DNA from: Aureimonas ureilytica DSM 18598 = NBRC 106430
GTDB taxonomy: Bacteria; Pseudomonadota; Alphaproteobacteria; Rhizobiales; Rhizobiaceae
Assembly: GCF_000382705.1 (NCBI RefSeq)
Contig: NZ_ARQE01000002.1
Span: forward strand, 248,001 to 312,000
DNA: 64,000 nt
Direction of reading: 5' to 3'
Under the pieces are notes generated by a model, which worked only from the letters and a program-made list of their open reading frames with translations, did not search any database and was not told the DNA's origin. Both the position numbers and the translations under genes were made by a program. Shown here piece by piece: positions 1 to 64,000 of this stretch. Position 1 is the first letter of the stretch; each line of letters opens with the position of its first letter.

Positions 1-807
1 CGTCTTGTCGGAAATCCACTCCTCGTTCACGTCTTCGTTCGTGCGCGGGAGAATGCGCATGACCTCGCGTCCGCGCGTGTCGACGCGGATCGACGAGCCG
101 ACCGCGTCCATGACGTCGACGGTCTCGGTTTTGGTCAATTCCCACGGACGAGCCTGGAACGCATAGGGTCGCGAGGTCAGCGCACCGACCGGGCAGAGGT
201 CGATGACGTTGCCCTGCAGCTCTGAGGTCATCGCCTGCTCGAGATAGGTCGTGATCTCGGCGTCCTCGCCGCGACCGATCAGCCCGAGCTCCGAGATGCC
301 GGCGACTTCCGTCGTGAAGCGGACGCAGCGCGTGCAATGGATGCAACGCGTCATGATCGTCTTCACGAGCGGACCGATATACTTGTCTTCGACGGCGCGC
401 TTGTTTTCCTTGTAGCGCGACGAGTCGACGCCGAAGGCCATCGCCTGATCCTGCAGGTCGCACTCGCCGCCCTGGTCGCAGATCGGGCAATCCAGCGGAT
501 GGTTGATGAGGAGGAACTCCATCACCCCTTCGCGCGCCTTCTTCACCATCGGCGTGTTGGTGAAGATCTCCGGCGCTTCGCCGTTCGGGCCCGGGCGCAG
601 ATCGCGCACGCCCATGGCGCAGGACGCTGCGGGCTTGGGCGGCCCGCCCTTCACCTCGACCAGACACATGCGGCAATTGCCGGCAACCGAGAGCCGCTCG
701 TGGAAGCAGAAGCGCGGAATTTCGGCACCAGCCTCCTCCGCTGCCTGAAGCAGCGTGTAGTGGTCGGGAACCTCGATCTCGTTGCCGTCGACTTTGATCT
801 TTGCCAT
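1..807 (-). CDS. nuoG: NADH-quinone oxidoreductase subunit G (partial, C-terminus beyond window)
   Basis: Peripheral-arm iron-sulfur subunit of complex I that passes electrons from NuoF/NuoE towards NuoB. Only the first 269 codons are present because the gene runs off the left edge. The start MAKIKVDG fits the family. Visible ligands are C34, C45, C48 and C63 for the N-terminal [2Fe-2S] cluster, then an H-x3-C-x2-C-x5-C motif ([14 protein letters not shown]) and CIHCTRC, as in the 4Fe-4S-rich N-terminal module. It follows nuoF by 72 bases in the same operon. The molybdopterin-like C-terminal domain cannot be assessed. Confidence 0.97.
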
Positions 808-879
808 CTGCTTTTTCTCAGTTCCGCTGCCGCCCAACCGGCGAGGCTCGAAGCCCCGCCCCGCTTTCGCGTCGACCGC

Positions 880-2187
880 TTACTCCGCCGCCTGGAGAAT
901 GGCGGGCCGGTCCTTGTCGGCATTGCGTGAAAATTCGTCGATGCGCCGTTCGATCTCGGCGCGGAAATGGCGCACGAGGCCCTGGATCGGCCATGCGGCC
1001 GCGTCGCCGAGCGCGCAGATCGTGTGACCTTCGACCTGCTTCGTCACGTCCAGCAGCATGTCGATCTCGCGCTTCTGCGCGTTGCCGACCACCATGCGCT
1101 CCATGACACGCCACATCCAGCCGGTGCCTTCGCGGCAGGGCGTGCACTGGCCGCAGCTCTCGTGCTTGTAGAAATAGGCGAGCCGCGCGATCGCGCGCAC
1201 GATGTCGGTGGACTTGTCCATGACGATCACGGCGGCCGTGCCGAACGAGGACTTCACCTCGCGCATGCCGTCGAAATCCATGATCGCGTCGACCATCTGC
1301 TCGCCGGGGACCAGCGGGCAGGACGAGCCGCCCGGGATGACCGCCAGTAGATTGTCGTAGCCGCCGCGAACGCCGCCGCAATGGCGGTCGATCAGCTCGC
1401 GGAACGTCACGCCCATCGATTCCTCGACGGTGCAAGGGGTGTTCACATGGCCCGAGATCGAGAAGAGCTTGGTGCCCGTGTTGTTCGGTCGACCGAAGCC
1501 CGCGAACCAGGCGCCGCCGCGGCGGAGGATCGTCGGCGCGACCGCGATGGACTCGACATTGTTGACCGTCGTGGGGCAGCCGTAGAGGCCCATATTCGCC
1601 GGGAACGGCGGCTTCAGGCGCGGCTGGCCCTTCTTGCCTTCGAGGCTTTCGAGCAGCGCCGTTTCTTCGCCGCAGATGTAAGCGCCCGCGCCGTGATGGA
1701 CGAAGACGTCCATGTCCCAGCCGCACTTGTTGTCACGACCGAGGAGACCGGCGTCGTAGCATTCGTCGATGGCGAGCTGCAGCGCTTCGCGCTCGCGAAC
1801 ATATTCCCCGCGGACGTAGATATAGGCCGCGTGAGCCCCCATCGCGAAGCTCGCGATGATGCAGCCCTCGATCAGCGTGAACGGGTCGTTGCGCAGGATC
1901 TCGCGATCCTTGCACGTGCCGGGCTCGGACTCGTCGGCATTCACGACGAGGTAATGCGGGCGATCGCCCACTTCCTTCGGCATGAAGGACCACTTGAGAC
2001 CGGTCGGGAAGCCCGCGCCGCCGCGTCCGCGCAGACCCGACGCCTTCATCTCGTTGATGATCCAGTCCCGGCCCTTGCCGATGATGTCGGCCGTGCCGTC
2101 GAAATGGCCGCGACGCATCGCGCCCTTCAGGCTCTTGTCCCGAAGGCCGTAGATATTGGTGAAGATGCGATCCTGATCCTGCAGCAT
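880..2187 (-). CDS. nuoF: NADH-quinone oxidoreductase subunit F (NADH- and FMN-binding)
   Basis: Entry point of complex I: it binds NADH and FMN and carries the N3 [4Fe-4S] cluster. The protein is 435 aa, the usual length. The glycine-rich [10 protein letters not shown] nucleotide/FMN loop lies at residues 54-63, and the cluster motif [11 protein letters not shown] lies in the C-terminal third. The frame stays open upstream of residue 1, but the start MLQDQDRIF is preceded by a GGGGAAG-type ribosome binding site and matches the family. The gene begins 16 bases after nuoE. Confidence 0.97.
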
Positions 2188-2203
2188 ATCCGCTTCCCCG
2201 CCC

Positions 2204-3400
2204 TTAGCGCTTCGGCTCGTCAGCGTTCGGAACGCTGCGGTTTTCGCTTCCCGAGGCACCGGCTTCGCTCGCCGGGGTGCCGGTCGTATCGGACGTGTTC
2301 CGACGCTCGCCTTCCAGACGACCGCTCGCGCCGGCTTCGCGGTTCGAAAGGTCCTCGCCCGCCGGCGCGGCACCAGCCGCATCGCCCGGAACGCGCTGCT
2401 CGTCGCGAACGACGCGGTCCTCGGCTGCCTCGCCCTTGGTCTTCAGCGGACCGTCGGTGCGCGGCTTGCCGTCCACCGACCCGCGTCCCGCGCCGAACTC
2501 GGCTTCGTCGCGCTGCTTCTGGTCGGTCGGCCCTTGCGAGGTTCCGCCGGTGCGCCCGGCGCCCGGCTGATCCGCACCCGCTGCGGGATCGACGCTCGTT
2601 TCGCCTTCCTTGGCGGAATGCGAGTCGGCGGCCGAAGCCTTGCCCGGCGCCTGGATCGTCGGATCGGTTTCCGGCGCGCTCGTTTCCACGCGGCCAGCCT
2701 GCGAGGGCGGCGTCGAAGCCTCGCCCGTCGCGCTCGAACCCGATGCGGACTGGCCGCGCGCACGCGCTTCGTCCGGACCGTCCTCGTCATTGAACGCGGT
2801 CAGCGTCGTCAGACCACCCATCGGGACCGAGAGATGGCGGTCGACCTGCGGCCCCTTGCGAACGCTGGCGCCCTCGCCGGCATCGAAAGCCTCGATGATC
2901 TCACCCAGACGCTCGGGGGTGAGGTCCTCGTAGGTGTCCTTGAAAATCATCACCATGGGCGCATTGACGCAGGCGCCCAGACACTCCACCTCTTCCCACG
3001 ACAGGGTGCCGGCTTCGTTCAGGTGGAACGGCTCGGGGTGGATATGCTTCCGGCAGACGGCCTTCAGATCCTCGGCGCCGCGCAGCATGCAGGGCGTCGT
3101 GCCGCAAACCTGAACATGGGCGCGGGTGCCGACCGGCTTCAGCTGGAACTGCGTATAGAAGGTGGCGACTTCGAGCACGCGGATCATGGGCATGCGCAGA
3201 CGATCGGCGACATACTCGATCGCCGCCTTGGTGACCCAGCCGTCCTGTTCCTGGGCGCGCATCAACAGCGGGATCACCGCCGATTGCTGGCGCGCTTCGG
3301 GATATTTCGCGATCGTCGCGACAGCCCACCGCTCGTTTTCATCCGAGAACGCAAAGCTCTGGGGCTGAACGGTATCTTCCGCAAGGCGTCGGACAGACAT
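2204..3400 (-). CDS. nuoE: NADH-quinone oxidoreductase subunit E with long disordered tail
   Basis: Thioredoxin-fold [2Fe-2S] subunit (cluster N1a) of the complex I dehydrogenase module. C99 and C104, then C140 and C144, form the C-x4-C and C-x3-C ligand pairs. The globular domain ends near residue 190. It is followed by about 200 residues of low-complexity sequence rich in Gly, Ala, Glu, Ser and Thr, so the 398 aa length is more than twice that of compact NuoE proteins. Extended NuoE tails occur in alphaproteobacteria; the function of this one is unknown. The start [20 protein letters not shown] looks natural. Confidence 0.95.
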
Positions 3401-3555
3401 TGGACCTCGACTTCAGAACGGTTCCAACATGCGTATGTTGCGGCGCGTTCTAACATAGAATGCACAAAAGACCAGCGGCTTCACGTCTCCGCGAGCGCCG
3501 ATATGATTTCGGTCACGAGTTCGAACCGAGGCCCTCGTAGACCTCGGCGGAACGC

Positions 3556-4746
3556 TTAGCGATCGACCTCGCCGAACACGATATCGCACGACCCAAGGAT
3601 CGCGGACACGTCGGCCAGCATGTGGTTGCGGCACAGGAAATCCAGCGCCTGCAGATGGGCAAACCCGGGAGCCCGGATCTTGCAGCGATAGGGCTTGTTC
3701 GTCCCGTCCGCCACGAGATAGACGCCGAACTCGCCCTTCGGCGCTTCCACGGCGGCGTAGACTTCGCCTTCGGGAACGTGGAAGCCCTCGGTGTAGAGCT
3801 TGAAGTGGTGGATCAGCGCTTCCATCGAACGCTTCATGGCGGCGCGCTTGGGCGGCACCACCTTGCCTTCGGTGGACGAGATCGGACCGACGCGATCCTT
3901 GCCGGCCAACCGCTCGATGCACTGCTTCATGATCGCGGTGGACTGACGCATCTCTTCCATGCGGATGAGATAGCGGTCGTAGCAGTCGCCATTCTTGCCG
4001 ATCGGAATGTCGAACTGCATCTGGTCGTAGCATTCGTAGGGCTGCGACTTGCGCAGGTCCCAAGCCGCTCCCGAACCGCGCACCATCACGCCCGAGAAGC
4101 CGAGCGCCAAACCGTCCTCCAGCGAGACGACGCCGATATCGACGTTGCGCTGCTTGAAGATGCGGTTTTCGGTCAGAAGCTCGTCGATATCGGCGAGCGC
4201 CTTCAGGAACGGGTCGCACCAGGCGCCGATATCGTCGACCAACTGGGCGTCGAGATCCTGATGCACACCGCCCGGACGGAAATAGGCGGCGTGAAGCCGC
4301 GCACCGCTGGCGCGCTCATAGAACACCATGAGCTTTTCGCGCTCTTCGAAGCCCCAGAGCGGCGGCGTCAGCGCGCCGACGTCCATCGCCTGCGTCGTCA
4401 CGTTCAGGAGATGCGACAGAATGCGGCCGATCTCGCAGTAGAGAACGCGGATCAGCTGCGCCTTGATCGGAACGTCCACCTCGGCCAGCCGCTCGACGGC
4501 GAGGCAGAAGGCATGCTCCTGGTTCATCGGCGCGACATAGTCGAGGCGGTCGAAATAGGGGATCGCCTGGAGATAGGTCTTCTGCTCGATCAGCTTCTCG
4601 GTGCCGCGATGCAGGAGGCCGATATGCGGGTCCACGCGCTCGACATTCTCGCCATCGAGTTCGAGAACGAGACGAAGCACGCCGTGGGCCGCCGGATGCT
4701 GCGGCCCGAAATTGATGTTGAAGTTTCGGACGTCGATCTCAGCCAC
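3556..4746 (-). CDS. nuoD: NADH-quinone oxidoreductase subunit D
   Basis: The 49-kDa-type subunit at the quinone-binding junction of complex I, descended from the hydrogenase large subunit. The protein is 396 aa, the standard length, starting [22 protein letters not shown]; the GPQHPAAHG motif is characteristic. It ends with [10 protein letters not shown], typical of the family. It lies between nuoC (137 bases upstream) and nuoE. The gap to nuoE is 155 bases, long for this operon, with no convincing gene in it. Confidence 0.97.
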
Positions 4747-4883
4747 GGTCAGGCCCCTTGTTCGTTAGCGAAGTGCGCCAGACATCGGGCGCCGGTCAGC
4801 ATACGTGTTTGCACCGAGGACCTCGCCTCGGACGCAGGGAACTGCGAGAAAGCCCCTCAAGGCCGCTCGCAGCGCCCTCCTCG

Positions 4884-5483
4884 TCAGTTCGCCTTTGCCT
4901 TCTCGTCGCCCGGCAGAACGTAGTCCGTTCCTTCCCAAGGCGACAGAAAGTCGAAATTGCGGAACTCCTGGCGGAGCTGCACGGGTTCGTAGACGACCTG
5001 CTTCAGCTCTTCGTCGTAGTGAACCTCGACAAAGCCGGTCAGCGGGAAGTCTTTGCGCAGCGGATGCCCCTCGAAACCGTAGTCCGTGAGGATGCGGCGA
5101 AGATCGGGATGGCCCGTGAAGAGAATGCCGTAGAGATCGTACGCTTCGCGCTCGAACCAGTCGGCGCCCGGGAAAACGCCGAAGATCGAGGGAACCGGAC
5201 GGTCCTCGTTCGTTACGACCTTCACGCGGATGCGCTGGTTCAGATGCAGCGAGAGGAAGTGATAGACGACCTCGAACCGATCGACGCGGTTCGGATAGTC
5301 CACGCCCGCCACGTCGATGAAGCACTTGAACTGGCACTGCGAATTGTCGCGCAGGAAAGTGACGGTCTCGACGATATCCGCCGGCCGAACTTCGATGGTC
5401 AGTTCGCCATAAGCGATCTTCGCCTCGACGAGCTTGTCGCCGAGTGCCTCGCCCAGGAAGTCCGAAAGCTCGCTCATGCTCAT
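4884..5483 (-). CDS. nuoC: NADH-quinone oxidoreductase subunit C
   Basis: The 30-kDa-type hydrophilic subunit that bridges NuoD and NuoB. The frame is open further upstream, but that part overlaps nuoB and looks like out-of-frame nuoB sequence. The start [15 protein letters not shown] lies one base after the nuoB stop, giving 199 aa; a second Met two codons later is possible. The family segment [19 protein letters not shown] is present, followed by the DPLR-like [23 protein letters not shown] region in pieces. Confidence 0.95.
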
Positions 5484-5484
5484 G

Positions 5485-6042
5485 TCAGCGCTCGATGGTC
5501 CCAAGGCGGCGGATCTTCTTCTGCAGGAGCAGCATGCCGTAAAGCAGCGCTTCTGCCGTCGGCGGGCAGCCCGGCACGTAGATATCGACCGGAACGACCC
5601 GGTCGCAGCCGCGCACCACCGAATAGGAATAGTGGTAGTAGCCGCCGCCATTGGCGCAGGAGCCCATCGAGATGACGTAGCGCGGCTCCGGCATCTGGTC
5701 GTAGACCTTGCGGAGCGCGGGCGCCATCTTGTTGGTCAGCGTGCCGGCGACGATCATGAGATCGGACTGGCGGGGCGAAGCGCGCGGGGCGAACCCGAAG
5801 CGCTCGCCGTCATAACGCGGCATGGACATCTGCATCATCTCGACCGCGCAGCAGGCGAGACCGAAGGTCATCCACATGAGCGAGCCGGTGCGTGCCCACT
5901 GGATGAGATCCTCGGTGGAGGTGACGATGAAGCCCTTGTCGGCGAGTTCGTTGTTGACGTCGGTCACGAACGGGTCTGCTGCGGGAGCGACCTGAAGGTC
6001 CGAGCGTGACGCCAGCGAAGAGGAAGCGGGGTTCAATCCCAT
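5485..6042 (-). CDS. nuoB: NADH-quinone oxidoreductase subunit B
   Basis: Carries the terminal cluster N2 next to the quinone site. The ligands are visible as the tandem C64-C65 (GLACCAVEM), C129 (GSCANGG) and C159 ([10 protein letters not shown]) of a 185 aa protein. The start MGLNPASSS overlaps the nuoA stop by 10 bases and has an AAAGGTG element upstream. An ATG seven codons earlier (at 6063) is possible but lacks a good ribosome binding site. Translational coupling to nuoA is likely. Confidence 0.95.
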
Positions 6043-6398
6043 TCCAACGCACCTTTCTTCCATTCGTAGACGAAGCCGACGGTCAACACGCCGAGGAACA
6101 CCATCATCGACCAGAGCCCGGCCCAGCCCAGCTCATGGAACGAGGCGGCCCAGGGGAACAGGAAGGCGACTTCCAGATCGAAGATGATGAACAGGATCGA
6201 CACCAGATAGAACCGAACGTCGAACTTCATTCGGGAATCGTCGAAGGCGTCGAAACCGCATTCGTAGGCCGAGAGCTTCTCGTCGTCGGGAGCCTTGAAC
6301 GCCAGAAGGAACGGCGAGACCAGAAGGGCCAAGCCGATCAGCAGCGCAACGCCGACGAAGATAACGATCGGGAGATAAGAACCAAGGAGCTCGTTCAC
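6033..6398 (-). CDS. nuoA: NADH-quinone oxidoreductase subunit A (GTG start)
   Basis: Small membrane subunit with three predicted transmembrane helices near the quinone channel. The frame extends far upstream, but the real start is a GTG at 6396-6398 ([16 protein letters not shown]), preceded by GGAGAG eight bases away. This gives 121 aa, the usual NuoA length. The loop with [21 protein letters not shown] is the conserved TMH1-2 loop carrying the cysteine used in active/deactive studies. It is the first gene of the operon; the 283 bases upstream to tRNA-Asp should hold the nuo promoter. Confidence 0.95.
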
Positions 6399-6681
6399 AA
6401 GCCTAACTCTCCATATCGCGAACGCGTCGCGATCCGGCAACGGGTTGAAGCATCTCAAACTTTCGGCTGCATTAACGTCGCTGGAGTCAACCGACCGGAA
6501 GCCCCAAGGCCGTCTCCGCCGAACCAAATCGGGGCGAGAATTAGACCCTTCCCAAAGTAGAAGCAAGGCGCCTTTCGTCACTGCGAAGGACTTCGCGCAA
6601 GCTCACGCACCGCAACCATGCGACCGATGGAATCACATGGCTGAACGAATACGAAAAGGTAGAATGGAGGGGCATCAAAGA

Positions 6682-6758
6682 TGGCGCGAGTGACGGGGCT
6701 CGAACCCGCGACCTCCGGCGTGACAGGCCGGCACTCTAACCGACTGAGCTACACCCGC
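6682..6758 (-). tRNA. tRNA-Asp(GTC), copy 2 of a tandem pair
   Basis: 77 nt cloverleaf including encoded CCA. The acceptor GCGGGTG pairs with CACTCGC, the anticodon stem GCCGG/CCGGC encloses loop CTGTCAC with anticodon GTC, and the T-arm reads GGTTCGAGCC. The sequence is identical to the copy at 6793-6869 and is probably cotranscribed with it. Confidence 0.97.
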
Positions 6759-6792
6759 GCAAACGACCGCCAAAGCGATCTATATGTATAAA

Positions 6793-6869
6793 TGGCGCGA
6801 GTGACGGGGCTCGAACCCGCGACCTCCGGCGTGACAGGCCGGCACTCTAACCGACTGAGCTACACCCGC
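6793..6869 (-). tRNA. tRNA-Asp(GTC), copy 1 of a tandem pair
   Basis: Identical in all 77 nt to the copy 34 bases downstream, with anticodon GTC and encoded CCA. This is the promoter-proximal copy: a TTGACA-containing promoter lies about 40 bases upstream. The two copies plus flanking CG bases look like a recent tandem duplication. Confidence 0.97.
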
Positions 6870-6909
6870 GCTTCGTGCCGCTGTCGTCTCCGTCAGCGGC
6901 ATGAGTGGT

Positions 6910-6938
6910 CGTTTAGGTCCTAGCGCTTTCGGTGTCAA
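6910..6938 (-). promoter_or_regulatory. sigma70-type promoter for the tRNA-Asp pair
   Basis: On the minus strand a perfect TTGACA (-35, 6933-6938) is followed after 17 bases by TAAACG (-10, 6910-6915). The predicted transcript would start about 35 bases before the first tRNA-Asp. The -10 match is weak, but spacing and position are right for a stable-RNA promoter. Confidence 0.55.
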
Positions 6939-7110
6939 CGCCCTTTTGCAATATCAGCGATTTCAGTGACTTACGCCCTCCCCTCGCTGATTCATCGCCG
7001 GCCGGTGACAGAATCACGGAGTTTGGATGACGAATCGGCGGGTGAATCGCGTGGTTCGGTCGGAGACAGGTGCTGTGAAGAGCCGTGCGACGGCGAGAAA
7101 AGCTCTGCGC

Positions 7111-7139
7111 TTGCAATTTCGCGTTCGAGCCACTATCGA
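7111..7139 (+). promoter_or_regulatory. sigma70-type promoter for tRNA-Val
   Basis: TTGCAA (7111-7116) and TATCGA (7134-7139) are separated by exactly 17 bases and lie about 10 bases ahead of the mature 5' end of tRNA-Val, leaving a leader of only a few bases. Each hexamer matches four of six consensus positions. Confidence 0.5.
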
Positions 7140-7149
7140 ATGGCGCGTC

Positions 7150-7225
7150 GGGCGATTAGCTCAGTTGGTAGAGCGCCTCGCTTACACCGAGGATGTCGGC
7201 AGTTCGAGCCTGTCATCGCCCACCA
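7150..7225 (+). tRNA. tRNA-Val(TAC)
   Basis: 76 nt cloverleaf with encoded CCA. The acceptor GGGCGAT pairs with ATCGCCC, and the anticodon stem CCTCG/CGAGG encloses CTTACAC, giving anticodon TAC. It is the last core feature before the accessory island, which starts immediately downstream of its 3' end. tRNA 3' ends are common integration sites, but no second copy of the 3' end was found by eye in the window. Confidence 0.97.
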
Positions 7226-7769
7226 TGAACCCGCACAACAGCTTCAGGGACTTGCGAGGCGATCTCAGCCCCTTCCCGCGCAGCTGACGCCGGTCCCTTA
7301 CACATGCTCACCGCGAGATGATCGTTCTCGAAGCCGCCTGCCTTGGACGGTTGGGTCTTGGGGTCGATCGGGTCCTCGACGCCCCGCAGACGATCGTCGT
7401 CGCCCTAGCTCTCGCAATGTCCTCGAAAAGCTCGTCCGTTATCCGAATCTCGTCGCCGTAGAGCAGCGTCTGGCGGCCTCCTTCACGGCGTCCTCGGGTC
7501 GCGTGCTCGTTCGACACGGCTCTCTTCCTCAGTGTCGGCATAGGGCCTGCAGAATCTTGGGTTCCAGCGCAACGAAACGTCAGCCGGAGGGTGCCCACGC
7601 AAAGCAGAAGCTTCTCCGGCCTCGATGCATGCCTTTGGACGGCTGAGGTCGGAAACCCCGAACATGTTGCCTCGCGGCTGACATCGCTTCTTTCTATCCG
7701 GACCGGCCGCCGTACATCGACCGCAGGAAGTGGGGACATCCGGGGGAACGGACGGCGAAAGGCGGCACC
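7226..7769. other. intergenic stretch at the island edge, no gene recognised
   Basis: 544 bases between tRNA-Val and the hydrolase gene. Frames are open on both strands because of the high GC content, but none gives a recognisable protein or has a plausible start with a ribosome binding site. It could hold decayed sequence from the insertion event. No repeat of the tRNA-Val 3' end, integrase fragment or IS end was seen. Confidence 0.5.
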
Positions 7770-8657
7770 ATGTTCGAAGGGTTCAGGCTGGAGCGGGTCG
7801 TCTTGACCGAGGCGACGCTCCGCGTTCGCGTCGGCGGCAGCGGCCCACCGCTCCTCCTCCTCCACGGCCACCCGCGCACCCACGCCACCTGGCATCGCGT
7901 CGCGCCGGTCCTCGCCGAGCGCTTTACCGTCGTGTGTCCGGACCTGCGCGGCTTTGGCGAATCCTCCAAGCCCGCCGACACGCCCGACCATTCCGGCTCG
8001 TCGAAACGGGCGAAAGCGCGCGATTGCGTCGAGCTGATGCGCCATTTCGGATTCGATCGCTTCGGGCTCGTCGGCCATGACCGGGGGTCTTACACCGCGT
8101 TCCGCACGGCGATGGATCATCCGGGCTCGGTCAGTCGACTCGTCATCCTCGACGGCATACCGATCGCGGACGCGTTGGCCCGCTGCGACGCCCGGTTCGC
8201 CAGCGCCTGGTGGCACTGGTTCTTCTTCGCTCAAAGCCAGAAACCCGAACGGGCGATCCTTGCCGACCCCGACGCCTGGTATGGCGGAGAACCCGACGTA
8301 ATGAGCGAGGATGCCTATGCCGACTTCCGGCGCGCCATCCACGACCCCGCGACCGTCCACGGCATGGTCGAGGACTACCGCGCCGGGCTCGGGATCGACC
8401 GAGCTCACGACGAGGCGGACCGGGCCGCGGGGCGCAAGCTCGCCTGCCCTCTCCTCGTCCTGTGGTCGGCCCGCGACGATCTCGAACAGCTCCATGGCGA
8501 CATAGTGGAGATCTGGCGCGGTTGGGCCGCAGACGTGCGCGGACACAGCCTCGATTGCGGACATCACATGGCCGAGGAGGCGCCGGAAGAACTGGCCGCG
8601 GACCTCGCGCAGTTCTTCGAAGGTCCGACAGGAACGCGGCCTACGATCCCCACGTGA
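7770..8657 (+). CDS. alpha/beta hydrolase, haloacetate dehalogenase (DehH1/FAcD)-like
   Basis: 295 aa cytoplasmic alpha/beta hydrolase. The oxyanion loop HGHPRTHATW, nucleophile elbow VGHDRGS with D104, W147-W150 (WWHW) and the C-terminal GHHMAEEAPEE histidine (H265) match the fluoroacetate/haloacetate dehalogenase group. That group uses Asp instead of Ser as nucleophile and attacks the alpha carbon of short halo-acids. R105 is present, but the second carboxylate-binding Arg, three residues later in fluoroacetate dehalogenase, is Y108 here, so the substrate may differ. The start follows an AAAGGCGG site. It stands alone at the island edge. Family assignment is good; substrate is unknown. Confidence 0.85.
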   Translation: MFEGFRLERVVLTEATLRVRVGGSGPPLLLLHGHPRTHATWHRVAPVLAERFTVVCPDLRGFGESSKPADTPDHSGSSKRAKARDCVELMRHFGFDRFGLVGHDRGSYTAFRTAMDHPGSVSRLVILDGIPIADALARCDARFASAWWHWFFFAQSQKPERAILADPDAWYGGEPDVMSEDAYADFRRAIHDPATVHGMVEDYRAGLGIDRAHDEADRAAGRKLACPLLVLWSARDDLEQLHGDIVEIWRGWAADVRGHSLDCGHHMAEEAPEELAADLAQFFEGPTGTRPTIPT

Positions 8658-8904
8658 AGCCACCGACGGTGGGTCTTATCCAATGGCGCTCCGTCGGCGC
8701 GGCACCGGCATTCCCGAGGACTCATGTTCTGGCGCAAGAGCCTGAGGTTCGATGGCAACGAACGAGTCTTGCAAGCTCCCTCAAAGGCCAAGGCTGGAAC
8801 GTCGCCGCCCCGTCCTTGGTTGTGTCGCTAGGGTCGAGAGGGTGAGTTGACCAAGGGTGTGATGAACGCGTGGGAGATCGAGTAGCTGTCATGGCGGCGG
8901 ATGC

Positions 8905-9213
8905 ATGAAAACCGAAAAAACGGCCCGACTTCGCAAGGGTCCGCAGATGATGGGCGGGCCGATGAATTTCCTCGTGTCGGTCGATACGCGAATCGACGGC
9001 GACATCGTCCTTCCCCCCGATCGATATCAGGGGACGGTCGCCTGGAAGGAAACGGCGACACGGTCAGGCGTCGAGCGATCCAAGAAGCGCTACAAGATCG
9101 AACTTCCCGCAGCGGATGTCGTGCGCTGGGGCGGCGCTCCGGTGACGGGCGGAGCGACATGTTGGATCGACATCAGCACCGAGGTGGCCTCTGGTGAGAT
9201 CAAGACGCTCTGA
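8905..9213 (+). CDS. hypothetical protein, 102 aa
   Basis: A small soluble protein of unknown function. It begins MKTEKTARLRKGPQMMG, has a central segment with DGDIVLPPDRYQGTVAWKE and ends TEVASGEIKTL. The composition is natural, with mixed charged and hydrophobic residues and no long low-complexity run. GGCGGA precedes the chosen ATG; internal Met codons at residues 15, 16 and 20 are alternatives. No domain was recognised and its neighbours give no strong hint. Confidence 0.55.
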   Translation: MKTEKTARLRKGPQMMGGPMNFLVSVDTRIDGDIVLPPDRYQGTVAWKETATRSGVERSKKRYKIELPAADVVRWGGAPVTGGATCWIDISTEVASGEIKTL

Positions 9214-9549
9214 CCGGGAGGCGACAGGTCCTGCGCATTAGGTCAAGCGACCGCTTTTGACCCTTGCAAGCCGTTTGGCCGGGGACAGCGAGACTCCTGA
9301 AGCCGACCTTCGTGAATGATTCTGAACCTCGTGCGATCAGAGCGTCCACATCTCGGCGATGACAGTTTTTCGTCGTGGTGACATGGAAGACGAGGCGTCT
9401 TTGGAGCCTGCGGGATTGCGCATCCCGAGCGGCATGGCTGGTTGCACGGAAGGATCAGAGCGATCCGACAAATCCTTGAGGTCCACCCTTCAAGCCGCGA
9501 CAATCACCCTCTGACTCGCCAGAAATTGGGGCCCGCAGGATGAGGTTCG
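9214..9549. other. intergenic stretch without recognised gene
   Basis: About 340 bases between the hypothetical gene and the YeeE remnant. An imperfect inverted repeat, GTCAAGCG/CGCTTTTGAC, lies at about 9242-9261. It could be a transcription end or protein site but has no T-run. No credible coding sequence was seen. The missing front part of the YeeE gene was looked for here and not found. Confidence 0.4.
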
Positions 9550-9760
9550 TCCGCGATCCCGCTCCTGGCGAGTGGGCGCATCGCCGGCATCAGCGGCATC
9601 CTCGATGGAGTTCTTGAGCGGGGGACGAGCGGCCACGATGTCTGCGGCATCGCCTGCGCCCTCGCCACCTGGCGGATCTTCATCCGGCCGGTGAAGGCGC
9701 ATCTCTTCGCTACGTTTTCCGATCACGTCCTGACAAGTCGCCAGCGGACCCGCCGTTGGT
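9550..9760 (+). pseudogene. remnant of a YeeE/YedE-family sulfur transporter gene
   Basis: One frame from 9550 reads AIPLLASGRIAGISGILDGV and then GTSGHDVCGI. From memory, the YeeE/YedE (Sulf_transp) family has the motifs NGRIAGISGI near its N-terminus and C-TSGHGVCGI-RLSPRS further on. Here the two motifs are only about 10 residues apart, so the stretch between them is deleted. The sequence after CGI resembles the family better after a shift into the next frame (RLRPRHLADL). There is no start codon or ribosome binding site, and the frame ends soon after. YeeE genes usually accompany exactly the persulfide dioxygenase/ArsR genes that follow here. Confidence 0.6.
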
Positions 9761-9920
9761 TCGGCCAACGCCGCGCTGTCTGATCGGAATCCTGCGTGAT
9801 CAATCTACAAAAACATAGAGCGTCTGAGCCTTTTCTCCTCTTAATTCGCATTCCCCGAAAGTGCCGCATTGATCCTTCGCCGGAAGGGGATTTCATTCGT
9901 CGCCGACAGCCAATGGACGA

Positions 9921-10577
9921 ATGATGAGCGACCAGGACCCATCCTCGATCAAGACCATCGCCCGCATGCCGATGATCGGCGATATCGCGCCGGATTTCGA
10001 ATGCCGCACCACGCACGGCGTCCGTCGCCTGTCCGACCATCGCGGCCGGTGGCTCGTCCTCTTCTCGCATCCTGCGGACTTCACGCCCGTCTGCACGTCC
10101 GAGTTCGTCGCCTTCGCACGGATGGCGCCCGAGTTCGCGCGGGTCGGCTGCGAGCTCCTCGGCCTGTCCGTCGACAGCCTGTTCTCGCACATCGCCTGGG
10201 TGCGCACGATCGAACGGCGCTTCGGCCTCGCCGTCCCCTTCCCGGTCGTCGAGGACCCGTCGATGGCCATCGCTTCGGCCTACGGCATGATCCATCCGGG
10301 CGCCGGCGACAGCGCGACGGTGCGCGGCTGCTTCGTCATCGACCCGCAGGGCGTGATCCGCATGTCCTGCTGGTACCCGATGTCGACGGGTCGGAATGTC
10401 GGGGAGATCCTGCGCACGGTGGTCGCGCTCCAAGTCCACGACGCCGAGGGTGTTTCGACGCCGGAGAACTGGCAGCCGGGTGACGAAGTGATCGAGATGG
10501 CGGCGTTCGAGACCGGCGACGGGCGCGACGTGGCCGAGTGGTTCTACCAAACGCGCAAGCTGGAGGCTGCGGAATGA
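9921..10577 (+). CDS. peroxiredoxin (1-Cys, Prx6-like)
   Basis: 218 aa thiol peroxidase of the AhpC/TSA superfamily. The peroxidatic cysteine is C58 in the motif HPADFTPVCTSEF, and a Prx6-type C-terminal domain follows with NWQPGDEVIEMA. There are other cysteines (C28, C87, C132 region), so a resolving Cys cannot be excluded. It would reduce peroxides or organic hydroperoxides in the cytoplasm, and in this setting possibly polysulfide-derived species. It is the first gene of the sulfide operon; its stop codon overlaps the next start (ATGA). Two adjacent ATG codons at 9921 and 9924 are equivalent starts. Confidence 0.92.
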   Translation: MMSDQDPSSIKTIARMPMIGDIAPDFECRTTHGVRRLSDHRGRWLVLFSHPADFTPVCTSEFVAFARMAPEFARVGCELLGLSVDSLFSHIAWVRTIERRFGLAVPFPVVEDPSMAIASAYGMIHPGAGDSATVRGCFVIDPQGVIRMSCWYPMSTGRNVGEILRTVVALQVHDAEGVSTPENWQPGDEVIEMAAFETGDGRDVAEWFYQTRKLEAAE

Positions 10578-11461
10578 GCGTTCCCATCGTCAAGGGCTTG
10601 TTCGACCCCCGCACCTTCTCGATCCAGTATGTCGCCGCCTGTCCCGACACGAAGCGATGCGCCATCATCGATCCCGTACTCGACTTCGACGAGAAGTCCG
10701 GCGCCACGGGGACGGTCAGTGCCGACGCCATCCTGGCCTATGTCGAGGCCGAGGGGCTGACGGTGGAATGGATCCTCGACACGCATCCGCACGCCGACCA
10801 CTTCTCGGCAGCCCGATACCTGAAGGAGCGGACTGGCGCGCCGACGGCGATCGGCGAAAGAGTGATCGAGGTCCAGACGCTCTGGAAGGACATCTACAAC
10901 TGGCCGTCCTTCCCGACCGACGGCTCGCAATGGGACAAGCTGTTCACTGAGGGCGAGCGCTTCCGAATCGGCGAGATCGACGCGCATGTCCTCTTTTCGC
11001 CCGGCCATACGCTTGCCTCCATCACCTACGTGATCGGCGACGCCGCCTTCGTGCATGACACGCTGTTCATGCCCGACAGCGGAACCGCGCGGGCGGACTT
11101 TCCGGGCGGCAGCGCCTCGCGCCTCTGGAACTCGATCCAGGGCATCCTCGCGCTTCCCGACGAGACCCGCGTCTTCGTCGGACACGATTACCAGCCGGGC
11201 GGCCGCGAGCCGATGTGGGAAGCGACGGTGGCGGAACATAAGCGCTCCAACATCCATCTGACGAAGGCGGCGACCGAAGCGGAGTTCATCGCGATCCGCG
11301 AGGCCCGCGACCGGACGTTGCCGATGCCCAAGCTCATCCTGCATTCGCTCCAGGTCAACATGAGCGGCGGGCGACTGCCCGAGCCGGAGGACAACGGCCG
11401 CCGCTACCTGAAGATCCCGCTGGATACGCTCGGCGGCGCCCCATGGAACGAGGCTGCCTGA
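10574..11461 (+). CDS. MBL-fold hydrolase, persulfide dioxygenase / Blh-type
   Basis: 295 aa metallo-beta-lactamase-fold protein of the ETHE1/Blh group, which oxidises glutathione persulfide to sulfite with O2 at a mononuclear iron. The motif H71-x-H73-x-D75-H76 (THPHADH), the later SPGHT histidine, the MPDSGTARAD aspartate and VGHDY are all present. It starts with an ATG overlapping the peroxiredoxin stop (ATGA) and ends one base before the ArsR-type gene, so the three are translated from one message. Unlike the two-domain Blh of Agrobacterium and Xylella, the DUF442 domain is not on this protein but on the SQR encoded two genes later. Confidence 0.9.
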   Translation: MSVPIVKGLFDPRTFSIQYVAACPDTKRCAIIDPVLDFDEKSGATGTVSADAILAYVEAEGLTVEWILDTHPHADHFSAARYLKERTGAPTAIGERVIEVQTLWKDIYNWPSFPTDGSQWDKLFTEGERFRIGEIDAHVLFSPGHTLASITYVIGDAAFVHDTLFMPDSGTARADFPGGSASRLWNSIQGILALPDETRVFVGHDYQPGGREPMWEATVAEHKRSNIHLTKAATEAEFIAIREARDRTLPMPKLILHSLQVNMSGGRLPEPEDNGRRYLKIPLDTLGGAPWNEAA

Positions 11462-11462
11462 C

Positions 11463-11897
11463 ATGTCGCCGCCGCTCGGTCGCCGCCCGGACGACGCCGC
11501 AAGGGCCGCCGAGTTCCTGAAGCGGCTCGGCAACCCGGGCCGCATGGCCATCGTCGCGCGGCTGCGCGAAGGCGAAATGACGGTGGCGGAGATGGAAACG
11601 GAGCTCGGGCTGCGCCAGCCGTCCCTTTCCCAGCAGCTTGCCGACCTGCGGGCGGGCGGGATCGTCGAGGCCCGGCGGGAAGCAAAGTCCGTCCGGTATC
11701 GCCTGACCGACGATCGGGCGAAGAAGGTGATCGACCTTTGCGACCTGCTCTTCGGCCCCGCGCCCGCGCGACCGGCGTCGGGCCTGGCTCCTGACGCGAA
11801 CCCAGGCACGGCTGTGAGGCCCCGCATCGGGGCCGCGGTTTTCGCGAAGGTCGGCACCCGTCTGCCGCCACGCACGGACGGCGCCGCCGACGCCTGA
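11463..11897 (+). CDS. ArsR/SmtB-family transcriptional regulator, BigR/SqrR-like
   Basis: 144 aa winged-helix repressor. The core from LGNPGRMAIVARL through LGLRQPSLSQQLADLR to REAKSVRYRLTDDRA matches the BigR/SqrR group, which senses persulfides by forming a tetrasulfide between two cysteines. Here only one cysteine exists in the whole protein, C93 in DLCDLLF. The position in the first helix region where BigR has its other Cys is occupied by Ala (IVARL). A 45-residue Pro/Ala-rich tail follows the core. Lying inside the sulfide operon, it is probably an autoregulator, but its sensing chemistry must differ from the two-Cys model. Confidence 0.9.
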   Translation: MSPPLGRRPDDAARAAEFLKRLGNPGRMAIVARLREGEMTVAEMETELGLRQPSLSQQLADLRAGGIVEARREAKSVRYRLTDDRAKKVIDLCDLLFGPAPARPASGLAPDANPGTAVRPRIGAAVFAKVGTRLPPRTDGAADA

Positions 11898-11988
11898 TCG
11901 GGTGGCGGACGCGTCGATGGCATGCCGCCCGCACGGGCAACCGTGCCGAGCCGAAGCGAACGAACCGAACCCTCGGGAGGATCACGAG

Positions 11989-13677
11989 ATGACCATCAAG
12001 ACGCTCGATGAGGCCCTTTCGGTCTCCCCGCAGATCTCCGTTTCCGATCTGCCGAAGCTGAGGGAACAGGGCTTCCGCTCGGTGATCGTCAACCGCCCGG
12101 ACGGCGAGGAGCCAAAACAGCCGAGCTTCGGCGAGATCGAGACGGCCGCCCGCTCCCTCGGCATGGAAGCGCGCCATGTTCCGATCAGGCCGGGCGAGCA
12201 GACGCAGGCCGACGTCGATGCCTTCCGTAGGGCCTCTGAGGCTCTGCCGAAGCCTATCCTCGGCTACTGCCGTTCGGGCACGCGCTCGGCGACCCTCTGG
12301 GCGCTCGCTCGGGACGGGCGGATGCCGCGGGAGGAGATCGTCGCCCGCGCCGGGCAAGCGGGATACGACGTGACGAAGGCCCTGGCCGCGCGTCCCGTAC
12401 CCTCTTCGGCGGCAGGGGCGAACGGCGAGATGCGCCATGACATCGTGATCGTCGGCGCCGGAACGGGCGGACTTGCCGCGGCAGCCAGCATGTTGGCGCG
12501 GGTCTCCGGTCTCGACATCGCGGTCATCGACCCGGCCGACGTGCATGACTACCAGCCGGGCTGGACGCTTGTCGGCGCAGGCATCTTCACCCCGCAAGAA
12601 ACCCGGCGCGACATGGCGTCCCTGATCCCCAAGGACGCCACTTGGATCCGGGCATCCGTTTCGGCCTTCGAGCCTCAGACGGACACGGTCGTCCTGTCGG
12701 ACGGGCGCAGGGTCGTCTACCGGAAGCTGGTCGCCGCACCCGGCATCGAGCTGAACTGGTCCGCGATCGAGGGTCTGGAGGAGACGCTCGGCCGGAACGG
12801 CGTCACTTCGAACTACCGCTACGATCTCGCTCCCTACACGTGGAAGCTCGTCCAGGGCCTCAAGGGCGGAAAGGCCCTGTTCTCGCAGCCGCCGATGCCG
12901 ATCAAGTGCGCGGGCGCACCGCAGAAGGCGATGTACCTTTCCTGCGACCACTGGCGCTCGAAAGGGTGGCTAGACTCCACGAAAGTGGAGTTCCTGAACG
13001 CGGGACCCGTCCTGTTCGGCGTCGCGGACTACGTGCCGCCCTTGATGGAGTACATAAAGACCTACGGCATCGAACTCTCGTTCAGCCACAACCTCGTGAA
13101 GGTCGATGGCTCCTCGAAGAGAGCCTGGTTCGAGCGGAAGGACAGGGACGGCCAGACGCAGATCGTGGGGCGCGAGTTCGACATGCTCCATGTCGTGCCA
13201 CCCCAACGCGCTCCGGAGTTCGTCCGCAACTCGGCGCTCGCCAACGAGGCGGGCTGGATCGAGGTCGATCCCTCGACGCTGCGCCATGTTCGCTTCCCCA
13301 ACATCTACGCGCTCGGCGATGCGACCTGCACGACCAACGCCAAGACGATGGCCGCGGCCCGCAAGCAGGCCCCGGTCGTTGCCGAGAACCTCCTGCGCGA
13401 TCTCGGACGCCTGAACCTCGAGGCGGTGGCGATCTACGACGGCTACGGGTCCTGCCCGTTGACGGTCGAACGCGGAAAGGTCGTGCTCGCCGAGTTCGCC
13501 TACGGCGGCAAGCGGGTCCCGAGCTTCCCCAAATGGTTCATCGACGACCTGAAGCCCTCGAAGGCGGCCTGGCTGCTGAAGGAGCGCCTGCTTCCGCAGG
13601 TCTACTGGCGCGGCATGCTGAAGGGCCGCGAGCCGATGGCCAAACCTGCCCACGCCCCGTTGAAGACGGTGGCCTGA
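11989..13677 (+). CDS. DUF442 phosphatase-like / sulfide:quinone oxidoreductase fusion
   Basis: 562 aa fusion. Residues 1-135 form a DUF442 (TIGR01244-type) dual-specificity-phosphatase-like or sulfurtransferase-like domain with the loop C94-RSGT-R99-S. Residues 150-562 are a flavoprotein of the sulfide:quinone oxidoreductase family with the FAD motif GAGTGG (156-161) and DYQPGW. PIKCAGAPQKAMYLS places C307 like the catalytic Cys of type II SQR, and GDATCTTN gives C447 near the second redox Cys; C489 is extra. It would oxidise H2S to a persulfide and reduce the membrane quinone pool. The start follows GGGAGGATCACGAG; an open extension upstream lacks such a site. Confidence 0.9.
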   Translation: MTIKTLDEALSVSPQISVSDLPKLREQGFRSVIVNRPDGEEPKQPSFGEIETAARSLGMEARHVPIRPGEQTQADVDAFRRASEALPKPILGYCRSGTRSATLWALARDGRMPREEIVARAGQAGYDVTKALAARPVPSSAAGANGEMRHDIVIVGAGTGGLAAAASMLARVSGLDIAVIDPADVHDYQPGWTLVGAGIFTPQETRRDMASLIPKDATWIRASVSAFEPQTDTVVLSDGRRVVYRKLVAAPGIELNWSAIEGLEETLGRNGVTSNYRYDLAPYTWKLVQGLKGGKALFSQPPMPIKCAGAPQKAMYLSCDHWRSKGWLDSTKVEFLNAGPVLFGVADYVPPLMEYIKTYGIELSFSHNLVKVDGSSKRAWFERKDRDGQTQIVGREFDMLHVVPPQRAPEFVRNSALANEAGWIEVDPSTLRHVRFPNIYALGDATCTTNAKTMAAARKQAPVVAENLLRDLGRLNLEAVAIYDGYGSCPLTVERGKVVLAEFAYGGKRVPSFPKWFIDDLKPSKAAWLLKERLLPQVYWRGMLKGREPMAKPAHAPLKTVA

Positions 13678-13737
13678 GGCGGTCGCCAATGTCGGGGCCG
13701 GCCGCGCTCCCTGTCTCCTCAACCACTGGAGGTCCCG

Positions 13738-14526
13738 ATGGTCCTCGAACCGCTGCAATACGGCCTCGGCGCCGTCTCGGGCTCGCTGGTCGGCTTCACC
13801 CTCGGCCTGTTCGGCGGCGGCGGGTCGATCCTTGCCGTTCCCCTGATGGCCTATCTCGTCGGCGTGCCGAGCGCCCACATGGCCATCGGCACCAGCGCGT
13901 TCGCGGTGGCGGTCAACGCCGCGACGGGTCTTGCCAGCCACGCGAGGCAGGGCACCGTGAAATGGCGCTGCGCGGCGCTCTACAGCATCGCCGGCGTCGC
14001 GGGGGCCGCGCTCGGTTCGACCATCGGCAAGGCGATCGACGGCGAGAAGCTCCTGTTCCTCTTCGCGCTCCTGATGCTGGTCATGGCCGTGCTGATGTTC
14101 CGTGGACGGGGCAAGGTCGGAATACCGGGTGCGGAGTGCAACCGCGAAAAGGCACCCAAGGTCCTCGGGTTCGGCGCCGCTACGGGCATCTTCTCCGGGT
14201 TCTTCGGGATCGGGGGCGGTTTTCTGATCGTCCCCGGCCTCGTTGCCTCGACGGGAATGCCGATCCTCAACGCCATCGGCTCGTCGCTGGTCGCCGTCAC
14301 GGCCTTCGGCCTCACGACGTCCGTCAACTATGCGCTTTCGGGCCTCGTGGACTGGCGGCTCGCGTTCGTCTTCGTCGCCGGCGGCGTCGCGGGCGGGCTG
14401 GTCGGCGTCCTGAGCGCCAAGCGTATGTCCGCCCGCAAGGGCGTTCTCAACGTGGCCTTCGCGGGCCTCGTCTGCTGTGTCGCCGTCTACATGCTGGTCC
14501 GAAGCGCGGGCAGCTTCGGCGGCTGA
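13738..14526 (+). CDS. TauE/SafE-family sulfite (or related anion) exporter
   Basis: 262 aa membrane protein with about eight hydrophobic segments arranged as two related halves. Each half has the signature glycine-rich loop (LGLFGGGGSILAVPL near residues 23-37 and FFGIGGGFLIVPG in the second half). Family members export sulfite, sulfoacetate or other organosulfur anions. Directly behind the SQR gene, with a GGAGG site six bases before ATG, the natural role is removal of sulfite made by the persulfide dioxygenase. The substrate is inferred from context, not from residues. Confidence 0.92.
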   Translation: MVLEPLQYGLGAVSGSLVGFTLGLFGGGGSILAVPLMAYLVGVPSAHMAIGTSAFAVAVNAATGLASHARQGTVKWRCAALYSIAGVAGAALGSTIGKAIDGEKLLFLFALLMLVMAVLMFRGRGKVGIPGAECNREKAPKVLGFGAATGIFSGFFGIGGGFLIVPGLVASTGMPILNAIGSSLVAVTAFGLTTSVNYALSGLVDWRLAFVFVAGGVAGGLVGVLSAKRMSARKGVLNVAFAGLVCCVAVYMLVRSAGSFGG

Positions 14527-14691
14527 CGTGGACGTCTCGTCCAGTGGTCCATCGACATGGAACCCCGTTTCATGCCGGCGGAACGTGCGGATCGAAGCAA
14601 ACGCTCCGATCCGTGACCCAGGCGGAACCGACGCGGCGACATCCCGCTGAAGCCTCTCGAAGCGTCTTCGCATGACGAAGGGACACTCATC

Positions 14692-16119
14692 ATGTTCGAT
14701 ACACTCGACCCCGTTCTCCTGGCGCGAATCCAGTTCGCGTTCACGGTCGCGTTCCACTTCATCTTCCCCGCCTTCTCGATCGGGCTCGCGTCCTTTCTGG
14801 CGGTCTGCAACGGAATGTGGCTGGCGACGGGTCGGCAGGTCTACCTGACCCTCTTCCAGTTCTGGCTGAAGATCTTCGCTCTGTCCTTCGCCATGGGCGT
14901 CGTGTCGGGCATCGTCATGAGCTACCAGTTCGGCACCAACTGGAGCGTCTTCTCCGACCGGACGGGCCCAATCCTCGGCCCGATGATGGCCTACGAGGTG
15001 TTGTCGGCGTTCTTCCTCGAAGCGGGCTTCCTCGGCGTCATGCTGTTCGGCCTGAATCGCGTCGGCAAGGGCCTGCACTTCTTCGCGACGTTGATGGTCG
15101 CGATCGGGACCCTCGGGTCCGCCTTCTGGATCCTGTCGGTGAACTCGTGGATGCAGACCCCGGTCGGTAACTCGGTCGCCGCCAACGGCCAGTTCGTGCC
15201 CGAGGACTGGTGGGCCATCGTCTTCAACCCGTCCTTTCCGTACCGACTGGCGCACACCGTCCTCGCGGCCTACCTGACGACGGCCTTCATCGTCGGTGCC
15301 GTCGGCGCCTTCCATCTCCTGCGCAACCGCCACAACGGCCCGGCCCGCAAGATGTTCTCCATGGCCCTCTGGATGGCGACGATCGTCGCGCCGATCCAGA
15401 TCTTCGCCGGGGACGCGCACGGGCTGAATACGCTGGAGCACCAGCCGATGAAGGTCGCGGCCATGGAGGGTCATTTCGAGACGACCCGCGACGGCGGAAT
15501 GCCCCTCACCCTGTTCGGCCTGCCGGACATGGAAAAAGGCCGCATGCGCGCCGAGATCGGCATCCCGAACGTCGGCTCGCTGATCCTGACCCACTCGCTC
15601 GAGGGCGAAGTCGCCGGCCTCGACCAGTTCCCGAAGGAGGACTGGCCCAACGTCTGGATCGTCTTCTTCACCTTCCGGATCATGGTCGGCATCGGCTTCG
15701 CGATGCTCGGCATCGGCCTGTGGGGTCTCTGGCGCCGCTGGAAGGGAACGATCTACGACGCGCCGTGGCTCCAGCGCGCCATGGTCGCCATGGGTCCGTC
15801 CGGGCTCGTCGCGGTGATCTGCGGCTGGTTTACGACCGAGGTCGGGCGCCAGCCCTACACGGTCTACGGCCTCCTGCGCACGGCCGAAAGCCATTCGCCG
15901 ATCGAGGCTGCGGCGGTCGGTGCGTCGCTCGTCGCCTTCGTCCTCGTCTACTTCGCCGTCTTCGGAGCCGGCACCTACTACATCATGCGCCTGATGGGAC
16001 GCGGACCGAGCGTCTTCGAGACGGGTCCGGACCCGCGCGAGCCGATCCGCACCGCCGGCATCACGCCGGGCCCCGCCATGGACACGCAGGAGGGCCCCGT
16101 CTCCGGGGCCCGCATCTGA
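14692..16119 (+). CDS. cioA: cytochrome bd-type ubiquinol oxidase subunit I (cyanide-insensitive type)
   Basis: 475 aa. The haem ligands are visible: H22 (FHFIF), H188 (YRLAHTV) and M331 (FRIMVG), with proton-path acids E102 and E110 and the quinol-binding GDAHGLNTLEHQPMK signature at 240-254. The Q-loop is short, as in CIO-type oxidases rather than the long-loop E. coli CydA. It oxidises quinol and reduces O2 to water in the inner membrane. bd oxidases are resistant to sulfide, which fits the adjacent SQR. A GAAGGGAC site precedes the start; the gap of 165 bases from TauE may hold its own promoter. Confidence 0.95.
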   Translation: MFDTLDPVLLARIQFAFTVAFHFIFPAFSIGLASFLAVCNGMWLATGRQVYLTLFQFWLKIFALSFAMGVVSGIVMSYQFGTNWSVFSDRTGPILGPMMAYEVLSAFFLEAGFLGVMLFGLNRVGKGLHFFATLMVAIGTLGSAFWILSVNSWMQTPVGNSVAANGQFVPEDWWAIVFNPSFPYRLAHTVLAAYLTTAFIVGAVGAFHLLRNRHNGPARKMFSMALWMATIVAPIQIFAGDAHGLNTLEHQPMKVAAMEGHFETTRDGGMPLTLFGLPDMEKGRMRAEIGIPNVGSLILTHSLEGEVAGLDQFPKEDWPNVWIVFFTFRIMVGIGFAMLGIGLWGLWRRWKGTIYDAPWLQRAMVAMGPSGLVAVICGWFTTEVGRQPYTVYGLLRTAESHSPIEAAAVGASLVAFVLVYFAVFGAGTYYIMRLMGRGPSVFETGPDPREPIRTAGITPGPAMDTQEGPVSGARI

Positions 16120-16132
16120 CAGGAGGCGACCG

Positions 16133-17146
16133 ATGGACCTTCCCCTGACCTGGGCCTTCATCCTCGCCTTCGCCGTTCTCGCCTATGTGGTGCTCGACGG
16201 CTTCGACCTCGGTATCGGGATCCTGTTTCCGTTCCTGAAGCGACACGAGGACCGCGACACGGCCATGAACACGATCGCCCCCTTCTGGGACGGCAACGAG
16301 ACTTGGCTGGTGCTGGGCGGCGGAGGCCTCTTCGCGGCGTTCCCGCTCGCTTACGCGATTGTCATGCCCGCCCTCTACGCGCCGATCATCGCCATGCTGC
16401 TCGCGCTGATCTTCCGGGGCGTCGCCTTCGAGTTCCGCTGGAAGACGGTGCGCTGGCGCGGCGTCTGGGACCTGTCCTTCTTCGTCGGCTCCGTGGTGGC
16501 GGCGTTCGCGCAAGGTGTCTCGCTCGGCACGATCGTGCAGGGCATCGAGGTCGCGGACCGGGCCTACGCGGGTGGCAATTTCGACTGGCTGACGCCCTTT
16601 TCGGCCGCGACCGGCATAGCGGTCGTCATCGGATATGCGTTGCTCGGCGCGACGTGGATCATCATGAAGACGGACGGCCCGCTCAACCGCCTGGCTGCCC
16701 GCTACGCCATGGGCCTCGCCGTCGGCACGCTGGCCGCCGTCGCGCTCGTGTCGGCCTGGATGCCCTTCCTCCAGCCGACCTTCTTCTCGCGCTGGTTCGC
16801 CGTTCCGCAGGTTCTCTTCGTCGCGCCGATCCCGCTCCTCGTCGCCCTTGCGGCCTTCAGCCTGTTCAAGGCGCTTCGCGACCACGTCTCGAACTACCGC
16901 CCGTTCCTGTCGGCTCTGGCGATCTTCGTTCTGTCCTTCGTCGGCATCGGAATCTCGTTCTACCCGAACATCCTGCCGCCCGAGCTCACGATCTGGCAGG
17001 CCGCGGCACCGGACTCCAGCCTCGTCTTCCTCCTCGTCGGCGCCGCCGTCCTGATTCCGACGATCCTCGCCTACACGGCCTATTCCTATTGGGTCTTCCG
17101 GGGAAAGGTCGTCGAGGGCGAGGGTTACCACACCCACAACCACTGA
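16133..17146 (+). CDS. cioB: cytochrome bd-type ubiquinol oxidase subunit II
   Basis: 337 aa partner of subunit I with about eight transmembrane helices. The N-terminus LVLDGFDLGIGILFPF region is characteristic (VVLDGFDLGIG), as are APFWDGNETWLV and the later WIIMKTDG. It begins 13 bases after cioA with a perfect AGGAGG ribosome binding site, so the two are cotranscribed. It ends with YHTHNH, a short His-rich tail. Confidence 0.95.
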   Translation: MDLPLTWAFILAFAVLAYVVLDGFDLGIGILFPFLKRHEDRDTAMNTIAPFWDGNETWLVLGGGGLFAAFPLAYAIVMPALYAPIIAMLLALIFRGVAFEFRWKTVRWRGVWDLSFFVGSVVAAFAQGVSLGTIVQGIEVADRAYAGGNFDWLTPFSAATGIAVVIGYALLGATWIIMKTDGPLNRLAARYAMGLAVGTLAAVALVSAWMPFLQPTFFSRWFAVPQVLFVAPIPLLVALAAFSLFKALRDHVSNYRPFLSALAIFVLSFVGIGISFYPNILPPELTIWQAAAPDSSLVFLLVGAAVLIPTILAYTAYSYWVFRGKVVEGEGYHTHNH

Positions 17147-17155
17147 AGGCACGTC

Positions 17156-17293
17156 ATGCCCATGCCCCACGCCGCCCTCGAACGCCTCCCGCGCCGGGTG
17201 CGTCAGCTTGCCTGGTTCGTCGCGCTGTGGGTCGGCAGCGTCGCCGCGCTCGGCATGGTGGCGCTGGCCATCCGCTGGGTGCTTGCGCCCTGA
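17156..17293 (+). CDS. small membrane protein, DUF2474/CydX-like third subunit of the bd oxidase
   Basis: 45 codons starting nine bases after cioB. The peptide has a basic N-terminal half (LERLPRRVRQL) and one transmembrane helix (WFVALWVGSVAALGMVALA), ending IRWVLAP. The layout of basic residues, one helix and a W near the end, directly behind cydB, is that of the DUF2474/CydX-type accessory subunits which stabilise bd oxidases. A second ATG two codons in is possible. It is too short for routine gene callers. Confidence 0.75.
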   Translation: MPMPHAALERLPRRVRQLAWFVALWVGSVAALGMVALAIRWVLAP

Positions 17294-17620
17294 CGTCACG
17301 GGTCAGGGCAAAGAGGAGGAAGCGACCGTGCCGGAGGGCGGCGACGCTGCTCCCATCACGACCTTATCGACTGTCTGTCCGTGGAGGCCAAAGGGCGAAT
17401 TCCGGTACCGCCGCCGCACCCGGCAGGCCGATGGTCAGCGCGAGGCCGGGCACCCTTCCCCGGACACCCGGCACGCGCGGGGTTCCGCCGTCTCGGGTGT
17501 TCCAGTTCCGCCGCGCCAACCCCGGGTGAGGGTCAGGCGCCGACGCGATGCCATCGCGAACTCCCGGGCGCCCGTGAGGGGCCTGAAGGAGAACGGTGGG
17601 GTCGCCAGCTTAAGGGAGAC
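17294..17620. other. intergenic stretch between convergent cio genes and histidine kinase
   Basis: 327 bases with no recognised gene. A GTG behind GAGGAGGAAG at 17329 opens a frame, but the product is not protein-like. A single CTTAAG half-site lies near 17609, close to the kinase stop codon; it lacks the partner hexamer seen at 19696-19712. No strong intrinsic terminator was found for either flanking gene. Confidence 0.45.
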
Positions 17621-18985
17621 TCAGGGTTTTCGTTCGGGCTCAAGGTTTCGCCCGCCGAACCGCAGCATCGCGGAAAAGCCCCGGGGAGCGAGGTTGGCCA
17701 GGACGAGCTCGGCGTCCATGCGTCTGGCGCAGAGTTCGACGATGGTCAGGCCGAGCCCGCTGCCCACCGACGTCCGGTTCGCGCCACGGAAGAAGCGCTC
17801 GGCTGCGCGCCCGATCTCTTCCTCCTTCATGCCGTCCCCGGCATCCACGACCTCGAGGCGCGAGGCGTCCCAGCGCACCGTGACCAGGCCGCCGTCGGGC
17901 GAATGGTTGATGGCGTTTTCGACGAGGTTTCGGACGGCCAGTCCCGCCAGGATCTCGTCCACGGCGGGATCGGCATCGTCCGCGGGAGGCATCAGGGCGA
18001 TGCCGATACCCCGGGCGGCCGCCCGGCCCGCCTGCTCGTCCGCAACCTCCCGCACGATCCGGCCCAGTTCGGCCCGCGTCCCGGACCGCTCACCGCCGGC
18101 CGCTTCGGCACCAGCCGTGTCGAGAAGCTGGCGCACGAGGCGCGAAGTCCGCTCCACCGCCGCCACGATCTGCGTCAGCGCCGTTCGGCGGACGTCCTCC
18201 CGGTCGGTGCGCAGGGAGATCTCCGCCTGCGTCTTCAAGCCGGCGAGCGGAGTACGGAGTTCGTGGGCGGCGTAGGCCAGGAAGTGGCGCTCCCGCTCCC
18301 GCGTCTCGTGCACACGGCTGAACAGGCCGTTGAGGGCGGTGACGACGGGCCGGATCTCGGAGGCGGCGCCGTCCGAGGGGATGGGTTGCAGATCACCCGC
18401 CTCCCGATGCGCCAGTCCGTTCGCCAACCGGTCCAGAGGACGCATGCCGCGTCCGACGCCGATCCAGAGCAGGACGCCGAGCGCAGAAATGACCAGCAGC
18501 ATGGGAAGGATCAGGCCCTTGACCACGTCCCGCACGAGGCGCGCACGGATGTCGAGATTGTCGCCGACCAGCACCTGCACCCCGGCCGCCTCGTTTCGGA
18601 CCGCGTAGACGCGCCATGTTCGCCCATTGATGTCTCGCTCCGAGAAGCCTTCCGACGCGTCGGACATGCGCGTCTCGGGCGCGCCGTCGGACCGTCCGAG
18701 GAGCGAGCCCGAAAGGGACCAGATCTGGCAGGAAATCTGCCGCTCGTAGGCATTGTGCTGGCGCGGCGGAATGGCGACGGCATCGAGCGAGGCCACGGTC
18801 ACGTCGATTTCCTGGTTGTCGACCAGGGATGACACCATGCGCGCCGCCTCGGTCAGGCGCGCGTCGAGAACGCGCTCCACCTCCGCTCTCGTGCTGAAAT
18901 AGATCCAACCCGTCGCAAAGGCCCAGACGAGTCCCGTGCTGAGCACGAGGATGACGAAGAGCCGCCCTTTTAACGATCCGGTCAT
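17621..18985 (-). CDS. sensor histidine kinase, QseC/PmrB-like
   Basis: 454 aa inner-membrane kinase. A first helix (residues 9-31), a periplasmic domain of about 125 residues with one Cys (C86), a second helix (159-177), HAMP linker, H-box YAAHELRTPLAG with phospho-accepting H241, N-box RNLVENAINHSP, G1 box VDAGDG and G2 SGLGLTIV are in the usual order. Its ATG overlaps the regulator stop (ATGA), so it is translationally coupled. The ligand is unknown. Its position back to back with the thiol-redox operon suggests it senses envelope or metal stress. Confidence 0.93.
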   Translation of the reverse strand: MTGSLKGRLFVILVLSTGLVWAFATGWIYFSTRAEVERVLDARLTEAARMVSSLVDNQEIDVTVASLDAVAIPPRQHNAYERQISCQIWSLSGSLLGRSDGAPETRMSDASEGFSERDINGRTWRVYAVRNEAAGVQVLVGDNLDIRARLVRDVVKGLILPMLLVISALGVLLWIGVGRGMRPLDRLANGLAHREAGDLQPIPSDGAASEIRPVVTALNGLFSRVHETRERERHFLAYAAHELRTPLAGLKTQAEISLRTDREDVRRTALTQIVAAVERTSRLVRQLLDTAGAEAAGGERSGTRAELGRIVREVADEQAGRAAARGIGIALMPPADDADPAVDEILAGLAVRNLVENAINHSPDGGLVTVRWDASRLEVVDAGDGMKEEEIGRAAERFFRGANRTSVGSGLGLTIVELCARRMDAELVLANLAPRGFSAMLRFGGRNLEPERKP

Positions 18986-19647
18986 CGCACAGGCTCCGCC
19001 ATCCGGTAGCCGACGCCGCGCACGGTCTCGATGGAGCGGCTGCCGAGCTTGGCCCGCAGGTTGTGGATGTGGACCTCGACCGCGTTGCTCTCGACGCCCT
19101 CCTGAAAGCCGTAGAGCTTCTCCTCGATCTGCGCCTTGGAGATGATCGAGCGGGGGCGTTCCATCAAGGCGTGGAGCACGCGGAACTCCCGGCGCGACAG
19201 ATGGACCTCCCCAGCCGCGTTGCGCGCCGTCATCTGCGCCGGGTCGAGCGTCACGCCGTTCCAGGTCAGGCAGGCTGTCGGCCGCTGGACGGCACGCCGC
19301 AGAAGGGCGCGCAGCCGCGCCGAGACCTCGTCGAGATCGAAGGGTTTACCGAGATGGTCGTCCGCTCCCGCGTCGAGCCCCGCGATTCGGTCGGCGACAG
19401 AATCGAGCGCGGTCAGGAACAGGGCGGGCGTCGCGTCGCCGCGCGCGCGCAGGCGCTGGAGAAGCGTCCGCCCGGAGCCGTCCGGCAGCATGACGTCGAG
19501 GACGACAGCGTCGATCCCGCCGCCTCGCAGTGCCACCTCCGCCTCGTCGCAACGCGTCGCGAGATCGGCGGTGAAGCCGTTCATCTCCAGGCCCACCTTG
19601 AGACCGCTGCCGAGGATGTCGTCGTCCTCCACGATGAGGATGCGCAT
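18982..19647 (-). CDS. OmpR/PmrA-family response regulator
   Basis: 221 aa. The receiver domain starts MRILIVEDDD with acidic pocket E7-D8-D9, phospho-acceptor D51 in VVLDVMLPDG, and K in GKPFD. The C-terminal winged helix ends VRGVGYRMAEP. It resembles QseB/TctD/PmrA regulators. The frame stays open upstream, but ATG at 19647 follows GAAAGG and begins the canonical receiver. The divergent promoter region carries a perfect CTTAAG-N5-CTTAAG site, which is the PmrA/QseB-type operator, so autoregulation and control of the dsbD operon are likely. Confidence 0.94.
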   Translation of the reverse strand: MRILIVEDDDILGSGLKVGLEMNGFTADLATRCDEAEVALRGGGIDAVVLDVMLPDGSGRTLLQRLRARGDATPALFLTALDSVADRIAGLDAGADDHLGKPFDLDEVSARLRALLRRAVQRPTACLTWNGVTLDPAQMTARNAAGEVHLSRREFRVLHALMERPRSIISKAQIEEKLYGFQEGVESNAVEVHIHNLRAKLGSRSIETVRGVGYRMAEPVR

Positions 19648-19695
19648 GGATGCGCCTTTCGTTCGGTTCCTTCCGTTCCCGCCTGGGCGCGGCAC

Positions 19696-19712
19696 CTTAA
19701 GCCTGCCTTAAG
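19696..19712. promoter_or_regulatory. PmrA/QseB-type operator, direct repeat CTTAAG-N5-CTTAAG
   Basis: Two perfect CTTAAG hexamers (19696-19701 and 19707-19712) are separated by five bases, so they repeat every 11 bases on one face of the helix. This equals the PmrA box YTTAAK-N5-YTTAAK as I remember it. CTTAAG is its own reverse complement, so the site can act in both directions. It sits about 48 bases before the response-regulator ATG and about 45 bases before the dsbD ATG. Confidence 0.75.
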
Positions 19713-19757
19713 CTGCCGGGTCGACCCGGGATGCAACGAACGCATCCGAGGGACGCC

Positions 19758-21605
19758 ATGCCGCTCCACCGCCTTCTGCCCTTCGTCCTGGCACTTTTCG
19801 TCGTGGCGCCCGCCGCGGCACAGGTCGCGGAACCGCTGCCGGTCGACCAGGCGTTCCGGCTGACGATCCAGCCGGGAACGGCAGGGTCGCGAACGACGGC
19901 CTCGTTCGAGATCGCGGACGGATACTATCTCTACAAGGACAGGATTGCCGTCGAAACCCCGACCGGCGCGCCGCTTGCGATCGACCTGCCGGCGGGCGAG
20001 CGCAAGGACGACCCGACCTTCGGCTCCACCGAGGTCTACCATCGGGCCGTGTCCGCCGGGCTGGCCTTGCCCTCGGACCTTCCGCCCGAACTCACGGTGA
20101 CCTACCAGGGCTGCCAGGAGGGCGGCATCTGCTACCGCCCGGTGTCGAGGACGTTCGATCCCGCCGCGGGACTCCAGCCGAACGCGGGAGCCGTGTCGGC
20201 TCCGCGCTCCGCAGCCGGCTGGACGGCAGGTAGCGAGCCGACAGAGACGACCGTCAGCAACCTGCCCACCGATGCGGCCTCCTCCTCCTCCTCCGGAATC
20301 CGAACCGACGCGTCGGCTGGTGGGCTCGTCGTCTCGCTCCTCGGCGAGGGCGGTGCGCCCTGGGTGGTCGCCTCGTTCTTCGTCCTCGGACTCGGGCTCG
20401 CCTTCACACCCTGCGTCTTCCCCATGTACCCAATTCTTGCCGGACAATTGTCGCGCGGCGAGGGACGGGTGTCGCCCGCGCGCGGTTTCTCGCTTTCACT
20501 TGCCTATGTCCTGTCGATGGCGGCTGCCTTCGGACTGCTCGGCCTCGTGGCGGCCTGGTCCGGGCAGAACCTCCAGCTCGCCCTCCAGTCGCCCACGGCC
20601 GTCGTCCTCATGTCCGCCGTCTTCGTCGGCCTCGCCCTGTCCATGTTCGGCCTGTTCGAGCTCCGCTTGCCGGGCGCCTGGGTCAATGCCGTTGCGGGCA
20701 GCGTCGGCCGGGCGGGCGGAAGCCTCCCGTCGAGCGCGGCGCTGGGCTTCACCTCCGCGCTGATCGTCGGCCCCTGCGTGACCGCGCCGCTTGCCGGCGC
20801 TCTGATCTACATCGCGCAGTCGGGCGACGTCGCGCTGGGCGCAGCGGCCCTGTTCGCTCTCGGCCTCGGCCAGGGCGTACCGCTCCTCGCATTCGGAACC
20901 CTGGGCGCGCGCGTCCTCCCCCGGGCAGGCCCATGGATGGTCGGCGTGACACGCGCCTTCGGCTTCGCGTTCCTCGCCCTGGCGGTCTGGATGCTGTCGC
21001 GCGTGGTGCCGCCGCCGGTCACGCTCCTCCTCTGGTCCGCGCTCCTGATCGGGGGCGGCGTGTTCCTGGGCGCGTTCGACCACCTCACGGGCGCCTCGGG
21101 AGCCGCGCAACGGGTCGCCAAGGCCACCGGGCTCCTCGCGATCCTCTACGGCGCGATCCTCGCGGTGGGCGCCTCGTCCGGCGGGGTGTCGCCCCTTCGC
21201 CCGCTGGCCCTCGGCAACGCCGGCCAGGATGCTTTGAGGGGCCTTGCCGCCAGCTTCCAGACCATCTCGGACCCGGAAGAGCTGTCGTCGACGATCGCGT
21301 CCTCGGAGCGCCCGACCCTCCTCTACTTCACGGCCGACTGGTGCGTATCCTGCGACGTGATCGAGCGAGAGGTGTTTTCCGACCCCGCCGTGCGGATGCA
21401 CCTCAACGGATACCGCCTCCTGAAGGCGGACCTGACGCGGGACGAACCCGGCGGCCGCGCGCTGATGCGTGACCTCGGCGTCGTCGGACCGCCGACCATC
21501 CTGTTCGTCGACCGCGACGCGCGGGAAGTCGGGGGCTCACGCCTCGTGGGAGAGGTCAGCGCCGAAACGTTTCTGCGGTCGGCCCGCCTCGGGACCGGAG
21601 GCTGA
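19758..21605 (+). CDS. dsbD: thiol:disulfide interchange protein DsbD
   Basis: 615 aa inner-membrane electron conduit from cytoplasmic thioredoxin to periplasmic thiol oxidoreductases. All three domains are present. A signal peptide (PFVLALFVVAPAAAQ) is followed by the N-terminal immunoglobulin-like domain with C119 and C125 (GCQEGGIC). Eight transmembrane helices carry the redox cysteines in FTPCVFP and GPCVTAP. The C-terminal thioredoxin domain has DWCVSCDV. The ATG at 19758 has GAGGG upstream; an earlier in-frame start would spoil the signal peptide. It is the first gene of a four-gene thiol-redox operon divergent from the two-component genes. Confidence 0.94.
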   Translation: MPLHRLLPFVLALFVVAPAAAQVAEPLPVDQAFRLTIQPGTAGSRTTASFEIADGYYLYKDRIAVETPTGAPLAIDLPAGERKDDPTFGSTEVYHRAVSAGLALPSDLPPELTVTYQGCQEGGICYRPVSRTFDPAAGLQPNAGAVSAPRSAAGWTAGSEPTETTVSNLPTDAASSSSSGIRTDASAGGLVVSLLGEGGAPWVVASFFVLGLGLAFTPCVFPMYPILAGQLSRGEGRVSPARGFSLSLAYVLSMAAAFGLLGLVAAWSGQNLQLALQSPTAVVLMSAVFVGLALSMFGLFELRLPGAWVNAVAGSVGRAGGSLPSSAALGFTSALIVGPCVTAPLAGALIYIAQSGDVALGAAALFALGLGQGVPLLAFGTLGARVLPRAGPWMVGVTRAFGFAFLALAVWMLSRVVPPPVTLLLWSALLIGGGVFLGAFDHLTGASGAAQRVAKATGLLAILYGAILAVGASSGGVSPLRPLALGNAGQDALRGLAASFQTISDPEELSSTIASSERPTLLYFTADWCVSCDVIEREVFSDPAVRMHLNGYRLLKADLTRDEPGGRALMRDLGVVGPPTILFVDRDAREVGGSRLVGEVSAETFLRSARLGTGG

Positions 21606-21606
21606 G

Positions 21607-22404
21607 ATGGCGACGCTGGCCCTCGGACCGTTCGCCTTCGCCGGCGACCGCCTCGCCCTGTTCCTTGCCCTCGTCTTCCTGCTCCTCGCAGGCATGGCGT
21701 TGTCGCTCCGCGTCGACGAGCGCCTCGGCACATGGGCGATGAGCATCGTCCCGATCGGCCTCGTCGCCGCGCGACTCGGCTATGTCGCGGCCCATCCGGA
21801 CGGCTTCGTCAACGACCCGGTCTCGGTTCTGCGCATCACCGACGGTGGACTGATGCTGCCCTTCGGGCTCGCGGCTGTCGCCGCATACACGGCTTACGCC
21901 ATGCGGGGCCTGAGGATGCGGCTCTGGTCGTTCGGCACCCTGTCTGCCGTCGTCCTCGTCTGGACGGTGAGCTGGCAGCTCGCAACGGCGAACGAGGCGA
22001 TCGCGGCCCCGCAAGCCGCCTTCCCGACCATGGATGGCGAGACCGTGCGGCTCGACGCCTTCCGGGGCAAACCGACGGTAATCAACCTGTGGGCCACCTG
22101 GTGCCCGCCCTGCCGGCGCGAGATGCCGATGCTAGCAAAGGCTGCCGGCGAGCGATCCGACGTGAACTTCGTCTTCGCCAACCAGGGAGAGGGGCCGGAC
22201 GCGATCGTCCGCTACCTCGCGCAGTCCGGCCTCGACCTGCCCGCGCTCCTTCTCGACCAAGGTTTCGAGATCTCCCGGCACTACTCGGTGCAAGGCTATC
22301 CCGCGACGCTTTTCCTCGACGCCGGGGGCACGGTGCGAACCATGCATTTCGGCGAGATCGACCGCCCGACGCTCGATGCCAAGATCCGCGACGCCGGGTC
22401 CTGA
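21607..22404 (+). CDS. Lgt-like membrane domain fused to TlpA-type thioredoxin
   Basis: 265 aa. The first 125 residues contain about four transmembrane helices. RLGYVAAHPDGFVNDPV and RITDGGLMLPFG resemble the central part of prolipoprotein diacylglyceryl transferase, but the catalytic HGG-type histidine is absent (LPFG instead). Residues 135-265 form a periplasmic TlpA/ResA-like thioredoxin with W165-CPPC (C166, C169) and the cis-Pro segment GYPATLF. The gene starts one base after the dsbD stop. It probably receives electrons from DsbD and reduces disulfides in envelope proteins, anchored by its membrane half. Confidence 0.85.
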   Translation: MATLALGPFAFAGDRLALFLALVFLLLAGMALSLRVDERLGTWAMSIVPIGLVAARLGYVAAHPDGFVNDPVSVLRITDGGLMLPFGLAAVAAYTAYAMRGLRMRLWSFGTLSAVVLVWTVSWQLATANEAIAAPQAAFPTMDGETVRLDAFRGKPTVINLWATWCPPCRREMPMLAKAAGERSDVNFVFANQGEGPDAIVRYLAQSGLDLPALLLDQGFEISRHYSVQGYPATLFLDAGGTVRTMHFGEIDRPTLDAKIRDAGS

Positions 22405-22460
22405 CGTCTCCCTCTCTTCCTTTCGGCCCGTCCCAATCCGCATCCTGTACGGAGTTTGTC

Positions 22461-23153
22461 ATGCCCGTCGCTTCAACCCTGAGGGTCCTTGCTCTCGCCG
22501 CCGCCGGCCTGTCGGCGGCCGCCTGCACGACAACAAGCCAGCCCCGCCCGGTCGCCTACGCCCCCGAGCCGCCGATCGACGCGGACGCGGCGCGCCTGTA
22601 TGGCGCGCTCGAGGACGGCGGCTGGACCATCCCGGCCGCCGATCTGAAGACGATGGACCCGCGCAACGTTCGGCAGGTCGTGGACTTCCGCACGGACGAG
22701 CCGGTGGGCACGGTGGTGGTCGATCCCCGGGCCCGCTTCCTCTACCTCGTCATGCCCGGCGGCAAGGCGATGCGCTACGGCGTCGGTGTCGGCAAGGCGG
22801 GCCTCGAGTTCACCGGCGAAGGCATTATCGAGCGCAAGGCGGCCTGGCCGCGCTGGACCCCGACGCCCGACATGATCCGACGCGAGCCCGACAAATACGG
22901 CGGCGCGTTGCGCAACGGCATGGAGGGCGGAATCCAGAACCCGCTCGGCGCCCGCGCCCTCTATCTCTTCAAGGACGGCCAGGACACGCTGTTCCGGATC
23001 CACGGCACCAACCAAGCCTGGTCGATCGGCAAGGCCGTGTCGTCGGGCTGCATCCGCATGCTGAACCAGGACATCATCGACCTCAACCGCCGCGTGCCGC
23101 CCAAGACCCGCGTGGTCGTGCTCGGCGCGCCCGCCACGGGAGCCACGTCATGA
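22461..23153 (+). CDS. L,D-transpeptidase (YkuD) lipoprotein
   Basis: 230 aa exported enzyme. A lipobox LSAAAC gives lipidated C22. The YkuD domain runs from about residue 80 and has the catalytic motif H181-G...S195-S-G-C197-I-R. Such enzymes form 3-3 peptidoglycan crosslinks or attach proteins to the wall. Its catalytic thiol must be kept reduced in the periplasm, which explains its place between TlpA-like and DsbA-like genes. A GGAG element precedes the ATG; the stop overlaps the next start (ATGA). Confidence 0.93.
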   Translation: MPVASTLRVLALAAAGLSAAACTTTSQPRPVAYAPEPPIDADAARLYGALEDGGWTIPAADLKTMDPRNVRQVVDFRTDEPVGTVVVDPRARFLYLVMPGGKAMRYGVGVGKAGLEFTGEGIIERKAAWPRWTPTPDMIRREPDKYGGALRNGMEGGIQNPLGARALYLFKDGQDTLFRIHGTNQAWSIGKAVSSGCIRMLNQDIIDLNRRVPPKTRVVVLGAPATGATS

Positions 23154-23761
23154 ACTCGAACCGCCGCGATCTCGCACGCCTCGGCCTCGGCTTCGGTCTC
23201 GCCCTCGCGCTCCCCCGTCGGGCCCTCGCCGCGCCCGACCCGATGTCTAAGGAGGCGGTCCTCTTCGATCCCGACGCCCCCGTCCTCGGAAATCCGAAGG
23301 GCGACGTCACGCTGGTCGAGTTCTTCGACTTCCAGTGTCCCTACTGCAAGAAGGCCCATCCCGACGTCGCACGCCTCGTGAAGGAGGATGGGCGGATCCG
23401 GCACTTGATGAAGGACTGGCCGATCTTCGGGCCGCCCTCGCTCTACGCCTCCCGTCTGGTGCTGGCGGCAGGCAAGGAAGCGCCTCGGGCAAGGGATGCG
23501 CTGATGGCGACCCCCGGGCGGCTGACCGCGGAACAGATCGACGCAACGCTCCGGAAGGCGGGGCTCGACCCGCGGGCGATGAACGCCGCCTACGGGAAGG
23601 AGAAGGCTCGCATCGACGCCCTGATCGCGCGCAACGGCGCGCAGGCCGAGAACTTCAACCTCATGGGCACCCCCGCCTACATCGTCGGCACGACCCTCTT
23701 TCCCGGCGTGATGGACATCGCCGACATGAAGCGGGCGGTCGCCGAGGCACGGCGCATGTGA
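23150..23761 (+). CDS. DsbA-family thiol oxidoreductase with Tat-like signal
   Basis: 203 aa periplasmic thioredoxin-fold protein. The N-terminus NRRDLARLGLGFGLALALP has twin arginines (R5, R6) and a mild hydrophobic core, suggesting Tat export. The active site is FDFQC63PYC66KKAHPDV, followed by a helical insertion and the cis-Pro loop MGTPAYIVG. The CPYC motif and layout resemble DsbA/DsbG-like or ScsC-like proteins. It overlaps the L,D-transpeptidase stop by four bases and ends the operon. Whether it works as an oxidase or, with DsbD, as a reductase or isomerase cannot be read from sequence. Confidence 0.92.
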   Translation: MNSNRRDLARLGLGFGLALALPRRALAAPDPMSKEAVLFDPDAPVLGNPKGDVTLVEFFDFQCPYCKKAHPDVARLVKEDGRIRHLMKDWPIFGPPSLYASRLVLAAGKEAPRARDALMATPGRLTAEQIDATLRKAGLDPRAMNAAYGKEKARIDALIARNGAQAENFNLMGTPAYIVGTTLFPGVMDIADMKRAVAEARRM

Positions 23762-24099
23762 TGGGGCGCAACGGAACGGGCGTCGCGACGCGCGTCTCTG
23801 ACGCGCCCATTGCTCGGCCACATCCCCGAGCGCAAGCTCCACGGGCTTGCGAGCCTGCCCCTCCGTTCGCTTGAGATCAGTGACCTGCCGATCCCATTTC
23901 GACGGCGACTCCGCTGCGTGCGTGGTAGGCGAGAAAACGAGGCCAGAGGGCCGACGCAGCGCCGCGCGCCGCAATGCCGACGAACGCGGCCACGCCCCCC
24001 TCCACTCGTGATCGCCCCTGCCCGATGTTCCGGCCCGGCTTTGGGGGAGAACGAGAGTTCATTCCCCTGAGCCGCACGCGGCGAGAGCACCGCCTCAAC
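23762..24099. other. right edge of the accessory island, no gene recognised
   Basis: About 340 bases between the DsbA-like gene and the hupB terminator. A minus-strand frame of 85 codons spans most of it (ending at 23877), but it lacks a ribosome binding site and a recognisable product. No tRNA fragment, att-like repeat or IS end was found by eye. The junction of island and core must lie here. Confidence 0.45.
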
Positions 24100-24130
24100 A
24101 AAAATGGGCCGGCACGCAATGTGCCGACCC
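24100..24130 (-). terminator. intrinsic terminator of hupB
   Basis: On the minus strand a hairpin with arms 24121-24130 and 24106-24115 (GGGTCGGCAC/GTGCCGGCCC, loop ATTGC) is followed by a T-rich run (ATTTTTG). It lies about 27 bases behind the hupB stop. Confidence 0.85.
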
Positions 24131-24156
24131 CCAATCGAACCGCCGGAGCGGACCGG

Positions 24157-24435
24157 TTACTTGGAGTTGACCGCGTCCTTCAGGCCCTTGCCGGGCGTGA
24201 AGCGGGGCACGTTGCGCGCGGGAATATCGACTTCCGCGCCGGTCGAAGGATTGCGCCCCTTGGAGGCGGCGCGCGCGGACACCGAGAACGTGCCGAAGCC
24301 GACGAGACGAACGTCGTCGCCATTGGCCATGGCGCTCTGGAGCGCATCGAAGACGGCGTCGACGGCCGACGTCGCGTCCTGCTTCGACAGGCTAGCCTTC
24401 TCCGCGACTACGGATACGAGCTCATTCTTGTTCAT
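24157..24435 (-). CDS. hupB: DNA-binding protein HU
   Basis: 92 aa histone-like protein that bends DNA as a dimer. It starts MNKNELVSVVAEKASLSK and has the core VRLVGFGTFSV, the DNA-binding arm ARAASKGRNPSTGAEVDIP and the end PGKGLKDAVNSK, full length for HU. GGAG precedes the ATG. It follows lon, as in many alphaproteobacteria, and is separated from it by a terminator, so it should have its own promoter in 24436-24547. Confidence 0.97.
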   Translation of the reverse strand: MNKNELVSVVAEKASLSKQDATSAVDAVFDALQSAMANGDDVRLVGFGTFSVSARAASKGRNPSTGAEVDIPARNVPRFTPGKGLKDAVNSK

Positions 24436-24547
24436 GCCAAATCTCCAAACGTTGGGTCTTCCCGACTCAGGCGGCCACGATGCTGAAAAGACCGGCCAGG
24501 TTCAAGGAGAGATGGACCAAAAGCCCAGGAAACAAGGCTTTGCAAGC

Positions 24548-24573
24548 AAAATGCCGCCCCGGAGGGCGGCATT
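24548..24573 (-). terminator. intrinsic terminator of lon
   Basis: A perfect hairpin, AATGCCGCC-CTCC-GGGGCGGCATT on the minus strand, followed by TTTGC, lies about 27 bases behind the lon stop. The opposite strand also has a T-run (ATTTTTTC), so the element may work in both directions. Confidence 0.85.
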
Positions 24574-24599
24574 CGCATTTTTTCATCGTGCATTCTGTC

Positions 24600-27026
24600 T
24601 CAGTGAGCGACGGCCGGGGAGCTCTCCTCCCCCGAATCGCGCACCGGCGTCCGGTCGTCGGTCTCGGCCCATTCGATCGCTTCCGGCTTCGCCGTCAGCG
24701 CATGGCCCAGGACCTCGTTCATGTTCGAGACCGGAATGATCTCGAGATTGTTCTTCACGTTATCGGGGATTTCCGCGAGATCCTTCGCGTTCTCCTCCGG
24801 GATCAGAACCGTCTTGATGCCACCGCGCAGCGCGGCCAGCAGCTTCTCCTTGAGGCCGCCGATCGGCAGAACACGGCCGCGCAGGGTCACCTCACCCGTC
24901 ATGGCGATGTCCCGGCGAACCGGAATGCCCGTCATGACCGAGACGATCGCCGTCGCCATCGCCGTGCCGGCCGAAGGACCATCCTTCGGGGTCGCCCCTT
25001 CGGGAACGTGGACGTGGATGTCGCGCTTGTCGAAGAGCGGCGGCTCGATGCCGAACTCGATCGCACGGCTGCGGACATAGGACGCCGCCGCCGAGATCGA
25101 TTCCTTCATGACGTCCTTCAGATTGCCCGTCACCGTCATCTTGCCCTTGCCGGGCATCATGACGCCTTCGATCGTCAGAAGTTCGCCGCCGACCTCCGTC
25201 CAGGCAAGACCCGTCACGACACCGACCTGATCCGTCAGTTCGGCCTCGCCGTAGCGATAGCGCGGCACGCCGAGATAGTCGGCCAGATTGGCCGCCGTCA
25301 CGTCCACCGACTTCACGTCGCCGCGCACGATCTGCGTCACCGCCTTGCGGGCGAGCTTCATCAGCTCGCGCTCATAGGAGCGCACGCCGGCTTCCCGCGT
25401 GTAGCGACGGGCAATCTCGCGCAGCGCGTCCTCGCCAACGGAGAACTCGCTGGCCTGGAGCGCATGGTCCTTGATGGCCTTGGGCAGAAGATGCCGCTTG
25501 GCGATCTCGACCTTCTCGTCCTCCGTGTAGCCAGCGATACGGATGATCTCCATACGATCCATCAGAGGACCGGGGATGTTCAGCGTATTGGCCGTCGTCA
25601 CGAACATGGTGGACGAGAGATCGTACTCGACCTCCAGATAATGGTCCATGAAGCTGGCGTTCTGCTCGGGATCGAGCACCTCCAGCATCGCCGAGGACGG
25701 ATCGCCCCGGAAGTCCTGACCCATCTTGTCGATCTCGTCGAGAAGGAAGAGCGGGTTGTTGCGCTTCGCCTTCTTGAGCGACTGGATCACCTTGCCCGGC
25801 ATGGAGCCGATATAAGTGCGCCGATGGCCGCGGATTTCCGCCTCGTCGCGCACGCCGCCAAGCGCCATGCGGACATATTCGCGACCCGTCGCCCGCGCGA
25901 TCGACTTGGCGAGCGAGGTCTTGCCAACGCCCGGAGGGCCGACGAGGCAGAGGATCGGCCCCTTGATCTTGGGCTGACGCGCCTGAACCGCCAGATATTC
26001 GACGATCCGCTCCTTCACCTTGTCGAGGCCGTAATGCTCCTCGTCGAGGATCTGCTCGGCCTGCTTGAGGTCGATGCGGACCTTGGAGGACTTGCCCCAG
26101 GGCAGACCCAGCAGCCAGTCGAGATAGTTGCGCACCACCGTCGCCTCGGCCGACATGGGGCTCATCTGCCGGAGCTTCTTCAGCTCGGCCGAGGCCTTTT
26201 CCTTGCCTTCCTTGGAGAGCTTGGTCTTCTTGATGCGCTCCTCGATCTCGGCGAGCTCGTCACGGCCTTCCTCGCCGTCGCCAAGCTCCTTCTGGATCGC
26301 CTTCATCTGCTCGTTCAGATAGTACTCGCGCTGCGTCTTCTCCATCTGGCGCTTGACGCGCGAGCGGATGCGCTTCTCGACCTGAAGAACGGAAATCTCC
26401 GCCTCCATGAAGCCGAGCGCGCGCTCCAGACGCTCGCGAACGCTGACGATCCCGAGCATCTCCTGCTTCTCGGGAATCTTGATCGCCAGATGCGAAGCGA
26501 CCGTATCGGCGAGCTTGGAGTAGTCGTCGATCTGCCCTGCGGTCCCAACGACTTCCGGCGAGATCTTCTTGTTGAGCTTGACGTAGTTCTCGAACTCCGA
26601 GATCACCGAGCGCGCGAGCGCCTCGATCTCGACCTGATCGTCCTCTTCCTCTTCGACGACATGGGCGTTGGCCTCATGCCATTCGGTGCGCTCGGTGAAT
26701 CCGGTGATCGCCGCGCGCGAAATGCCCTCGACCAGAACCTTCACCGTGCCGTCCGGCAGCTTCAGAAGCTGGAGGACGTTGGCGAGCGTTCCGAGGTCGT
26801 AGATCGCGTCGGGCGCCGGGTCCTCGTCGCCGGCATTCTTCTGGGTTGCAAGCAGGATCTGCTTGTCGGAACCCATGACCTCTTCCAACGCCTTGATCGA
26901 CTTCTCGCGGCCCACGAAGAGCGGCACGATCATATGCGGGAACACCACGATGTCGCGGAGGGGCAGAACCGGATAGGTCTGCGTCGGGAGAGACCCGAAG
27001 CCGCTGGCGGATGTCGAACTGGACAT
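24600..27026 (-). CDS. lon: ATP-dependent protease Lon (endopeptidase La)
   Basis: 808 aa. It has an N-terminal substrate-binding domain (from [15 protein letters not shown]), an AAA+ module with Walker [10 protein letters not shown] and Walker [10 protein letters not shown], and the C-terminal Ser-Lys protease with PKDGPSAG (catalytic Ser) and the catalytic Lys in GGLKEK. It degrades misfolded and regulatory proteins such as CcrM, DnaA and SciP in alphaproteobacteria. The start follows AAAGGA. A candidate heat-shock promoter lies about 90 bases upstream. Confidence 0.98.
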
Positions 27027-27110
27027 GAAATTCCTTTCTGCGGCAGGGCCGCTGGAGGCCCTTGCACCTCGGCCCGATAGGCACCGAAGCGAAGGCCGTC
27101 ATCGAACTGC

Positions 27111-27140
27111 AATGTGGCGACTTGCCCGGCGCCATTCAAG
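27111..27140 (-). promoter_or_regulatory. possible sigma32-type promoter of lon
   Basis: On the minus strand CTTGAA (27135-27140) and CCACATT (27111-27117) are 17 bases apart, resembling the heat-shock consensus CTTGAA/CCCCATnT. The -35 is perfect and the -10 partial. It lies about 90 bases before the lon start, a sensible place for a heat-shock protease. Confidence 0.4.
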
Positions 27141-27201
27141 CGGTCGGCCCGTCGCGGCCTAGTGAACGAAGCGGCTGCGAAACGAGGACGAAACCATACA
27201 A

Positions 27202-27240
27202 AAGCAAAGGGCCCGCCCCGGCATGTACCGGCGCGGGCCC
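27202..27240 (-). terminator. intrinsic terminator of clpX
   Basis: A long hairpin on the minus strand (GGGCCCGCGCCGG ... CCGGGGCGGGCCC, 27209-27240) is followed by TTTGCTTTTG. It lies about 33 bases behind the clpX stop and separates clpX from lon. Confidence 0.85.
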
Positions 27241-27273
27241 TGGTCTCACCAAGCGTGCGAAGCGCGAAGGCGA

Positions 27274-28542
27274 TCAGGCACTCGCCGGTTCCTTCTCGTC
27301 CTTGCGGTCCGAGTAGATGTAGAGAGGACGCGCGTTGCCGTCGATCACCTCTTCGGAGATCACGACCTCGCGCACGCCTTCCAGCGTCGGCAGATCGAAC
27401 ATCGTGTCGAGCAGCATGGCTTCCATGATGGAGCGCAGGCCGCGAGCGCCGGTCTTGCGCTCGATCGCCTTGCGGGCGATCGCCTTCAGCGCGTCCTCGT
27501 GGAACGTCAGCTCGACATTCTCCATCTCGAACAGGCGCTGATACTGCTTCACGAGCGCGTTCTTCGGCTCGACCAGAATCTGCACGAGCGCGGGCTCGTC
27601 CAGGTCCTCGAGCGTCGCCAGAACTGGCAGACGGCCGACGAACTCGGGGATCAGACCGAACTTCAGGAGATCCTCGGGCTCGACACGGCGGAACAGCTCA
27701 CCCGTGCGGCGATCCTCGGGCGATTCGACATTCGCCGCGAAACCGATCGAGGTCTTGCGGCCGCGATCAGAGATGATCTTGTCGAGGCCGGCGAAGGCGC
27801 CGCCGCAGATGAAGAGGATGTTCGCCGTGTCCACCTGCAGGAACTCCTGCTGCGGATGCTTGCGGCCACCCTGCGGCGGAACGGACGCGACCGTCCCTTC
27901 CATGATCTTCAGAAGCGCCTGCTGGACGCCCTCGCCCGACACGTCGCGCGTGATGGACGGATTGTCCGACTTGCGGCTGATCTTGTCGATTTCGTCGATA
28001 TAGACGATGCCGCGCTGGGCGCGCTCGACATTGTAGTCGGCCGACTGAAGCAGCTTCAGGATGATGTTCTCGACGTCCTCGCCGACGTAACCGGCTTCGG
28101 TCAGCGTCGTGGCGTCGGCCATCGTGAAGGGTACGTCGAGAATGCGCGCCAGCGTCTGAGCGAGCAGCGTCTTGCCGCAGCCCGTCGGGCCCATCAGGAG
28201 GATGTTGGACTTCGCCAGCTCGACATCGTTGTTCTTCTGCGCGTGCGCCAACCGCTTGTAGTGGTTGTGCACCGCGACGGAGAGCACCTTCTTGGCGAAG
28301 GACTGGCCGATCACGTAGTCGTCGAGAACCGCAATGATCTCCTGCGGGGTGGGCACGCCCTCCCGCGACTTCACCATCGAGGACTTGTTCTCCTCGCGGA
28401 TGATGTCCATGCACAGCTCGACGCACTCGTCGCAGATGAAGACCGTGGGCCCGGCGATCAGCTTGCGGACTTCGTGCTGGCTCTTTCCGCAGAAAGAGCA
28501 ATAGAGCGTGTTCTTGCTATCGCCGCCGCTCACTTTGCTCAT
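27274..28542 (-). CDS. clpX: ATP-dependent Clp protease ATP-binding subunit ClpX
   Basis: 422 aa AAA+ unfoldase that feeds substrates to ClpP. The zinc-binding dimerisation domain has C15, C18, C37 and C40 (CSFC...CDEC). Walker A is [12 protein letters not shown] and Walker B is [10 protein letters not shown]. The [19 protein letters not shown] region and a pore-loop motif complete the domain. GGAAGGAAG precedes the ATG. It lies 245 bases behind clpP and has its own terminator. Confidence 0.98.
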
Positions 28543-28726
28543 CGTTCTTCCTTCCGTTCCGCACCTCGGACTGGGAGATCCGGAGATGGGTCGTCAGACC
28601 CTTTGTTCGTCATCCTATGCCGCAACGCTCTTAAAGCAATCGTTCAAGCCGACCGACAGAAGGTTTCGTCGCAGATCCGTCATCACAGGGTAGCCGGATC
28701 ATCCTTGATCGACGCTTAACAGCAAC

Positions 28727-28759
28727 GCCGGCTTCCACCTTCCCAAGGTAGAAACCGGC
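28727..28759 (-). terminator. probable transcription end hairpin behind clpP
   Basis: An inverted repeat with 15-base arms (GCCGGTTTCTACCTT / AAGGTGGAAGCCGGC on the minus strand, two G-U pairs, loop GGG) lies about 28 bases behind the clpP stop. There is no clear T-run after it, so it may be a Rho-assisted end or an mRNA-stabilising hairpin. Confidence 0.4.
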
Positions 28760-28787
28760 GGTGGCAACATCAAGATCGTTGCGACGA

Positions 28788-29420
28788 TCAGTTCGCGGTG
28801 TTGGTTTCCAGCGCTTCGCGCGAGGAATAGACCTTGTCGATCAGACCGAACTCGCGCGCTTCATCGGCCGTCATGAAATGGTCACGGTCGAGCGTGCGCT
28901 CGATCGTTTCGTAGTCTTGGCCGGTGTGCTCGACATAGACCTCGTTCAGGCGACGCTTCAGCTTGATGATGTCCATCGCGTGGCGCTCGATATCCGAGGC
29001 CTGACCCGAGAAGCCGCCCGAGGGCTGGTGAACCATGATGCGCGCGTTGGGCGTGGCGAAGCGCATGTCCTTGTGGCCGGCGCACAGAAGAAGCGAGCCC
29101 ATGGAGGCGGCCTGCCCGATGCAGAGCGTCGAAACGGCCGGCTTGATGAACTGCATCGTGTCGTAGATCGCCATGCCGCTCGTCACCACGCCGCCCGGCG
29201 AGTTGATGTAGAGCGAGATTTCCTTCTTCGGGTTCTCGGCCTCGAGGAAGAGAAGCTGGGCGCAGACCAGCGTGGCCATCGAATCCTCGATCGGCCCGGT
29301 GATGAAGATCACGCGCTCCTTCAGAAGACGCGAGAAGATGTCGTAGGCACGCTCGCCGCGGTTGGTCTGCTCCACCACCATGGGCACGAGGTTCATCGCG
29401 GTTTCGAGAGGATGCTTCAT
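28788..29420 (-). CDS. clpP: ATP-dependent Clp protease proteolytic subunit ClpP
   Basis: 210 aa serine protease that forms a 14-mer barrel. The nucleophile S106 is in [10 protein letters not shown], the histidine H131 in IMVHQPSGG, and an Asp follows in RTLDRDHFM. The start [19 protein letters not shown] fits the family; an open upstream extension does not. A sequence matching the alphaproteobacterial heat-shock -10 element lies about 80 bases before the start. Order tig-clpP-clpX-lon-hupB is the usual one. Confidence 0.97.
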
Positions 29421-29496
29421 GTGAGGGAACGTCCGTTGATGGAGGGATCGTTGGAACCGCCGCGATGCGTCGAATCGGGCACGCGTCCGTCTGGTC

Positions 29497-29529
29497 CCTA
29501 GATAGGGCTTGACCGGCCGCCTGTGCAAC
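29497..29529 (-). promoter_or_regulatory. sigma32-type heat-shock promoter of clpP
   Basis: On the minus strand CCTATCTAGG (29497-29506) fits the alphaproteobacterial RpoH -10 pattern CYTATnTnnG at every fixed position. GTTGCA (29524-29529) is 17 bases upstream and matches four of six bases of CTTGAA. The distance to the clpP start is about 77 bases. Confidence 0.5.
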
Positions 29530-29558
29530 CATGCCCATGGAAGGCGTTACCAGCGGCT

Positions 29559-29596
29559 AAAAACAGGAAGAGCCGGCACAACGGCCGGCCCTTCCC
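29559..29596 (-). terminator. intrinsic terminator of tig
   Basis: Minus-strand hairpin GGAAGGGCCGGC-CGTTGT-GCCGGCTCTTCC followed by TGTTTTTAG. It lies about 20 bases behind the tig stop and just upstream of the clpP promoter. Confidence 0.9.
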
Positions 29597-29616
29597 GAAT
29601 GCGGAAGATGGGAGGA

Positions 29617-30972
29617 TCAGGCGGCGGCCGCCTCGTCCTCGTCTTCCTTCATCAGCTCTTCCTTGGACACGGTCTTGTCGGTGACGTCGACCGTGGCGAG
29701 GAGGTGATCGACGACCTTCTCCTCGAAGATCGGGGCGCGCAGGCTCTGAACCGCTTCCGGCGTGTTGCGGAAGTAGTCGTAGACCTGCTGCTCCTGGCCC
29801 GGATACTGGCGGACCTGATCGATCACGGCGCGCTGCAGCTCCTCGTCGGAGACCGTCACGCCGGCCTTCTCGCCGATCTCGGAGAGGACGAGGCCCAGAC
29901 GGACGCGGCGCTCGGCGAGCTTCTTGTACTCCTCGCGCGCCTTCTCTTCCGTCGTGTCTTCGTCCTCGAAGCTCTTGCCGCTCTGCTCGAGTTCGCGCGT
30001 CACCTGCTGCCAGATGTTGTTGAACTCGGCCTCGACCAGCTTGGAGGGCAGCTCGAACGCGTAGTCCGCGTCGAGCGCGTCGAGAAGCTGACGCTTCACC
30101 TTCTGGCGGGTCGCCTGGCCGTACTGGCTCTCGATCTGGCCGCGCACGATCTCGCGCAGGCGATCGATCGACTCGAGACCGAGCTTCTTGGCGAGCTCGT
30201 CGTTGAGTTCCATCTCGTCCGGCTTGGCGACGGCCTTCACCGTCACTTCGAACACGGCCGCCTTGCCGGCGAGGTGCGAGGCACCGTAATCCTCGGGGAA
30301 GGACAGCTCGACATTCTTCGTGTCGCCGGCCGACAGGCCGACCAGCTGGTCCTCGAAGCCGGGGATGAACTGGCCCGAGCCGAGCACGAGGTTCGAATCG
30401 GTCGCCGTGCCGCCCTGGAAGGCCTCGCCGTCGACCTTGCCGACGAAGTCCATCGTGACGCGGTCGCCGGTCTCGGCGGCGCCGTCCTTCGGCTGGAAGG
30501 TGCGCGCGCTCTCGGCGATGCGCTTCACCTGCTCTTCGACTTCCTCGTCGGCGATCTCGACGACCGGGCGCTCGATCTTGATCGCATCGGTGCCCTTCAG
30601 ATCGAAGGACGGCAGCGTCTCGTAGGAGACCGTGAAGCGGAAGTCGCCTTCGCCGCGCAGAACCTTCTCCGCCTCGGCCTCGTCCTCGGTCATCTGAATT
30701 TCGGGACGCATGGCCGAACGCTCGTTGCGCTCCGCGATCACGGTGCGCGGCGTCTCGTTGATGATCTGGTTCACGATTTCGGCCATCACCGAGCGACCAT
30801 ACGTCTTGCGCATATGGGTCATCGGGATCTTGCCGGGCCGGAAGCCCTTGATCTTCACCTGATCCTTGATTTCGAAGAGGCGGGTCTGCAGCCGTGCCTC
30901 AAGGTCCGACGCCGGCACGACGATCTCGATCTCGCGCGACAGGCCTTCGGCCTTGGTTTCCTTAACCTGCAT
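29617..30972 (-). CDS. tig: trigger factor (ribosome-associated chaperone, PPIase)
   Basis: 451 aa. It has an N-terminal ribosome-binding domain with the signature GFRPGKIP, a central FKBP-type peptidyl-prolyl isomerase domain ([15 protein letters not shown] to FEVTVKAV) and a helical C-terminal chaperone domain. The tail is acidic and Ala-rich ([10 protein letters not shown]), as usual. Two Met codons are adjacent; the second (30972) has the better distance to AAAGGG. The frame is open into the tRNA-Leu gene upstream, but that part is clearly not coding. Confidence 0.97.
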
Positions 30973-31049
30973 CATTAACCCTTTATGGTCTGCGACGGCG
31001 GCCCGGGTCCGTCGTCGCGCGTCAATCTCGTTTGTCCGGATCAGACGTG

Positions 31050-31133
31050 TGGTGCGGGTGGAGGGACTCGAACCCCCACGCTTTTGGCGCCAGAACCTAA
31101 ATCTGGTGCGTCTACCAATTTCGCCACACCCGC
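31050..31133 (-). tRNA. tRNA-Leu(TAG)
   Basis: 84 nt with encoded CCA and a class II variable arm (GCGCCAAAAGCGT). The acceptor GCGGGTG pairs with CACCCGC, and the anticodon stem CCAGA/TCTGG encloses TTTAGGT, anticodon TAG. It is placed 77 bases before tig. Confidence 0.96.
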
Positions 31134-31170
31134 CCGTCGCCGCCAACCTGCCGGTTGCACGACGCGCGCC

Positions 31171-31198
31171 TCTATATCATCGGCGTTCGCCGCGTCAA
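31171..31198 (-). promoter_or_regulatory. sigma70-type promoter of tRNA-Leu
   Basis: On the minus strand TTGACG (31193-31198) and TATAGA (31171-31176) are 16 bases apart. Each matches five of six consensus bases. Transcription would begin about 30 bases before the mature tRNA-Leu 5' end. Confidence 0.6.
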
Positions 31199-31447
31199 AG
31201 TTTAAAACATCTTTGCGACAGGCCGTCACCCAGACCGGAGAAACCGCAGCGAAGGACCGGGCGAACGCCCAGAAATCGCCACAGACGTTTAAATCGGTTC
31301 ATGTTGCGATGCACAAGCCGCATGGCAGGTCTGCGGCTGGCGTCCTACCCGGTTCGTTCCTGCTCTCGTATATCCGTCTCAACGAAGCGAACGGAAAACA
31401 CGGACATCGCTTCAATCGATTAGATCAGAGATCGAAGGCCTAGCGCG

Positions 31448-31591
31448 ATGAACATCCTCCGCTCCTACTCCTCCTGGCGCCGCTACCGCGAGACCTGCAG
31501 CGAGCTGAACCGCCTCTCGCATCGCGAGCTGAGCGATCTCGGAATCGCGCGCAACGAAATCCCGGCGATCGCCCGCAAGGCCGTTCGCTAA
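31448..31591 (+). CDS. DUF1127-family small protein
   Basis: 47 aa peptide MNILRSYSSWRRYRETCSE... with the DUF1127 core ELNRLSHRELSDLGIARNEI, basic and arginine-rich. DUF1127 peptides in alphaproteobacteria bind RNA or modulate phosphate and carbon metabolism and sRNA turnover. This one stands alone with its own terminator 85 bases downstream. It is short enough to be missed by length cut-offs, but the family match is clear. Confidence 0.9.
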   Translation: MNILRSYSSWRRYRETCSELNRLSHRELSDLGIARNEIPAIARKAVR

Positions 31592-31675
31592 GCCCCTCCT
31601 TCGCAGGACTTCCTCCTCCCACGGTCCCGCGAATTGCAAGCCTGCAACCTCCTCCCAAACGCAGGCTTCCAAGCG

Positions 31676-31708
31676 ACACCCGCCGGTCCTCCCCCGGCGG
31701 GTGTTTTT
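31676..31708 (+). terminator. intrinsic terminator of the DUF1127 gene
   Basis: A perfect 11-bp stem ACACCCGCCGG/CCGGCGGGTGT with loop TCCTCCC is followed by TTTTCG. It ends the small transcript before trmFO. Confidence 0.9.
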
Positions 31709-31798
31709 CGTTTCGAGGCTCAGGCGCCAGTGCCCTGCGCGTTCGGACAAGGTCCGAAAGCCGTTCCGATTTTTCGCCGAATGCGGTAAATCGGCCTC

Positions 31799-33217
31799 AT
31801 GACCCAAAAACACCCCCTTCACATCGTCGGCGGCGGCCTCGCCGGCTCCGAGGCGGCCTGGCAGATCGCCGAAGCCGGCCATCCCGTCGTCTTGCACGAG
31901 ATGCGTGGCGTTCGGGAAACCGACGCGCACAAGACCGACTCCCTTGCCGAACTGGTCTGCTCGAACTCCTTCCGCTCTGACGACGCGACCACCAATGCGG
32001 TCGGCGTGCTCCATGCCGAGATGCGGCTGGCGGGCTCGCTCGTCATGCGCTGTGCCGATCAGCATCAGGTGCCCGCAGGCGGCGCGCTGGCGGTGGACCG
32101 CGACGGCTTCGCCGAAGCGGTGACGAAGGCGCTTGCCGCCCACCCGCTCGTGGAAATCCGCCGCGAGGAAATCGACGGCCTGCCTCCCGAGGAATGGGGT
32201 CCGACGATCGTTGCGACCGGACCGCTGACCGCCCCGGCGCTCGCCGAGGCGATCCGCCAGGAGACCGGGGCGGACGCCCTCGCCTTTTTCGACGCGATCG
32301 CGCCGATCGTCCATTTCGACACGATCGACATGACGAAGGCGTGGTTCCAGTCGCGCTACGACAAGGTCGGGCCTGGCGGCACGGGCAAGGACTATGTGAA
32401 CTGCCCGCTCGACCGCGAGCAGTACGAGCGCTTCGTCGCCGAACTGATGGCCGGCGCCAAGACCGAGTTCAAGGAATGGGAAGGCACGCCCTATTTCGAT
32501 GGCTGCCTGCCGATCGAGGTCATGGCCGAGCGCGGCGTGGAAACGCTGCGGCACGGGCCGATGAAGCCGATGGGTCTCACCAACGCGCACCAGCCGGACA
32601 TCAAGGCCTATGCCGTCGTCCAGCTGCGGCAGGACAATGCGCTCGGCACGCTCTACAACATGGTCGGTTTCCAGACGAAGCTGAAATATGCCGATCAGGT
32701 CCGCATCTTCCGCACGATCCCCGGCCTGGAAACGGCCGAGTTCGCGCGGCTCGGCGGCTTGCATCGCAACACCTATCTGAACTCGCCGACGCTGCTGGAC
32801 GGCACGCTCCGCCTCAAGAGCCTGCCGCGCCTGCGCTTCGCCGGGCAGATCACCGGCTGCGAAGGCTATGTCGAGTCCGCCTCGATCGGCCTTCTGGCCG
32901 GGCGCTTCGCCGCTGCCGAAGCGCGGGGCGAGACGCTCGCTCCGCCCCCTGCGACGACCGCGATGGGCGCGCTTCTCGGGCACATCACGGGCGGCCATCT
33001 TGTGACCGACGAGGAACCGGGCAAGCGCTCGTTCCAGCCGATGAACGTCAATTTCGGCCTTTTCCCGCCGATCACCGTTCCGCGCGAGGAAGGCAAGCGG
33101 CTGCGCGGCAAGGAAAAGACCATCGCGAAGAAGATGGCGCTCTCGGCGCGGGCTCTGGCCGATTTCGCCGGATGGCTCGGCGAGCCGGTGGCCCCGGTGC
33201 GCGCCGCGGCCGAGTAA
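31799..33217 (+). CDS. trmFO: methylenetetrahydrofolate-tRNA-(uracil-5-)-methyltransferase
   Basis: 472 aa flavoenzyme that makes m5U54 in the T-loop of tRNA using methylene-THF and FADH2. The N-terminal FAD motif is [15 protein letters not shown]. The signatures [36 protein letters not shown] and [17 protein letters not shown] are all present. It is full length with a normal start. It is monocistronic and convergent with the DUF4153 gene. Confidence 0.97.
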
Positions 33218-33224
33218 CGGGTCG

Positions 33225-33252
33225 GGCGGCGCGTCCTTTTCGGCGCGCCGCC
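33225..33252 (+). terminator. terminator of trmFO
   Basis: Hairpin GGCGGCGCG-tccttttcgg-CGCGCCGCC followed by TCTTTCC, eight bases behind the trmFO stop and between two convergent genes. Confidence 0.65.
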
Positions 33253-33263
33253 TCTTTCCGACG

Positions 33264-35012
33264 TCAATTCGCCCTTGCGCCTGCCTGCCATTCGGCGGAC
33301 CGCAGGAACGCCGCGCCCGACAGGGCGAGGAGCGAGCCGGTGTCCGTCCGGAACGTCGCCTGCCGGACCCAGAGCAGGACATGCCGCCCCCGCTCCGTGA
33401 GGGCGTCCCACAGCACCGGCTCGCTGGCGGTTTCGCCGATCTCCGTGAGATGCGCGGTCAGGCCGCCGAGATCCATGCGGTCGGCTTGCGCGTCGAACTG
33501 GATCGCGAGCCAATTCGTGCCGGGTTGGAGCGTCAGCGCGAGGCGGCCATTCGTAGGCCCGGCTTGATTGACCTGAACCTCCAGCGCCGCGAGATCGTAG
33601 CCCTGTGAGGACACGACCTGCGAGGGCGAGGCCGTGAAGGTCCGCGTGTCCGGCACAGCCGGCGAAACCTCGTCGAGACCAAGGCGCGTCGCAATTTGGG
33701 ACACCGACAGGCTCCCCTCAGACTCCGTCGATAGGCCGGCCATATCGGGCGGCAGAAGCGAACGGATCTCGTCCAGCGAACCGACATCCTCGAGTTGCCA
33801 AAGCCGCTCGCGCAGGCGCGCGCGTTGCTCCGGCTCGGCCGGTCGCCAGTCTCCCGGTTCGAGGCTCTCGAAAAAGCTCAGCTGGCTTCGGGTGACGCTC
33901 CCCACGACACCCCAGGGGCCGACGCTCGACAGAGCGAAGAGCACGGCCGGAACACCCACCATCCAGCGGATATCGCCGCGCGCCCCGGGGACGACCTGCA
34001 GCAGGACGATCAGCCCTAGCGCGAGCGTCGAAATCAGCGCGTAATAGTCCCACGGCGTCAGCCCGAGCGCTCCGATCGCCCGCCAGTGCGCGAGAGCAAG
34101 GGCGATCACCGGCAGCGCCAGGAGACCGGCCCAGACGTGGCGGAACAAGCGTGATGGGCGCGGCCCGTCCTGCAAAAACGGGTCGGCACCGACCCGAAGG
34201 ATCAAGGCCAGCGTGCAGAAAATGCCGAGGCTCCAGAGCGCGTCCGCCCCCGCAAGAGCGCCGAGAGTGGGACCGCCCTCCAGAAGAAGGCGCGCGAGAT
34301 AGAGATGGAGGACGAGCGCCGACAGCCAGACGAGCGGCGCCAGAACCCAGTCGAACAGGGGACGAATGGTTCGCGCCAACCTGTCTTCCGCCACCGCCTC
34401 ACGCGTCACATCGGCCACAGGCGGTATCCGCCCGAGCGCGACGAGCGGCGAGACGAGCGTGAGCCCGGTCACGAGCACATAGGCGTCGGCTTGGCGAAAC
34501 AGCGAGATGTCGAGAAGCGTCCGCGCCATCTCCACGACCGCATAGAGCCCGATCAGGAAAACGAGCGTCGAAGCGAAGGCGACGACGAGGCCGACGAGCG
34601 TCCAGAGCCCGAACGACCAGAAGGCCGTAGCTTGGCCGCGCCTCAGGAACGGCGCCAGAGGAATGGCGAGAATCACCGCAAAGGAGAGGCCCGAGACGCG
34701 GTAGGCGAAGGGATGCGCGAACCAAACCACGAGCCCCGCGAGAATCGCGGCGCCGAGCGACAGGGCGACCCGTCTCGAAGCCCTGCTCCCATGAGATTCC
34801 GCCCAGAGCGAAATCGCGAGCGCCGCAAGAGAGCCAAGTGAAAGAGCGGCGAAGACCCGCGCGAGATCGTCCCCGTCCCAGACTTCGGCGACGGTAAGAT
34901 TGGACAGGAGCGCGAAAACGAGAATCAGAACGGTCGGGACGGGAAACCGCGAGAAGCCGGCCAGCGCGTCGCGGGCGAGACCTCTGGCGAATGCCGAAAC
35001 GCGACTCAACAT
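33264..35012 (-). CDS. DUF4153-family integral membrane protein
   Basis: 582 aa. Residues 20-400 carry about ten hydrophobic helices. The last 180 residues are soluble and include an acidic, helical segment (QRARLRERLWQLEDVGSLDEIRS region) and a beta-rich end. The arrangement matches DUF4153 proteins, whose function is unknown. The frame is open back into the upstream gene, but ATG 35012 (MLSRVSAFARGLARDALAG) lies 26 bases after that gene's stop and has AGACGGG upstream. It is the last gene of the yajC-secDF operon; its link to complex I assembly or secretion is not established. Confidence 0.8.
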   Translation of the reverse strand: MLSRVSAFARGLARDALAGFSRFPVPTVLILVFALLSNLTVAEVWDGDDLARVFAALSLGSLAALAISLWAESHGSRASRRVALSLGAAILAGLVVWFAHPFAYRVSGLSFAVILAIPLAPFLRRGQATAFWSFGLWTLVGLVVAFASTLVFLIGLYAVVEMARTLLDISLFRQADAYVLVTGLTLVSPLVALGRIPPVADVTREAVAEDRLARTIRPLFDWVLAPLVWLSALVLHLYLARLLLEGGPTLGALAGADALWSLGIFCTLALILRVGADPFLQDGPRPSRLFRHVWAGLLALPVIALALAHWRAIGALGLTPWDYYALISTLALGLIVLLQVVPGARGDIRWMVGVPAVLFALSSVGPWGVVGSVTRSQLSFFESLEPGDWRPAEPEQRARLRERLWQLEDVGSLDEIRSLLPPDMAGLSTESEGSLSVSQIATRLGLDEVSPAVPDTRTFTASPSQVVSSQGYDLAALEVQVNQAGPTNGRLALTLQPGTNWLAIQFDAQADRMDLGGLTAHLTEIGETASEPVLWDALTERGRHVLLWVRQATFRTDTGSLLALSGAAFLRSAEWQAGARAN

Positions 35013-35038
35013 TCCCGTCTCATGCTCCGCTTCGGACG

Positions 35039-35860
35039 TCAGGCCCGCATCCAGCGCCAATAGGTCCAGAGACGCGCCAGCGGGTTCGGATCGGCGTCGA
35101 GCCGTTCCAGGCGCTTTCGGCTGAGCCGCGAGGGCAGAAAGGCCGGGCGCAGCCGGCGGGGAATGCGCGCCCACTTGCGTTCGACCCGCTCCAGATGGTC
35201 GAGCCCGTAGGCTGCCATCGCCGCGCGCGCCCTCTCGGCCCCGTCGCCTCCGTTCAGCCAGGTCGCGGCATCGAGGCCGGTCGCGGCCAGAAGGTCCCCG
35301 GGCACATAGACCTGATGCCGGGCACGATGCTGGGGCGCACCGCGCAGGGTGGACACCACGGCTTGGGCGACGCCGGCGTGCCCGCTGGCGTCGGCGACAT
35401 CAGGGGCGGCGGCGCGATCCAGCACCATGGCCGCGAACATCACCAGTGCCGAACAGGTCTCTCCGGCATAGGCTTCGAACTCGACGCGTGTCGGCATCGG
35501 GTCGTTGTAGAGGTCGAAAAGCCGCGCTTCGAGATAGCGGTCGAAGGCATCCACCGGCAGTTCGAAGCGGCGGACCGTGTCGATCAAGGCCATCGCGACC
35601 GGCGAGCCCTGAGACGCCTCGTCGAGCTCCGCATCGCTCGTCAGTCGATCGCGCCACCATTGAAGACGGATTTCGCCAGGCAAGGGCTGCGAGACGAGAT
35701 CGCGCACGCGCAGCGTCTCGATATGGAAGGCGTAGAGCGCCAGAAGATGCTTCTGGAGCGGCTGCGGGGCGAAGCCGACGGAGACCGCCCGGTCCGCATC
35801 GGCTTCCTGGACGATCCGCTCGCATTCGGCATAGGCCGTCGCCAAGGCTTGCGCGCTCAT
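35039..35860 (-). CDS. squalene/phytoene synthase-like protein, NDUFAF6-like
   Basis: 273 aa with the all-helical isoprenoid synthase fold. The signature RDLVSQPLPGEIRLQWWRD is that of the alphaproteobacterial group related to the mitochondrial complex I assembly factor NDUFAF6. The two Asp-rich substrate-Mg motifs of true phytoene synthases are missing: YAFHIETLRVRD has no DxxxD, and the second region reads HQVYVPGDLL. It is therefore unlikely to condense prenyl diphosphates. It lies four bases behind the NDUFAF3-like gene and in an operon with secDF, supporting a role in membrane protein or complex I assembly. Confidence 0.85.
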   Translation of the reverse strand: MSAQALATAYAECERIVQEADADRAVSVGFAPQPLQKHLLALYAFHIETLRVRDLVSQPLPGEIRLQWWRDRLTSDAELDEASQGSPVAMALIDTVRRFELPVDAFDRYLEARLFDLYNDPMPTRVEFEAYAGETCSALVMFAAMVLDRAAAPDVADASGHAGVAQAVVSTLRGAPQHRARHQVYVPGDLLAATGLDAATWLNGGDGAERARAAMAAYGLDHLERVERKWARIPRRLRPAFLPSRLSRKRLERLDADPNPLARLWTYWRWMRA

Positions 35861-35864
35861 CGCG

Positions 35865-36260
35865 TCAGTCCACGGCGATCAGGGCGGCGGCGACGGGACG
35901 CCCCTCGCCCAGCATGATGTTGTAGGTCCGCACCGCCGCGCCCGTCGACATCGGGTCGCATGAAATGCCGGCCTTGCGCAGGCGATCGAGCAGCGCCGGC
36001 GGGACGCGGCGGATGTCGCGGCCCGTGCCATAGAGGAGAAAGCGGATATCAGCTGCTTCCTCCAACACCTTCAGCAATCGCTCGCCGCCGAACGGGTCCG
36101 CTTCCGTCGCCGACCATCCGTAGATGCCGGATGGCAGACAGAGGATCGACCCGCGATGCGACATGTCCGCGAAGCGGAAACCGCCATTGCCATAGGCATC
36201 GATCGGTGCACGACGCGGGAAATGCGCGTCGCGAACGCCGGAGGGCTCCGAACCGCTCAA
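35865..36260 (-). CDS. Mth938-like (DUF498) protein, NDUFAF3 homologue (TTG start)
   Basis: 131 aa. The core RDAHFPRRAPIDAYGNGGFRFADMSHRGS is split here as PIDAYGNGGFRF and SHRGSILCLPSGIYGW, typical of the Mth938/NDUFAF3 family. Human NDUFAF3 assembles complex I. No ATG fits ahead of the conserved AHFPRRAPIDAYG segment, but a TTG at 36258-36260 follows AGGGG by eight bases and starts four bases after the secDF stop. It is sandwiched between secDF and the NDUFAF6-like gene, an order I recall as conserved in alphaproteobacteria. Confidence 0.88.
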   Translation of the reverse strand: MSGSEPSGVRDAHFPRRAPIDAYGNGGFRFADMSHRGSILCLPSGIYGWSATEADPFGGERLLKVLEEAADIRFLLYGTGRDIRRVPPALLDRLRKAGISCDPMSTGAAVRTYNIMLGEGRPVAAALIAVD

Positions 36261-36264
36261 GACG

Positions 36265-38850
36265 TCACCCCTTGCCGATCGGGGTGGCGGGCGAGCGGCT
36301 TGCCGCCTTCGCATCTTCCACCTCGCTCTTGTCGCCCCCGCGAATCGCGTCCGGCCGGAGCTTGAAGTAGATGAGCACGGGCGCGGCGATGAAGATCGAC
36401 GAGTACACGCCGACCAGCACGCCCGCGAGCATCGGCGCCACGAAGACGCGGATCACGTCGCCGCCGAAGGCGTAGAGCGCGATGAGGGCGAGAACGAGCG
36501 TCACGGCCGTGAGCATGGTGCGCGACAGCGTCTCGTTGAGCGACAGGTCGATGATGTCGGAGATCGACATCTTCTTGTATTTTCGCAGATTTTCTCGAAT
36601 GCGGTCGAACACGACCACCGTGTCGTTCAAGGAGTAACCGACGATCGTCAGGATCGCGGCGATGGACGACAGGTTGAATTCGAGCTGCGAGACCACGAGG
36701 AAGCCGACCGTCATCGCGACGTCGTGCGCGGTGGCCAGAAGCGCGCCGATCGCGAACTGCCATTCGAAACGCACCCAGACATAGAAGGCGATCGCCAGAA
36801 GCGCCGCGCCGACGCCGAGCACCGCCGCCCAGGCAAGCTCGCCCGACACGGTCGGGCCGACCACCTCGACACGCTGGAAGTCGTAATCCGCAGCCAGCGC
36901 GCCGCGAACCGCGTTGACGCTCGCCTGCGGCGTCTGCGCGTCCTGCGGCTGGACGCCGAAGCGCACGAGAACGTCGCTCGGGCCGCCGAACTGCTGGACC
37001 TGCACGTCACCTTCCACGAGGCCCGAAAGGTCCTCGCGAATCTGGCCGACATCCGCCGTGCCGTCCTTCGCCCTCAGTTCCAGAACCGTGCCGCCGGTGA
37101 AGTCGATGCCGTAGTTGAGGCCGCCCACGAAGAGGCTGCCGATCGAAGCCAGCGACAAGCCGATGGTGATCGCGAAGGCCCAGCGGCGAATGCTCATGAA
37201 GCGGATGCGCGTGCCATGCGGAACGAACGACACCCAGCCCTTGGGCACCTCCTTCGGGCGACGCGTGCGAAGCCAGTAGGCCACCATCCAGCGCGTCAGC
37301 GTCAGCGCCGTGAAGACGGTCGTGAAGATACCGAGCGCCAGGGTGACGGCAAAACCGCGCACCGGGCCGGACCCCAGGAAGAACAAGACCACGGCGGCGA
37401 TCAGCGACGTGATGTTGGCGTCCATGATCGTGCCGAGCGCCTTGTGGAAGCCGGCATCGATCGACTGGACGACGGAACGGCCGTTTCGCCGCTCCTCCAG
37501 CATGCGTTCGTAGATCAGAACGTTGGAGTCGACGGCCATGCCCATGGTGAGAACGATGCCGGCGATACCGGGCAGCGTCAGGGTGGAGCCGAGAGCCGAC
37601 AGGAGGGCGACGAGAAGGATGACGTTGACCAGGAGCGCGATATTCGCGATCAGCCCGAGGAAGCCGTAGGCGACGAACATGAAGACGACGACGAGCACGC
37701 CGCCGATAATCCCTGCCGCTTGCCCGGCGGCCACCGAGTCCGCGCCGAGGCCTGGGCCGACCGTGCGTTCCTCGATGATGTCGAGCGTTGCGGGAAGCGC
37801 GCCCGCGCGCAGGAGCACGGCCAGATCGTTGGCCGACTGAACCGTGAAATTGCCGGAGATCTGCGCCTGACCACCGAGGATCGGCTCGCGGATATTGGGC
37901 GCGGAGAGAACCTTGTTGTCGAGCACGATCGCGAAGGGACGGCCGACATTCTCCTGCGTGACCTGACCGAAACGCTGGGCGCCGCGCGCGTCGAAGCGGA
38001 TGTTGACGACCGGCTGGTTGGTCTGCTGGTCGAACCCGGCCTGCGCGTCCGTCAGGTTCTCGCCGGAGATCATGACCTGACGCTGCACCAGGATGGGCTG
38101 CGGCGTCGGGTCGTTGGTCTGGAGCAGCTCATCGCCGGCGGGCACGGGCTGCGAGCCGCTCGCCGCGGCCTGCGCGGAATTGTTCACGTCCACGAGGCGG
38201 AAGGTCAGGCGCGCGGTCTGGTTCAGGAGGCTCTTCAGGCGCTGCGGGTCCTGAAGGCCCGGGACCTGCACCATGATGCGGTCGAGCCCCTGGCGCTGGA
38301 TCACCGGTTCGGTCGTGCCGAGCTCATCGACGCGGCGGCGAACCACTTCGATCGACTGCGAAACGGCGGTCGAGAGACGATAGTCGATGCCCGGGTTCGT
38401 CAGCGTGAGCCGGAAGGTGCCGGGCTCGGTCTCGCCGAGTTCGGTTTCCGTCACCGAGCCGCCGGCCAGAAGACCGCTGGAGATCGGCGAGGTGAGGCTC
38501 TGCAGCGCCGTGCGAGCGGCCGCGGCCTGCGAGGGGTCGCGCAGCGTGAACTGGATCGCCCCGTTCGCCTCGCGCAGATTCGTGAAGCCGACATTGGCGG
38601 CGCGCAGGCTGACCTGAACGTCCTCGCGCAGGCTCTGAAGCCGGTCGTTGATCAGCGACGGCCGGTCGACCTCCAGAAGCACGTAGGAGCCGCCCTGCAG
38701 ATCGAGGCCGAGGGTCATCGGCTGCTTGGGCATGAAGCCCGGCAGGCTCGCCCTCTGCTGTTCGGTCAGGAAGTTCGGGAGCGCGAAGAGGACGCCGAAC
38801 AAGACGGCGAGCCAGATGAAGGTGGTTTTCCACCGGGAGAAATAGAGCAT
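36265..38850 (-). CDS. secDF: protein translocase subunit SecDF (fused SecD and SecF)
   Basis: 861 aa fused protein with twelve transmembrane helices. The SecD half starts MLYFSRWKTTFIWLAVLFG and has a large periplasmic P1 domain and GMAVDSNVLIYERM in TM4. The SecF half begins near residue 570 (RFMSIRRWAFAITIGL) and has NDTVVVFDRIREN. Together they use the proton gradient to finish Sec export. An ATG nine codons earlier (38877), with GAGGG upstream, is an alternative start. It follows yajC by 123 bases. Confidence 0.96.
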   Translation of the reverse strand: MLYFSRWKTTFIWLAVLFGVLFALPNFLTEQQRASLPGFMPKQPMTLGLDLQGGSYVLLEVDRPSLINDRLQSLREDVQVSLRAANVGFTNLREANGAIQFTLRDPSQAAAARTALQSLTSPISSGLLAGGSVTETELGETEPGTFRLTLTNPGIDYRLSTAVSQSIEVVRRRVDELGTTEPVIQRQGLDRIMVQVPGLQDPQRLKSLLNQTARLTFRLVDVNNSAQAAASGSQPVPAGDELLQTNDPTPQPILVQRQVMISGENLTDAQAGFDQQTNQPVVNIRFDARGAQRFGQVTQENVGRPFAIVLDNKVLSAPNIREPILGGQAQISGNFTVQSANDLAVLLRAGALPATLDIIEERTVGPGLGADSVAAGQAAGIIGGVLVVVFMFVAYGFLGLIANIALLVNVILLVALLSALGSTLTLPGIAGIVLTMGMAVDSNVLIYERMLEERRNGRSVVQSIDAGFHKALGTIMDANITSLIAAVVLFFLGSGPVRGFAVTLALGIFTTVFTALTLTRWMVAYWLRTRRPKEVPKGWVSFVPHGTRIRFMSIRRWAFAITIGLSLASIGSLFVGGLNYGIDFTGGTVLELRAKDGTADVGQIREDLSGLVEGDVQVQQFGGPSDVLVRFGVQPQDAQTPQASVNAVRGALAADYDFQRVEVVGPTVSGELAWAAVLGVGAALLAIAFYVWVRFEWQFAIGALLATAHDVAMTVGFLVVSQLEFNLSSIAAILTIVGYSLNDTVVVFDRIRENLRKYKKMSISDIIDLSLNETLSRTMLTAVTLVLALIALYAFGGDVIRVFVAPMLAGVLVGVYSSIFIAAPVLIYFKLRPDAIRGGDKSEVEDAKAASRSPATPIGKG

Positions 38851-38973
38851 GGCGTTCCCGAACGACAATCGGAGCATCGGGCCCTCAGGGTCCGCGACGC
38901 TCCGAAAAGACAGGCCGGCGGATCGATCCGCCGAAGAGAAGCATGGCCGAAGCGGCTTCGGCCCGACCCCGGT

Positions 38974-39315
38974 TTACTTGGCGTTCGCCGCCGTGGGCTC
39001 GCCCTTCACGCGGACGTCGGCGACCATGGACTGCAGGACGCGGATCTTGGTGGTCTCGGAGATCTGGACTTCCAGCTCGCCATTGTCCTGAACCTTCGTG
39101 ACCTTCGCGATGATGCCGCCGCCGGTGACGATCGTGTCGCCGCGACGGATGTTGCGAAGCATCTCGTCCCGCTTCTTGGCGGCCGTGCGCTGCGGACGGA
39201 TGATCAGGAAATACATGATCGCGAAGACCGCCACGAAGGGCAGGATGCTGATGAGGATGCTCTCCGGCCCCCCCGCTGCGGTGGCGGTCTGCGCGAAAGC
39301 CGGCGATACGAACAT
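38974..39315 (-). CDS. yajC: preprotein translocase subunit YajC
   Basis: 113 aa single-span membrane protein of the SecDF-YajC complex. The start MFVSPAFAQTATAAGG, a helix ILPFVAVFAIMYFLIIRPQ, the signature RPQRTAAKKRDEML and RRGDTIVTGGGI are standard. An open extension upstream is not conserved and overlaps the divergent promoter region. It opens the yajC-secDF-NDUFAF3-like-NDUFAF6-like-DUF4153 operon. Confidence 0.96.
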   Translation of the reverse strand: MFVSPAFAQTATAAGGPESILISILPFVAVFAIMYFLIIRPQRTAAKKRDEMLRNIRRGDTIVTGGGIIAKVTKVQDNGELEVQISETTKIRVLQSMVADVRVKGEPTAANAK

Positions 39316-39452
39316 CAAGATCTCCCAACGAACGGAAAACAGGGCGATCCGCCCTTCACAAGTTGGGCGCAATATACGATCGGTCAACCCGATTGCAACA
39401 CGCGCCGCCTTCGAAGGCGGCGGGAACCCTCGCTCATTCGAAAGCCGCGCCG

Positions 39453-40319
39453 GTGACGATCGAAACCGACCTTCTTCCTCTCGTGCGGCGGATCGCCGAA
39501 GCGCTGGAGCGGCTCGCGCCCGAGCCCGTCCCCTCGCCCGACTTCGATGCGGCCGACTGTTTCGTCTTCGCGCCGCCCGGCGGCCTCGCGCCCGTTCCCC
39601 GCGTCAATCGGGTCGAATTCGAGCTCCTGCGCGGCATCGACCATTCGCGCGACATCCTGTTCGAGAACACGCAGCGTTTCGCGCAAGGGCTGCCGGCCAA
39701 CAACGCGCTTCTCTGGGGCGCGCGAGGAATGGGCAAGTCGTCGCTGGTGAAGGCGGTTCACGCCAAGGTCAATTCCCTGGGAAGCGGCCGCCCGCCGCTG
39801 AAACTGATCGAGGTGCATCGCGAGGACATCGATCATCTGCCGCGCCTCATGACCTTGCTGCGCGCCGCGCCGTTCCCGATTCTCCTTTTCTGCGACGACC
39901 TGTCCTTCGATCATGACGACACGTCCTACAAGTCGCTGAAGGCGGCGCTGGATGGCGGCGTCGAAGGTCGGCCGGACAATGTCCTGTTCTACGCCACGTC
40001 GAATCGGCGTCACCTTCTCCCGCGCAACATGATGGAGAACGAGCAGTCGACGGCGATCAATCCGAGCGAGGCGGTCGAGGAAAAGGTCTCGCTGTCGGAC
40101 CGATTCGGCCTCTGGCTCGGCTTCCACAAATGCTCGCAGGACGATTATCTCGCGATGGTCGACGGCTATCTGGCGGCGGCCGGCATCGAAATGGCGCCCG
40201 ACGACCTCAGGCGCGAGGCGCTGGAATGGAGCACGACGCGCGGCAGCCGCTCTGGCCGCGTCGCCTATCAGTTCGTCACCGATCTCGCCGGACGGCTCGG
40301 TCACACGCTTCCGCGCTGA
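39453..40319 (+). CDS. DUF815-family AAA+ ATPase (GTG start)
   Basis: 288 aa P-loop ATPase. Walker A is GARGMGKSS at about 89-97 and the Walker B-like stretch is PILLFCDDLSF. A sensor-1 Asn is in VLFYATSNRRHLLP, and ENEQSTAINPSEAVEEKVSLSDRFG is the DUF815 signature region. Function is unknown; the family is present in most alphaproteobacteria next to yajC-secDF. No ATG precedes the conserved part. A GTG at 39453 is the best start, although its ribosome binding site is weak; a TTG at 39363 is the alternative. Confidence 0.9.
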   Translation: MTIETDLLPLVRRIAEALERLAPEPVPSPDFDAADCFVFAPPGGLAPVPRVNRVEFELLRGIDHSRDILFENTQRFAQGLPANNALLWGARGMGKSSLVKAVHAKVNSLGSGRPPLKLIEVHREDIDHLPRLMTLLRAAPFPILLFCDDLSFDHDDTSYKSLKAALDGGVEGRPDNVLFYATSNRRHLLPRNMMENEQSTAINPSEAVEEKVSLSDRFGLWLGFHKCSQDDYLAMVDGYLAAAGIEMAPDDLRREALEWSTTRGSRSGRVAYQFVTDLAGRLGHTLPR

Positions 40320-40340
40320 TCGGCAGATCAACCATGCAAA

Positions 40341-40368
40341 AGCGCCCGGCTCTTGCGAACCGGGCGCT
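40341..40368 (+). terminator. bidirectional intrinsic terminator
   Basis: Hairpin AGCGCCCGG-ctcttgcgaa-CCGGGCGCT lies between the convergent DUF815 and LytM-like genes. It is followed by TTTCCTT on the plus strand and TTTTGC on the minus strand, so it can serve both genes. Confidence 0.8.
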
Positions 40369-40395
40369 TTCCTTGTGGTCGTTGCGCCGGATGGT

Positions 40396-41742
40396 TCAGC
40401 GCAGATAGGTCATCGGGTTGACCGGCGAGGAGTCCTTGCGGACCTCGAAATGCAGCATCGGCGCGTCGGCTTCGCCCGTCATGCCGGCGGTCGCGATTTC
40501 CTGGCCGCGCTTCACGGTGGCGCCGCGCTGAACCTTGATGTCGTCGGCATAGCCGTAGACCGTGACGAGGCCGTTGTCGTGCTTGACGAGAACGGTCTTG
40601 CCGAACTCCTTCAGACCTTCGCCGGCATAGATGACGACGCCGTTCTCGGCGGCCTTGATCGGCGTGCCGCGCGGCACGGAGATGTTGAGGCCGTCATTGC
40701 GGCGCGAGCCGACCTTGTCGCCGAACGACTTGATGACGCGGCCCTGAACCGGCCAGCGCATCTGGCTGATGCCGCTGGAGCTCGGCGCGATCGACGCTTC
40801 TTCCGTTTCCTCTTCGGCCGGGGCCGGAGCGGCACTGCGCGCAGGCGCTGCCGCTGCAACGGACGTGCTCGCGGCGCTCGGCGCGCTCGGCGCCGGATTG
40901 GCGGCGACGGCCGGCGTTTCCTGCGCGGCGGGCTTCACGGCCGCAGCGGGCTTCTCGATGGCGGTCGCCGCGACCTGAGCCGGCTTGGCGGGCGGCAGCT
41001 CGCGCGCCGCCTGAGCGGCCGGGCGGGCATTGGCCGGTGCCGAGCGCGGAACCGCGATCGCGGCCGCCTGCGCCTGGAGGCTCGTCGGAGGTGTGCCGAG
41101 TTCGGCGTAACGCTTCTGGGTTTCCGCTGGCGCTGCGGCGGCGACAGAGCCGCCAGCCGGAATCACCAGCTTCTGGCCGATCTTGATATTGTCGTCGGAC
41201 AGCCCGTTGGCGCTGCGCAGATCGGCGGCGCGAACATTGTGACGGCGCGCGATACCGAGGACGGAATCACCGGATGTCACGACATAGCTTCCGGCCGAGC
41301 CGACGGAGGTCGAGCCCATGTTGCGCGAAGCTTCGGTGCGGGCGACCTCGGCGCGGTTGACCGGCGAGGCGCTGGCCTGCGCCATCGGCGCGACGGGCTG
41401 GCTCTGCACCGGCGCATAGGTGTCGTTGCCGCCGCTATAGGACGCCGCTGGCGGAGGCGGCAGCGTCGAGCGCGAAACCGGCGGGGTCGCGGCGGCGTAG
41501 GTGCGGGACGCGCCCGTCGTGCCGGCGCCGTAGGACGCGTTCGGCTGCCCGGCCCCATAGGTCGGCGCGCTGGCCGCAACCGCCTGCGACCCGACGGGTG
41601 CCGGCGGGATCGCCCCGGTGTAGAAGCTGTCCTGCAGGCGCGTCGCATCGGCACTGCAGCCGGCAGCCAAAGCCGCAAGCGCGATCAGCCCCGCCGAGCG
41701 CACCAGCCGAAGCCGACTCTGATTCAACACGTCCGTCCGCAT
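40396..41742 (-). CDS. LysM/LytM (M23)-domain lipoprotein, NlpD/DipM-like
   Basis: 448 aa. The lipobox LAALAAGC makes C29 the lipidated residue. A Pro/Ala/Ser-rich linker, one LysM repeat (SYVVTSGDSVLGIARRHNV to KLVIPAGG) and a second Ala/Pro-rich linker follow. The C-terminal LytM domain (from MRWPVQGRVIKSFG) lacks most zinc ligands: NDGLNIS replaces HxxxD and VYGYADD replaces the HxH, although LHFEV remains. It is therefore probably not a hydrolase but an activator of amidases at division, as NlpD and EnvC are. ATG 41742 is preferred over an ATG 12 codons earlier. Confidence 0.9.
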   Translation of the reverse strand: MRTDVLNQSRLRLVRSAGLIALAALAAGCSADATRLQDSFYTGAIPPAPVGSQAVAASAPTYGAGQPNASYGAGTTGASRTYAAATPPVSRSTLPPPPAASYSGGNDTYAPVQSQPVAPMAQASASPVNRAEVARTEASRNMGSTSVGSAGSYVVTSGDSVLGIARRHNVRAADLRSANGLSDDNIKIGQKLVIPAGGSVAAAAPAETQKRYAELGTPPTSLQAQAAAIAVPRSAPANARPAAQAARELPPAKPAQVAATAIEKPAAAVKPAAQETPAVAANPAPSAPSAASTSVAAAAPARSAAPAPAEEETEEASIAPSSSGISQMRWPVQGRVIKSFGDKVGSRRNDGLNISVPRGTPIKAAENGVVIYAGEGLKEFGKTVLVKHDNGLVTVYGYADDIKVQRGATVKRGQEIATAGMTGEADAPMLHFEVRKDSSPVNPMTYLR

Positions 41743-41835
41743 TGCAGTCCCCAAAGCATTCGCCCAACCTGGGAACATTAGACCGCGTTAATGTTACCCG
41801 AGGGTTAAGCACGATCAGGGACGCGATCGAATTCT

Positions 41836-42483
41836 TTACAGGATGGTCGCAACGCCCGTTTCGAGGGGCTGAAGACGGGCGTGGAAGAGGGTCTCCTCCT
41901 CGAAGCGGCTGCCGAGCTTCTGGTGCCGCACCACGCGCTGCATCTCCCCCGGCGCGCCGAGCGCGCAGATCAGGATACCCTGCGAGGCCATCTGTTCGAC
42001 GAAGGCTCGCGGCAGCGTTTCGAACGAGCCGTGAACGACGATGCGATCGAACGGCGCCTGATCGGGATAGCCGGTGCGCCCGTCCTCTTTCAGGAAGGTC
42101 ACATTGCTGATGCCGCAGGTCTTCAGCCGCTCCTGCGCCTTGGTCAGGAGCGTCTGGTAGCGATCGAGCGTCAGCACCTGGATGCAGAGCTTGGCGAGAA
42201 GCGCCGTGACGTAACCGCTTCCCGTGCCGATCTCCAACACGCGATGTTCGGGGGCGATCTTCAGCGCCGCCGCGAGCCGAACCGCGTGGCGCGCGCCCGG
42301 CATCGACTGGCCGCAGTCGATCGGGAACACCTTGTCGGAATAGGCCTCCACCGCGTCGGCCGGCACGAAGAGCCGGCGCGGGATCGCCTCGATGGCCGCC
42401 AGGACGCGAGGGGTCATCCCGTCCACCGTGCGCACCGTCATCAGAAAGGTCGCGAGTTGCTCGCGGTCCACCGTCGCGTTCAT
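41836..42483 (-). CDS. pcm: protein-L-isoaspartate O-methyltransferase
   Basis: 215 aa SAM-dependent repair enzyme. It has the family features RVLEIGTGSGYVTALLA (motif I) and FDRIVVHGSFETLP (post-I region). It methylates isoaspartyl residues in damaged proteins. It lies six bases behind surE, the pairing found in most proteobacteria, and ends the serS-surE-pcm run. A second, more distant homologue is encoded at 63115-63765. Confidence 0.93.
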   Translation of the reverse strand: MNATVDREQLATFLMTVRTVDGMTPRVLAAIEAIPRRLFVPADAVEAYSDKVFPIDCGQSMPGARHAVRLAAALKIAPEHRVLEIGTGSGYVTALLAKLCIQVLTLDRYQTLLTKAQERLKTCGISNVTFLKEDGRTGYPDQAPFDRIVVHGSFETLPRAFVEQMASQGILICALGAPGEMQRVVRHQKLGSRFEEETLFHARLQPLETGVATIL

Positions 42484-42489
42484 CGGATG

Positions 42490-43245
42490 TCAGCGAAAGG
42501 TTTGGCGCATCTGCTCGCGCAGCGCGTGATGGGTGAGATCGAGATGGAGCGGCGTCACCGAAATCCGGTTGGCCCTCAGCGCGCCGAGGTCCGAGCCGTC
42601 GAGTTCCGGCCCGGCATGGCGACCGAACTTCAGCCAGAAATAGGGAAAGCCGCGCCCGTCCAACCGCTCTTCGATTCCGAGTGCGTAATCGAGCTTGCCC
42701 TGACGGGTGACCTCGACGCCGTCCACGGCATCGGCCTCCACAGGCGGGAAGTTGACGTTGAACAGCGTTCCGGCCGGCGCTTCGACCTCAAGAAGACGCC
42801 GGATGACGTCGGCCCCGTGATGGCGCGCTGCGCCCCAGATCGGTTCGCGCTTGGCCTCCGGTCGGAACGCCTGGCTGAGCGCGATCGAGCGGATGCCGAG
42901 CATCATGCCTTCGATCGCGCCCGCCACCGTGCCGGAATAGGACACGTCGTCCGCCGCGTTCTGCCCGGCATTGACGCCGGACAGAACGAGATCGGGAGCC
43001 TCGGGCATGAGATGCTTCACCGCCATGATGACGCAGTCGGTCGGCGTGCCACGCAGCGCGAAGCGGCGTTCCCCCTCCTGACGAAGCCGCAGCGGCGAAG
43101 ACAGCGTCAGAGAATGCGACAAGCCACTCTGATCCGTCTCCGGCGCGACGATCCAGACGTCATCCGACAATTGCCGGGCGATGTGCTCCAGCACGCCCAG
43201 CCCTTCGGCGTGAATGCCGTCGTCGTTCGTCAGGAGAATGCGCAT
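42490..43245 (-). CDS. surE: 5'/3'-nucleotidase SurE
   Basis: 251 aa metal-dependent nucleotidase. It begins [15 protein letters not shown] with the paired Asp ligands D8 and D9, then [14 protein letters not shown], and [25 protein letters not shown] is the conserved core (SGVNAGQN). It starts three bases behind serS and is translated together with it. Confidence 0.96.
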
Positions 43246-43248
43246 CGG

Positions 43249-44532
43249 TCAGTTCGCCCCGATCCGCTCGAGCCCGCCCATGAAGGGCCGCAGAACCTCC
43301 GGCACGAGAATGCTGCCATCCTGCTGCTGATAGTTCTCCATGACCGCGATCAGCGCGCGTCCGACCGCCGTTCCCGAGCCGTTCAGCGTGTGAACGAAGC
43401 GCGGCGCCGCCTTTTCGCCGGCGGGCCGGTAGCGCGCGTTCATGCGCCGCGCCTGGAAGTCGCCGCAGACCGAGCAGGAGGAAATCTCGCGATAGGCGTT
43501 CTGGCCGGGCAGCCAGACCTCGATGTCATAGGTCTTCTGCGACGAGAAGCCCATGTCGCCGGTGCAGAGCACGACCGTGCGGAAATGCAGGCCGAGCTTC
43601 GTCAGCACCGCTTCGGCCGCCGCCGTCATGCGCTCATGCTCGGCGAGCGAGGTTTCCGGCGTCGTGATGGACACGAGTTCGGCCTTGTAGAACTGATGCT
43701 GGCGCAACATGCCGCGCGTGTCGCGACCGGCCGAGCCGGCTTCCGAGCGGAAGCTCGGCGTCAGCGCCGTGAAGCGCAGCGGCAGGCTCGCCTCGTCGAG
43801 GATTTCCTCCCGCACGAGATTGGTCAGCGACACTTCGGCGGTCGGGATCAGCCAGCGGCCATCGGTGGTCTGGAACAGGTCTTCGGAAAATTTCGGAAGC
43901 TGGCTCGTTCCGTACAGGGCCTCGTCCCGGACCAGAAGCGGCGGCGACACTTCCTCGTAGCCGAACTCGCGCGTATGCGTTTCGACCATGAACTGGCCGA
44001 GCGCGCGTTCCAGCCGCGCGAGATCGCCGCGCAGCACCGTGAAGCGCGAGCCGGACATGCGCGCGGCGCGTTCGAAATCCATGAGGCCAAGCGCTTCGCC
44101 GAGCTCGAAATGCTCTTTGGGCTGGAAGTCGAAGCTGCGCTTCTCGCCCACGAGCCGAACCTCGACATTGCCGTTCTCGTCGGCGCCGGTCGGCACCTCC
44201 GCCAGGGGAATGTTCGGGATCGTGGCCAGAAGAGCGTTGATCTCGGCGTCGATCTCGCGCTCGAGTTTCTCGCCATCCTGAATCTTGGTCTTGAGGTCGG
44301 CGACAGTGCGCATCGTCTCATCGGCAAGCGCGGCGTCGCCCGACGCCTTCGCCTTGCCGATCAGCTTGGAGGCGTCGTTGCGCTGGCTCTGCCAATCCTG
44401 CAGCGACTTCAGATGCTGGCGGCGCTTCTCGTCCAGAAGGACGATCTCCGACGACGAGACGGCCGAGCCGCGACGCTTCAGAGCTTCGTCCAGAACTTCC
44501 GCGTTGTCGCGGATCCATTTGATATCCAGCAT
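43249..44532 (-). CDS. serS: seryl-tRNA synthetase
   Basis: 427 aa class II synthetase. The N-terminal coiled coil (residues about 30-100) binds tRNA-Ser and Sec. Motif 2 is in [28 protein letters not shown] and motif 3 in [19 protein letters not shown], quoted here as regions. Length and the start [10 protein letters not shown] are standard. It is preceded by tatC 39 bases upstream on the same strand. Confidence 0.97.
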
Positions 44533-44571
44533 GTTTTCCAGTCCGCTACAGGCGGCCCGGAACCGTTCGGA

Positions 44572-45387
44572 TCACTCCGTGCCGGCTTCGCTGGCCGCCA
44601 GACGCACGCCCCGTTTCTTCTCGATCATCCGTGCCGTGATGATCGAGACCTCGTAGAGAATGATCGCCGGGATCGCAAGGCCGATCTGAGACATGGGATC
44701 GGGCGGAGTCAGCACCGCCGCGACGATGAAGGCCAGCACGATCGCGTATTTGCGCTTGGACTTGAGCCCCTCGGCCGTGACCATTCCGGCTCGCACCAGA
44801 AGTGAGCAGACCACCGGCAACTGAAACACCAGACCGAAGGCGATGATCAGGGTCATGATCAGCGACAGATATTCCGAAACGCGCGGCAGAAGCAGGATCG
44901 CGGCGTCCGAACCCTCGCCTGTCTGCTGCATCGACAGGAAGAACCACATCACCATGGGGGTGAAGAAGAAATAGACGAGCAGCGCGCCGAGAAGGAAGAG
45001 AAGCGGCGTCGCGATCAGGAACGGCACGAAGGCCGCCCGCTCGTCCCGATAAAGGCCCGGCGCGACGAACTTGTAGACCTGGATGGCGATCACCGGGAAG
45101 GCCAGGAAGAAACCGCCGAAGGCCGCGACCTTCACCTGCGTGAAGAAATATTCCTGCGGCGCCGTATAGATCAGCTCGACGCTGGCGGGATCGAGCCCCG
45201 CCCAGCCGCTGGCGATCTGATAGGGCACGACGAGGACGTTGAAGATGCCCTTGGCGAAGAAGAAGCAGATCAGGAACATGCCGAAGAAGCCGGCGATCGA
45301 CCAGATCAGCCGCTTTCGGAGTTCGACCAGATGCTCGATCAAAGGCGCAGAGGAAGCCTCGATATCCGACTCGGAACGCTGATTCAC
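44572..45387 (-). CDS. tatC: Sec-independent protein translocase subunit TatC (GTG start)
   Basis: 271 aa with six transmembrane helices. It binds the twin-arginine signal. LIEHLVELRKRLIWS (helix 1 entry), the first loop and PLLFLLGALLVYFF are typical, as is TPPDPMSQIGLAIP near the end. The start is a GTG that overlaps the tatB stop (GTGA), so the two genes are coupled. Confidence 0.96.
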   Translation of the reverse strand: MNQRSESDIEASSAPLIEHLVELRKRLIWSIAGFFGMFLICFFFAKGIFNVLVVPYQIASGWAGLDPASVELIYTAPQEYFFTQVKVAAFGGFFLAFPVIAIQVYKFVAPGLYRDERAAFVPFLIATPLLFLLGALLVYFFFTPMVMWFFLSMQQTGEGSDAAILLLPRVSEYLSLIMTLIIAFGLVFQLPVVCSLLVRAGMVTAEGLKSKRKYAIVLAFIVAAVLTPPDPMSQIGLAIPAIILYEVSIITARMIEKKRGVRLAASEAGTE

Positions 45388-45878
45388 TGAAGGCTCCCGG
45401 CCGGCGCACGAACCGGGGCGGTGTCCGCGCCCGGCATTCCCTCGACATTCACATGAATGGACTGGCCATTGGCCTCGGCCGCGCTCGGCTGCGGCGCGAC
45501 CGGCGTCGCCGTGGCGGGCAGCGGCTCCATCGGCACGGCACCCTCGGTCGCCGAGGGGATCTTCGGCTCCGGCGCCACCGCGGCCGCCTTGATGGAGGAG
45601 CGGATTTCGTCCCCCACCGCGCGAATGGGGTTCATCGCCTTGCGCAGATCGTTGCGCGGATCGAGATCGCGAACCTTCTGCGCGGTGTCACGCAGCTCTT
45701 CCAGTTCGGCCTCCTTCAAGGCCTCGTCGAACTGGCGGCGAAAGTCGCCCGCCATGCGGCGTGCCTGCGAACTGACCCGGCCGAAGGTGCGCAGCATCTT
45801 CGGCAGGTCCTTCGGACCGACCACGACGATCAAAACGACCGCAATAACGAGAAGCTCGAGTCCACCGATGTCGAACAT
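45384..45878 (-). CDS. tatB: Sec-independent protein translocase subunit TatB
   Basis: 164 aa. The start MFDIGGLELLVIAVVLIVVVGPKDLPK is classical (shown in part: a short helix, then GPKDLP), followed by an amphipathic helix with RRMAGDFRRQFDEALKEAEL and a Pro/Ala-rich C-terminal tail. It works with TatC as receptor for folded proteins with RR signals. An earlier ATG at 45923 in frame adds a second hydrophobic stretch and is unlikely to be used. Confidence 0.95.
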   Translation of the reverse strand: MFDIGGLELLVIAVVLIVVVGPKDLPKMLRTFGRVSSQARRMAGDFRRQFDEALKEAELEELRDTAQKVRDLDPRNDLRKAMNPIRAVGDEIRSSIKAAAVAPEPKIPSATEGAVPMEPLPATATPVAPQPSAAEANGQSIHVNVEGMPGADTAPVRAPAGSLQ

Positions 45879-45944
45879 GACGATCCCCAGAAGGCAAACG
45901 GCGACGCCCGAGGCGTCGCCCATCCCATAGACGCGGGATGACCC

Positions 45945-46175
45945 TTAGATGTGGGACTTCTCGGCGGTGGTGTCGCGGGGCATGGCATCACCCTCGCGGA
46001 CGTCGAGCGAGCGGCGCTCCTGCGCCACCGTCGTGTCCTCGTCGGCCATGCCCTTCTTGAAGTTCTTGATGCCCTTGGCGACGTCGCCCATCAGCTCGGG
46101 AATCTTGCCGCGACCGAACAGAAGCAGCACGACGGCCAGAACGATCAGCCAATGCCAGATGCTAAAGCTACCCAT
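45945..46175 (-). CDS. tatA: Sec-independent protein translocase subunit TatA
   Basis: 76 aa pore-forming component. [21 protein letters not shown] contains the membrane helix, followed by the hinge [23 protein letters not shown] and a polar tail. The frame stays open for 30 codons upstream, but that stretch is not TatA-like. It is the first gene of tatABC. Probable Tat clients within the window include the DsbA-like protein at 23150-23761. Confidence 0.96.
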
Positions 46176-46215
46176 AGTACGCCTCCATTGGGCGCGGGCT
46201 GCCCGCGCGCCGAAT

Positions 46216-47298
46216 TCAAACCGAACCCTCGGTTCTTTCAAACACGAAAGTCTCAGCCGGATCAACGGCTACGAAGACATCGTGCACATCGTTCGCGAGT
46301 TCGCCGGGGCGAAGCCGCGCCCGGAACGGCTCGTTCAAACCTTCCAGCCCGAACAGGACCTGTTCCACGGAACCCAGAAAGCGTCGCTCCAGCACTTTCG
46401 CGCGCACTCCGGCCGGGTCGATTCCGGCGCGCACGCCGCTCGAGCGAACGGCGACATCCACCCGTGTGCCATCCGATCGTGGCGAAGCTGCGACGACCCC
46501 GAGCGGCGTCTCGACTCGGCCCGCTTGAACGATCCCCGGCAAGACGTTGATTTCGGACAGAAACGCGGCGGTGAAGAGATCGGCGGGCCGCCCATGGATC
46601 GCGCGCGCGTCGCCGACCTGCACGAGCGAGCCGTCGCGCATCAACGCGATCCGATCGCACATGCGCATCGCTTCCTCGGGATCGTGCGTCACCACGATCG
46701 CGGAGGCGCCGATCTCCCGGAGAATGCGCAGCGTTTCCGTCCGCACATGGTCCTTCAGCCGGCTGTCGAGGCCGGAGAAAGGCTCGTCCATCAGGAGAAC
46801 GCGCGGTCGCGGGGCGAGCGCCCGCGCCAGAGCGACTCGCTGCTGCTCGCCGCCCGACAGCTGGTGCGGATAGGCTTCGCTCATCGCCGAAAGCCCGACA
46901 CGCTCCAGCGCAACCGCCGCTTCCCGCTTCGCATCGGCGGCGGAGAACTCGTGCAGGCCGTAGCGCACATTCTGCGCGAGCGTCATATGCGGGAACAGTG
47001 CGAAGTCCTGGAACATCAGGCCGACGGACCGGCCCTCGGGCGGTACGAAAAGATCGGGACCGGCGACCTCCTGCCCGTCGATCGCGACCTGCCCAGCGGT
47101 CTGCCGTTCGATCCCGGCCGCGATTCGCAGAAGGCTCGTCTTGCCGGACCCGGACGGGCCGAGAAGGCAAAGAACCTCTCCGGGCTCGGCATCCAGCGAA
47201 ATGTCCTTCAGAATCACCCGGCGGCCCGCCTCGAATCCAACCGAGCGAAACGAAAGGGCCGGGGCACGTGGGCCCTTCGGATGAGCGGGGACGGACAT
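46216..47298 (-). CDS. ABC transporter ATP-binding protein, FbpC/PotA-type, orphan
   Basis: 360 aa. It has Walker A GPSGSGKT (47-54), Q-loop [11 protein letters not shown], signature LSGGEQQR, Walker [13 protein letters not shown] and H-loop [15 protein letters not shown]-like C-terminal regulatory domain of about 120 residues follows. The closest pattern is the iron(III)/molybdate/polyamine importer group. No permease or binding protein lies nearby; the gene is 40 bases upstream of tatA on the same strand, so it may be cotranscribed with tatABC. The substrate is unknown. Confidence 0.85.
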
Positions 47299-47379
47299 GC
47301 GATCACAGGCTCCGACGGACGGCCCTCGCTGCCACGAACGAGGGCAAGTGCGCCGTGATAGAGCCGCGCGGGTGGCGGC

Positions 47380-48405
47380 TCAAGCCATCGTGGAAACGAG
47401 CGCGGTGAACTCTTCGCGAAGCGCCGGCTCGTCGATCGCCTCGGGCTGCCGCCGGATCACGTCGAGCGCCCGCTCGGCGCGCTCCAGCGACCGGCCGGAC
47501 AGCTCCGGCACATTGGCGGCGATGAGCTGCATTTCGGGCATGTCGCCATTGCAGTGAAGCGCGAGATCGCACCCGGCCGCGATGGCACGGGCCGCCAGCT
47601 CACCCATGTCGCCCTGAAGCGCCTTCATGGACATGTCGTCGCTCATCAGGAGACCGTCGAAGCCGATCGCGCCTCGAATGATCTCGCCGATCACCTTGGA
47701 GGACAGGGTCGCCGGATGCGCGGGGTCGAGCGCCTCGAACAGGAGATGCGCCGTCATTCCCGCAGGCAGGCCGGCCAGCGCCTGGAAGGGCCGGAAGTCG
47801 AAGCCTTCGAGATCGGCGCGCGAAGCGGCGACTCGCGGCAGTTCCAGATGGCTGTCGGCCTCGCCGCGCCCATGGCCCGGAATATGCTTCATGACGGGAA
47901 GCACGGCGCCCGCCATCAGGCCTTCGGCCGCCAACCCGCCGAGTTCGGCGACGATCGCCGGGTCTTCGGCATAGGCGCGATCCCCGATCACCGAGTGGGC
48001 GCCGGGCTGGGGCACGTCGAGACAGGGAAGGCAATCGACGTCGATGCCGAACCCGACGCGAAGGTCATGGGCGAGGAGCCGCCCTTGCAGCCAGGCCGCA
48101 CGGCGTCCCTTGTCCCGGTCGCCGCCATAGACCTGTCCGATCGAGGCGGAGGGCGGGAAGCGGGGCGAAAGCGGCGGACGCAGGCGCTGGACACGGCCGC
48201 CCTCCTGATCGATCAGGACGGGCACCGTCGCGTCGCTGCGAAGCGCCTTCAGCTCCGCCACGAGATCGCGCACCTGCGCGGCTTCGGCGATGTTGCGGCC
48301 GAACAGGATGAAGCCCCAGGGGCGTTCGTCGCGAAAGAAGGCCCGCTCGTCGTCGGTGAGGCGCAGCCCGCTGCAGCCCGCGATCCAGGCTTTGGTACCC
48401 GTCAT
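47380..48405 (-). CDS. nagZ: beta-N-acetylhexosaminidase NagZ (glycoside hydrolase family 3)
   Basis: 341 aa cytoplasmic enzyme of peptidoglycan recycling that removes GlcNAc from anhydro-muropeptides. The signatures LIDQEGGRVQRLRPP, MKHIPGHGRGEADSH with the catalytic His, and GLLMSDDMSMKAL with the nucleophile Asp are present. ATG 48405 (MTGTKAWIAGCSG) follows GGAACGG. The frame is open for another 48 codons upstream from a GTG; that stretch contains an RR motif and a hydrophobic segment and overlaps the SPOR gene by 49 bases. Confidence 0.94.
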   Translation of the reverse strand: MTGTKAWIAGCSGLRLTDDERAFFRDERPWGFILFGRNIAEAAQVRDLVAELKALRSDATVPVLIDQEGGRVQRLRPPLSPRFPPSASIGQVYGGDRDKGRRAAWLQGRLLAHDLRVGFGIDVDCLPCLDVPQPGAHSVIGDRAYAEDPAIVAELGGLAAEGLMAGAVLPVMKHIPGHGRGEADSHLELPRVAASRADLEGFDFRPFQALAGLPAGMTAHLLFEALDPAHPATLSSKVIGEIIRGAIGFDGLLMSDDMSMKALQGDMGELAARAIAAGCDLALHCNGDMPEMQLIAANVPELSGRSLERAERALDVIRRQPEAIDEPALREEFTALVSTMA

Positions 48406-48500
48406 GACCCGTTCCGTGCGAAGGGGCGATGGCGGCTCGGAACGCGGCCACCGCCGAAGAAAAGGGCCGCCGACGCCGAGCGTCAGGCCGGCCAGGACGC

Positions 48501-49934
48501 TCAGCGCGTCACGAAGCAGCTGCCGCCGGCTGATTTCAAGCTGTCGCACAGGCTCGCCGCCTCGTTTCGAGAGCCTGCCACCACGCGAACGCGGTAGTAG
48601 GTTCCCTTCCCCGCGATCTCGGCCGACTTGATGTTGAGGCTGTGCTTGCCGATCACGCTGGCATAGCGACGCGAAAGATTGGCCATGGATTCTTCGGCCA
48701 GGGCCTGGCTCGGCTGCGACGCGATCTGCACGAAGAAGGCATCTTCGGGCACGGCTGCCGGCTGAACCGAAGCGACCTGAACCGGATCGGCCTCGGTGGG
48801 CGCGGCCGGCGTCTGGCCGATCTGCGGATTGAACGGCATCGTCGCCTGGGTCGGCGCGGCGTGCGCGGCGACCTGCGTCGAGGTCGGCAGCATGGCCGGC
48901 TGACCCGCGATCGTCGGCTCCTCGGCGGGCGCGAGCGAGCCGTCCGGGCGCACCGTGAGCGTGCGGACCTTGCGCGGCTGCAACGTCCCTTCGGCGGAGG
49001 CGACCTGCGAACCCGGCGCCGGCGGCGCTTCGGCCTCGGCATCCGACTCGCTCGGCAGCGCGACGTCTTCGCCGACCATGACGCCGGGCAGCGCCGAGGA
49101 CGAGGCTTCCTCGTTCTCGGAAATGTCCATCGGCTCTTCCATCGCCGTCACCAGCTTGCGCTGCGTCGGCGCGTCGATCTTGGCGCTGCCGGAGACGACG
49201 TGGTCGTAGACCGCCTGCTTCTGGTTCGGAATGGAGCGGCCACCCGGATCGGCCGGGGCGACCTTGTAGGGCTCGGCGTCGGCCTTGATGAGGATCGGAC
49301 CATCATTGCCCGGCGTCAGCGCGCCGGACCCGACGAAATGCATCGTGCCGGCGACGGCAACGACGACACTCGCCGCGAGTCCACCCATCACCAGGAGACC
49401 GCGAAGCCGCTTCGGGCGACGACGCGCCTCGGGCCGGTACGTCTCGTCCTCGTAATAGCGATCCTCGCCCTCGGCGTAGCCCTGGCCGTAATCCTCGTCC
49501 TCATACCCCTGCGGCGCGGGCTGCATGGCGGCCCACTCGCTGGCGATGAGATCGTCGAAATCGTCGAGCGTCAGCGTCTGGCGCGCGTCGGGCATGGTTT
49601 GGCGAACCGGCGCGTAGGGTTCGGGCTCGGGCTGGCGCGCGGGCGCGAAGGATTGCGTTTCCGCCGGGTAGCGGTCGCGCGGGCGGGCGGGCTGGCTGAG
49701 GTTGCGCAGGGCTTCCTGCGTCTCGGGATTGACCGGCCGACCGGAGCGCCCCTGCGAGGGCGCGGCGACGCGCTCGGCCGGGCCGAGCACGGGCTCGTAT
49801 CCGCCCGACCGATCCCAATCCTGCCGCGCGCTCGGCGCGCCGGGACGAACGGACGACCCTTCCACGGCCCGCACCAGATCGGCAAAGGGATCGCGATCGG
49901 CCGACGAGAAATGGGGGTCCCTGTAGTCCTTCAT
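48501..49934 (-). CDS. SPOR-domain inner-membrane protein
   Basis: 477 aa bitopic protein. Residues 1-178 are cytoplasmic, disordered and rich in Pro, Gln, Arg and acidic residues. A transmembrane helix at about 179-200 (LLVMGGLAASVVVAVAG) is followed by a periplasmic Pro/Ala-rich linker. The last 75 residues form a SPOR domain (FFVQIASQPSQALAEESM to YYRVRVVAGS and GGSCFVTR), which binds denuded glycan strands at the division septum. The start MKDYRDPHFSSADRDP is the best; an upstream ATG at 49970 is possible. It lies ahead of nagZ and behind argS on the same strand. Confidence 0.9.
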   Translation of the reverse strand: MKDYRDPHFSSADRDPFADLVRAVEGSSVRPGAPSARQDWDRSGGYEPVLGPAERVAAPSQGRSGRPVNPETQEALRNLSQPARPRDRYPAETQSFAPARQPEPEPYAPVRQTMPDARQTLTLDDFDDLIASEWAAMQPAPQGYEDEDYGQGYAEGEDRYYEDETYRPEARRRPKRLRGLLVMGGLAASVVVAVAGTMHFVGSGALTPGNDGPILIKADAEPYKVAPADPGGRSIPNQKQAVYDHVVSGSAKIDAPTQRKLVTAMEEPMDISENEEASSSALPGVMVGEDVALPSESDAEAEAPPAPGSQVASAEGTLQPRKVRTLTVRPDGSLAPAEEPTIAGQPAMLPTSTQVAAHAAPTQATMPFNPQIGQTPAAPTEADPVQVASVQPAAVPEDAFFVQIASQPSQALAEESMANLSRRYASVIGKHSLNIKSAEIAGKGTYYRVRVVAGSRNEAASLCDSLKSAGGSCFVTR

Positions 49935-50039
49935 CGCGCCGACCTCACGCAAGGATCGCCGCCGAACCATCGGCGTCGATCCGTATTTTCCTGAACTTCG
50001 CTCCGCCCTATGGGTCGAACGTGTTCAAAGCGTGGAATG

Positions 50040-51791
50040 TCAGCGCATTTCGTCCGGGGCCGACACGCCGACCAGATCCAGACCCGAGGCGATGACGAAG
50101 GCGACCGCTTGAACCAGTCCCAATCGGGCTGCCGTCATTCTCACATCGTTAGGCTTAACGAACCGTAACTCCGGCTGATCCTTCCCGCGATTGTACTGCC
50201 CGTGGAAAGCGGACGCCAGATCGTAGAGATAGAAGGCCAGCCGATGCGGCTCCTTGGCCTGGGCCGCGCTCTGGATGAGGCGAGGATATTCGGCGAGCTT
50301 GCGGACAAGCGCGATTTCGCCTTCGTCCGTCAGCAGCGACAAGGCTTCGCGATCGACCTTATCGAGCGCCGACACGTCGATGCCTTCCGCCTCGGCCTGC
50401 CGCACGATCGAGCGCGAGCGGGCATGGGCGTACTGGACGTAGAAAACCGGATTGTCCTTCGACTGTTCAGTGACTTTCTGAAAGTCGAAGTCGAGCGGCG
50501 CGTCGCTCTTGCGGAAGAGCATCATGAAGCGGACGGCATCGCGGCCGACCTCATTCACCACGTCAGCCAGCGTCACGAACTCCCCGGCCCGCTTCGACAT
50601 CTTCACCGGCTCGCCGTTGCGGAACAGCTTCACGAGCTGGCACAGGACGACGTCCACCTGCGCCTTGCCGTCCGACACCGCCTTCGCCACCGCTTCCAGC
50701 CGCTTGACGTAGCCGCCATGGTCGGCGCCCAGCACATAGACCATCTCGTCGAAGCCGCGCGCGAACTTGTCGGCGAAATAGGCTACGTCGGCGGCGAAAT
50801 ACGTGTAGCTGCCGTTCGACTTCACCAGCGGCCGGTCGACATCGTCGCCGACATCGGTGGAGCGGAGAAGCGTCTGCTCGCGGTCTTCCCAATCCTCGGG
50901 AAGCTGGCCCTTCGGCGGCGGCAGCGTGCCCTGATAGACGAAGCCCTTGTCGCGCAGCGCGTCGATGATCTTGGCGATGCGCCCGCCATTGCCTTCATGC
51001 AGCGTCTTCTCGGAGAAGAAGACGTCCTGCGCGATGTTGAGCGCCTTCAGATCGTCCCGGATGCTCATCATCATGGCGCTGATGGCATAGCTCTTCACGA
51101 GCGGCAACCATTCGGCCTCGTCCTGGTCGAGAAGCTCGCGCTTGTAGCGGATCGCGAGAGCGGCGCCGACGGTCTTCAGATAGTCGCCGGGATAAAGGCC
51201 GGCCGGGATCTCGCCGATCTCCTCGCCGAGCGCCTCGCGATAGCGAAGGAAGACGGACCGGGCGAGCACGTTCACCTGCTCGCCGGCGTCGTTGATGTAA
51301 TATTCCTTGGTCACGTCATGGCCGGCAAAGCCCATGAGGTTGGCGATCGCATCGCCCACCACGGCGCCCCGGCAATGGCCGACATGCAGCGGCCCGGTCG
51401 GGTTGGCCGAGACATATTCGACATTGACCCGGTGGCCGGTCGGCGCGCCCCGGCCGTAGCCGGTGCCGAGCCCGAGGAGGCCATGCAGATGGCTCGTCCA
51501 GAACTCCGGCTGCAGCCGCAGATTGATGAAGCCCGGGCCGGCGATCTCGACCGAGGCGATATCGGCATCCCCACCCAGTTCGGCCGCGATTTCATCCGCC
51601 AGCTCGCGCGGCTTCAGGCCGAGCGGCTTGGCCAGGACCATGGCGGCGTTCGTCGCCAGATCGCCATGGCTGGCGTCGCGCGGCGGCTCGACGGTGATGC
51701 GCGACAGGTCGGTGCCTTCGATTTCTCGCGCGCGCAGAACGGCTTCCACGGCTTTGCGAACGCGTTGCTCGAAGTCGGTGAAGATATTCAT
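50040..51791 (-). CDS. argS: arginyl-tRNA synthetase
   Basis: 583 aa class I synthetase. The HIGH-type motif is [16 protein letters not shown], the KMSKS-type site is [13 protein letters not shown], and a C-terminal DALR-like anticodon-binding domain follows ([11 protein letters not shown] onwards). The start [16 protein letters not shown] fits the family; an open upstream part reaching into the dgt end does not. It stands 80 bases behind dgt. Confidence 0.97.
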
Positions 51792-51870
51792 GATCGTGTC
51801 CAGACTGGTGAAACCGGCGCAACGAGAGGCCGTCCCCCGCTCGATGAAACGGGAGAGTGAAGCGGCGCGC

Positions 51871-53085
51871 CTATCGCAATTCGGGCGTAGCGTCAAACAA
51901 TCGGCGATGTTCCGACACCGCGTAGCTGTCCGTCATGCCCGACAGATAGTCCGACACGCGCCGCGCCAGCCGCGCCTCGTCCATGGCCTCCGCCTCGCGG
52001 CTCCAGCCGCCCTGCATCTCGGAGGGTTCGGCCACGTAGCGCTGGAACAGGTCTTCCACGAGACCTTCGGCCCGCGTCATGACGCGCGACACGCTGGGGC
52101 TGCGATAGACGCGCGCGAAGAGGAAGCGCTTGGTGTCCCGGGCGAGCTCCTCCATCTCGGGCGAGAAGCAGAGCAGCGTGCGCCCGGCGGCCCGCACGTC
52201 CCCCACCGTCTCGATCCCGTCCTCCTCTAGGCGGCGCAGGGTCGATGCGATGACGTCCTCCACCATGCGCGTGATGTGCCGCCGCATGATCTCGTGGACG
52301 GTGCGCGCGTCGTCCAGCGTCGGGTAGCGCGCGCGGACCTCGCGCAGGATCGAGCCGGCCAGTTCGAGTTCGCGGAGATCGTCCAGCTCGATCAACCCGG
52401 CCCGCAGCCCGTCGTCGAGATCGTGCGTGTTGTAGGCGATGTCGTCCGAAATCGCCGCCGCCTGCGCTTCCAGCGTGGCGAAGCGGTCGAGGTCGAGCGG
52501 GTAGCGCGCGTCGAACTCCAGAATGGGGCGCGGCACCTCGCCGGGCCAGGTGGAGCGCGGCCCCAGCATCGGGCCATTGTGCTTCACGAGGCCTTCCAGC
52601 GTCTCGAAGCTGAGATTGAGCCCGTCGAACTCGGCATAGCGCCGCTCCAGCGCGGTGACGATACGCAGCGACTGCGCGTTGTGATCGAAGCCGCCGAAGC
52701 GTTCCATGCGGCGATGGAGCGCCCGCTCTCCGGCATGGCCGAAGGGCGTGTGCCCGAAATCGTGGACGAGCGCGATCGCCTCCGTCAGGTCTTCGTCGAG
52801 CCGCAAGGCGCGGGCGAAGGCGCGGGCGATCTGCGAAACCTCGATCGTGTGGGTCAGGCGCGTGCGGAAGTGATCGCCCTCATAGGCGACGAAGACCTGC
52901 GTCTTGTGCTTCAACCGGCGAAAGGCGGTGGAATGGACGATCCGGTCGCGGTCGCGCTGAAAGGGCGTGCGCGTCGGACTGTCGGGCTCGGGAAACAAGC
53001 GGCCGCGCGAAGCGGCGGGGTCGCAGGCGAAGGGCGCGAGCGCCGACCGCCCCAAGCCGATCGCGGCGAAGATCGGGTCCGACAT
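51871..53085 (-). CDS. dgt: deoxyguanosinetriphosphate triphosphohydrolase-like protein
   Basis: 404 aa HD-domain dNTPase. [21 protein letters not shown] and [16 protein letters not shown] precede the HD motif [15 protein letters not shown], and [14 protein letters not shown] completes the metal site. It hydrolyses dNTP to nucleoside and triphosphate. The start [13 protein letters not shown] is chosen over an open upstream extension. The gene is divergent from erpA, with 136 bases between them. Confidence 0.95.
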
Positions 53086-53221
53086 CCAACTGCCTCCATC
53101 GCCTTGCCGCTCCGGCCTTTTGGGGCGGAAACGTTGACCCGTTCGGGGCGCATCCATACGTTAGGAAGACATTGGCAACAAGCAGAGGTCGGCCCGGCGT
53201 GTTCCGCCGTCCGAAATCACC

Positions 53222-53569
53222 ATGAGCGCAGCGCTCGACACGACGCTTCCCGTCACCGTTTCCGATGCCGCCGCGCGGCGCATCGTTTCGATTCTCCAGA
53301 AAACGCCGAGCGAGACGGCCCTGCGAATCTCGGTCGAGGGCGGCGGGTGTTCCGGCTTCTCCTACAAGTTCGACCTGACGCATGAAGGCGAAGCCGACGA
53401 TCTCGTGATCGAGAAGGACGGCGCGCGCGTCCTGATCGACCAGACCTCGCTCGCCTATCTCGACGGCTCGGTAGTGGATTTCGTGGATGATCTGATGGGT
53501 CAGTCCTTCCAGATCAGCAATCCGAACGCCGTCGCGTCCTGTGGCTGCGGAACGTCCTTCTCGATTTGA
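53222..53569 (+). CDS. erpA: iron-sulfur cluster insertion protein ErpA
   Basis: 115 aa A-type carrier that delivers Fe-S clusters to apoproteins such as complex I and quinone-linked enzymes. The three ligand cysteines C43 (GGGCSGFSY), C107 and C109 (SCGCGTSF) are in place. The gene is divergent from dgt and followed 54 bases later by xth, as in other Hyphomicrobiales. Confidence 0.95.
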   Translation: MSAALDTTLPVTVSDAAARRIVSILQKTPSETALRISVEGGGCSGFSYKFDLTHEGEADDLVIEKDGARVLIDQTSLAYLDGSVVDFVDDLMGQSFQISNPNAVASCGCGTSFSI

Positions 53570-53623
53570 CACGTCCCGTCCTCGCGGGCATGGCGTGAGC
53601 CTGCCCTGCCCGGAGGATTTCTC

Positions 53624-54406
53624 ATGCTCGTCGCGACCTGGAACATCAACGGCGTCAAGGCGCGCATCGACGCTCTGAAAGCCTGGCTGGACGAGTGCGG
53701 GGCGGACATCGTCGGCCTTCAGGAGATCAAGAGCGTCGACGAAGGCTTCCCGCGTGCCGAGATCGAAGCGGCTGGCTGGCATGTCGAAACCCACGGCCAG
53801 AAGGGCTTCAACGGCGTCGCCCTTCTCTCGCGCAAGCCCGCCGCGCGGATCGAACGCGGGCTGCCCGGCGACGACGCGGACGAGCAATCCCGCTTCATCA
53901 TCGGCGAATGGGAGACCGATCGCGGCCCCTTGCGCGTCGCCTCGCTGTATCTGCCCAACGGCAATCCGATCGGCACCGAGAAGTTCAGCTACAAGCTGCG
54001 CTGGATGGCGCGTCTGGAGACGCTCGCGCGTCAGTGGCTGGCCGAGGAGGTGTCCTTCATCCTTGCCGGCGACTACAACGTCATCCCGCAGCCCGAAGAC
54101 GCCAGGAACGTGGCGGATTGGGTGAATGATGCGCTCTACCAGCCCGAAAGCCGCGCCGCCTATCGCCGCCTTCTGCATCTCGGCCTTCTCGACGCGGTTC
54201 GCGCGACGACCGACCAGCCGCAGACCTACACGTTCTGGGATTATCAGGCCGGCGCCTGGCCGAAGAACAACGGCATCCGCATCGACCATATCCTCCTGTC
54301 GCCGGATCTGTCCGCGCGGCTGGCGGGCGTGCGGATCGACAAGCACGTTCGGGCCTGGGAAAAGCCGTCCGACCACGTGCCGGTTCTGGTCGATCTGAAG
54401 GATTGA
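53624..54406 (+). CDS. xth: exodeoxyribonuclease III
   Basis: 260 aa Mg-dependent AP endonuclease and 3'-5' exonuclease of base excision repair. WNINGVKARID, the Glu in LQEIKSVD, GDYNVIPQPED and the C-terminal RIDHILLS and SDHVPV motifs give the full catalytic set. The start MLVATWNINGVK is standard, with GGAGG a few bases ahead. Confidence 0.96.
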   Translation: MLVATWNINGVKARIDALKAWLDECGADIVGLQEIKSVDEGFPRAEIEAAGWHVETHGQKGFNGVALLSRKPAARIERGLPGDDADEQSRFIIGEWETDRGPLRVASLYLPNGNPIGTEKFSYKLRWMARLETLARQWLAEEVSFILAGDYNVIPQPEDARNVADWVNDALYQPESRAAYRRLLHLGLLDAVRATTDQPQTYTFWDYQAGAWPKNNGIRIDHILLSPDLSARLAGVRIDKHVRAWEKPSDHVPVLVDLKD

Positions 54407-54411
54407 TCGGG

Positions 54412-54430
54412 AGGGCGCTCAAAGCGCCCT
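54412..54430 (+). terminator. short hairpin between convergent xth and exoR
   Basis: AGGGCGCTC-aaa-GCGCCCT stem within 28 bases of both stop codons. No T-run follows on either strand, so it is a weak candidate end for both genes. Confidence 0.45.
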
Positions 54431-54434
54431 CGCC

Positions 54435-55250
54435 TCACTGGCCGTCGGCGCTCAGCTGTTCGGCGGAGGCCAGCGCCGTACGCCGTTCGGATTCGCTCGA
54501 CAAGGAGAAGGCTTCCTCCTGAAGCGGGCGAATCCATTCCTTGTCCTTGTCCGGCGCGGACTTCAGGGCGCGGGTCAGCATCGCAAGACCGCGTGCGGGC
54601 TCGGCCTGGAGCGAGATCGTCTCGCCGTCGAACAGGAGGTAGCCCAGAAGCGCCTCCGCCTTGGCGTAGCCCTTCTTGGCGGCGAGTTGCAGCCAGCGCG
54701 CCGCCTGGCGCGGATTGGCGCGACCGCCCTCGCCGGCGAGCAGCATCCGCCCCAGTTCGAACTGGGCCTGCGCGTCGCCGAAATAGGTCGCGGCATGCGC
54801 GTAGAGCTGGCGCGCCTGACCGGGATCGGGCGTGATCGGCGTGCCGGGAATGCCGGTGCGCATATATTCGGCCAGCGCCACCACCGCGCTCGCCACATAG
54901 GCGGCATTGGGCGAGCTCGCGGTGTCGTCCTCCTGATCGCGGACGATCTCCTCGAACATCTTGAAGGCTTCGAAATCGTCTTCCTTGACGCCGTCGCCCT
55001 CGGCATACATCTGCCCGAGCTTCCAGCGCGCGCCGGCATGACCGAGATCGGCCGCCTGCTGCAGGGCGTGCAGAGCTTCCGCCTTGGCGCCACGCTTGTA
55101 GGCCGCGAACCCCATGGTGAAGAATTCGCGCGGCGACTTGCCGATCGTCGAGCCGCCGATCGTCGCCGGATCGAGCGCACGAGCCGGACCGCTCAGGCAG
55201 AGGCCGAGCGCCAGCGGCAGAACGAGAACTGTGAGACGCGATCCGCGCAT
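54435..55250 (-). CDS. exoR: ExoR-like periplasmic Sel1-repeat regulator
   Basis: 271 aa exported protein. A signal peptide (VLVLPLALGLCLSGPARA, cleavage near residue 25) is followed by Sel1/TPR-like repeats: AADLGHAGARWKLGQMYAEGDGV, AATYFGDAQAQFELGRMLLAG and AAKKGYAKAEALLGYLL are the clearest (partly quoted). Order and spacing match rhizobial ExoR, which binds the periplasmic domain of the ExoS kinase and keeps the ExoS-ChvI system off, controlling exopolysaccharide, motility and acid response. ATG 55250 is preferred over a TTG three codons earlier. exoS and chvI are not in the window. Confidence 0.88.
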   Translation of the reverse strand: MRGSRLTVLVLPLALGLCLSGPARALDPATIGGSTIGKSPREFFTMGFAAYKRGAKAEALHALQQAADLGHAGARWKLGQMYAEGDGVKEDDFEAFKMFEEIVRDQEDDTASSPNAAYVASAVVALAEYMRTGIPGTPITPDPGQARQLYAHAATYFGDAQAQFELGRMLLAGEGGRANPRQAARWLQLAAKKGYAKAEALLGYLLFDGETISLQAEPARGLAMLTRALKSAPDKDKEWIRPLQEEAFSLSSESERRTALASAEQLSADGQ

Positions 55251-55692
55251 TGGCTGCAATCTCAGACCCGATGGAACTGGCGAGCCGGCTCGCCAAGGTC
55301 GATCAACATGCTCAGGCGAACCTTAAGAAAGAGACCCGGTGCGGTGACACCGTCAGGACGACGCGCGACAGGCAAGGACGGGATCGAAAGGGAACGGGCC
55401 ATGCGCCTCGCTTCGACGGCGACGAAACGTTCTTGAAGTCCTCGAAGCCTGCGATCGGCTTTTCTGACGAGCGTTGCGTCGGACGTCATGACACCTCAAC
55501 GACCCATCGGAACATCGAGGTTCCGCCGAGTCTTTCCAGCGACTTTGCTTGAAGAGCGATGCCCTTGTTTTATGGCGGGACCGGGGCATCTCCTTCGATC
55601 CGCACCCTATCCGATGCAATGACGCAATACTGTTGCAGGCTCTCCACAACATCGGCATTCACCGGACAATCGCATTCCCGCGACCGGACACG
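55251..55692. other. leader and intergenic region between exoR and the fadL-type gene
   Basis: 442 bases. The part next to exoR should hold its promoter; no confident -35/-10 pair was found. A plus-strand frame of about 100 codons (to 55552) looks non-coding: its composition is poor, it has no ribosome binding site and no family features. Ahead of 55693 the terminator of the outer-membrane protein gene begins. Confidence 0.45.
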
Positions 55693-55720
55693 AAAAAGGC
55701 GCCCGGCAAAGCCGAGCGCC
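55693..55720 (-). terminator. intrinsic terminator of the FadL-type gene
   Basis: Minus-strand hairpin GGCGCTCGGC-TTT-GCCGGGCGCC followed by TTTTTCG, 23 bases behind the stop codon. Confidence 0.9.
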
Positions 55721-55743
55721 TCGATCGCCGGAACTATCTCCGG

Positions 55744-57093
55744 TCAGAAGTTCAGCTTGAGCGAGGCGTTGGCCGCATAGACCCAGTCGTCGCCGACCGT
55801 GCCGTTGAAGATTGCGCCGCGCGACACGCTCTGGCTGCCGCTCGTCCAGTAGCCGATGAGGCCGCCGAAGCGCAGTTCGGCCCAGTCGGTGTTCTTGAGG
55901 GCGATGCCGCCCGAGAGCGTGTAGAGATCGGTATAGGTCGTTTCCGAGCCGCGCGAGACGCCGCTGTCGTAGCCGATGGAGACGCTGCCCGATACATTCT
56001 CGTTGAAGGCGCGGCCGACGCCGAGCGTCACCGTGTAACCATCGTCCCAATTGTAGGGGCTGATCGAGGAATTGCCGGCGACCGTGGTGATGACGGCCTT
56101 GTTGGTGCTCCAGTCCGTCCAGCGGAACGAACCGAGCAGCAGCGTGCCTTCTGCAATGCCGGTCTGGAAGTTCACATAGAGGCTCTGCGGGCTCGTGGCG
56201 GTGTTCTGGAAGGCCGGAAGGCCGCCAGCGAGCACCGCGCCATTGGCCGGCAGCGCGCCGACCAGGGACGCGGGAATGTTCACGCCGCGCTGCGCCAGGA
56301 AGGCGGCGGCGGTCGGGATCGAAAGCTGGCGTCCGTCGGCAAGGCGAACGAAGGCATCGCCCGTCGCGGCCAGCGCGCCCGTGCCGGTGATGTCGTCGTG
56401 CTTGACTTCCGAGCGGTAGAGAACCTGTGCGCGCAGCGCGATCTCGGGAATTTCGAAGGCGGCGCCGATGCGGTAGCCCGTCTTATAGCTGCCTTCCGTC
56501 TCGGCCGTCAGGCCGACGGGCAGAAGCAGGCTGGCGCCGAGGCCGCCGAGCGTGGCGCGCAGCGAAGCCGGCAGCGTCGCGCCGAGATCGCGCGTGGCAA
56601 GGCTCGTGCCCTCGAAGTTGAAATCTTCCGCGAAGAGCCCGCCGAGCAGGCTGAAGCGCATTCCGTTCTGCGTGTAGCTCACACGGCAGGTGGCGCTCCA
56701 CTCGTTGGACTGGAACTCAAGGTCGCGAACCCGCGAACCGCCGGGGAACTGCGCCGGCTGTGCGCCGCCCGGAAGCGAGCGGTAGTCGCCCTCGGCCGCG
56801 AAGGCTTCGACATAGTTGCCCGCGCAAGCGGCCGTGTCGTTGCCGAACTTGATGGCCGCGCTCGGGATCTGATAGCTGCCGGTGTAAGTGTCGTAATTGC
56901 CGCTCACGCCGTTGACCGTCTCGAACGCGCGCTGCGGCGAGACATAGGTGAAGCTCAGACGATTGGTGAAGGTACCGGGCTCGTAAAGCACATCGGTATC
57001 GGCCGTCCCGCGCTGGAAGCCGCCTGCATGGGCCAAGCTCAAAGTCGACAGCAAAGCCGTAGAGGCGATCATCAATTGGCGCGCGATGGTCAT
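55744..57093 (-). CDS. FadL/OmpP1-family outer-membrane transport protein
   Basis: 449 aa. A signal peptide (MTIARQLMIASTALLSTLS..AHA) precedes the mature start GGFQRGTADTDVLYEPG. The rest alternates like a beta-barrel with many aromatic strand ends. It has the FadL-type pieces LSFTYVSPQ, VLYRSEVKHD, FRWTDWS and SPYNWDDGYTVTLGVG, and ends with SLKLNF, a C-terminal Phe typical of outer-membrane proteins. FadL homologues take up fatty acids or aromatic hydrocarbons by lateral diffusion. ATG 57093 follows GGGGGAAGAC and is better than an ATG six codons earlier. The substrate is unknown. Confidence 0.88.
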   Translation of the reverse strand: MTIARQLMIASTALLSTLSLAHAGGFQRGTADTDVLYEPGTFTNRLSFTYVSPQRAFETVNGVSGNYDTYTGSYQIPSAAIKFGNDTAACAGNYVEAFAAEGDYRSLPGGAQPAQFPGGSRVRDLEFQSNEWSATCRVSYTQNGMRFSLLGGLFAEDFNFEGTSLATRDLGATLPASLRATLGGLGASLLLPVGLTAETEGSYKTGYRIGAAFEIPEIALRAQVLYRSEVKHDDITGTGALAATGDAFVRLADGRQLSIPTAAAFLAQRGVNIPASLVGALPANGAVLAGGLPAFQNTATSPQSLYVNFQTGIAEGTLLLGSFRWTDWSTNKAVITTVAGNSSISPYNWDDGYTVTLGVGRAFNENVSGSVSIGYDSGVSRGSETTYTDLYTLSGGIALKNTDWAELRFGGLIGYWTSGSQSVSRGAIFNGTVGDDWVYAANASLKLNF

Positions 57094-57297
57094 TGTCTTC
57101 CCCCAGTCCAACCCTCGGAGCCGAAGTCTTAGTCGCTGCGGCTTGCTGGAAGCCTGTCACAAATAATCGAGAGTTGAAACGGGGCGGCATTTGGTTCCCA
57201 CCGCTCGGCGGCCTTGTTGCCACACCGGTCAGGAACAGAGATACCGCGCGAGGTATCGGCGCCAAACCCTTCCGACGCTTGAGTTTTATCCCGGTAC

Positions 57298-57330
57298 GAA
57301 AAACGGCACGGCAGAAGGTCTGCCGTGCCG
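57298..57330 (-). terminator. intrinsic terminator of valS
   Basis: Minus-strand hairpin CGGCACGGCAGA-CCT-TCTGCCGTGCCG followed by TTTTTCG. A second perfect hairpin (CCAACTCTTCC/GGAAGAGTTGG at 57342-57369) lies between it and the valS stop, giving a double-hairpin end. Confidence 0.9.
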
Positions 57331-57414
57331 CCCGTATTCCCCCAACTCTTCCGTAAAGGGAAGAGTTGGCGATCGTTGCTGCGAAGTCACATCATGCAGC
57401 GCAGCAAAGCTCCG

Positions 57415-60192
57415 CTAGCGCAGCATCTCCAAAGCCGCCTGCAACTTCTCCGCCTCGGCCAGGAAGGTCGCCCGCTTCTCGCGCTCCTGCTCGACCAGTT
57501 CCTCCGGCGCGTTGGCGACGAATTTCTCGTTGGAGAGCTTCTTGTCGATTCGGTCGATCTCGCCGCGCAGCTTGCCTTCCGCCTTTTCCAGACGCGTGCG
57601 CTCCGCCGCGAAATCGATCATGCCGGCCAGCGGCAGCGCATAGGTGACGTTCGACAGAACGAGCTGCGCGGCCTGCGCGGGCGCCGTCTCCGCGACCGTG
57701 ATGCCCGAGAGACGGGCCAGACGCTTGAGCGCGGCCTCGTGGCGCGTCAGTCGCTCCTCGACGATCTGGTCCGGCGCGACGGCCACGAGGGCCGCTTCGG
57801 CCGAAGGCGGCACGTTCATCTCGGCACGCACGGAGCGGATCTCGCTGACGAGATCCACCAGCCAGTTGAGATCGCTCGCCGCCGCGTCGTCGCGGAACGT
57901 GCCCGTCGGCCAGGGCGCATGGCACAGGAGCGTCGCGCGGCTCTGCCCCTCCGGCGCCGTCACCGCCCAAAGCTCTTCCGTCAGGAAGGGCATGAACGGA
58001 TGAAGGAGCGCGTAGAGCTGGTCGAGCACATAGCCGGTGACGCGCCGCGTTTCGGCCTTGGCCGCCTCGTCGTCCGCCAGGAAGATCGGCTTGGCGAGTT
58101 CGAGATACCAGTCGCAGACGATGTTCCAGGCGAAGCGGTAGAGCGTCGCCGCCGCGTCGTTGAAGCGGTGGGCGGCGAGCGCGGCGTCCACGTCGGCGAT
58201 CGCCTTGGACAGCTCGGTCATCACCCAGCGGTTGACCGCCAGCGTCAGCGTCTCGCCGTCCACGCTCTCGCCGTGGCGCGCGCCGTTCATCTCGGCGAAG
58301 CGCGTGGCGTTCCAGAGCTTGGTGCCGAAATTGCGATAGCCGGCGATCCGCTGCGGATCGAGCTTCACGTCCCGGCCCTGCGCCGCCATGATCGCCAGCG
58401 TGAAGCGCAGCGCGTCCGCGCCATACTCGTTCACGATGTCGATCGGGTCGATGACGTTGCCCTTCGACTTCGACATCTTGGCGCCGTTCTTGTCGCGAAC
58501 CAGCGCATGGACATAGACCGTGTGGAACGGCTCGTGATCCATGAAATGCAGGCCCATCATCATCATCCGGGCGACCCAGAAGAAGATGATGTCGAAGCCC
58601 GTGACGAGGACGCTCGTCGGATAATAGGCCTTGAGTTCGGGCGTCTCGTCCGGCCAGCCGAGCGTCGAGAACGGCCAGAGCGCCGACGAGAACCAGGTGT
58701 CGAGCACGTCCTCGTCGCGCGTCAGGAAGGCGTCGAGACGCTCCTGATCAGCCGCGAGCTCCCGCGCCTCGGCATCGGTGATCGTGCCGTTGGTGACGTA
58801 ATGCGCGAGCGCGGCGGCGACGGCCGCTTCCTCCTGCTCATCGACGAAGATCGTGCCGTCCGGCCCATACCAGGCCGGGATGCGATGACCCCACCAGAGC
58901 TGGCGCGAGATGCACCAGGGCTGGATGTTCTCCATCCAGTCGAAATAGGTCTTTTCCCAGTTGCGCGGCACGAAATTGGTGCGGCCCTCGCGCACGCTGG
59001 CGATCGCGGGCTTGGCCAGCGTCTCGGCGTCCACATACCACTGGTCGGTCAGATAGGGCTCGATCGGAACGCCGCTGCGGTCGCCATGCGGGACCATGTG
59101 CGTGTGATCGTCGACCTTGGCGAGATAGCCTTCCGATTCCATCCATTCCACGAGGAGCTTGCGGGCCGCGAAGCGATCCAGCCCCTCGAACATTCCGATG
59201 GCGCGCTCGCCATCGTCGGGGAACAGCTCCTCCAGGAAGTCGGCATTGTCGCGCAGCGCGATCGTGCCATCGACGGCGAGAACGCTGATGCGGCGCAGGT
59301 TCTGACGCTTGCCGACCTCGAAATCGTTGAAGTCGTGCGCGGGCGTGATCTTCACCGCGCCCGAACCGGCTTCGGGGTCGGCATAGTCGTCGGCGACCAC
59401 CGGAATGAGACGGCCGATCAGCGGCAGGCGAACCCGCTTGCCGACCAGCGCCGTGTAGCGCTCGTCGCTCGGATTCACCGCCACGCCCGTGTCGCCGAGC
59501 ATGGTCTCGGGGCGCGTCGTCGCGACGGTGATGAAGGTTTCCGGGTTCTCCGGATCGTAGTTGCGGCCCTCGACCGGATAGCGGAAGTGCCAGAGCGAGC
59601 CCTTGACCTCCTGCTGCTCGACTTCGAGGTCGGAGATGGCAGTGAGGAGCTTGGGGTCCCAGTTCACCAAGCGCTTGTCGCGATAGATCAGGCCCTCGCG
59701 ATAAAGCTGCACGAAGACCTTGCGCACCGCGCGCGACAGGCCCTCGTCCATCGTGAAGCGCTCGCGCGACCAGTCGCAGCTCGCCCCGAGGCGCCGCAGC
59801 TGGCGAAGGATCGTGCCGCCGGACTCGCCCTTCCACTGCCAGACGCGATCCACGAAGGCCTCGCGGCCCATGGCGCGGCGGTTCGGCTCCTTGCGCTCGG
59901 CGAGCTGGCGCTCCACCACCATCTGCGTGGCGATGCCCGCATGGTCGAGGCCCGGCTGCCACAGGACGCTCTTGCCGCGCATCCGCTCCGTGCGGACGAG
60001 AATGTCCTGCAGCGTGTTGTTGAGCGCGTGGCCGATATGGAGCGAGCCCGTCACGTTCGGCGGCGGGATGACGATCGAGAACGGCTCGGCATCGGGTTTG
60101 GCGTTCGCGCCGGCGGCGAAGGCATCGGCGCTTTCCCAACGCTCCGCAATGCGGGGCTCGACGACGGCCGCGTCGTAGGTCTTCTCGATCAT
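57415..60192 (-). CDS. valS: valyl-tRNA synthetase
   Basis: 925 aa class Ia synthetase with editing domain. HIGH is at 52-55 (GSLHIGHAL), the CP1 editing domain follows (TTRPETMLGDTGVAV), and KMSKSKGN is in the second half. A C-terminal anticodon-binding domain ends in the coiled coil (LEKAEGKLRGEIDRIDKKLS) that binds tRNA. MIEKTYDAAVVEPRIAE is chosen as start over an ATG five codons earlier. It follows popZ on the same strand after a terminator. Confidence 0.97.
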   Translation of the reverse strand: MIEKTYDAAVVEPRIAERWESADAFAAGANAKPDAEPFSIVIPPPNVTGSLHIGHALNNTLQDILVRTERMRGKSVLWQPGLDHAGIATQMVVERQLAERKEPNRRAMGREAFVDRVWQWKGESGGTILRQLRRLGASCDWSRERFTMDEGLSRAVRKVFVQLYREGLIYRDKRLVNWDPKLLTAISDLEVEQQEVKGSLWHFRYPVEGRNYDPENPETFITVATTRPETMLGDTGVAVNPSDERYTALVGKRVRLPLIGRLIPVVADDYADPEAGSGAVKITPAHDFNDFEVGKRQNLRRISVLAVDGTIALRDNADFLEELFPDDGERAIGMFEGLDRFAARKLLVEWMESEGYLAKVDDHTHMVPHGDRSGVPIEPYLTDQWYVDAETLAKPAIASVREGRTNFVPRNWEKTYFDWMENIQPWCISRQLWWGHRIPAWYGPDGTIFVDEQEEAAVAAALAHYVTNGTITDAEARELAADQERLDAFLTRDEDVLDTWFSSALWPFSTLGWPDETPELKAYYPTSVLVTGFDIIFFWVARMMMMGLHFMDHEPFHTVYVHALVRDKNGAKMSKSKGNVIDPIDIVNEYGADALRFTLAIMAAQGRDVKLDPQRIAGYRNFGTKLWNATRFAEMNGARHGESVDGETLTLAVNRWVMTELSKAIADVDAALAAHRFNDAAATLYRFAWNIVCDWYLELAKPIFLADDEAAKAETRRVTGYVLDQLYALLHPFMPFLTEELWAVTAPEGQSRATLLCHAPWPTGTFRDDAAASDLNWLVDLVSEIRSVRAEMNVPPSAEAALVAVAPDQIVEERLTRHEAALKRLARLSGITVAETAPAQAAQLVLSNVTYALPLAGMIDFAAERTRLEKAEGKLRGEIDRIDKKLSNEKFVANAPEELVEQEREKRATFLAEAEKLQAALEMLR

Positions 60193-60295
60193 GGAGTATC
60201 CAACCATTCCAAAGGTGAGTTTCGGTTACAGCCAGAGTTTCGCGGGTGTCAACGCGGGGGCTGCATCGCGCGCGCTCGGCAAGGCCGCCGAAACG

Positions 60296-60323
60296 AAAAA
60301 AGGAGCGGCACGGCCGCTCCTTC
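60296..60323 (-). terminator. intrinsic terminator of popZ
   Basis: Minus-strand hairpin GGAGCGGC-CGT-GCCGCTCC followed by TTTTTTCG, 27 bases behind the popZ stop. Confidence 0.9.
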
Positions 60324-60349
60324 CGAAAGCATCGAACGAGAGGGCTCGC

Positions 60350-61168
60350 TCAGCGGCGGCCGCCGCGCGACAGGCGCTCGATCTCCTCGCGCACCAGTCG
60401 CTCGACCATGCGCGGCAGGTTATCGTCCAGCCATTCGGCCAGCATCGGCTTCAGCATTTCCTGTGCCATGGCGTCCAGCGACTTCAGCTCACCGTTGCGG
60501 ATCGCCTGCGCCAGCTCGTCGAACGAGGCGGCGACCATCTGACCGGACGAGCTCGACAGAAGCGGATCGACCCCGGCGGTCGGGGCATAGGCACCGTAGG
60601 CGCCGTGCTCTTCCAGCGTACGGCGGTCCGTGTTGGCGGGCTCGAACGTGCCGCGATCGACGTTCGGCTGATGTCGGGCGGTTTCGCTCATGGTCACGTC
60701 TTCCCTGCTATCCGTCTGCGAAGGCTCGGCGGCGGCCGTTTCGCCTTGCGGAATGGCGCTCGCCGTCTCCGCTTGAACGGCCGGCTCGGCGGATTGATCC
60801 GCGACGGCCGCGCTCATGACGGTTTCGAATTGATGATGGGTCTCGAACTCGCCCCAGGAGGCCGCCAGCTCGGTTTCGAGCTGCACGGTGAGGTGATCTT
60901 CGTCCACTCCGTCATGGGTCCGGGCGTCGGAGGAACGAGACGGTGCCAGGGCGACCGCCGGGCGCTGCAGATAGGACAGGTTGGTGTCCTCCGGCTCCAC
61001 GTCTTCCGCTTCCTTGCGGATCGCGTCGAGCCCCGGGTCCCGCCCGCTGGCCGCGCCACCCCGGAAGCTGGTCGCCGCGCCGCGATCTTCCCCCGTCTCG
61101 ATAATCCGTCGAATGGACGCCAGAATCTCGTCCATCGACGGTTCTTGCGCGACGTTCGCCTTGCTCAT
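60350..61168 (-). CDS. popZ: polar organizing protein PopZ (DUF2497)
   Basis: 272 aa. The N-terminal helix EPSMDEILASIRRIIETGED (residues 8-27) recruits client proteins. A long acidic, Pro-poor, disordered middle follows, and the C-terminal oligomerisation region ends LKPMLAEWLDDNLPRMVERL then VREEIERL. PopZ forms polar condensates that anchor the chromosomal centromere and growth-pole factors. The start MSKANVAQEP is the conserved one; the upstream extension overlaps the tolC terminator and is not coding. The order tolC-popZ-valS is common in Hyphomicrobiales. Confidence 0.93.
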   Translation of the reverse strand: MSKANVAQEPSMDEILASIRRIIETGEDRGAATSFRGGAASGRDPGLDAIRKEAEDVEPEDTNLSYLQRPAVALAPSRSSDARTHDGVDEDHLTVQLETELAASWGEFETHHQFETVMSAAVADQSAEPAVQAETASAIPQGETAAAEPSQTDSREDVTMSETARHQPNVDRGTFEPANTDRRTLEEHGAYGAYAPTAGVDPLLSSSSGQMVAASFDELAQAIRNGELKSLDAMAQEMLKPMLAEWLDDNLPRMVERLVREEIERLSRGGRR

Positions 61169-61232
61169 GCTCCGCACCCGATCTCGACTCGCGGCCCAAC
61201 GCGACCTCGACGAACCATAGGTAGAGACAAAG

Positions 61233-61273
61233 AAAGCGCCGTTGAAGCCTTTCTTGGCATTCAACGGCGCTTT
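61233..61273 (-). terminator. intrinsic terminator of tolC
   Basis: Minus-strand hairpin with 14-base arms AAAGCGCCGTTGAA / TTCAACGGCGCTTT, followed by CTTTG. It lies 35 bases behind the tolC stop and ahead of popZ. Confidence 0.85.
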
Positions 61274-61307
61274 GCAACGCTTTTTTAAGGAATGGTGAAG
61301 AGATCGC

Positions 61308-62744
61308 TCAGCGACCGTCCGGCGTCCGGAGGCCGTACCACTTGTCCTTGACCGCCTGATAATGCTCTTCCGGCTCGTAGGCCGCGACGGTCAGGCCGAG
61401 GCGTTGCGGCGACAGATGGCCGATCGCCGAAGCGAGGGTGTAGCTCGCCACCACGGCATCGCGCTGGGCACCGGCCAGAAGGATCTGCGCGGTGATGACG
61501 TCGGACTGCGCGTTGAGCACGTCCAGCGTCGTGCGCTGGCCGACATTGCGCTCCTCGATGACGCCGTTCAGCGCCAGCTGCGCCGCCGACACCTGAGCGC
61601 GGTAGCCGGTCACGTTGGCTTCCGCCGCCTGACGCTGCGCCCAGGCGGTCGCGACCGCCGAGCGGACCTGATCGCGCGTGCCGTCCACCTCGATCCGGCG
61701 CTGGCCGAGCACTTCCTTGGCCTGACGCACGCGGGCCGAGACGATGCCGCCCTGATAGATCGGAACCGTCAGGCGCGCCGAGACCGAGGCCGAAACCTGA
61801 TTCTGCGTCAGGACGTCGACGCCCGGCAGGCTGGAGCTGTTCGGGTCGGTGTCGCTCAGCGAATAGGTGTTTTCCACCGTGCCGTTGACCGACAGGTTCG
61901 GCAGGCGCTGACCTTCGGTCGACTTCACCTGGAACGAGGCCGCGTCCACCGCGAACTGCGTGGCGAGGATCGCCGGATGCTCGTTCTGCGAAACGGTGAT
62001 CGCCTGCGAGATGTTGCCCGGCAGGAGCGAGCGCGGCGGCAAGGTGCCCGCGTCGAGTTCGCCCGGCGGATCGCCCACGACGTCGAGATACTGCGCCTCG
62101 CTGCTGGCGACCTGCGCCAGAGCCGTGTTCAGAAGCGCCGTCGCCAGCGCCTGCTGCGACTGAGCCTGCGCGACGTCCGTGCGCGTGCCCTCGCCGACGT
62201 CGAACCGGGCGCGCGCCGCGCGGACCTGCTCATTCAGGAAGGCGAGGCTCTGACGCCGGAAGGCCGCGATCTCGCGGTCGCGCCGCACGTTCATGTAGAC
62301 GGTGATCGTGTTGAGAAGCGTGTTCTGGACGGTGTTGTCCAGGTTCTTCTGCGAGGCGCGCACCTGCGCTTCGGCCGCGCTCACATTGTTGGGCGTCTGG
62401 AACCCGTCGAAGATCGTCTGGTTGATCTCGATGGCGCCCTGCAGCGCGCCGGTGCGCGAATTCTGGGTCGGCAGGCGCCGAAATTCGGTGTTGTCGCCGA
62501 ACGTGGTGCGAGCGCGCGCGGCCTGCGTCTGGCCGAGAGCGGAAATCGTCGGCCGCAGACCACCCTTGGCGATCGGCACGTTCTCATCGGTCGCGCGAAG
62601 CTGCGCGCGGGCGACGTTCAGGTCGTGGTTGTTGGCATAGGCTTTCGCCATGGCTCCGCGAAGCGACTCGGCGCCGGCGAGGTTCGCGCTGCCGAGCAGG
62701 AGCACCGCCGACAGGGACATCAGAACCCAAGACTTCTTCCGCAA
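61308..62744 (-). CDS. tolC: TolC-family outer-membrane efflux protein (TTG start)
   Basis: 478 aa channel subunit of tripartite efflux pumps and type I secretion. The signal peptide RKKSWVLMSLSAVLLLGSANLAGA is followed by two repeats of the outer-membrane efflux fold with long coiled coils. The best start is a TTG at 62742-62744 with GGAGTGAG six bases ahead; it puts three basic residues before the hydrophobic core. A GTG six codons earlier and an ATG eight codons later are alternatives. No adapter or inner-membrane pump gene is adjacent, so it probably serves several systems. Confidence 0.93.
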   Translation of the reverse strand: MRKKSWVLMSLSAVLLLGSANLAGAESLRGAMAKAYANNHDLNVARAQLRATDENVPIAKGGLRPTISALGQTQAARARTTFGDNTEFRRLPTQNSRTGALQGAIEINQTIFDGFQTPNNVSAAEAQVRASQKNLDNTVQNTLLNTITVYMNVRRDREIAAFRRQSLAFLNEQVRAARARFDVGEGTRTDVAQAQSQQALATALLNTALAQVASSEAQYLDVVGDPPGELDAGTLPPRSLLPGNISQAITVSQNEHPAILATQFAVDAASFQVKSTEGQRLPNLSVNGTVENTYSLSDTDPNSSSLPGVDVLTQNQVSASVSARLTVPIYQGGIVSARVRQAKEVLGQRRIEVDGTRDQVRSAVATAWAQRQAAEANVTGYRAQVSAAQLALNGVIEERNVGQRTTLDVLNAQSDVITAQILLAGAQRDAVVASYTLASAIGHLSPQRLGLTVAAYEPEEHYQAVKDKWYGLRTPDGR

Positions 62745-63114
62745 TGGCTCACTCCGAAACACGGGCTCAGAACCTGACCGGCATCAGGATAGATCTTACG
62801 TCGAAAGGCCTGCCCGAACCTTGGCCCATTCTCGTATCCGAATGAACCTACAAACCGGTGAACGCCAGTGCGCCCGCCCGCTCGAGGCCCGTTTTGAAAG
62901 TCAGTGTGGCGAAGCGAAAACACTTTTCGCACGTAAGAGCGAGCCCGCAGGCCCGACAGACCCCTCGGCCGCTTATGCCGAATGCCTAAAATTATTTGTT
63001 TTAAATGAGGCGCTTAACGCCCTCCGCGCTGGTGCCCGGCGCGGCGCGGCGGCAGGGCTCGAACCCGCCGCCGGTTTTCCACAGGCTCCGCATCCGCGAA
63101 GCGAGGGTCTATCG
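62745..63114. other. intergenic region between pcm-like gene and tolC
   Basis: 370 bases. It contains an AT-rich patch (about 62985-63010), unusual for this DNA and a likely promoter area for tolC on the minus strand. A GC-rich inverted repeat at about 63046-63075 may end the pcm-like transcript but has no clear T-run. No gene was recognised. Confidence 0.45.
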
Positions 63115-63765
63115 TCAGAAGACGAAGGTCTTTTCGCGCTGGAAGCCCGGCAGGGGCTTCACGCCGCAATTGAAGGCGAAGCGATCGGCGACGATGCCGT
63201 CTTCCTTGGTGTAGAGCTTGGCGAGCGCCGACAGGCCCCGCCCCTCGACGACCACGAGACGACCGCCCTCGCGAAGCTGATCGAAGAAGACCGACGGGAC
63301 TTCCTCGACCGCGCCCTGGAACAGGATGACGTCGTAGGGGGCGTCCTTGGCATAGCCCTTGGTCAGTTCGCCCTTGGCGATGGCGCAGGAGGGCACGCCG
63401 AGCTGGTTGACGAGATCGGTGGCGCGAGCCGCCAGCGTCTCGTCCGCTTCCAGACCGACGACGGAGCCGGCGAGGTGCGCCAGGATCACCGAGGAATAGC
63501 CCGTGCCGCAGCCGACATCGAGAACGACGTCCTGGGGCAGAATGGCGGCCAGCTGGATCAGCTTGGCGAGCGGCGAGGGTTCCATCAGATAGCGCCCGTT
63601 GCCGAGCGGGATGTCCTCGTCGATATAGGCCAGTGCCTTGCGCTCGTCGGGCACGAACATCTCGCGCGGCACCGTCAGAAACGCGCGGAGAATCTCGTGC
63701 GACGTAACGTCCGTCGTGCGAATCTGGTTGTCGACCATCTTGGTGCGAGCAGCCGCGAAATCCAT
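63115..63765 (-). CDS. protein-L-isoaspartate O-methyltransferase family protein (paralogue)
   Basis: 216 aa SAM-dependent methyltransferase of the Pcm family. The start MDFAAARTKMVDNQIRTTDV and the segment VPREMFVPDERKALAYIDED match the Pcm-like group found beside tolC in Hyphomicrobiales. Motif I is VVLDVGCGTGYSSVILA. The sequence differs strongly from the serS-surE-linked Pcm at 41836-42483, so the two probably have different substrates. ATG 63765 is chosen over an open upstream extension. Confidence 0.9.
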   Translation of the reverse strand: MDFAAARTKMVDNQIRTTDVTSHEILRAFLTVPREMFVPDERKALAYIDEDIPLGNGRYLMEPSPLAKLIQLAAILPQDVVLDVGCGTGYSSVILAHLAGSVVGLEADETLAARATDLVNQLGVPSCAIAKGELTKGYAKDAPYDVILFQGAVEEVPSVFFDQLREGGRLVVVEGRGLSALAKLYTKEDGIVADRFAFNCGVKPLPGFQREKTFVF

Positions 63766-64000
63766 GGCAATTCCCGGATTGGTGGTTTGCGGCCACCCAT
63801 AGGCGTCCGCCCGAACACTGGCAAGCAAAACCCGTGGGAACAGGCGCCGGGCGCCCGTCCCGCCAGGGGTGACGGCGCCTTATCGAGCTGATCCGGTGAG
63901 GAGTGGAACGAGCGCTTTCCAGGTCCGCCTCATTGCGGAAATATGTGCCGCACCACGGAACGCTCACTTAACCGCTCTGCGCATCTGCGGCACCGCACAA

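Follow-up and report, generated by a model that had tools for sequence, protein, structure and literature searches.

An eight-gene block in Aureimonas ureilytica, located in the 64,000-nucleotide stretch of contig NZ_ARQE01000002.1 analyzed here (the window), is probably a horizontally acquired sulfide-tolerance module, a reading to which we assign a probability of roughly 0.75. In it, a sulfide:quinone oxidoreductase (SQR) would pass electrons through quinone to a CIO-type cytochrome bd oxidase while persulfide would be converted to sulfite and exported. This reading is supported by the protein families encoded and their conserved residues, by recurrence of the gene order in Chenggangzhangella methanolivorans, by linkage of SQR and oxidase genes above chance, by the P. 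aeruginosa CIO, on which H2S is without effect (PMC10968556), and by the co-induction of SQR-PDO-TauE and cydAB in Acinetobacter baumannii (PMC7315123).

Gene content and layout

All eight genes lie on the + strand in the order Prx-PDO-ArsR-SQR-TauE-CioA-CioB-DUF2474 between positions 9921 and 17293 of the window (Table 1), and family matches confirm the identities and order proposed in an earlier sequence-only reading. The peroxiredoxin (Prx) and persulfide dioxygenase (PDO) genes overlap by 4 nt, with 1 nt between PDO and ArsR and 91 nt between ArsR and SQR; in the 3' half the intervals are 60 nt (SQR-TauE), 165 nt (TauE-CioA), 13 nt (CioA-CioB) and 9 nt (CioB-DUF2474). The block may comprise one to three transcripts. 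A scan of positions 9000-18000 yielded no consensus promoter (0.6 in shuffles) and four terminator-like sites (4.1 in shuffles), none of which falls between genes of the block. The 165-nt TauE-CioA gap would allow a separate transcript and in this respect counts against the sulfide-module reading.

Table 1 Features of the block, its island and the island's left border (window coordinates).
Feature	Position	Strand	Evidence or remark
tRNA-Val(tac)	7150-7225		borders island's left end
Genomic island, up to 16.9 kb	7227..24165	.	empty site in three relatives
Candidate ArsR operator	9893..9924	.	perfect inverted repeat, 9-bp arms, 14-bp spacer, over Prx start
Peroxiredoxin, Prx6/archaeal type, peroxidatic Cys58	9921..10577	+	AhpC-TSA 5e-33 plus 1-cysPrx_C
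MBL-fold persulfide dioxygenase (PDO), stand-alone	10574..11461	+	Lactamase_B 1e-17
ArsR-family regulator	11463..11897	+	HTH_5 4e-9
DUF442-SQR fusion, type II-like SQR	11989..13677	+	BLH_phosphatase (DUF442) 5e-32 plus Pyr_redox_2 7e-14
TauE/SafE-family permease, putative sulfur oxyanion exporter	13738..14526	+	PF01925 171.6 bits, 3e-50
CioA, cytochrome bd subunit I, 475 aa	14692..16119	+	Cyt_bd_oxida_I 4e-167
CioB, cytochrome bd subunit II	16133..17146	+	Cyt_bd_oxida_II (PF02322) 338 bits, 6e-101
DUF2474 small subunit, 45 aa, CydX-like	17156..17293	+	PF10617 30.2 bits (cut-off 26.6), 5e-7
Sensor histidine kinase, 2CSK_N domain	17621..18985	-	homologues near block in L033, L036, L037, L113
OmpR-type response regulator	18982..19695	-	family matches
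DsbD-like thiol:disulfide reductase	19731..21605	+	DsbD_TM 4.6e-76; PRK00293 507 bits (cut-off 330)
Membrane protein, TlpA/ResA-like thioredoxin domain	21607..22404	+	
L,D-transpeptidase (YkuD)	22461..23153	+	
DsbA-like thioredoxin	23150..23761	+	

Predicted sulfide-oxidizing enzymes

The DUF442-SQR fusion is best explained as a sulfide:quinone oxidoreductase. Residues 150-546 have the FAD fold and overall similarity to human SQOR (1e-86), and the first redox cysteine, Cys307, whose human counterpart we take to be Cys201, is conserved throughout the 110 fusion homologues but for one (109 of 110). The second is out of register: Cys447 lies two residues beyond the human position, presumably Cys379, and among the 110 fused homologues the corresponding GD...KT motif holds no cysteine in 89 and a cysteine in the human register in only three. 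Annotating such clusters by name would extend the two-cysteine mechanism of human SQOR to the bacterial DUF442-SQRs, an assumption that fails here. The DUF442 domain is rhodanese-like with its cysteine at Cys94, and a fold model of the whole chain (pLDDT 83, pTM 0.69) is uncertain in the linker at residues 135-145.

PDO has matches in the PDB (9g8t, 4efz, 4ysk), and its H-x-H-x-D-H motif and other His/Asp metal-binding motifs are invariant in 109 of 109 homologues. It aligns with the C-terminal part of Blh, scoring 562.6 bits against positions 141-423 of NF040641, a model of the fusion that requires 625. It is not a Blh-type fusion: the dioxygenase forms a chain of its own, and DUF442 sits on SQR. 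The peroxidatic cysteine of the peroxiredoxin is present in all 53 aligned homologues. The permease belongs to the TauE/SafE family; its role in sulfite export is putative.

A CIO-type oxidase

The earlier assignment of a short-Q-loop cytochrome bd was borne out by the length of CioA, by alignment and by its position in the oxidase tree. E. coli CydA residues from about 311 to 367 are without a clear counterpart in CioA. In the tree, CioA belongs to the branch whose 40 rows are short (445-491 aa), and not to the one whose 10 rows measure 519-555 aa. Alignment by eye indicated that the haem and quinol-site residues of CydA, which we take to be H19, H186, K252, E257 and M393, are identical in CioA. 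The genome as a whole has five COX1-family and two bd matches. The DUF2474 subunit, given as the mark of CIO subtype C (PMC5322542), scores above its family cut-off.

A regulator lacking the BigR cysteine pair

The regulator is an ArsR-type winged helix whose best PDB match is BigR (3pqj, 1e-17), and a BigR/SqrR-type thiol switch was the expected result. BigR is governed by its Cys42-Cys108 pair (PMC5823870). In the regulator of the block these columns hold A32 and G98 and the sole cysteine is Cys93; its score against the NCBIfam BigR model is 80.9 bits (cut-off 155). Because both sensor cysteines are replaced, the protein is, judged by residues, not a BigR/SqrR-type thiol switch, and the label "ArsR/BigR-type" given to it earlier does not hold in the mechanistic sense. 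The assumption behind name-based annotation that an ArsR gene beside SQR/PDO encodes a BigR-type thiol sensor fails likewise.

The first (helix-2) sensor cysteine is missing from 19 of 42 ArsRs in SQR/PDO-type loci. Prx lies within 1.5 kb of all 19, and the cysteine is present in all ten ArsRs for which no Prx was found within that distance. A single Prx-associated ArsR clade (support 98/95) dissolved once the BigR and SqrR segments were added, and we do not claim it. CioA occurs within 10 kb of 10 of the 19 ArsRs without the helix-2 cysteine versus 4 of the 23 with it; only four independent pairs underlie these counts, one of them on well supported branches, and we draw no link from them.

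The candidate operator spans the Prx start and was found there only, not at other genes of the block. When the bases of the 261-nt region were shuffled 1000 times, 13 of the shuffled sequences reached a 9-bp arm. Loci L033 (C. methanolivorans) and L036 have different, AT-rich palindromes upstream of Prx. The SqrR-like box, ATTC-N8-GAAT, is absent near the block, and in the window the relaxed pattern (N6 to N10) matches at 3991 and 62828 only. An operator candidate at Prx alone, together with a regulator without the known sensing pair, counts against the sulfide-module reading.

The block is part of a genomic island

The sequence-only reading was right about the eight genes but ended the block too early, at 17293, as they are part of an island inserted relative to three same-genus relatives (L182, L183, L185). 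In these the empty site measures 338, 104 and 272 nt, compared with 16,939 nt in the window, of which up to about 0.3 kb may be ordinary spacer. The right flank is presumably a hup-like gene and lon. In a limited search for an integrase and att repeats, the few left-end frames tried gave no PHROG or Pfam match, and 23701-24300 held no exact 10-30 nt repeat of tRNA-Val. Horizontal acquisition is the best explanation for the island; the direction of transfer is one that we infer.

Downstream of DUF2474 the island encodes a two-component system, DsbD, a TlpA-like protein, an L,D-transpeptidase and DsbA. Most of these genes recur next to the block in three Methylopilaceae; Dsb and two-component homologues adjoin it in L033, L036 and L037 and partly in L113. 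These genes, and an ArsR without the persulfide switch, would fit a general island against oxidant and thiol stress (peroxide, copper, disulfide), with sulfide chemistry as only one of its tasks. The two-component system, Prx, ArsR, DsbD, TlpA and DsbA would then protect thiols on both sides of the membrane. We consider this unlikely: the cytoplasmic core of SQR and PDO is sulfide-specific, and DsbD was matched in only 3 of 161 loci (L036, L037, L192), 127 of which have an SQR match; a search of 20 genomes found it in 7.

Linkage of SQR and oxidase genes in other genomes

A search of other alphaproteobacteria for the same neighborhood recovered the order Prx-PDO-ArsR-SQR-TauE-CioA-CioB in C. 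methanolivorans, with an ArsR-SQR interval about 1 kb larger and no DUF2474 match. SQR-TauE-CioAB is also found in Caulobacter (L081), Brevundimonas (L089), Sphingomonas (L085), L094 and a genome of the same family (L118), and in L069 what we take from its sequence to be a SulP-type transporter stands at the TauE position. SQR lies within 10 kb of a CIO in 14 of 80 named loci.

Where other alphaproteobacterial genomes have both SQR and oxidase, the two are at most 10 kb apart in 10 of 30 (0.19 expected), about 50 times expectation and across several families, and the oxidase tree requires 13 changes of linkage state. The linkage is therefore no quirk of the A. ureilytica genome, and the earlier suggestion that the joining of SQR-PDO to CioAB deserves attention is upheld by its frequency far above chance. 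In the haem-copper oxidase control the excess is weak (3 of 43 linked, 0.65 expected, P 0.03). The genes might still be neighbors without joint function. In that case cioAB would be transcribed from a promoter within the 165-nt gap and serve low-oxygen or cyanide respiration, and the sulfide genes would be an operon apart that came to lie on this island as well. The gap itself, the single operator candidate and the 20 of 30 genomes in which the genes are not linked within 10 kb would agree with this, but the repeated linkage and the weak excess in the haem-copper control make it distinctly improbable. The unlinked genomes do count against the sulfide-module reading, as do the nearest CioA (G431, 72%), which is unlinked to the SQR of its genome, and the three long-loop bd-I enzymes among the ten linked oxidases.

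Proposed pathway

The pathway logic put forward in the sequence-only reading is supported, as a prediction, by the families and their conserved catalytic residues. DUF442-SQR would oxidize H2S and deliver two electrons to ubiquinone. A low-molecular thiol, for example glutathione, would receive the sulfane sulfur, with the DUF442 cysteine as the probable relay. PDO would convert the resulting persulfide to sulfite; sulfite or thiosulfate may then leave the cell by way of the TauE-family permease. The CIO-type oxidase would re-oxidize the quinol and should keep working while sulfide poisons the genome's five COX1-family haem-copper oxidases, and the peroxiredoxin may clear peroxide or persulfide arising along the pathway. 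ArsR would repress from the candidate operator upstream of the peroxiredoxin, but a Cys42-Cys108 disulfide is not available to it for sensing.

In principle, SQR plus a quinol oxidase is enough to build up a small proton gradient, so that sulfide might be an energy source in a minimal lithotrophic SQR-CIO chain rather than be detoxified. We think this very unlikely: CIO is not known to pump protons, PDO consumes O2 with no energy yield, and sulfite would be exported, not oxidized, by genes of this block.

Building on the sulfide-tolerance reading, we offer one broader and decidedly tentative proposal. SQR and a sulfide-resistant quinol oxidase may have been assembled repeatedly across Proteobacteria as a transferable unit of sulfide-proof respiration. 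In the branch represented here and by Methylopilaceae, the unit perhaps also took in a DsbD-TlpA-DsbA relay of the periplasm, served by a separate two-component system; sulfide stress would then be met in both compartments. ArsR, without the BigR/SqrR cysteine switch, might then read a non-dithiol signal, perhaps through the neighboring peroxiredoxin, and SQR might need only one canonical redox cysteine for turnover if the DUF442 cysteine stands in for the second.

Comparison with known systems

The block resembles the bigR operon of Xylella and Agrobacterium, in which an ArsR-family regulator, DUF442, a persulfide dioxygenase and a TauE-family permease are described as clustered (PMC5823870). 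There, however, Blh is a DUF442-SDO fusion, whereas here DUF442 is joined to SQR and the dioxygenase is separate. The present block also includes Prx and CioAB, and its regulator is without Cys42/Cys108. The Staphylococcus aureus cst operon (CstR, CstA, CstB, SQR) likewise serves sulfide detoxification and includes SQR as well as a persulfide dioxygenase, but its regulator is CstR, and the account drawn on here mentions no terminal oxidase (PMC8148161). CioAB followed by DUF2474 is the arrangement of CIO subtype C bd oxidases (Degli Esposti 2015; PMC5322542). That survey covers more than 200 bd gene clusters; its main text, figures apart, contains the word sulfide 0 times, and the link to SQR therefore seems unnoted there (PMC5322542).

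A functional parallel is reported in A. baumannii, where FisR-controlled PDO1-SQR-TauE and cydAB provide the same enzymes and SQR-CydAB coupling through ubiquinone has already been proposed, but with cydAB elsewhere, in a separate operon, and a sigma-54 type activator (PMC7315123); here CIO-type oxidase genes lie within the block. The parts are known, and the occurrence of sulfide-oxidation and sulfide-resistant oxidase genes side by side in many bacteria appears to be undescribed. With the genes physically linked, the physiological inference that cytochrome bd takes electrons from sulfide oxidation when sulfide poisons the other oxidases becomes a gene block open to transfer, deletion and testing.

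Gene block and predicted pathway

The eight genes of the block (Table) were recovered as the sequence-only reading had listed them, in the same order, all on the + strand and spanning 9921 to 17293, and each encodes a product whose family match exceeds the Pfam cut-off. Neighbouring genes overlap by 4 nt at the closest and are 165 nt apart at most. The genome comprises 5.09 Mb in 44 contigs (window at G000:C2:248001-312000), and the closest relatives of the block are found in Aurantimonadaceae and Methylopilaceae, a distribution that hints at a hyphomicrobial host. In four Aurantimonadaceae loci (L034, L038, L040 and L042), a second, divergent pair of peroxiredoxin (Prx) and persulfide dioxygenase genes faces the block. 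The most likely reading, to which we assign a probability of roughly three in four, is a predicted pathway in which electrons would pass from H2S through sulfide:quinone oxidoreductase (SQR) and ubiquinol to the short Q-loop cytochrome bd oxidase (CIO) and O2, and persulfide would be converted to sulfite and exported.

Coordinates of features in and around the block
Feature	Position in window	Strand	Remark
Island	7227-24165		between tRNA-Val and hup-like gene/lon
Stretch 1	7227-7770		island left end
alpha/beta hydrolase	7770-8657		island left end
102-aa ORF, no family match	8905-9213		island left end
Stretch 2	9210-9900		island left end
Inverted repeat	9893-9924		over Prx start
Block: Prx, dioxygenase, ArsR, DUF442-SQR, TauE, CioA, CioB, DUF2474	9921-17293	+	eight genes
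Dioxygenase	10574-11461	+
Half-site near-match	16934		within cioB

SQR and CIO genes are recurrently linked

An even draw of 385 genomes across the class contained an SQR match at E <= 1e-60 in 50 and at E < 1e-110 in 37, the window's own genome included; with seven genomes added from relatives, 43 other genomes carry this SQR, DUF442-fused or unfused, and 30 of these also gave a match to a bd oxidase (partial in one genome). The SQR and oxidase genes are no more than 10 kb apart in 10 of the 30, against an expectation of 0.19 (P 3e-15, taking genomes as independent and ignoring contig ends), and within 5 kb in six (expected 0.11), where all six oxidases are of the CIO type. By match length (1491-1497 nt vs about 1280), three of the ten linked oxidases (G042, G266 and G473, at 8.6-9.4 kb) are instead long-loop bd-I enzymes, two of them at about 30% identity, and that of G473 is closer to a second SQR of a different type. 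Haem-copper oxidases, used as a control (115 copies in the 43 genomes), were linked in three (expected 0.65, P 0.03). Haem-copper oxidase subunit I lies 1.1-1.2 kb from SQR in G033, G260 and G405, two of which belong to one genus (L193 and L116 are the loci of G033 and G405).

Among 80 named loci, subunit I was present within 10 kb in at least 18 and was of the CIO type in at least 14 of them, both figures being lower bounds because contig ends cut some loci. Oxidases 30-36% identical to CioA (of the long-loop bd-I kind in those whose length was read) likewise sit no more than 10 kb from SQR genes in L045, L061, L071, L155 and L174; the nearest SQR in the last two is of a different, 36% identical type, lacking the DUF442 fusion where read.

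Linkage has been gained or lost many times. A tree was built from 50 distinct subunit I proteins, of which 27 were labelled as lying no more than 10 kb from an SQR (for two of them a 36% identical SQR); the label has to change 13 times on it, and well supported branches force 11 of these changes. The sister of the window CioA (96/97) comes from G431, a genome of the same family whose CioAB genes lie away from SQR. Branches between the CioAs of this cluster from Caulobacter, Brevundimonas, Phenylobacterium and Sphingomonas are very short despite hosts that span two families, which suggests transfer. At another locus, L069, a 663-aa transporter ORF, which we take from its sequence to be of SulP type, stands where TauE would be.

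Catalytic residues

The SQR part of the fusion aligns with human SQOR at 1e-86. Among 110 fused homologues, its first redox cysteine, Cys307, is present in 109 and the DUF442 cysteine, Cys94, in all. No cysteine stands in register with the second redox cysteine of human SQOR, Cys447 of the window lying two residues past that register; in 89 of the 110 this motif has no cysteine, and three have one in the human register. On this residue pattern, a mechanism using one canonical cysteine together with the DUF442 cysteine is possible. Other cysteines of the fusion are Cys319 (85/110) and Cys489 (110/110).

The His/Asp motifs of the dioxygenase are intact in 109 of 109 homologues and the peroxiredoxin Cys58 in 53 of 53. 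CioA is missing a stretch of the E. coli Q loop, and it aligns at the haem and quinol residues as numbered in E. coli. The window dioxygenase falls in a small variant group (about 8/109) with Pro in T-H-P-H, Leu after GHT and His before D-T-L-F; its residue 264 is Ser in the window alone and Arg or Lys in the other 108 of 109.

Regulator and candidate operator

The regulator is where the sequence-only reading, which had called it ArsR/BigR-type, was borne out in part only. A Cys42-Cys108 disulfide is the basis of BigR action, according to PMC5823870; the window ArsR has A32 and G98 in these columns, and Cys93 is its sole cysteine. The helix-2 cysteine is missing in 19 of 42 distinct ArsRs from the loci, all 19 with a Prx gene within 1.5 kb, and is present in all 10 ArsRs with no Prx found within that distance. 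Its state changes four times on the best ArsR tree (3-5 over bootstraps), one change being forced by strongly supported branches, and a tree with BigR and SqrR added does not place these two firmly among the ArsRs. The Chenggangzhangella ArsR, as read here, contains zero cysteines, which excludes a thiol switch there.

The inverted repeat over the Prx start is perfect, with 9-bp arms and a 14-bp spacer; arms of this length were attained by 13 of 1000 shuffles. With at most one mismatch allowed, this is the only place in the window where the two half-sites are found as a pair, with single near-matches elsewhere, and the Chenggangzhangella locus has the pair before Prx only, plus one extra near-match at 6231. 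Among nine relatives examined, palindromes in the roughly 100 nt preceding Prx were found in Chenggangzhangella (10-bp) and Methylopila (9-bp); in the remaining seven they were shorter, farther off or absent from those listed. The simplest reading of these sequences is a candidate operator heading the block.

Genomic island

In three same-genus relatives (L182, L183 and L185), similarity to the window runs to the end of tRNA-Val (7226) and resumes at 24166, the intervening DNA being 338, 104 and 272 nt long, respectively, vs 16,939 in the window. The island is followed by what we take to be a hup-like gene and then lon; the hup-like gene is also found in the relatives. Among the six of 20 same-genus genomes in which the site was examined, G389 has about 6.2 kb there with no nucleotide match to the island, G391 has about 5 kb more between tRNA-Val and the tRNA-Asp genes, with lon at another place, and G395 shows the left side of the site only (L186, L184 and L187, respectively). 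Whether the island was gained here or lost elsewhere is judged from the count of SQR matches at E <= 1e-60, which is 0 of 20 in same-genus genomes. A limited search at the island found no integrase or repeat. In the two stretches at its left end the frames tried match no Pfam or PHROG family; these are possibly degraded genes.

The island further encodes a two-component system, DsbD, a TlpA-like protein, an L,D-transpeptidase and DsbA. In Methylopila, Hansschlegelia and Chenggangzhangella, the region upstream of the block holds homologues of the kinase, regulator, DsbD, L,D-transpeptidase and DsbA; in the last of these, DsbD is about 11 kb away from SQR and a TlpA homologue follows CioB. In G431, the kinase, regulator, L,D-transpeptidase and DsbA are there, with DsbD 156 kb off. 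Searches for DsbD gave matches in 7 of 20 genomes and 3 of 161 loci, and the adjoining DsbD module is therefore a feature of one branch.

Relation to known systems

We found no report of recurrent side-by-side SQR and CIO genes in the open literature; most subscription papers fell outside this scope, so the arrangement may be described there. The predicted pathway has support from two studies: H2S leaves the P. aeruginosa CIO unaffected and CIO expression goes up (PMC10968556), and SQR-PDO1-TauE and cydAB are co-induced in A. baumannii, where the authors join them via ubiquinone (PMC7315123).
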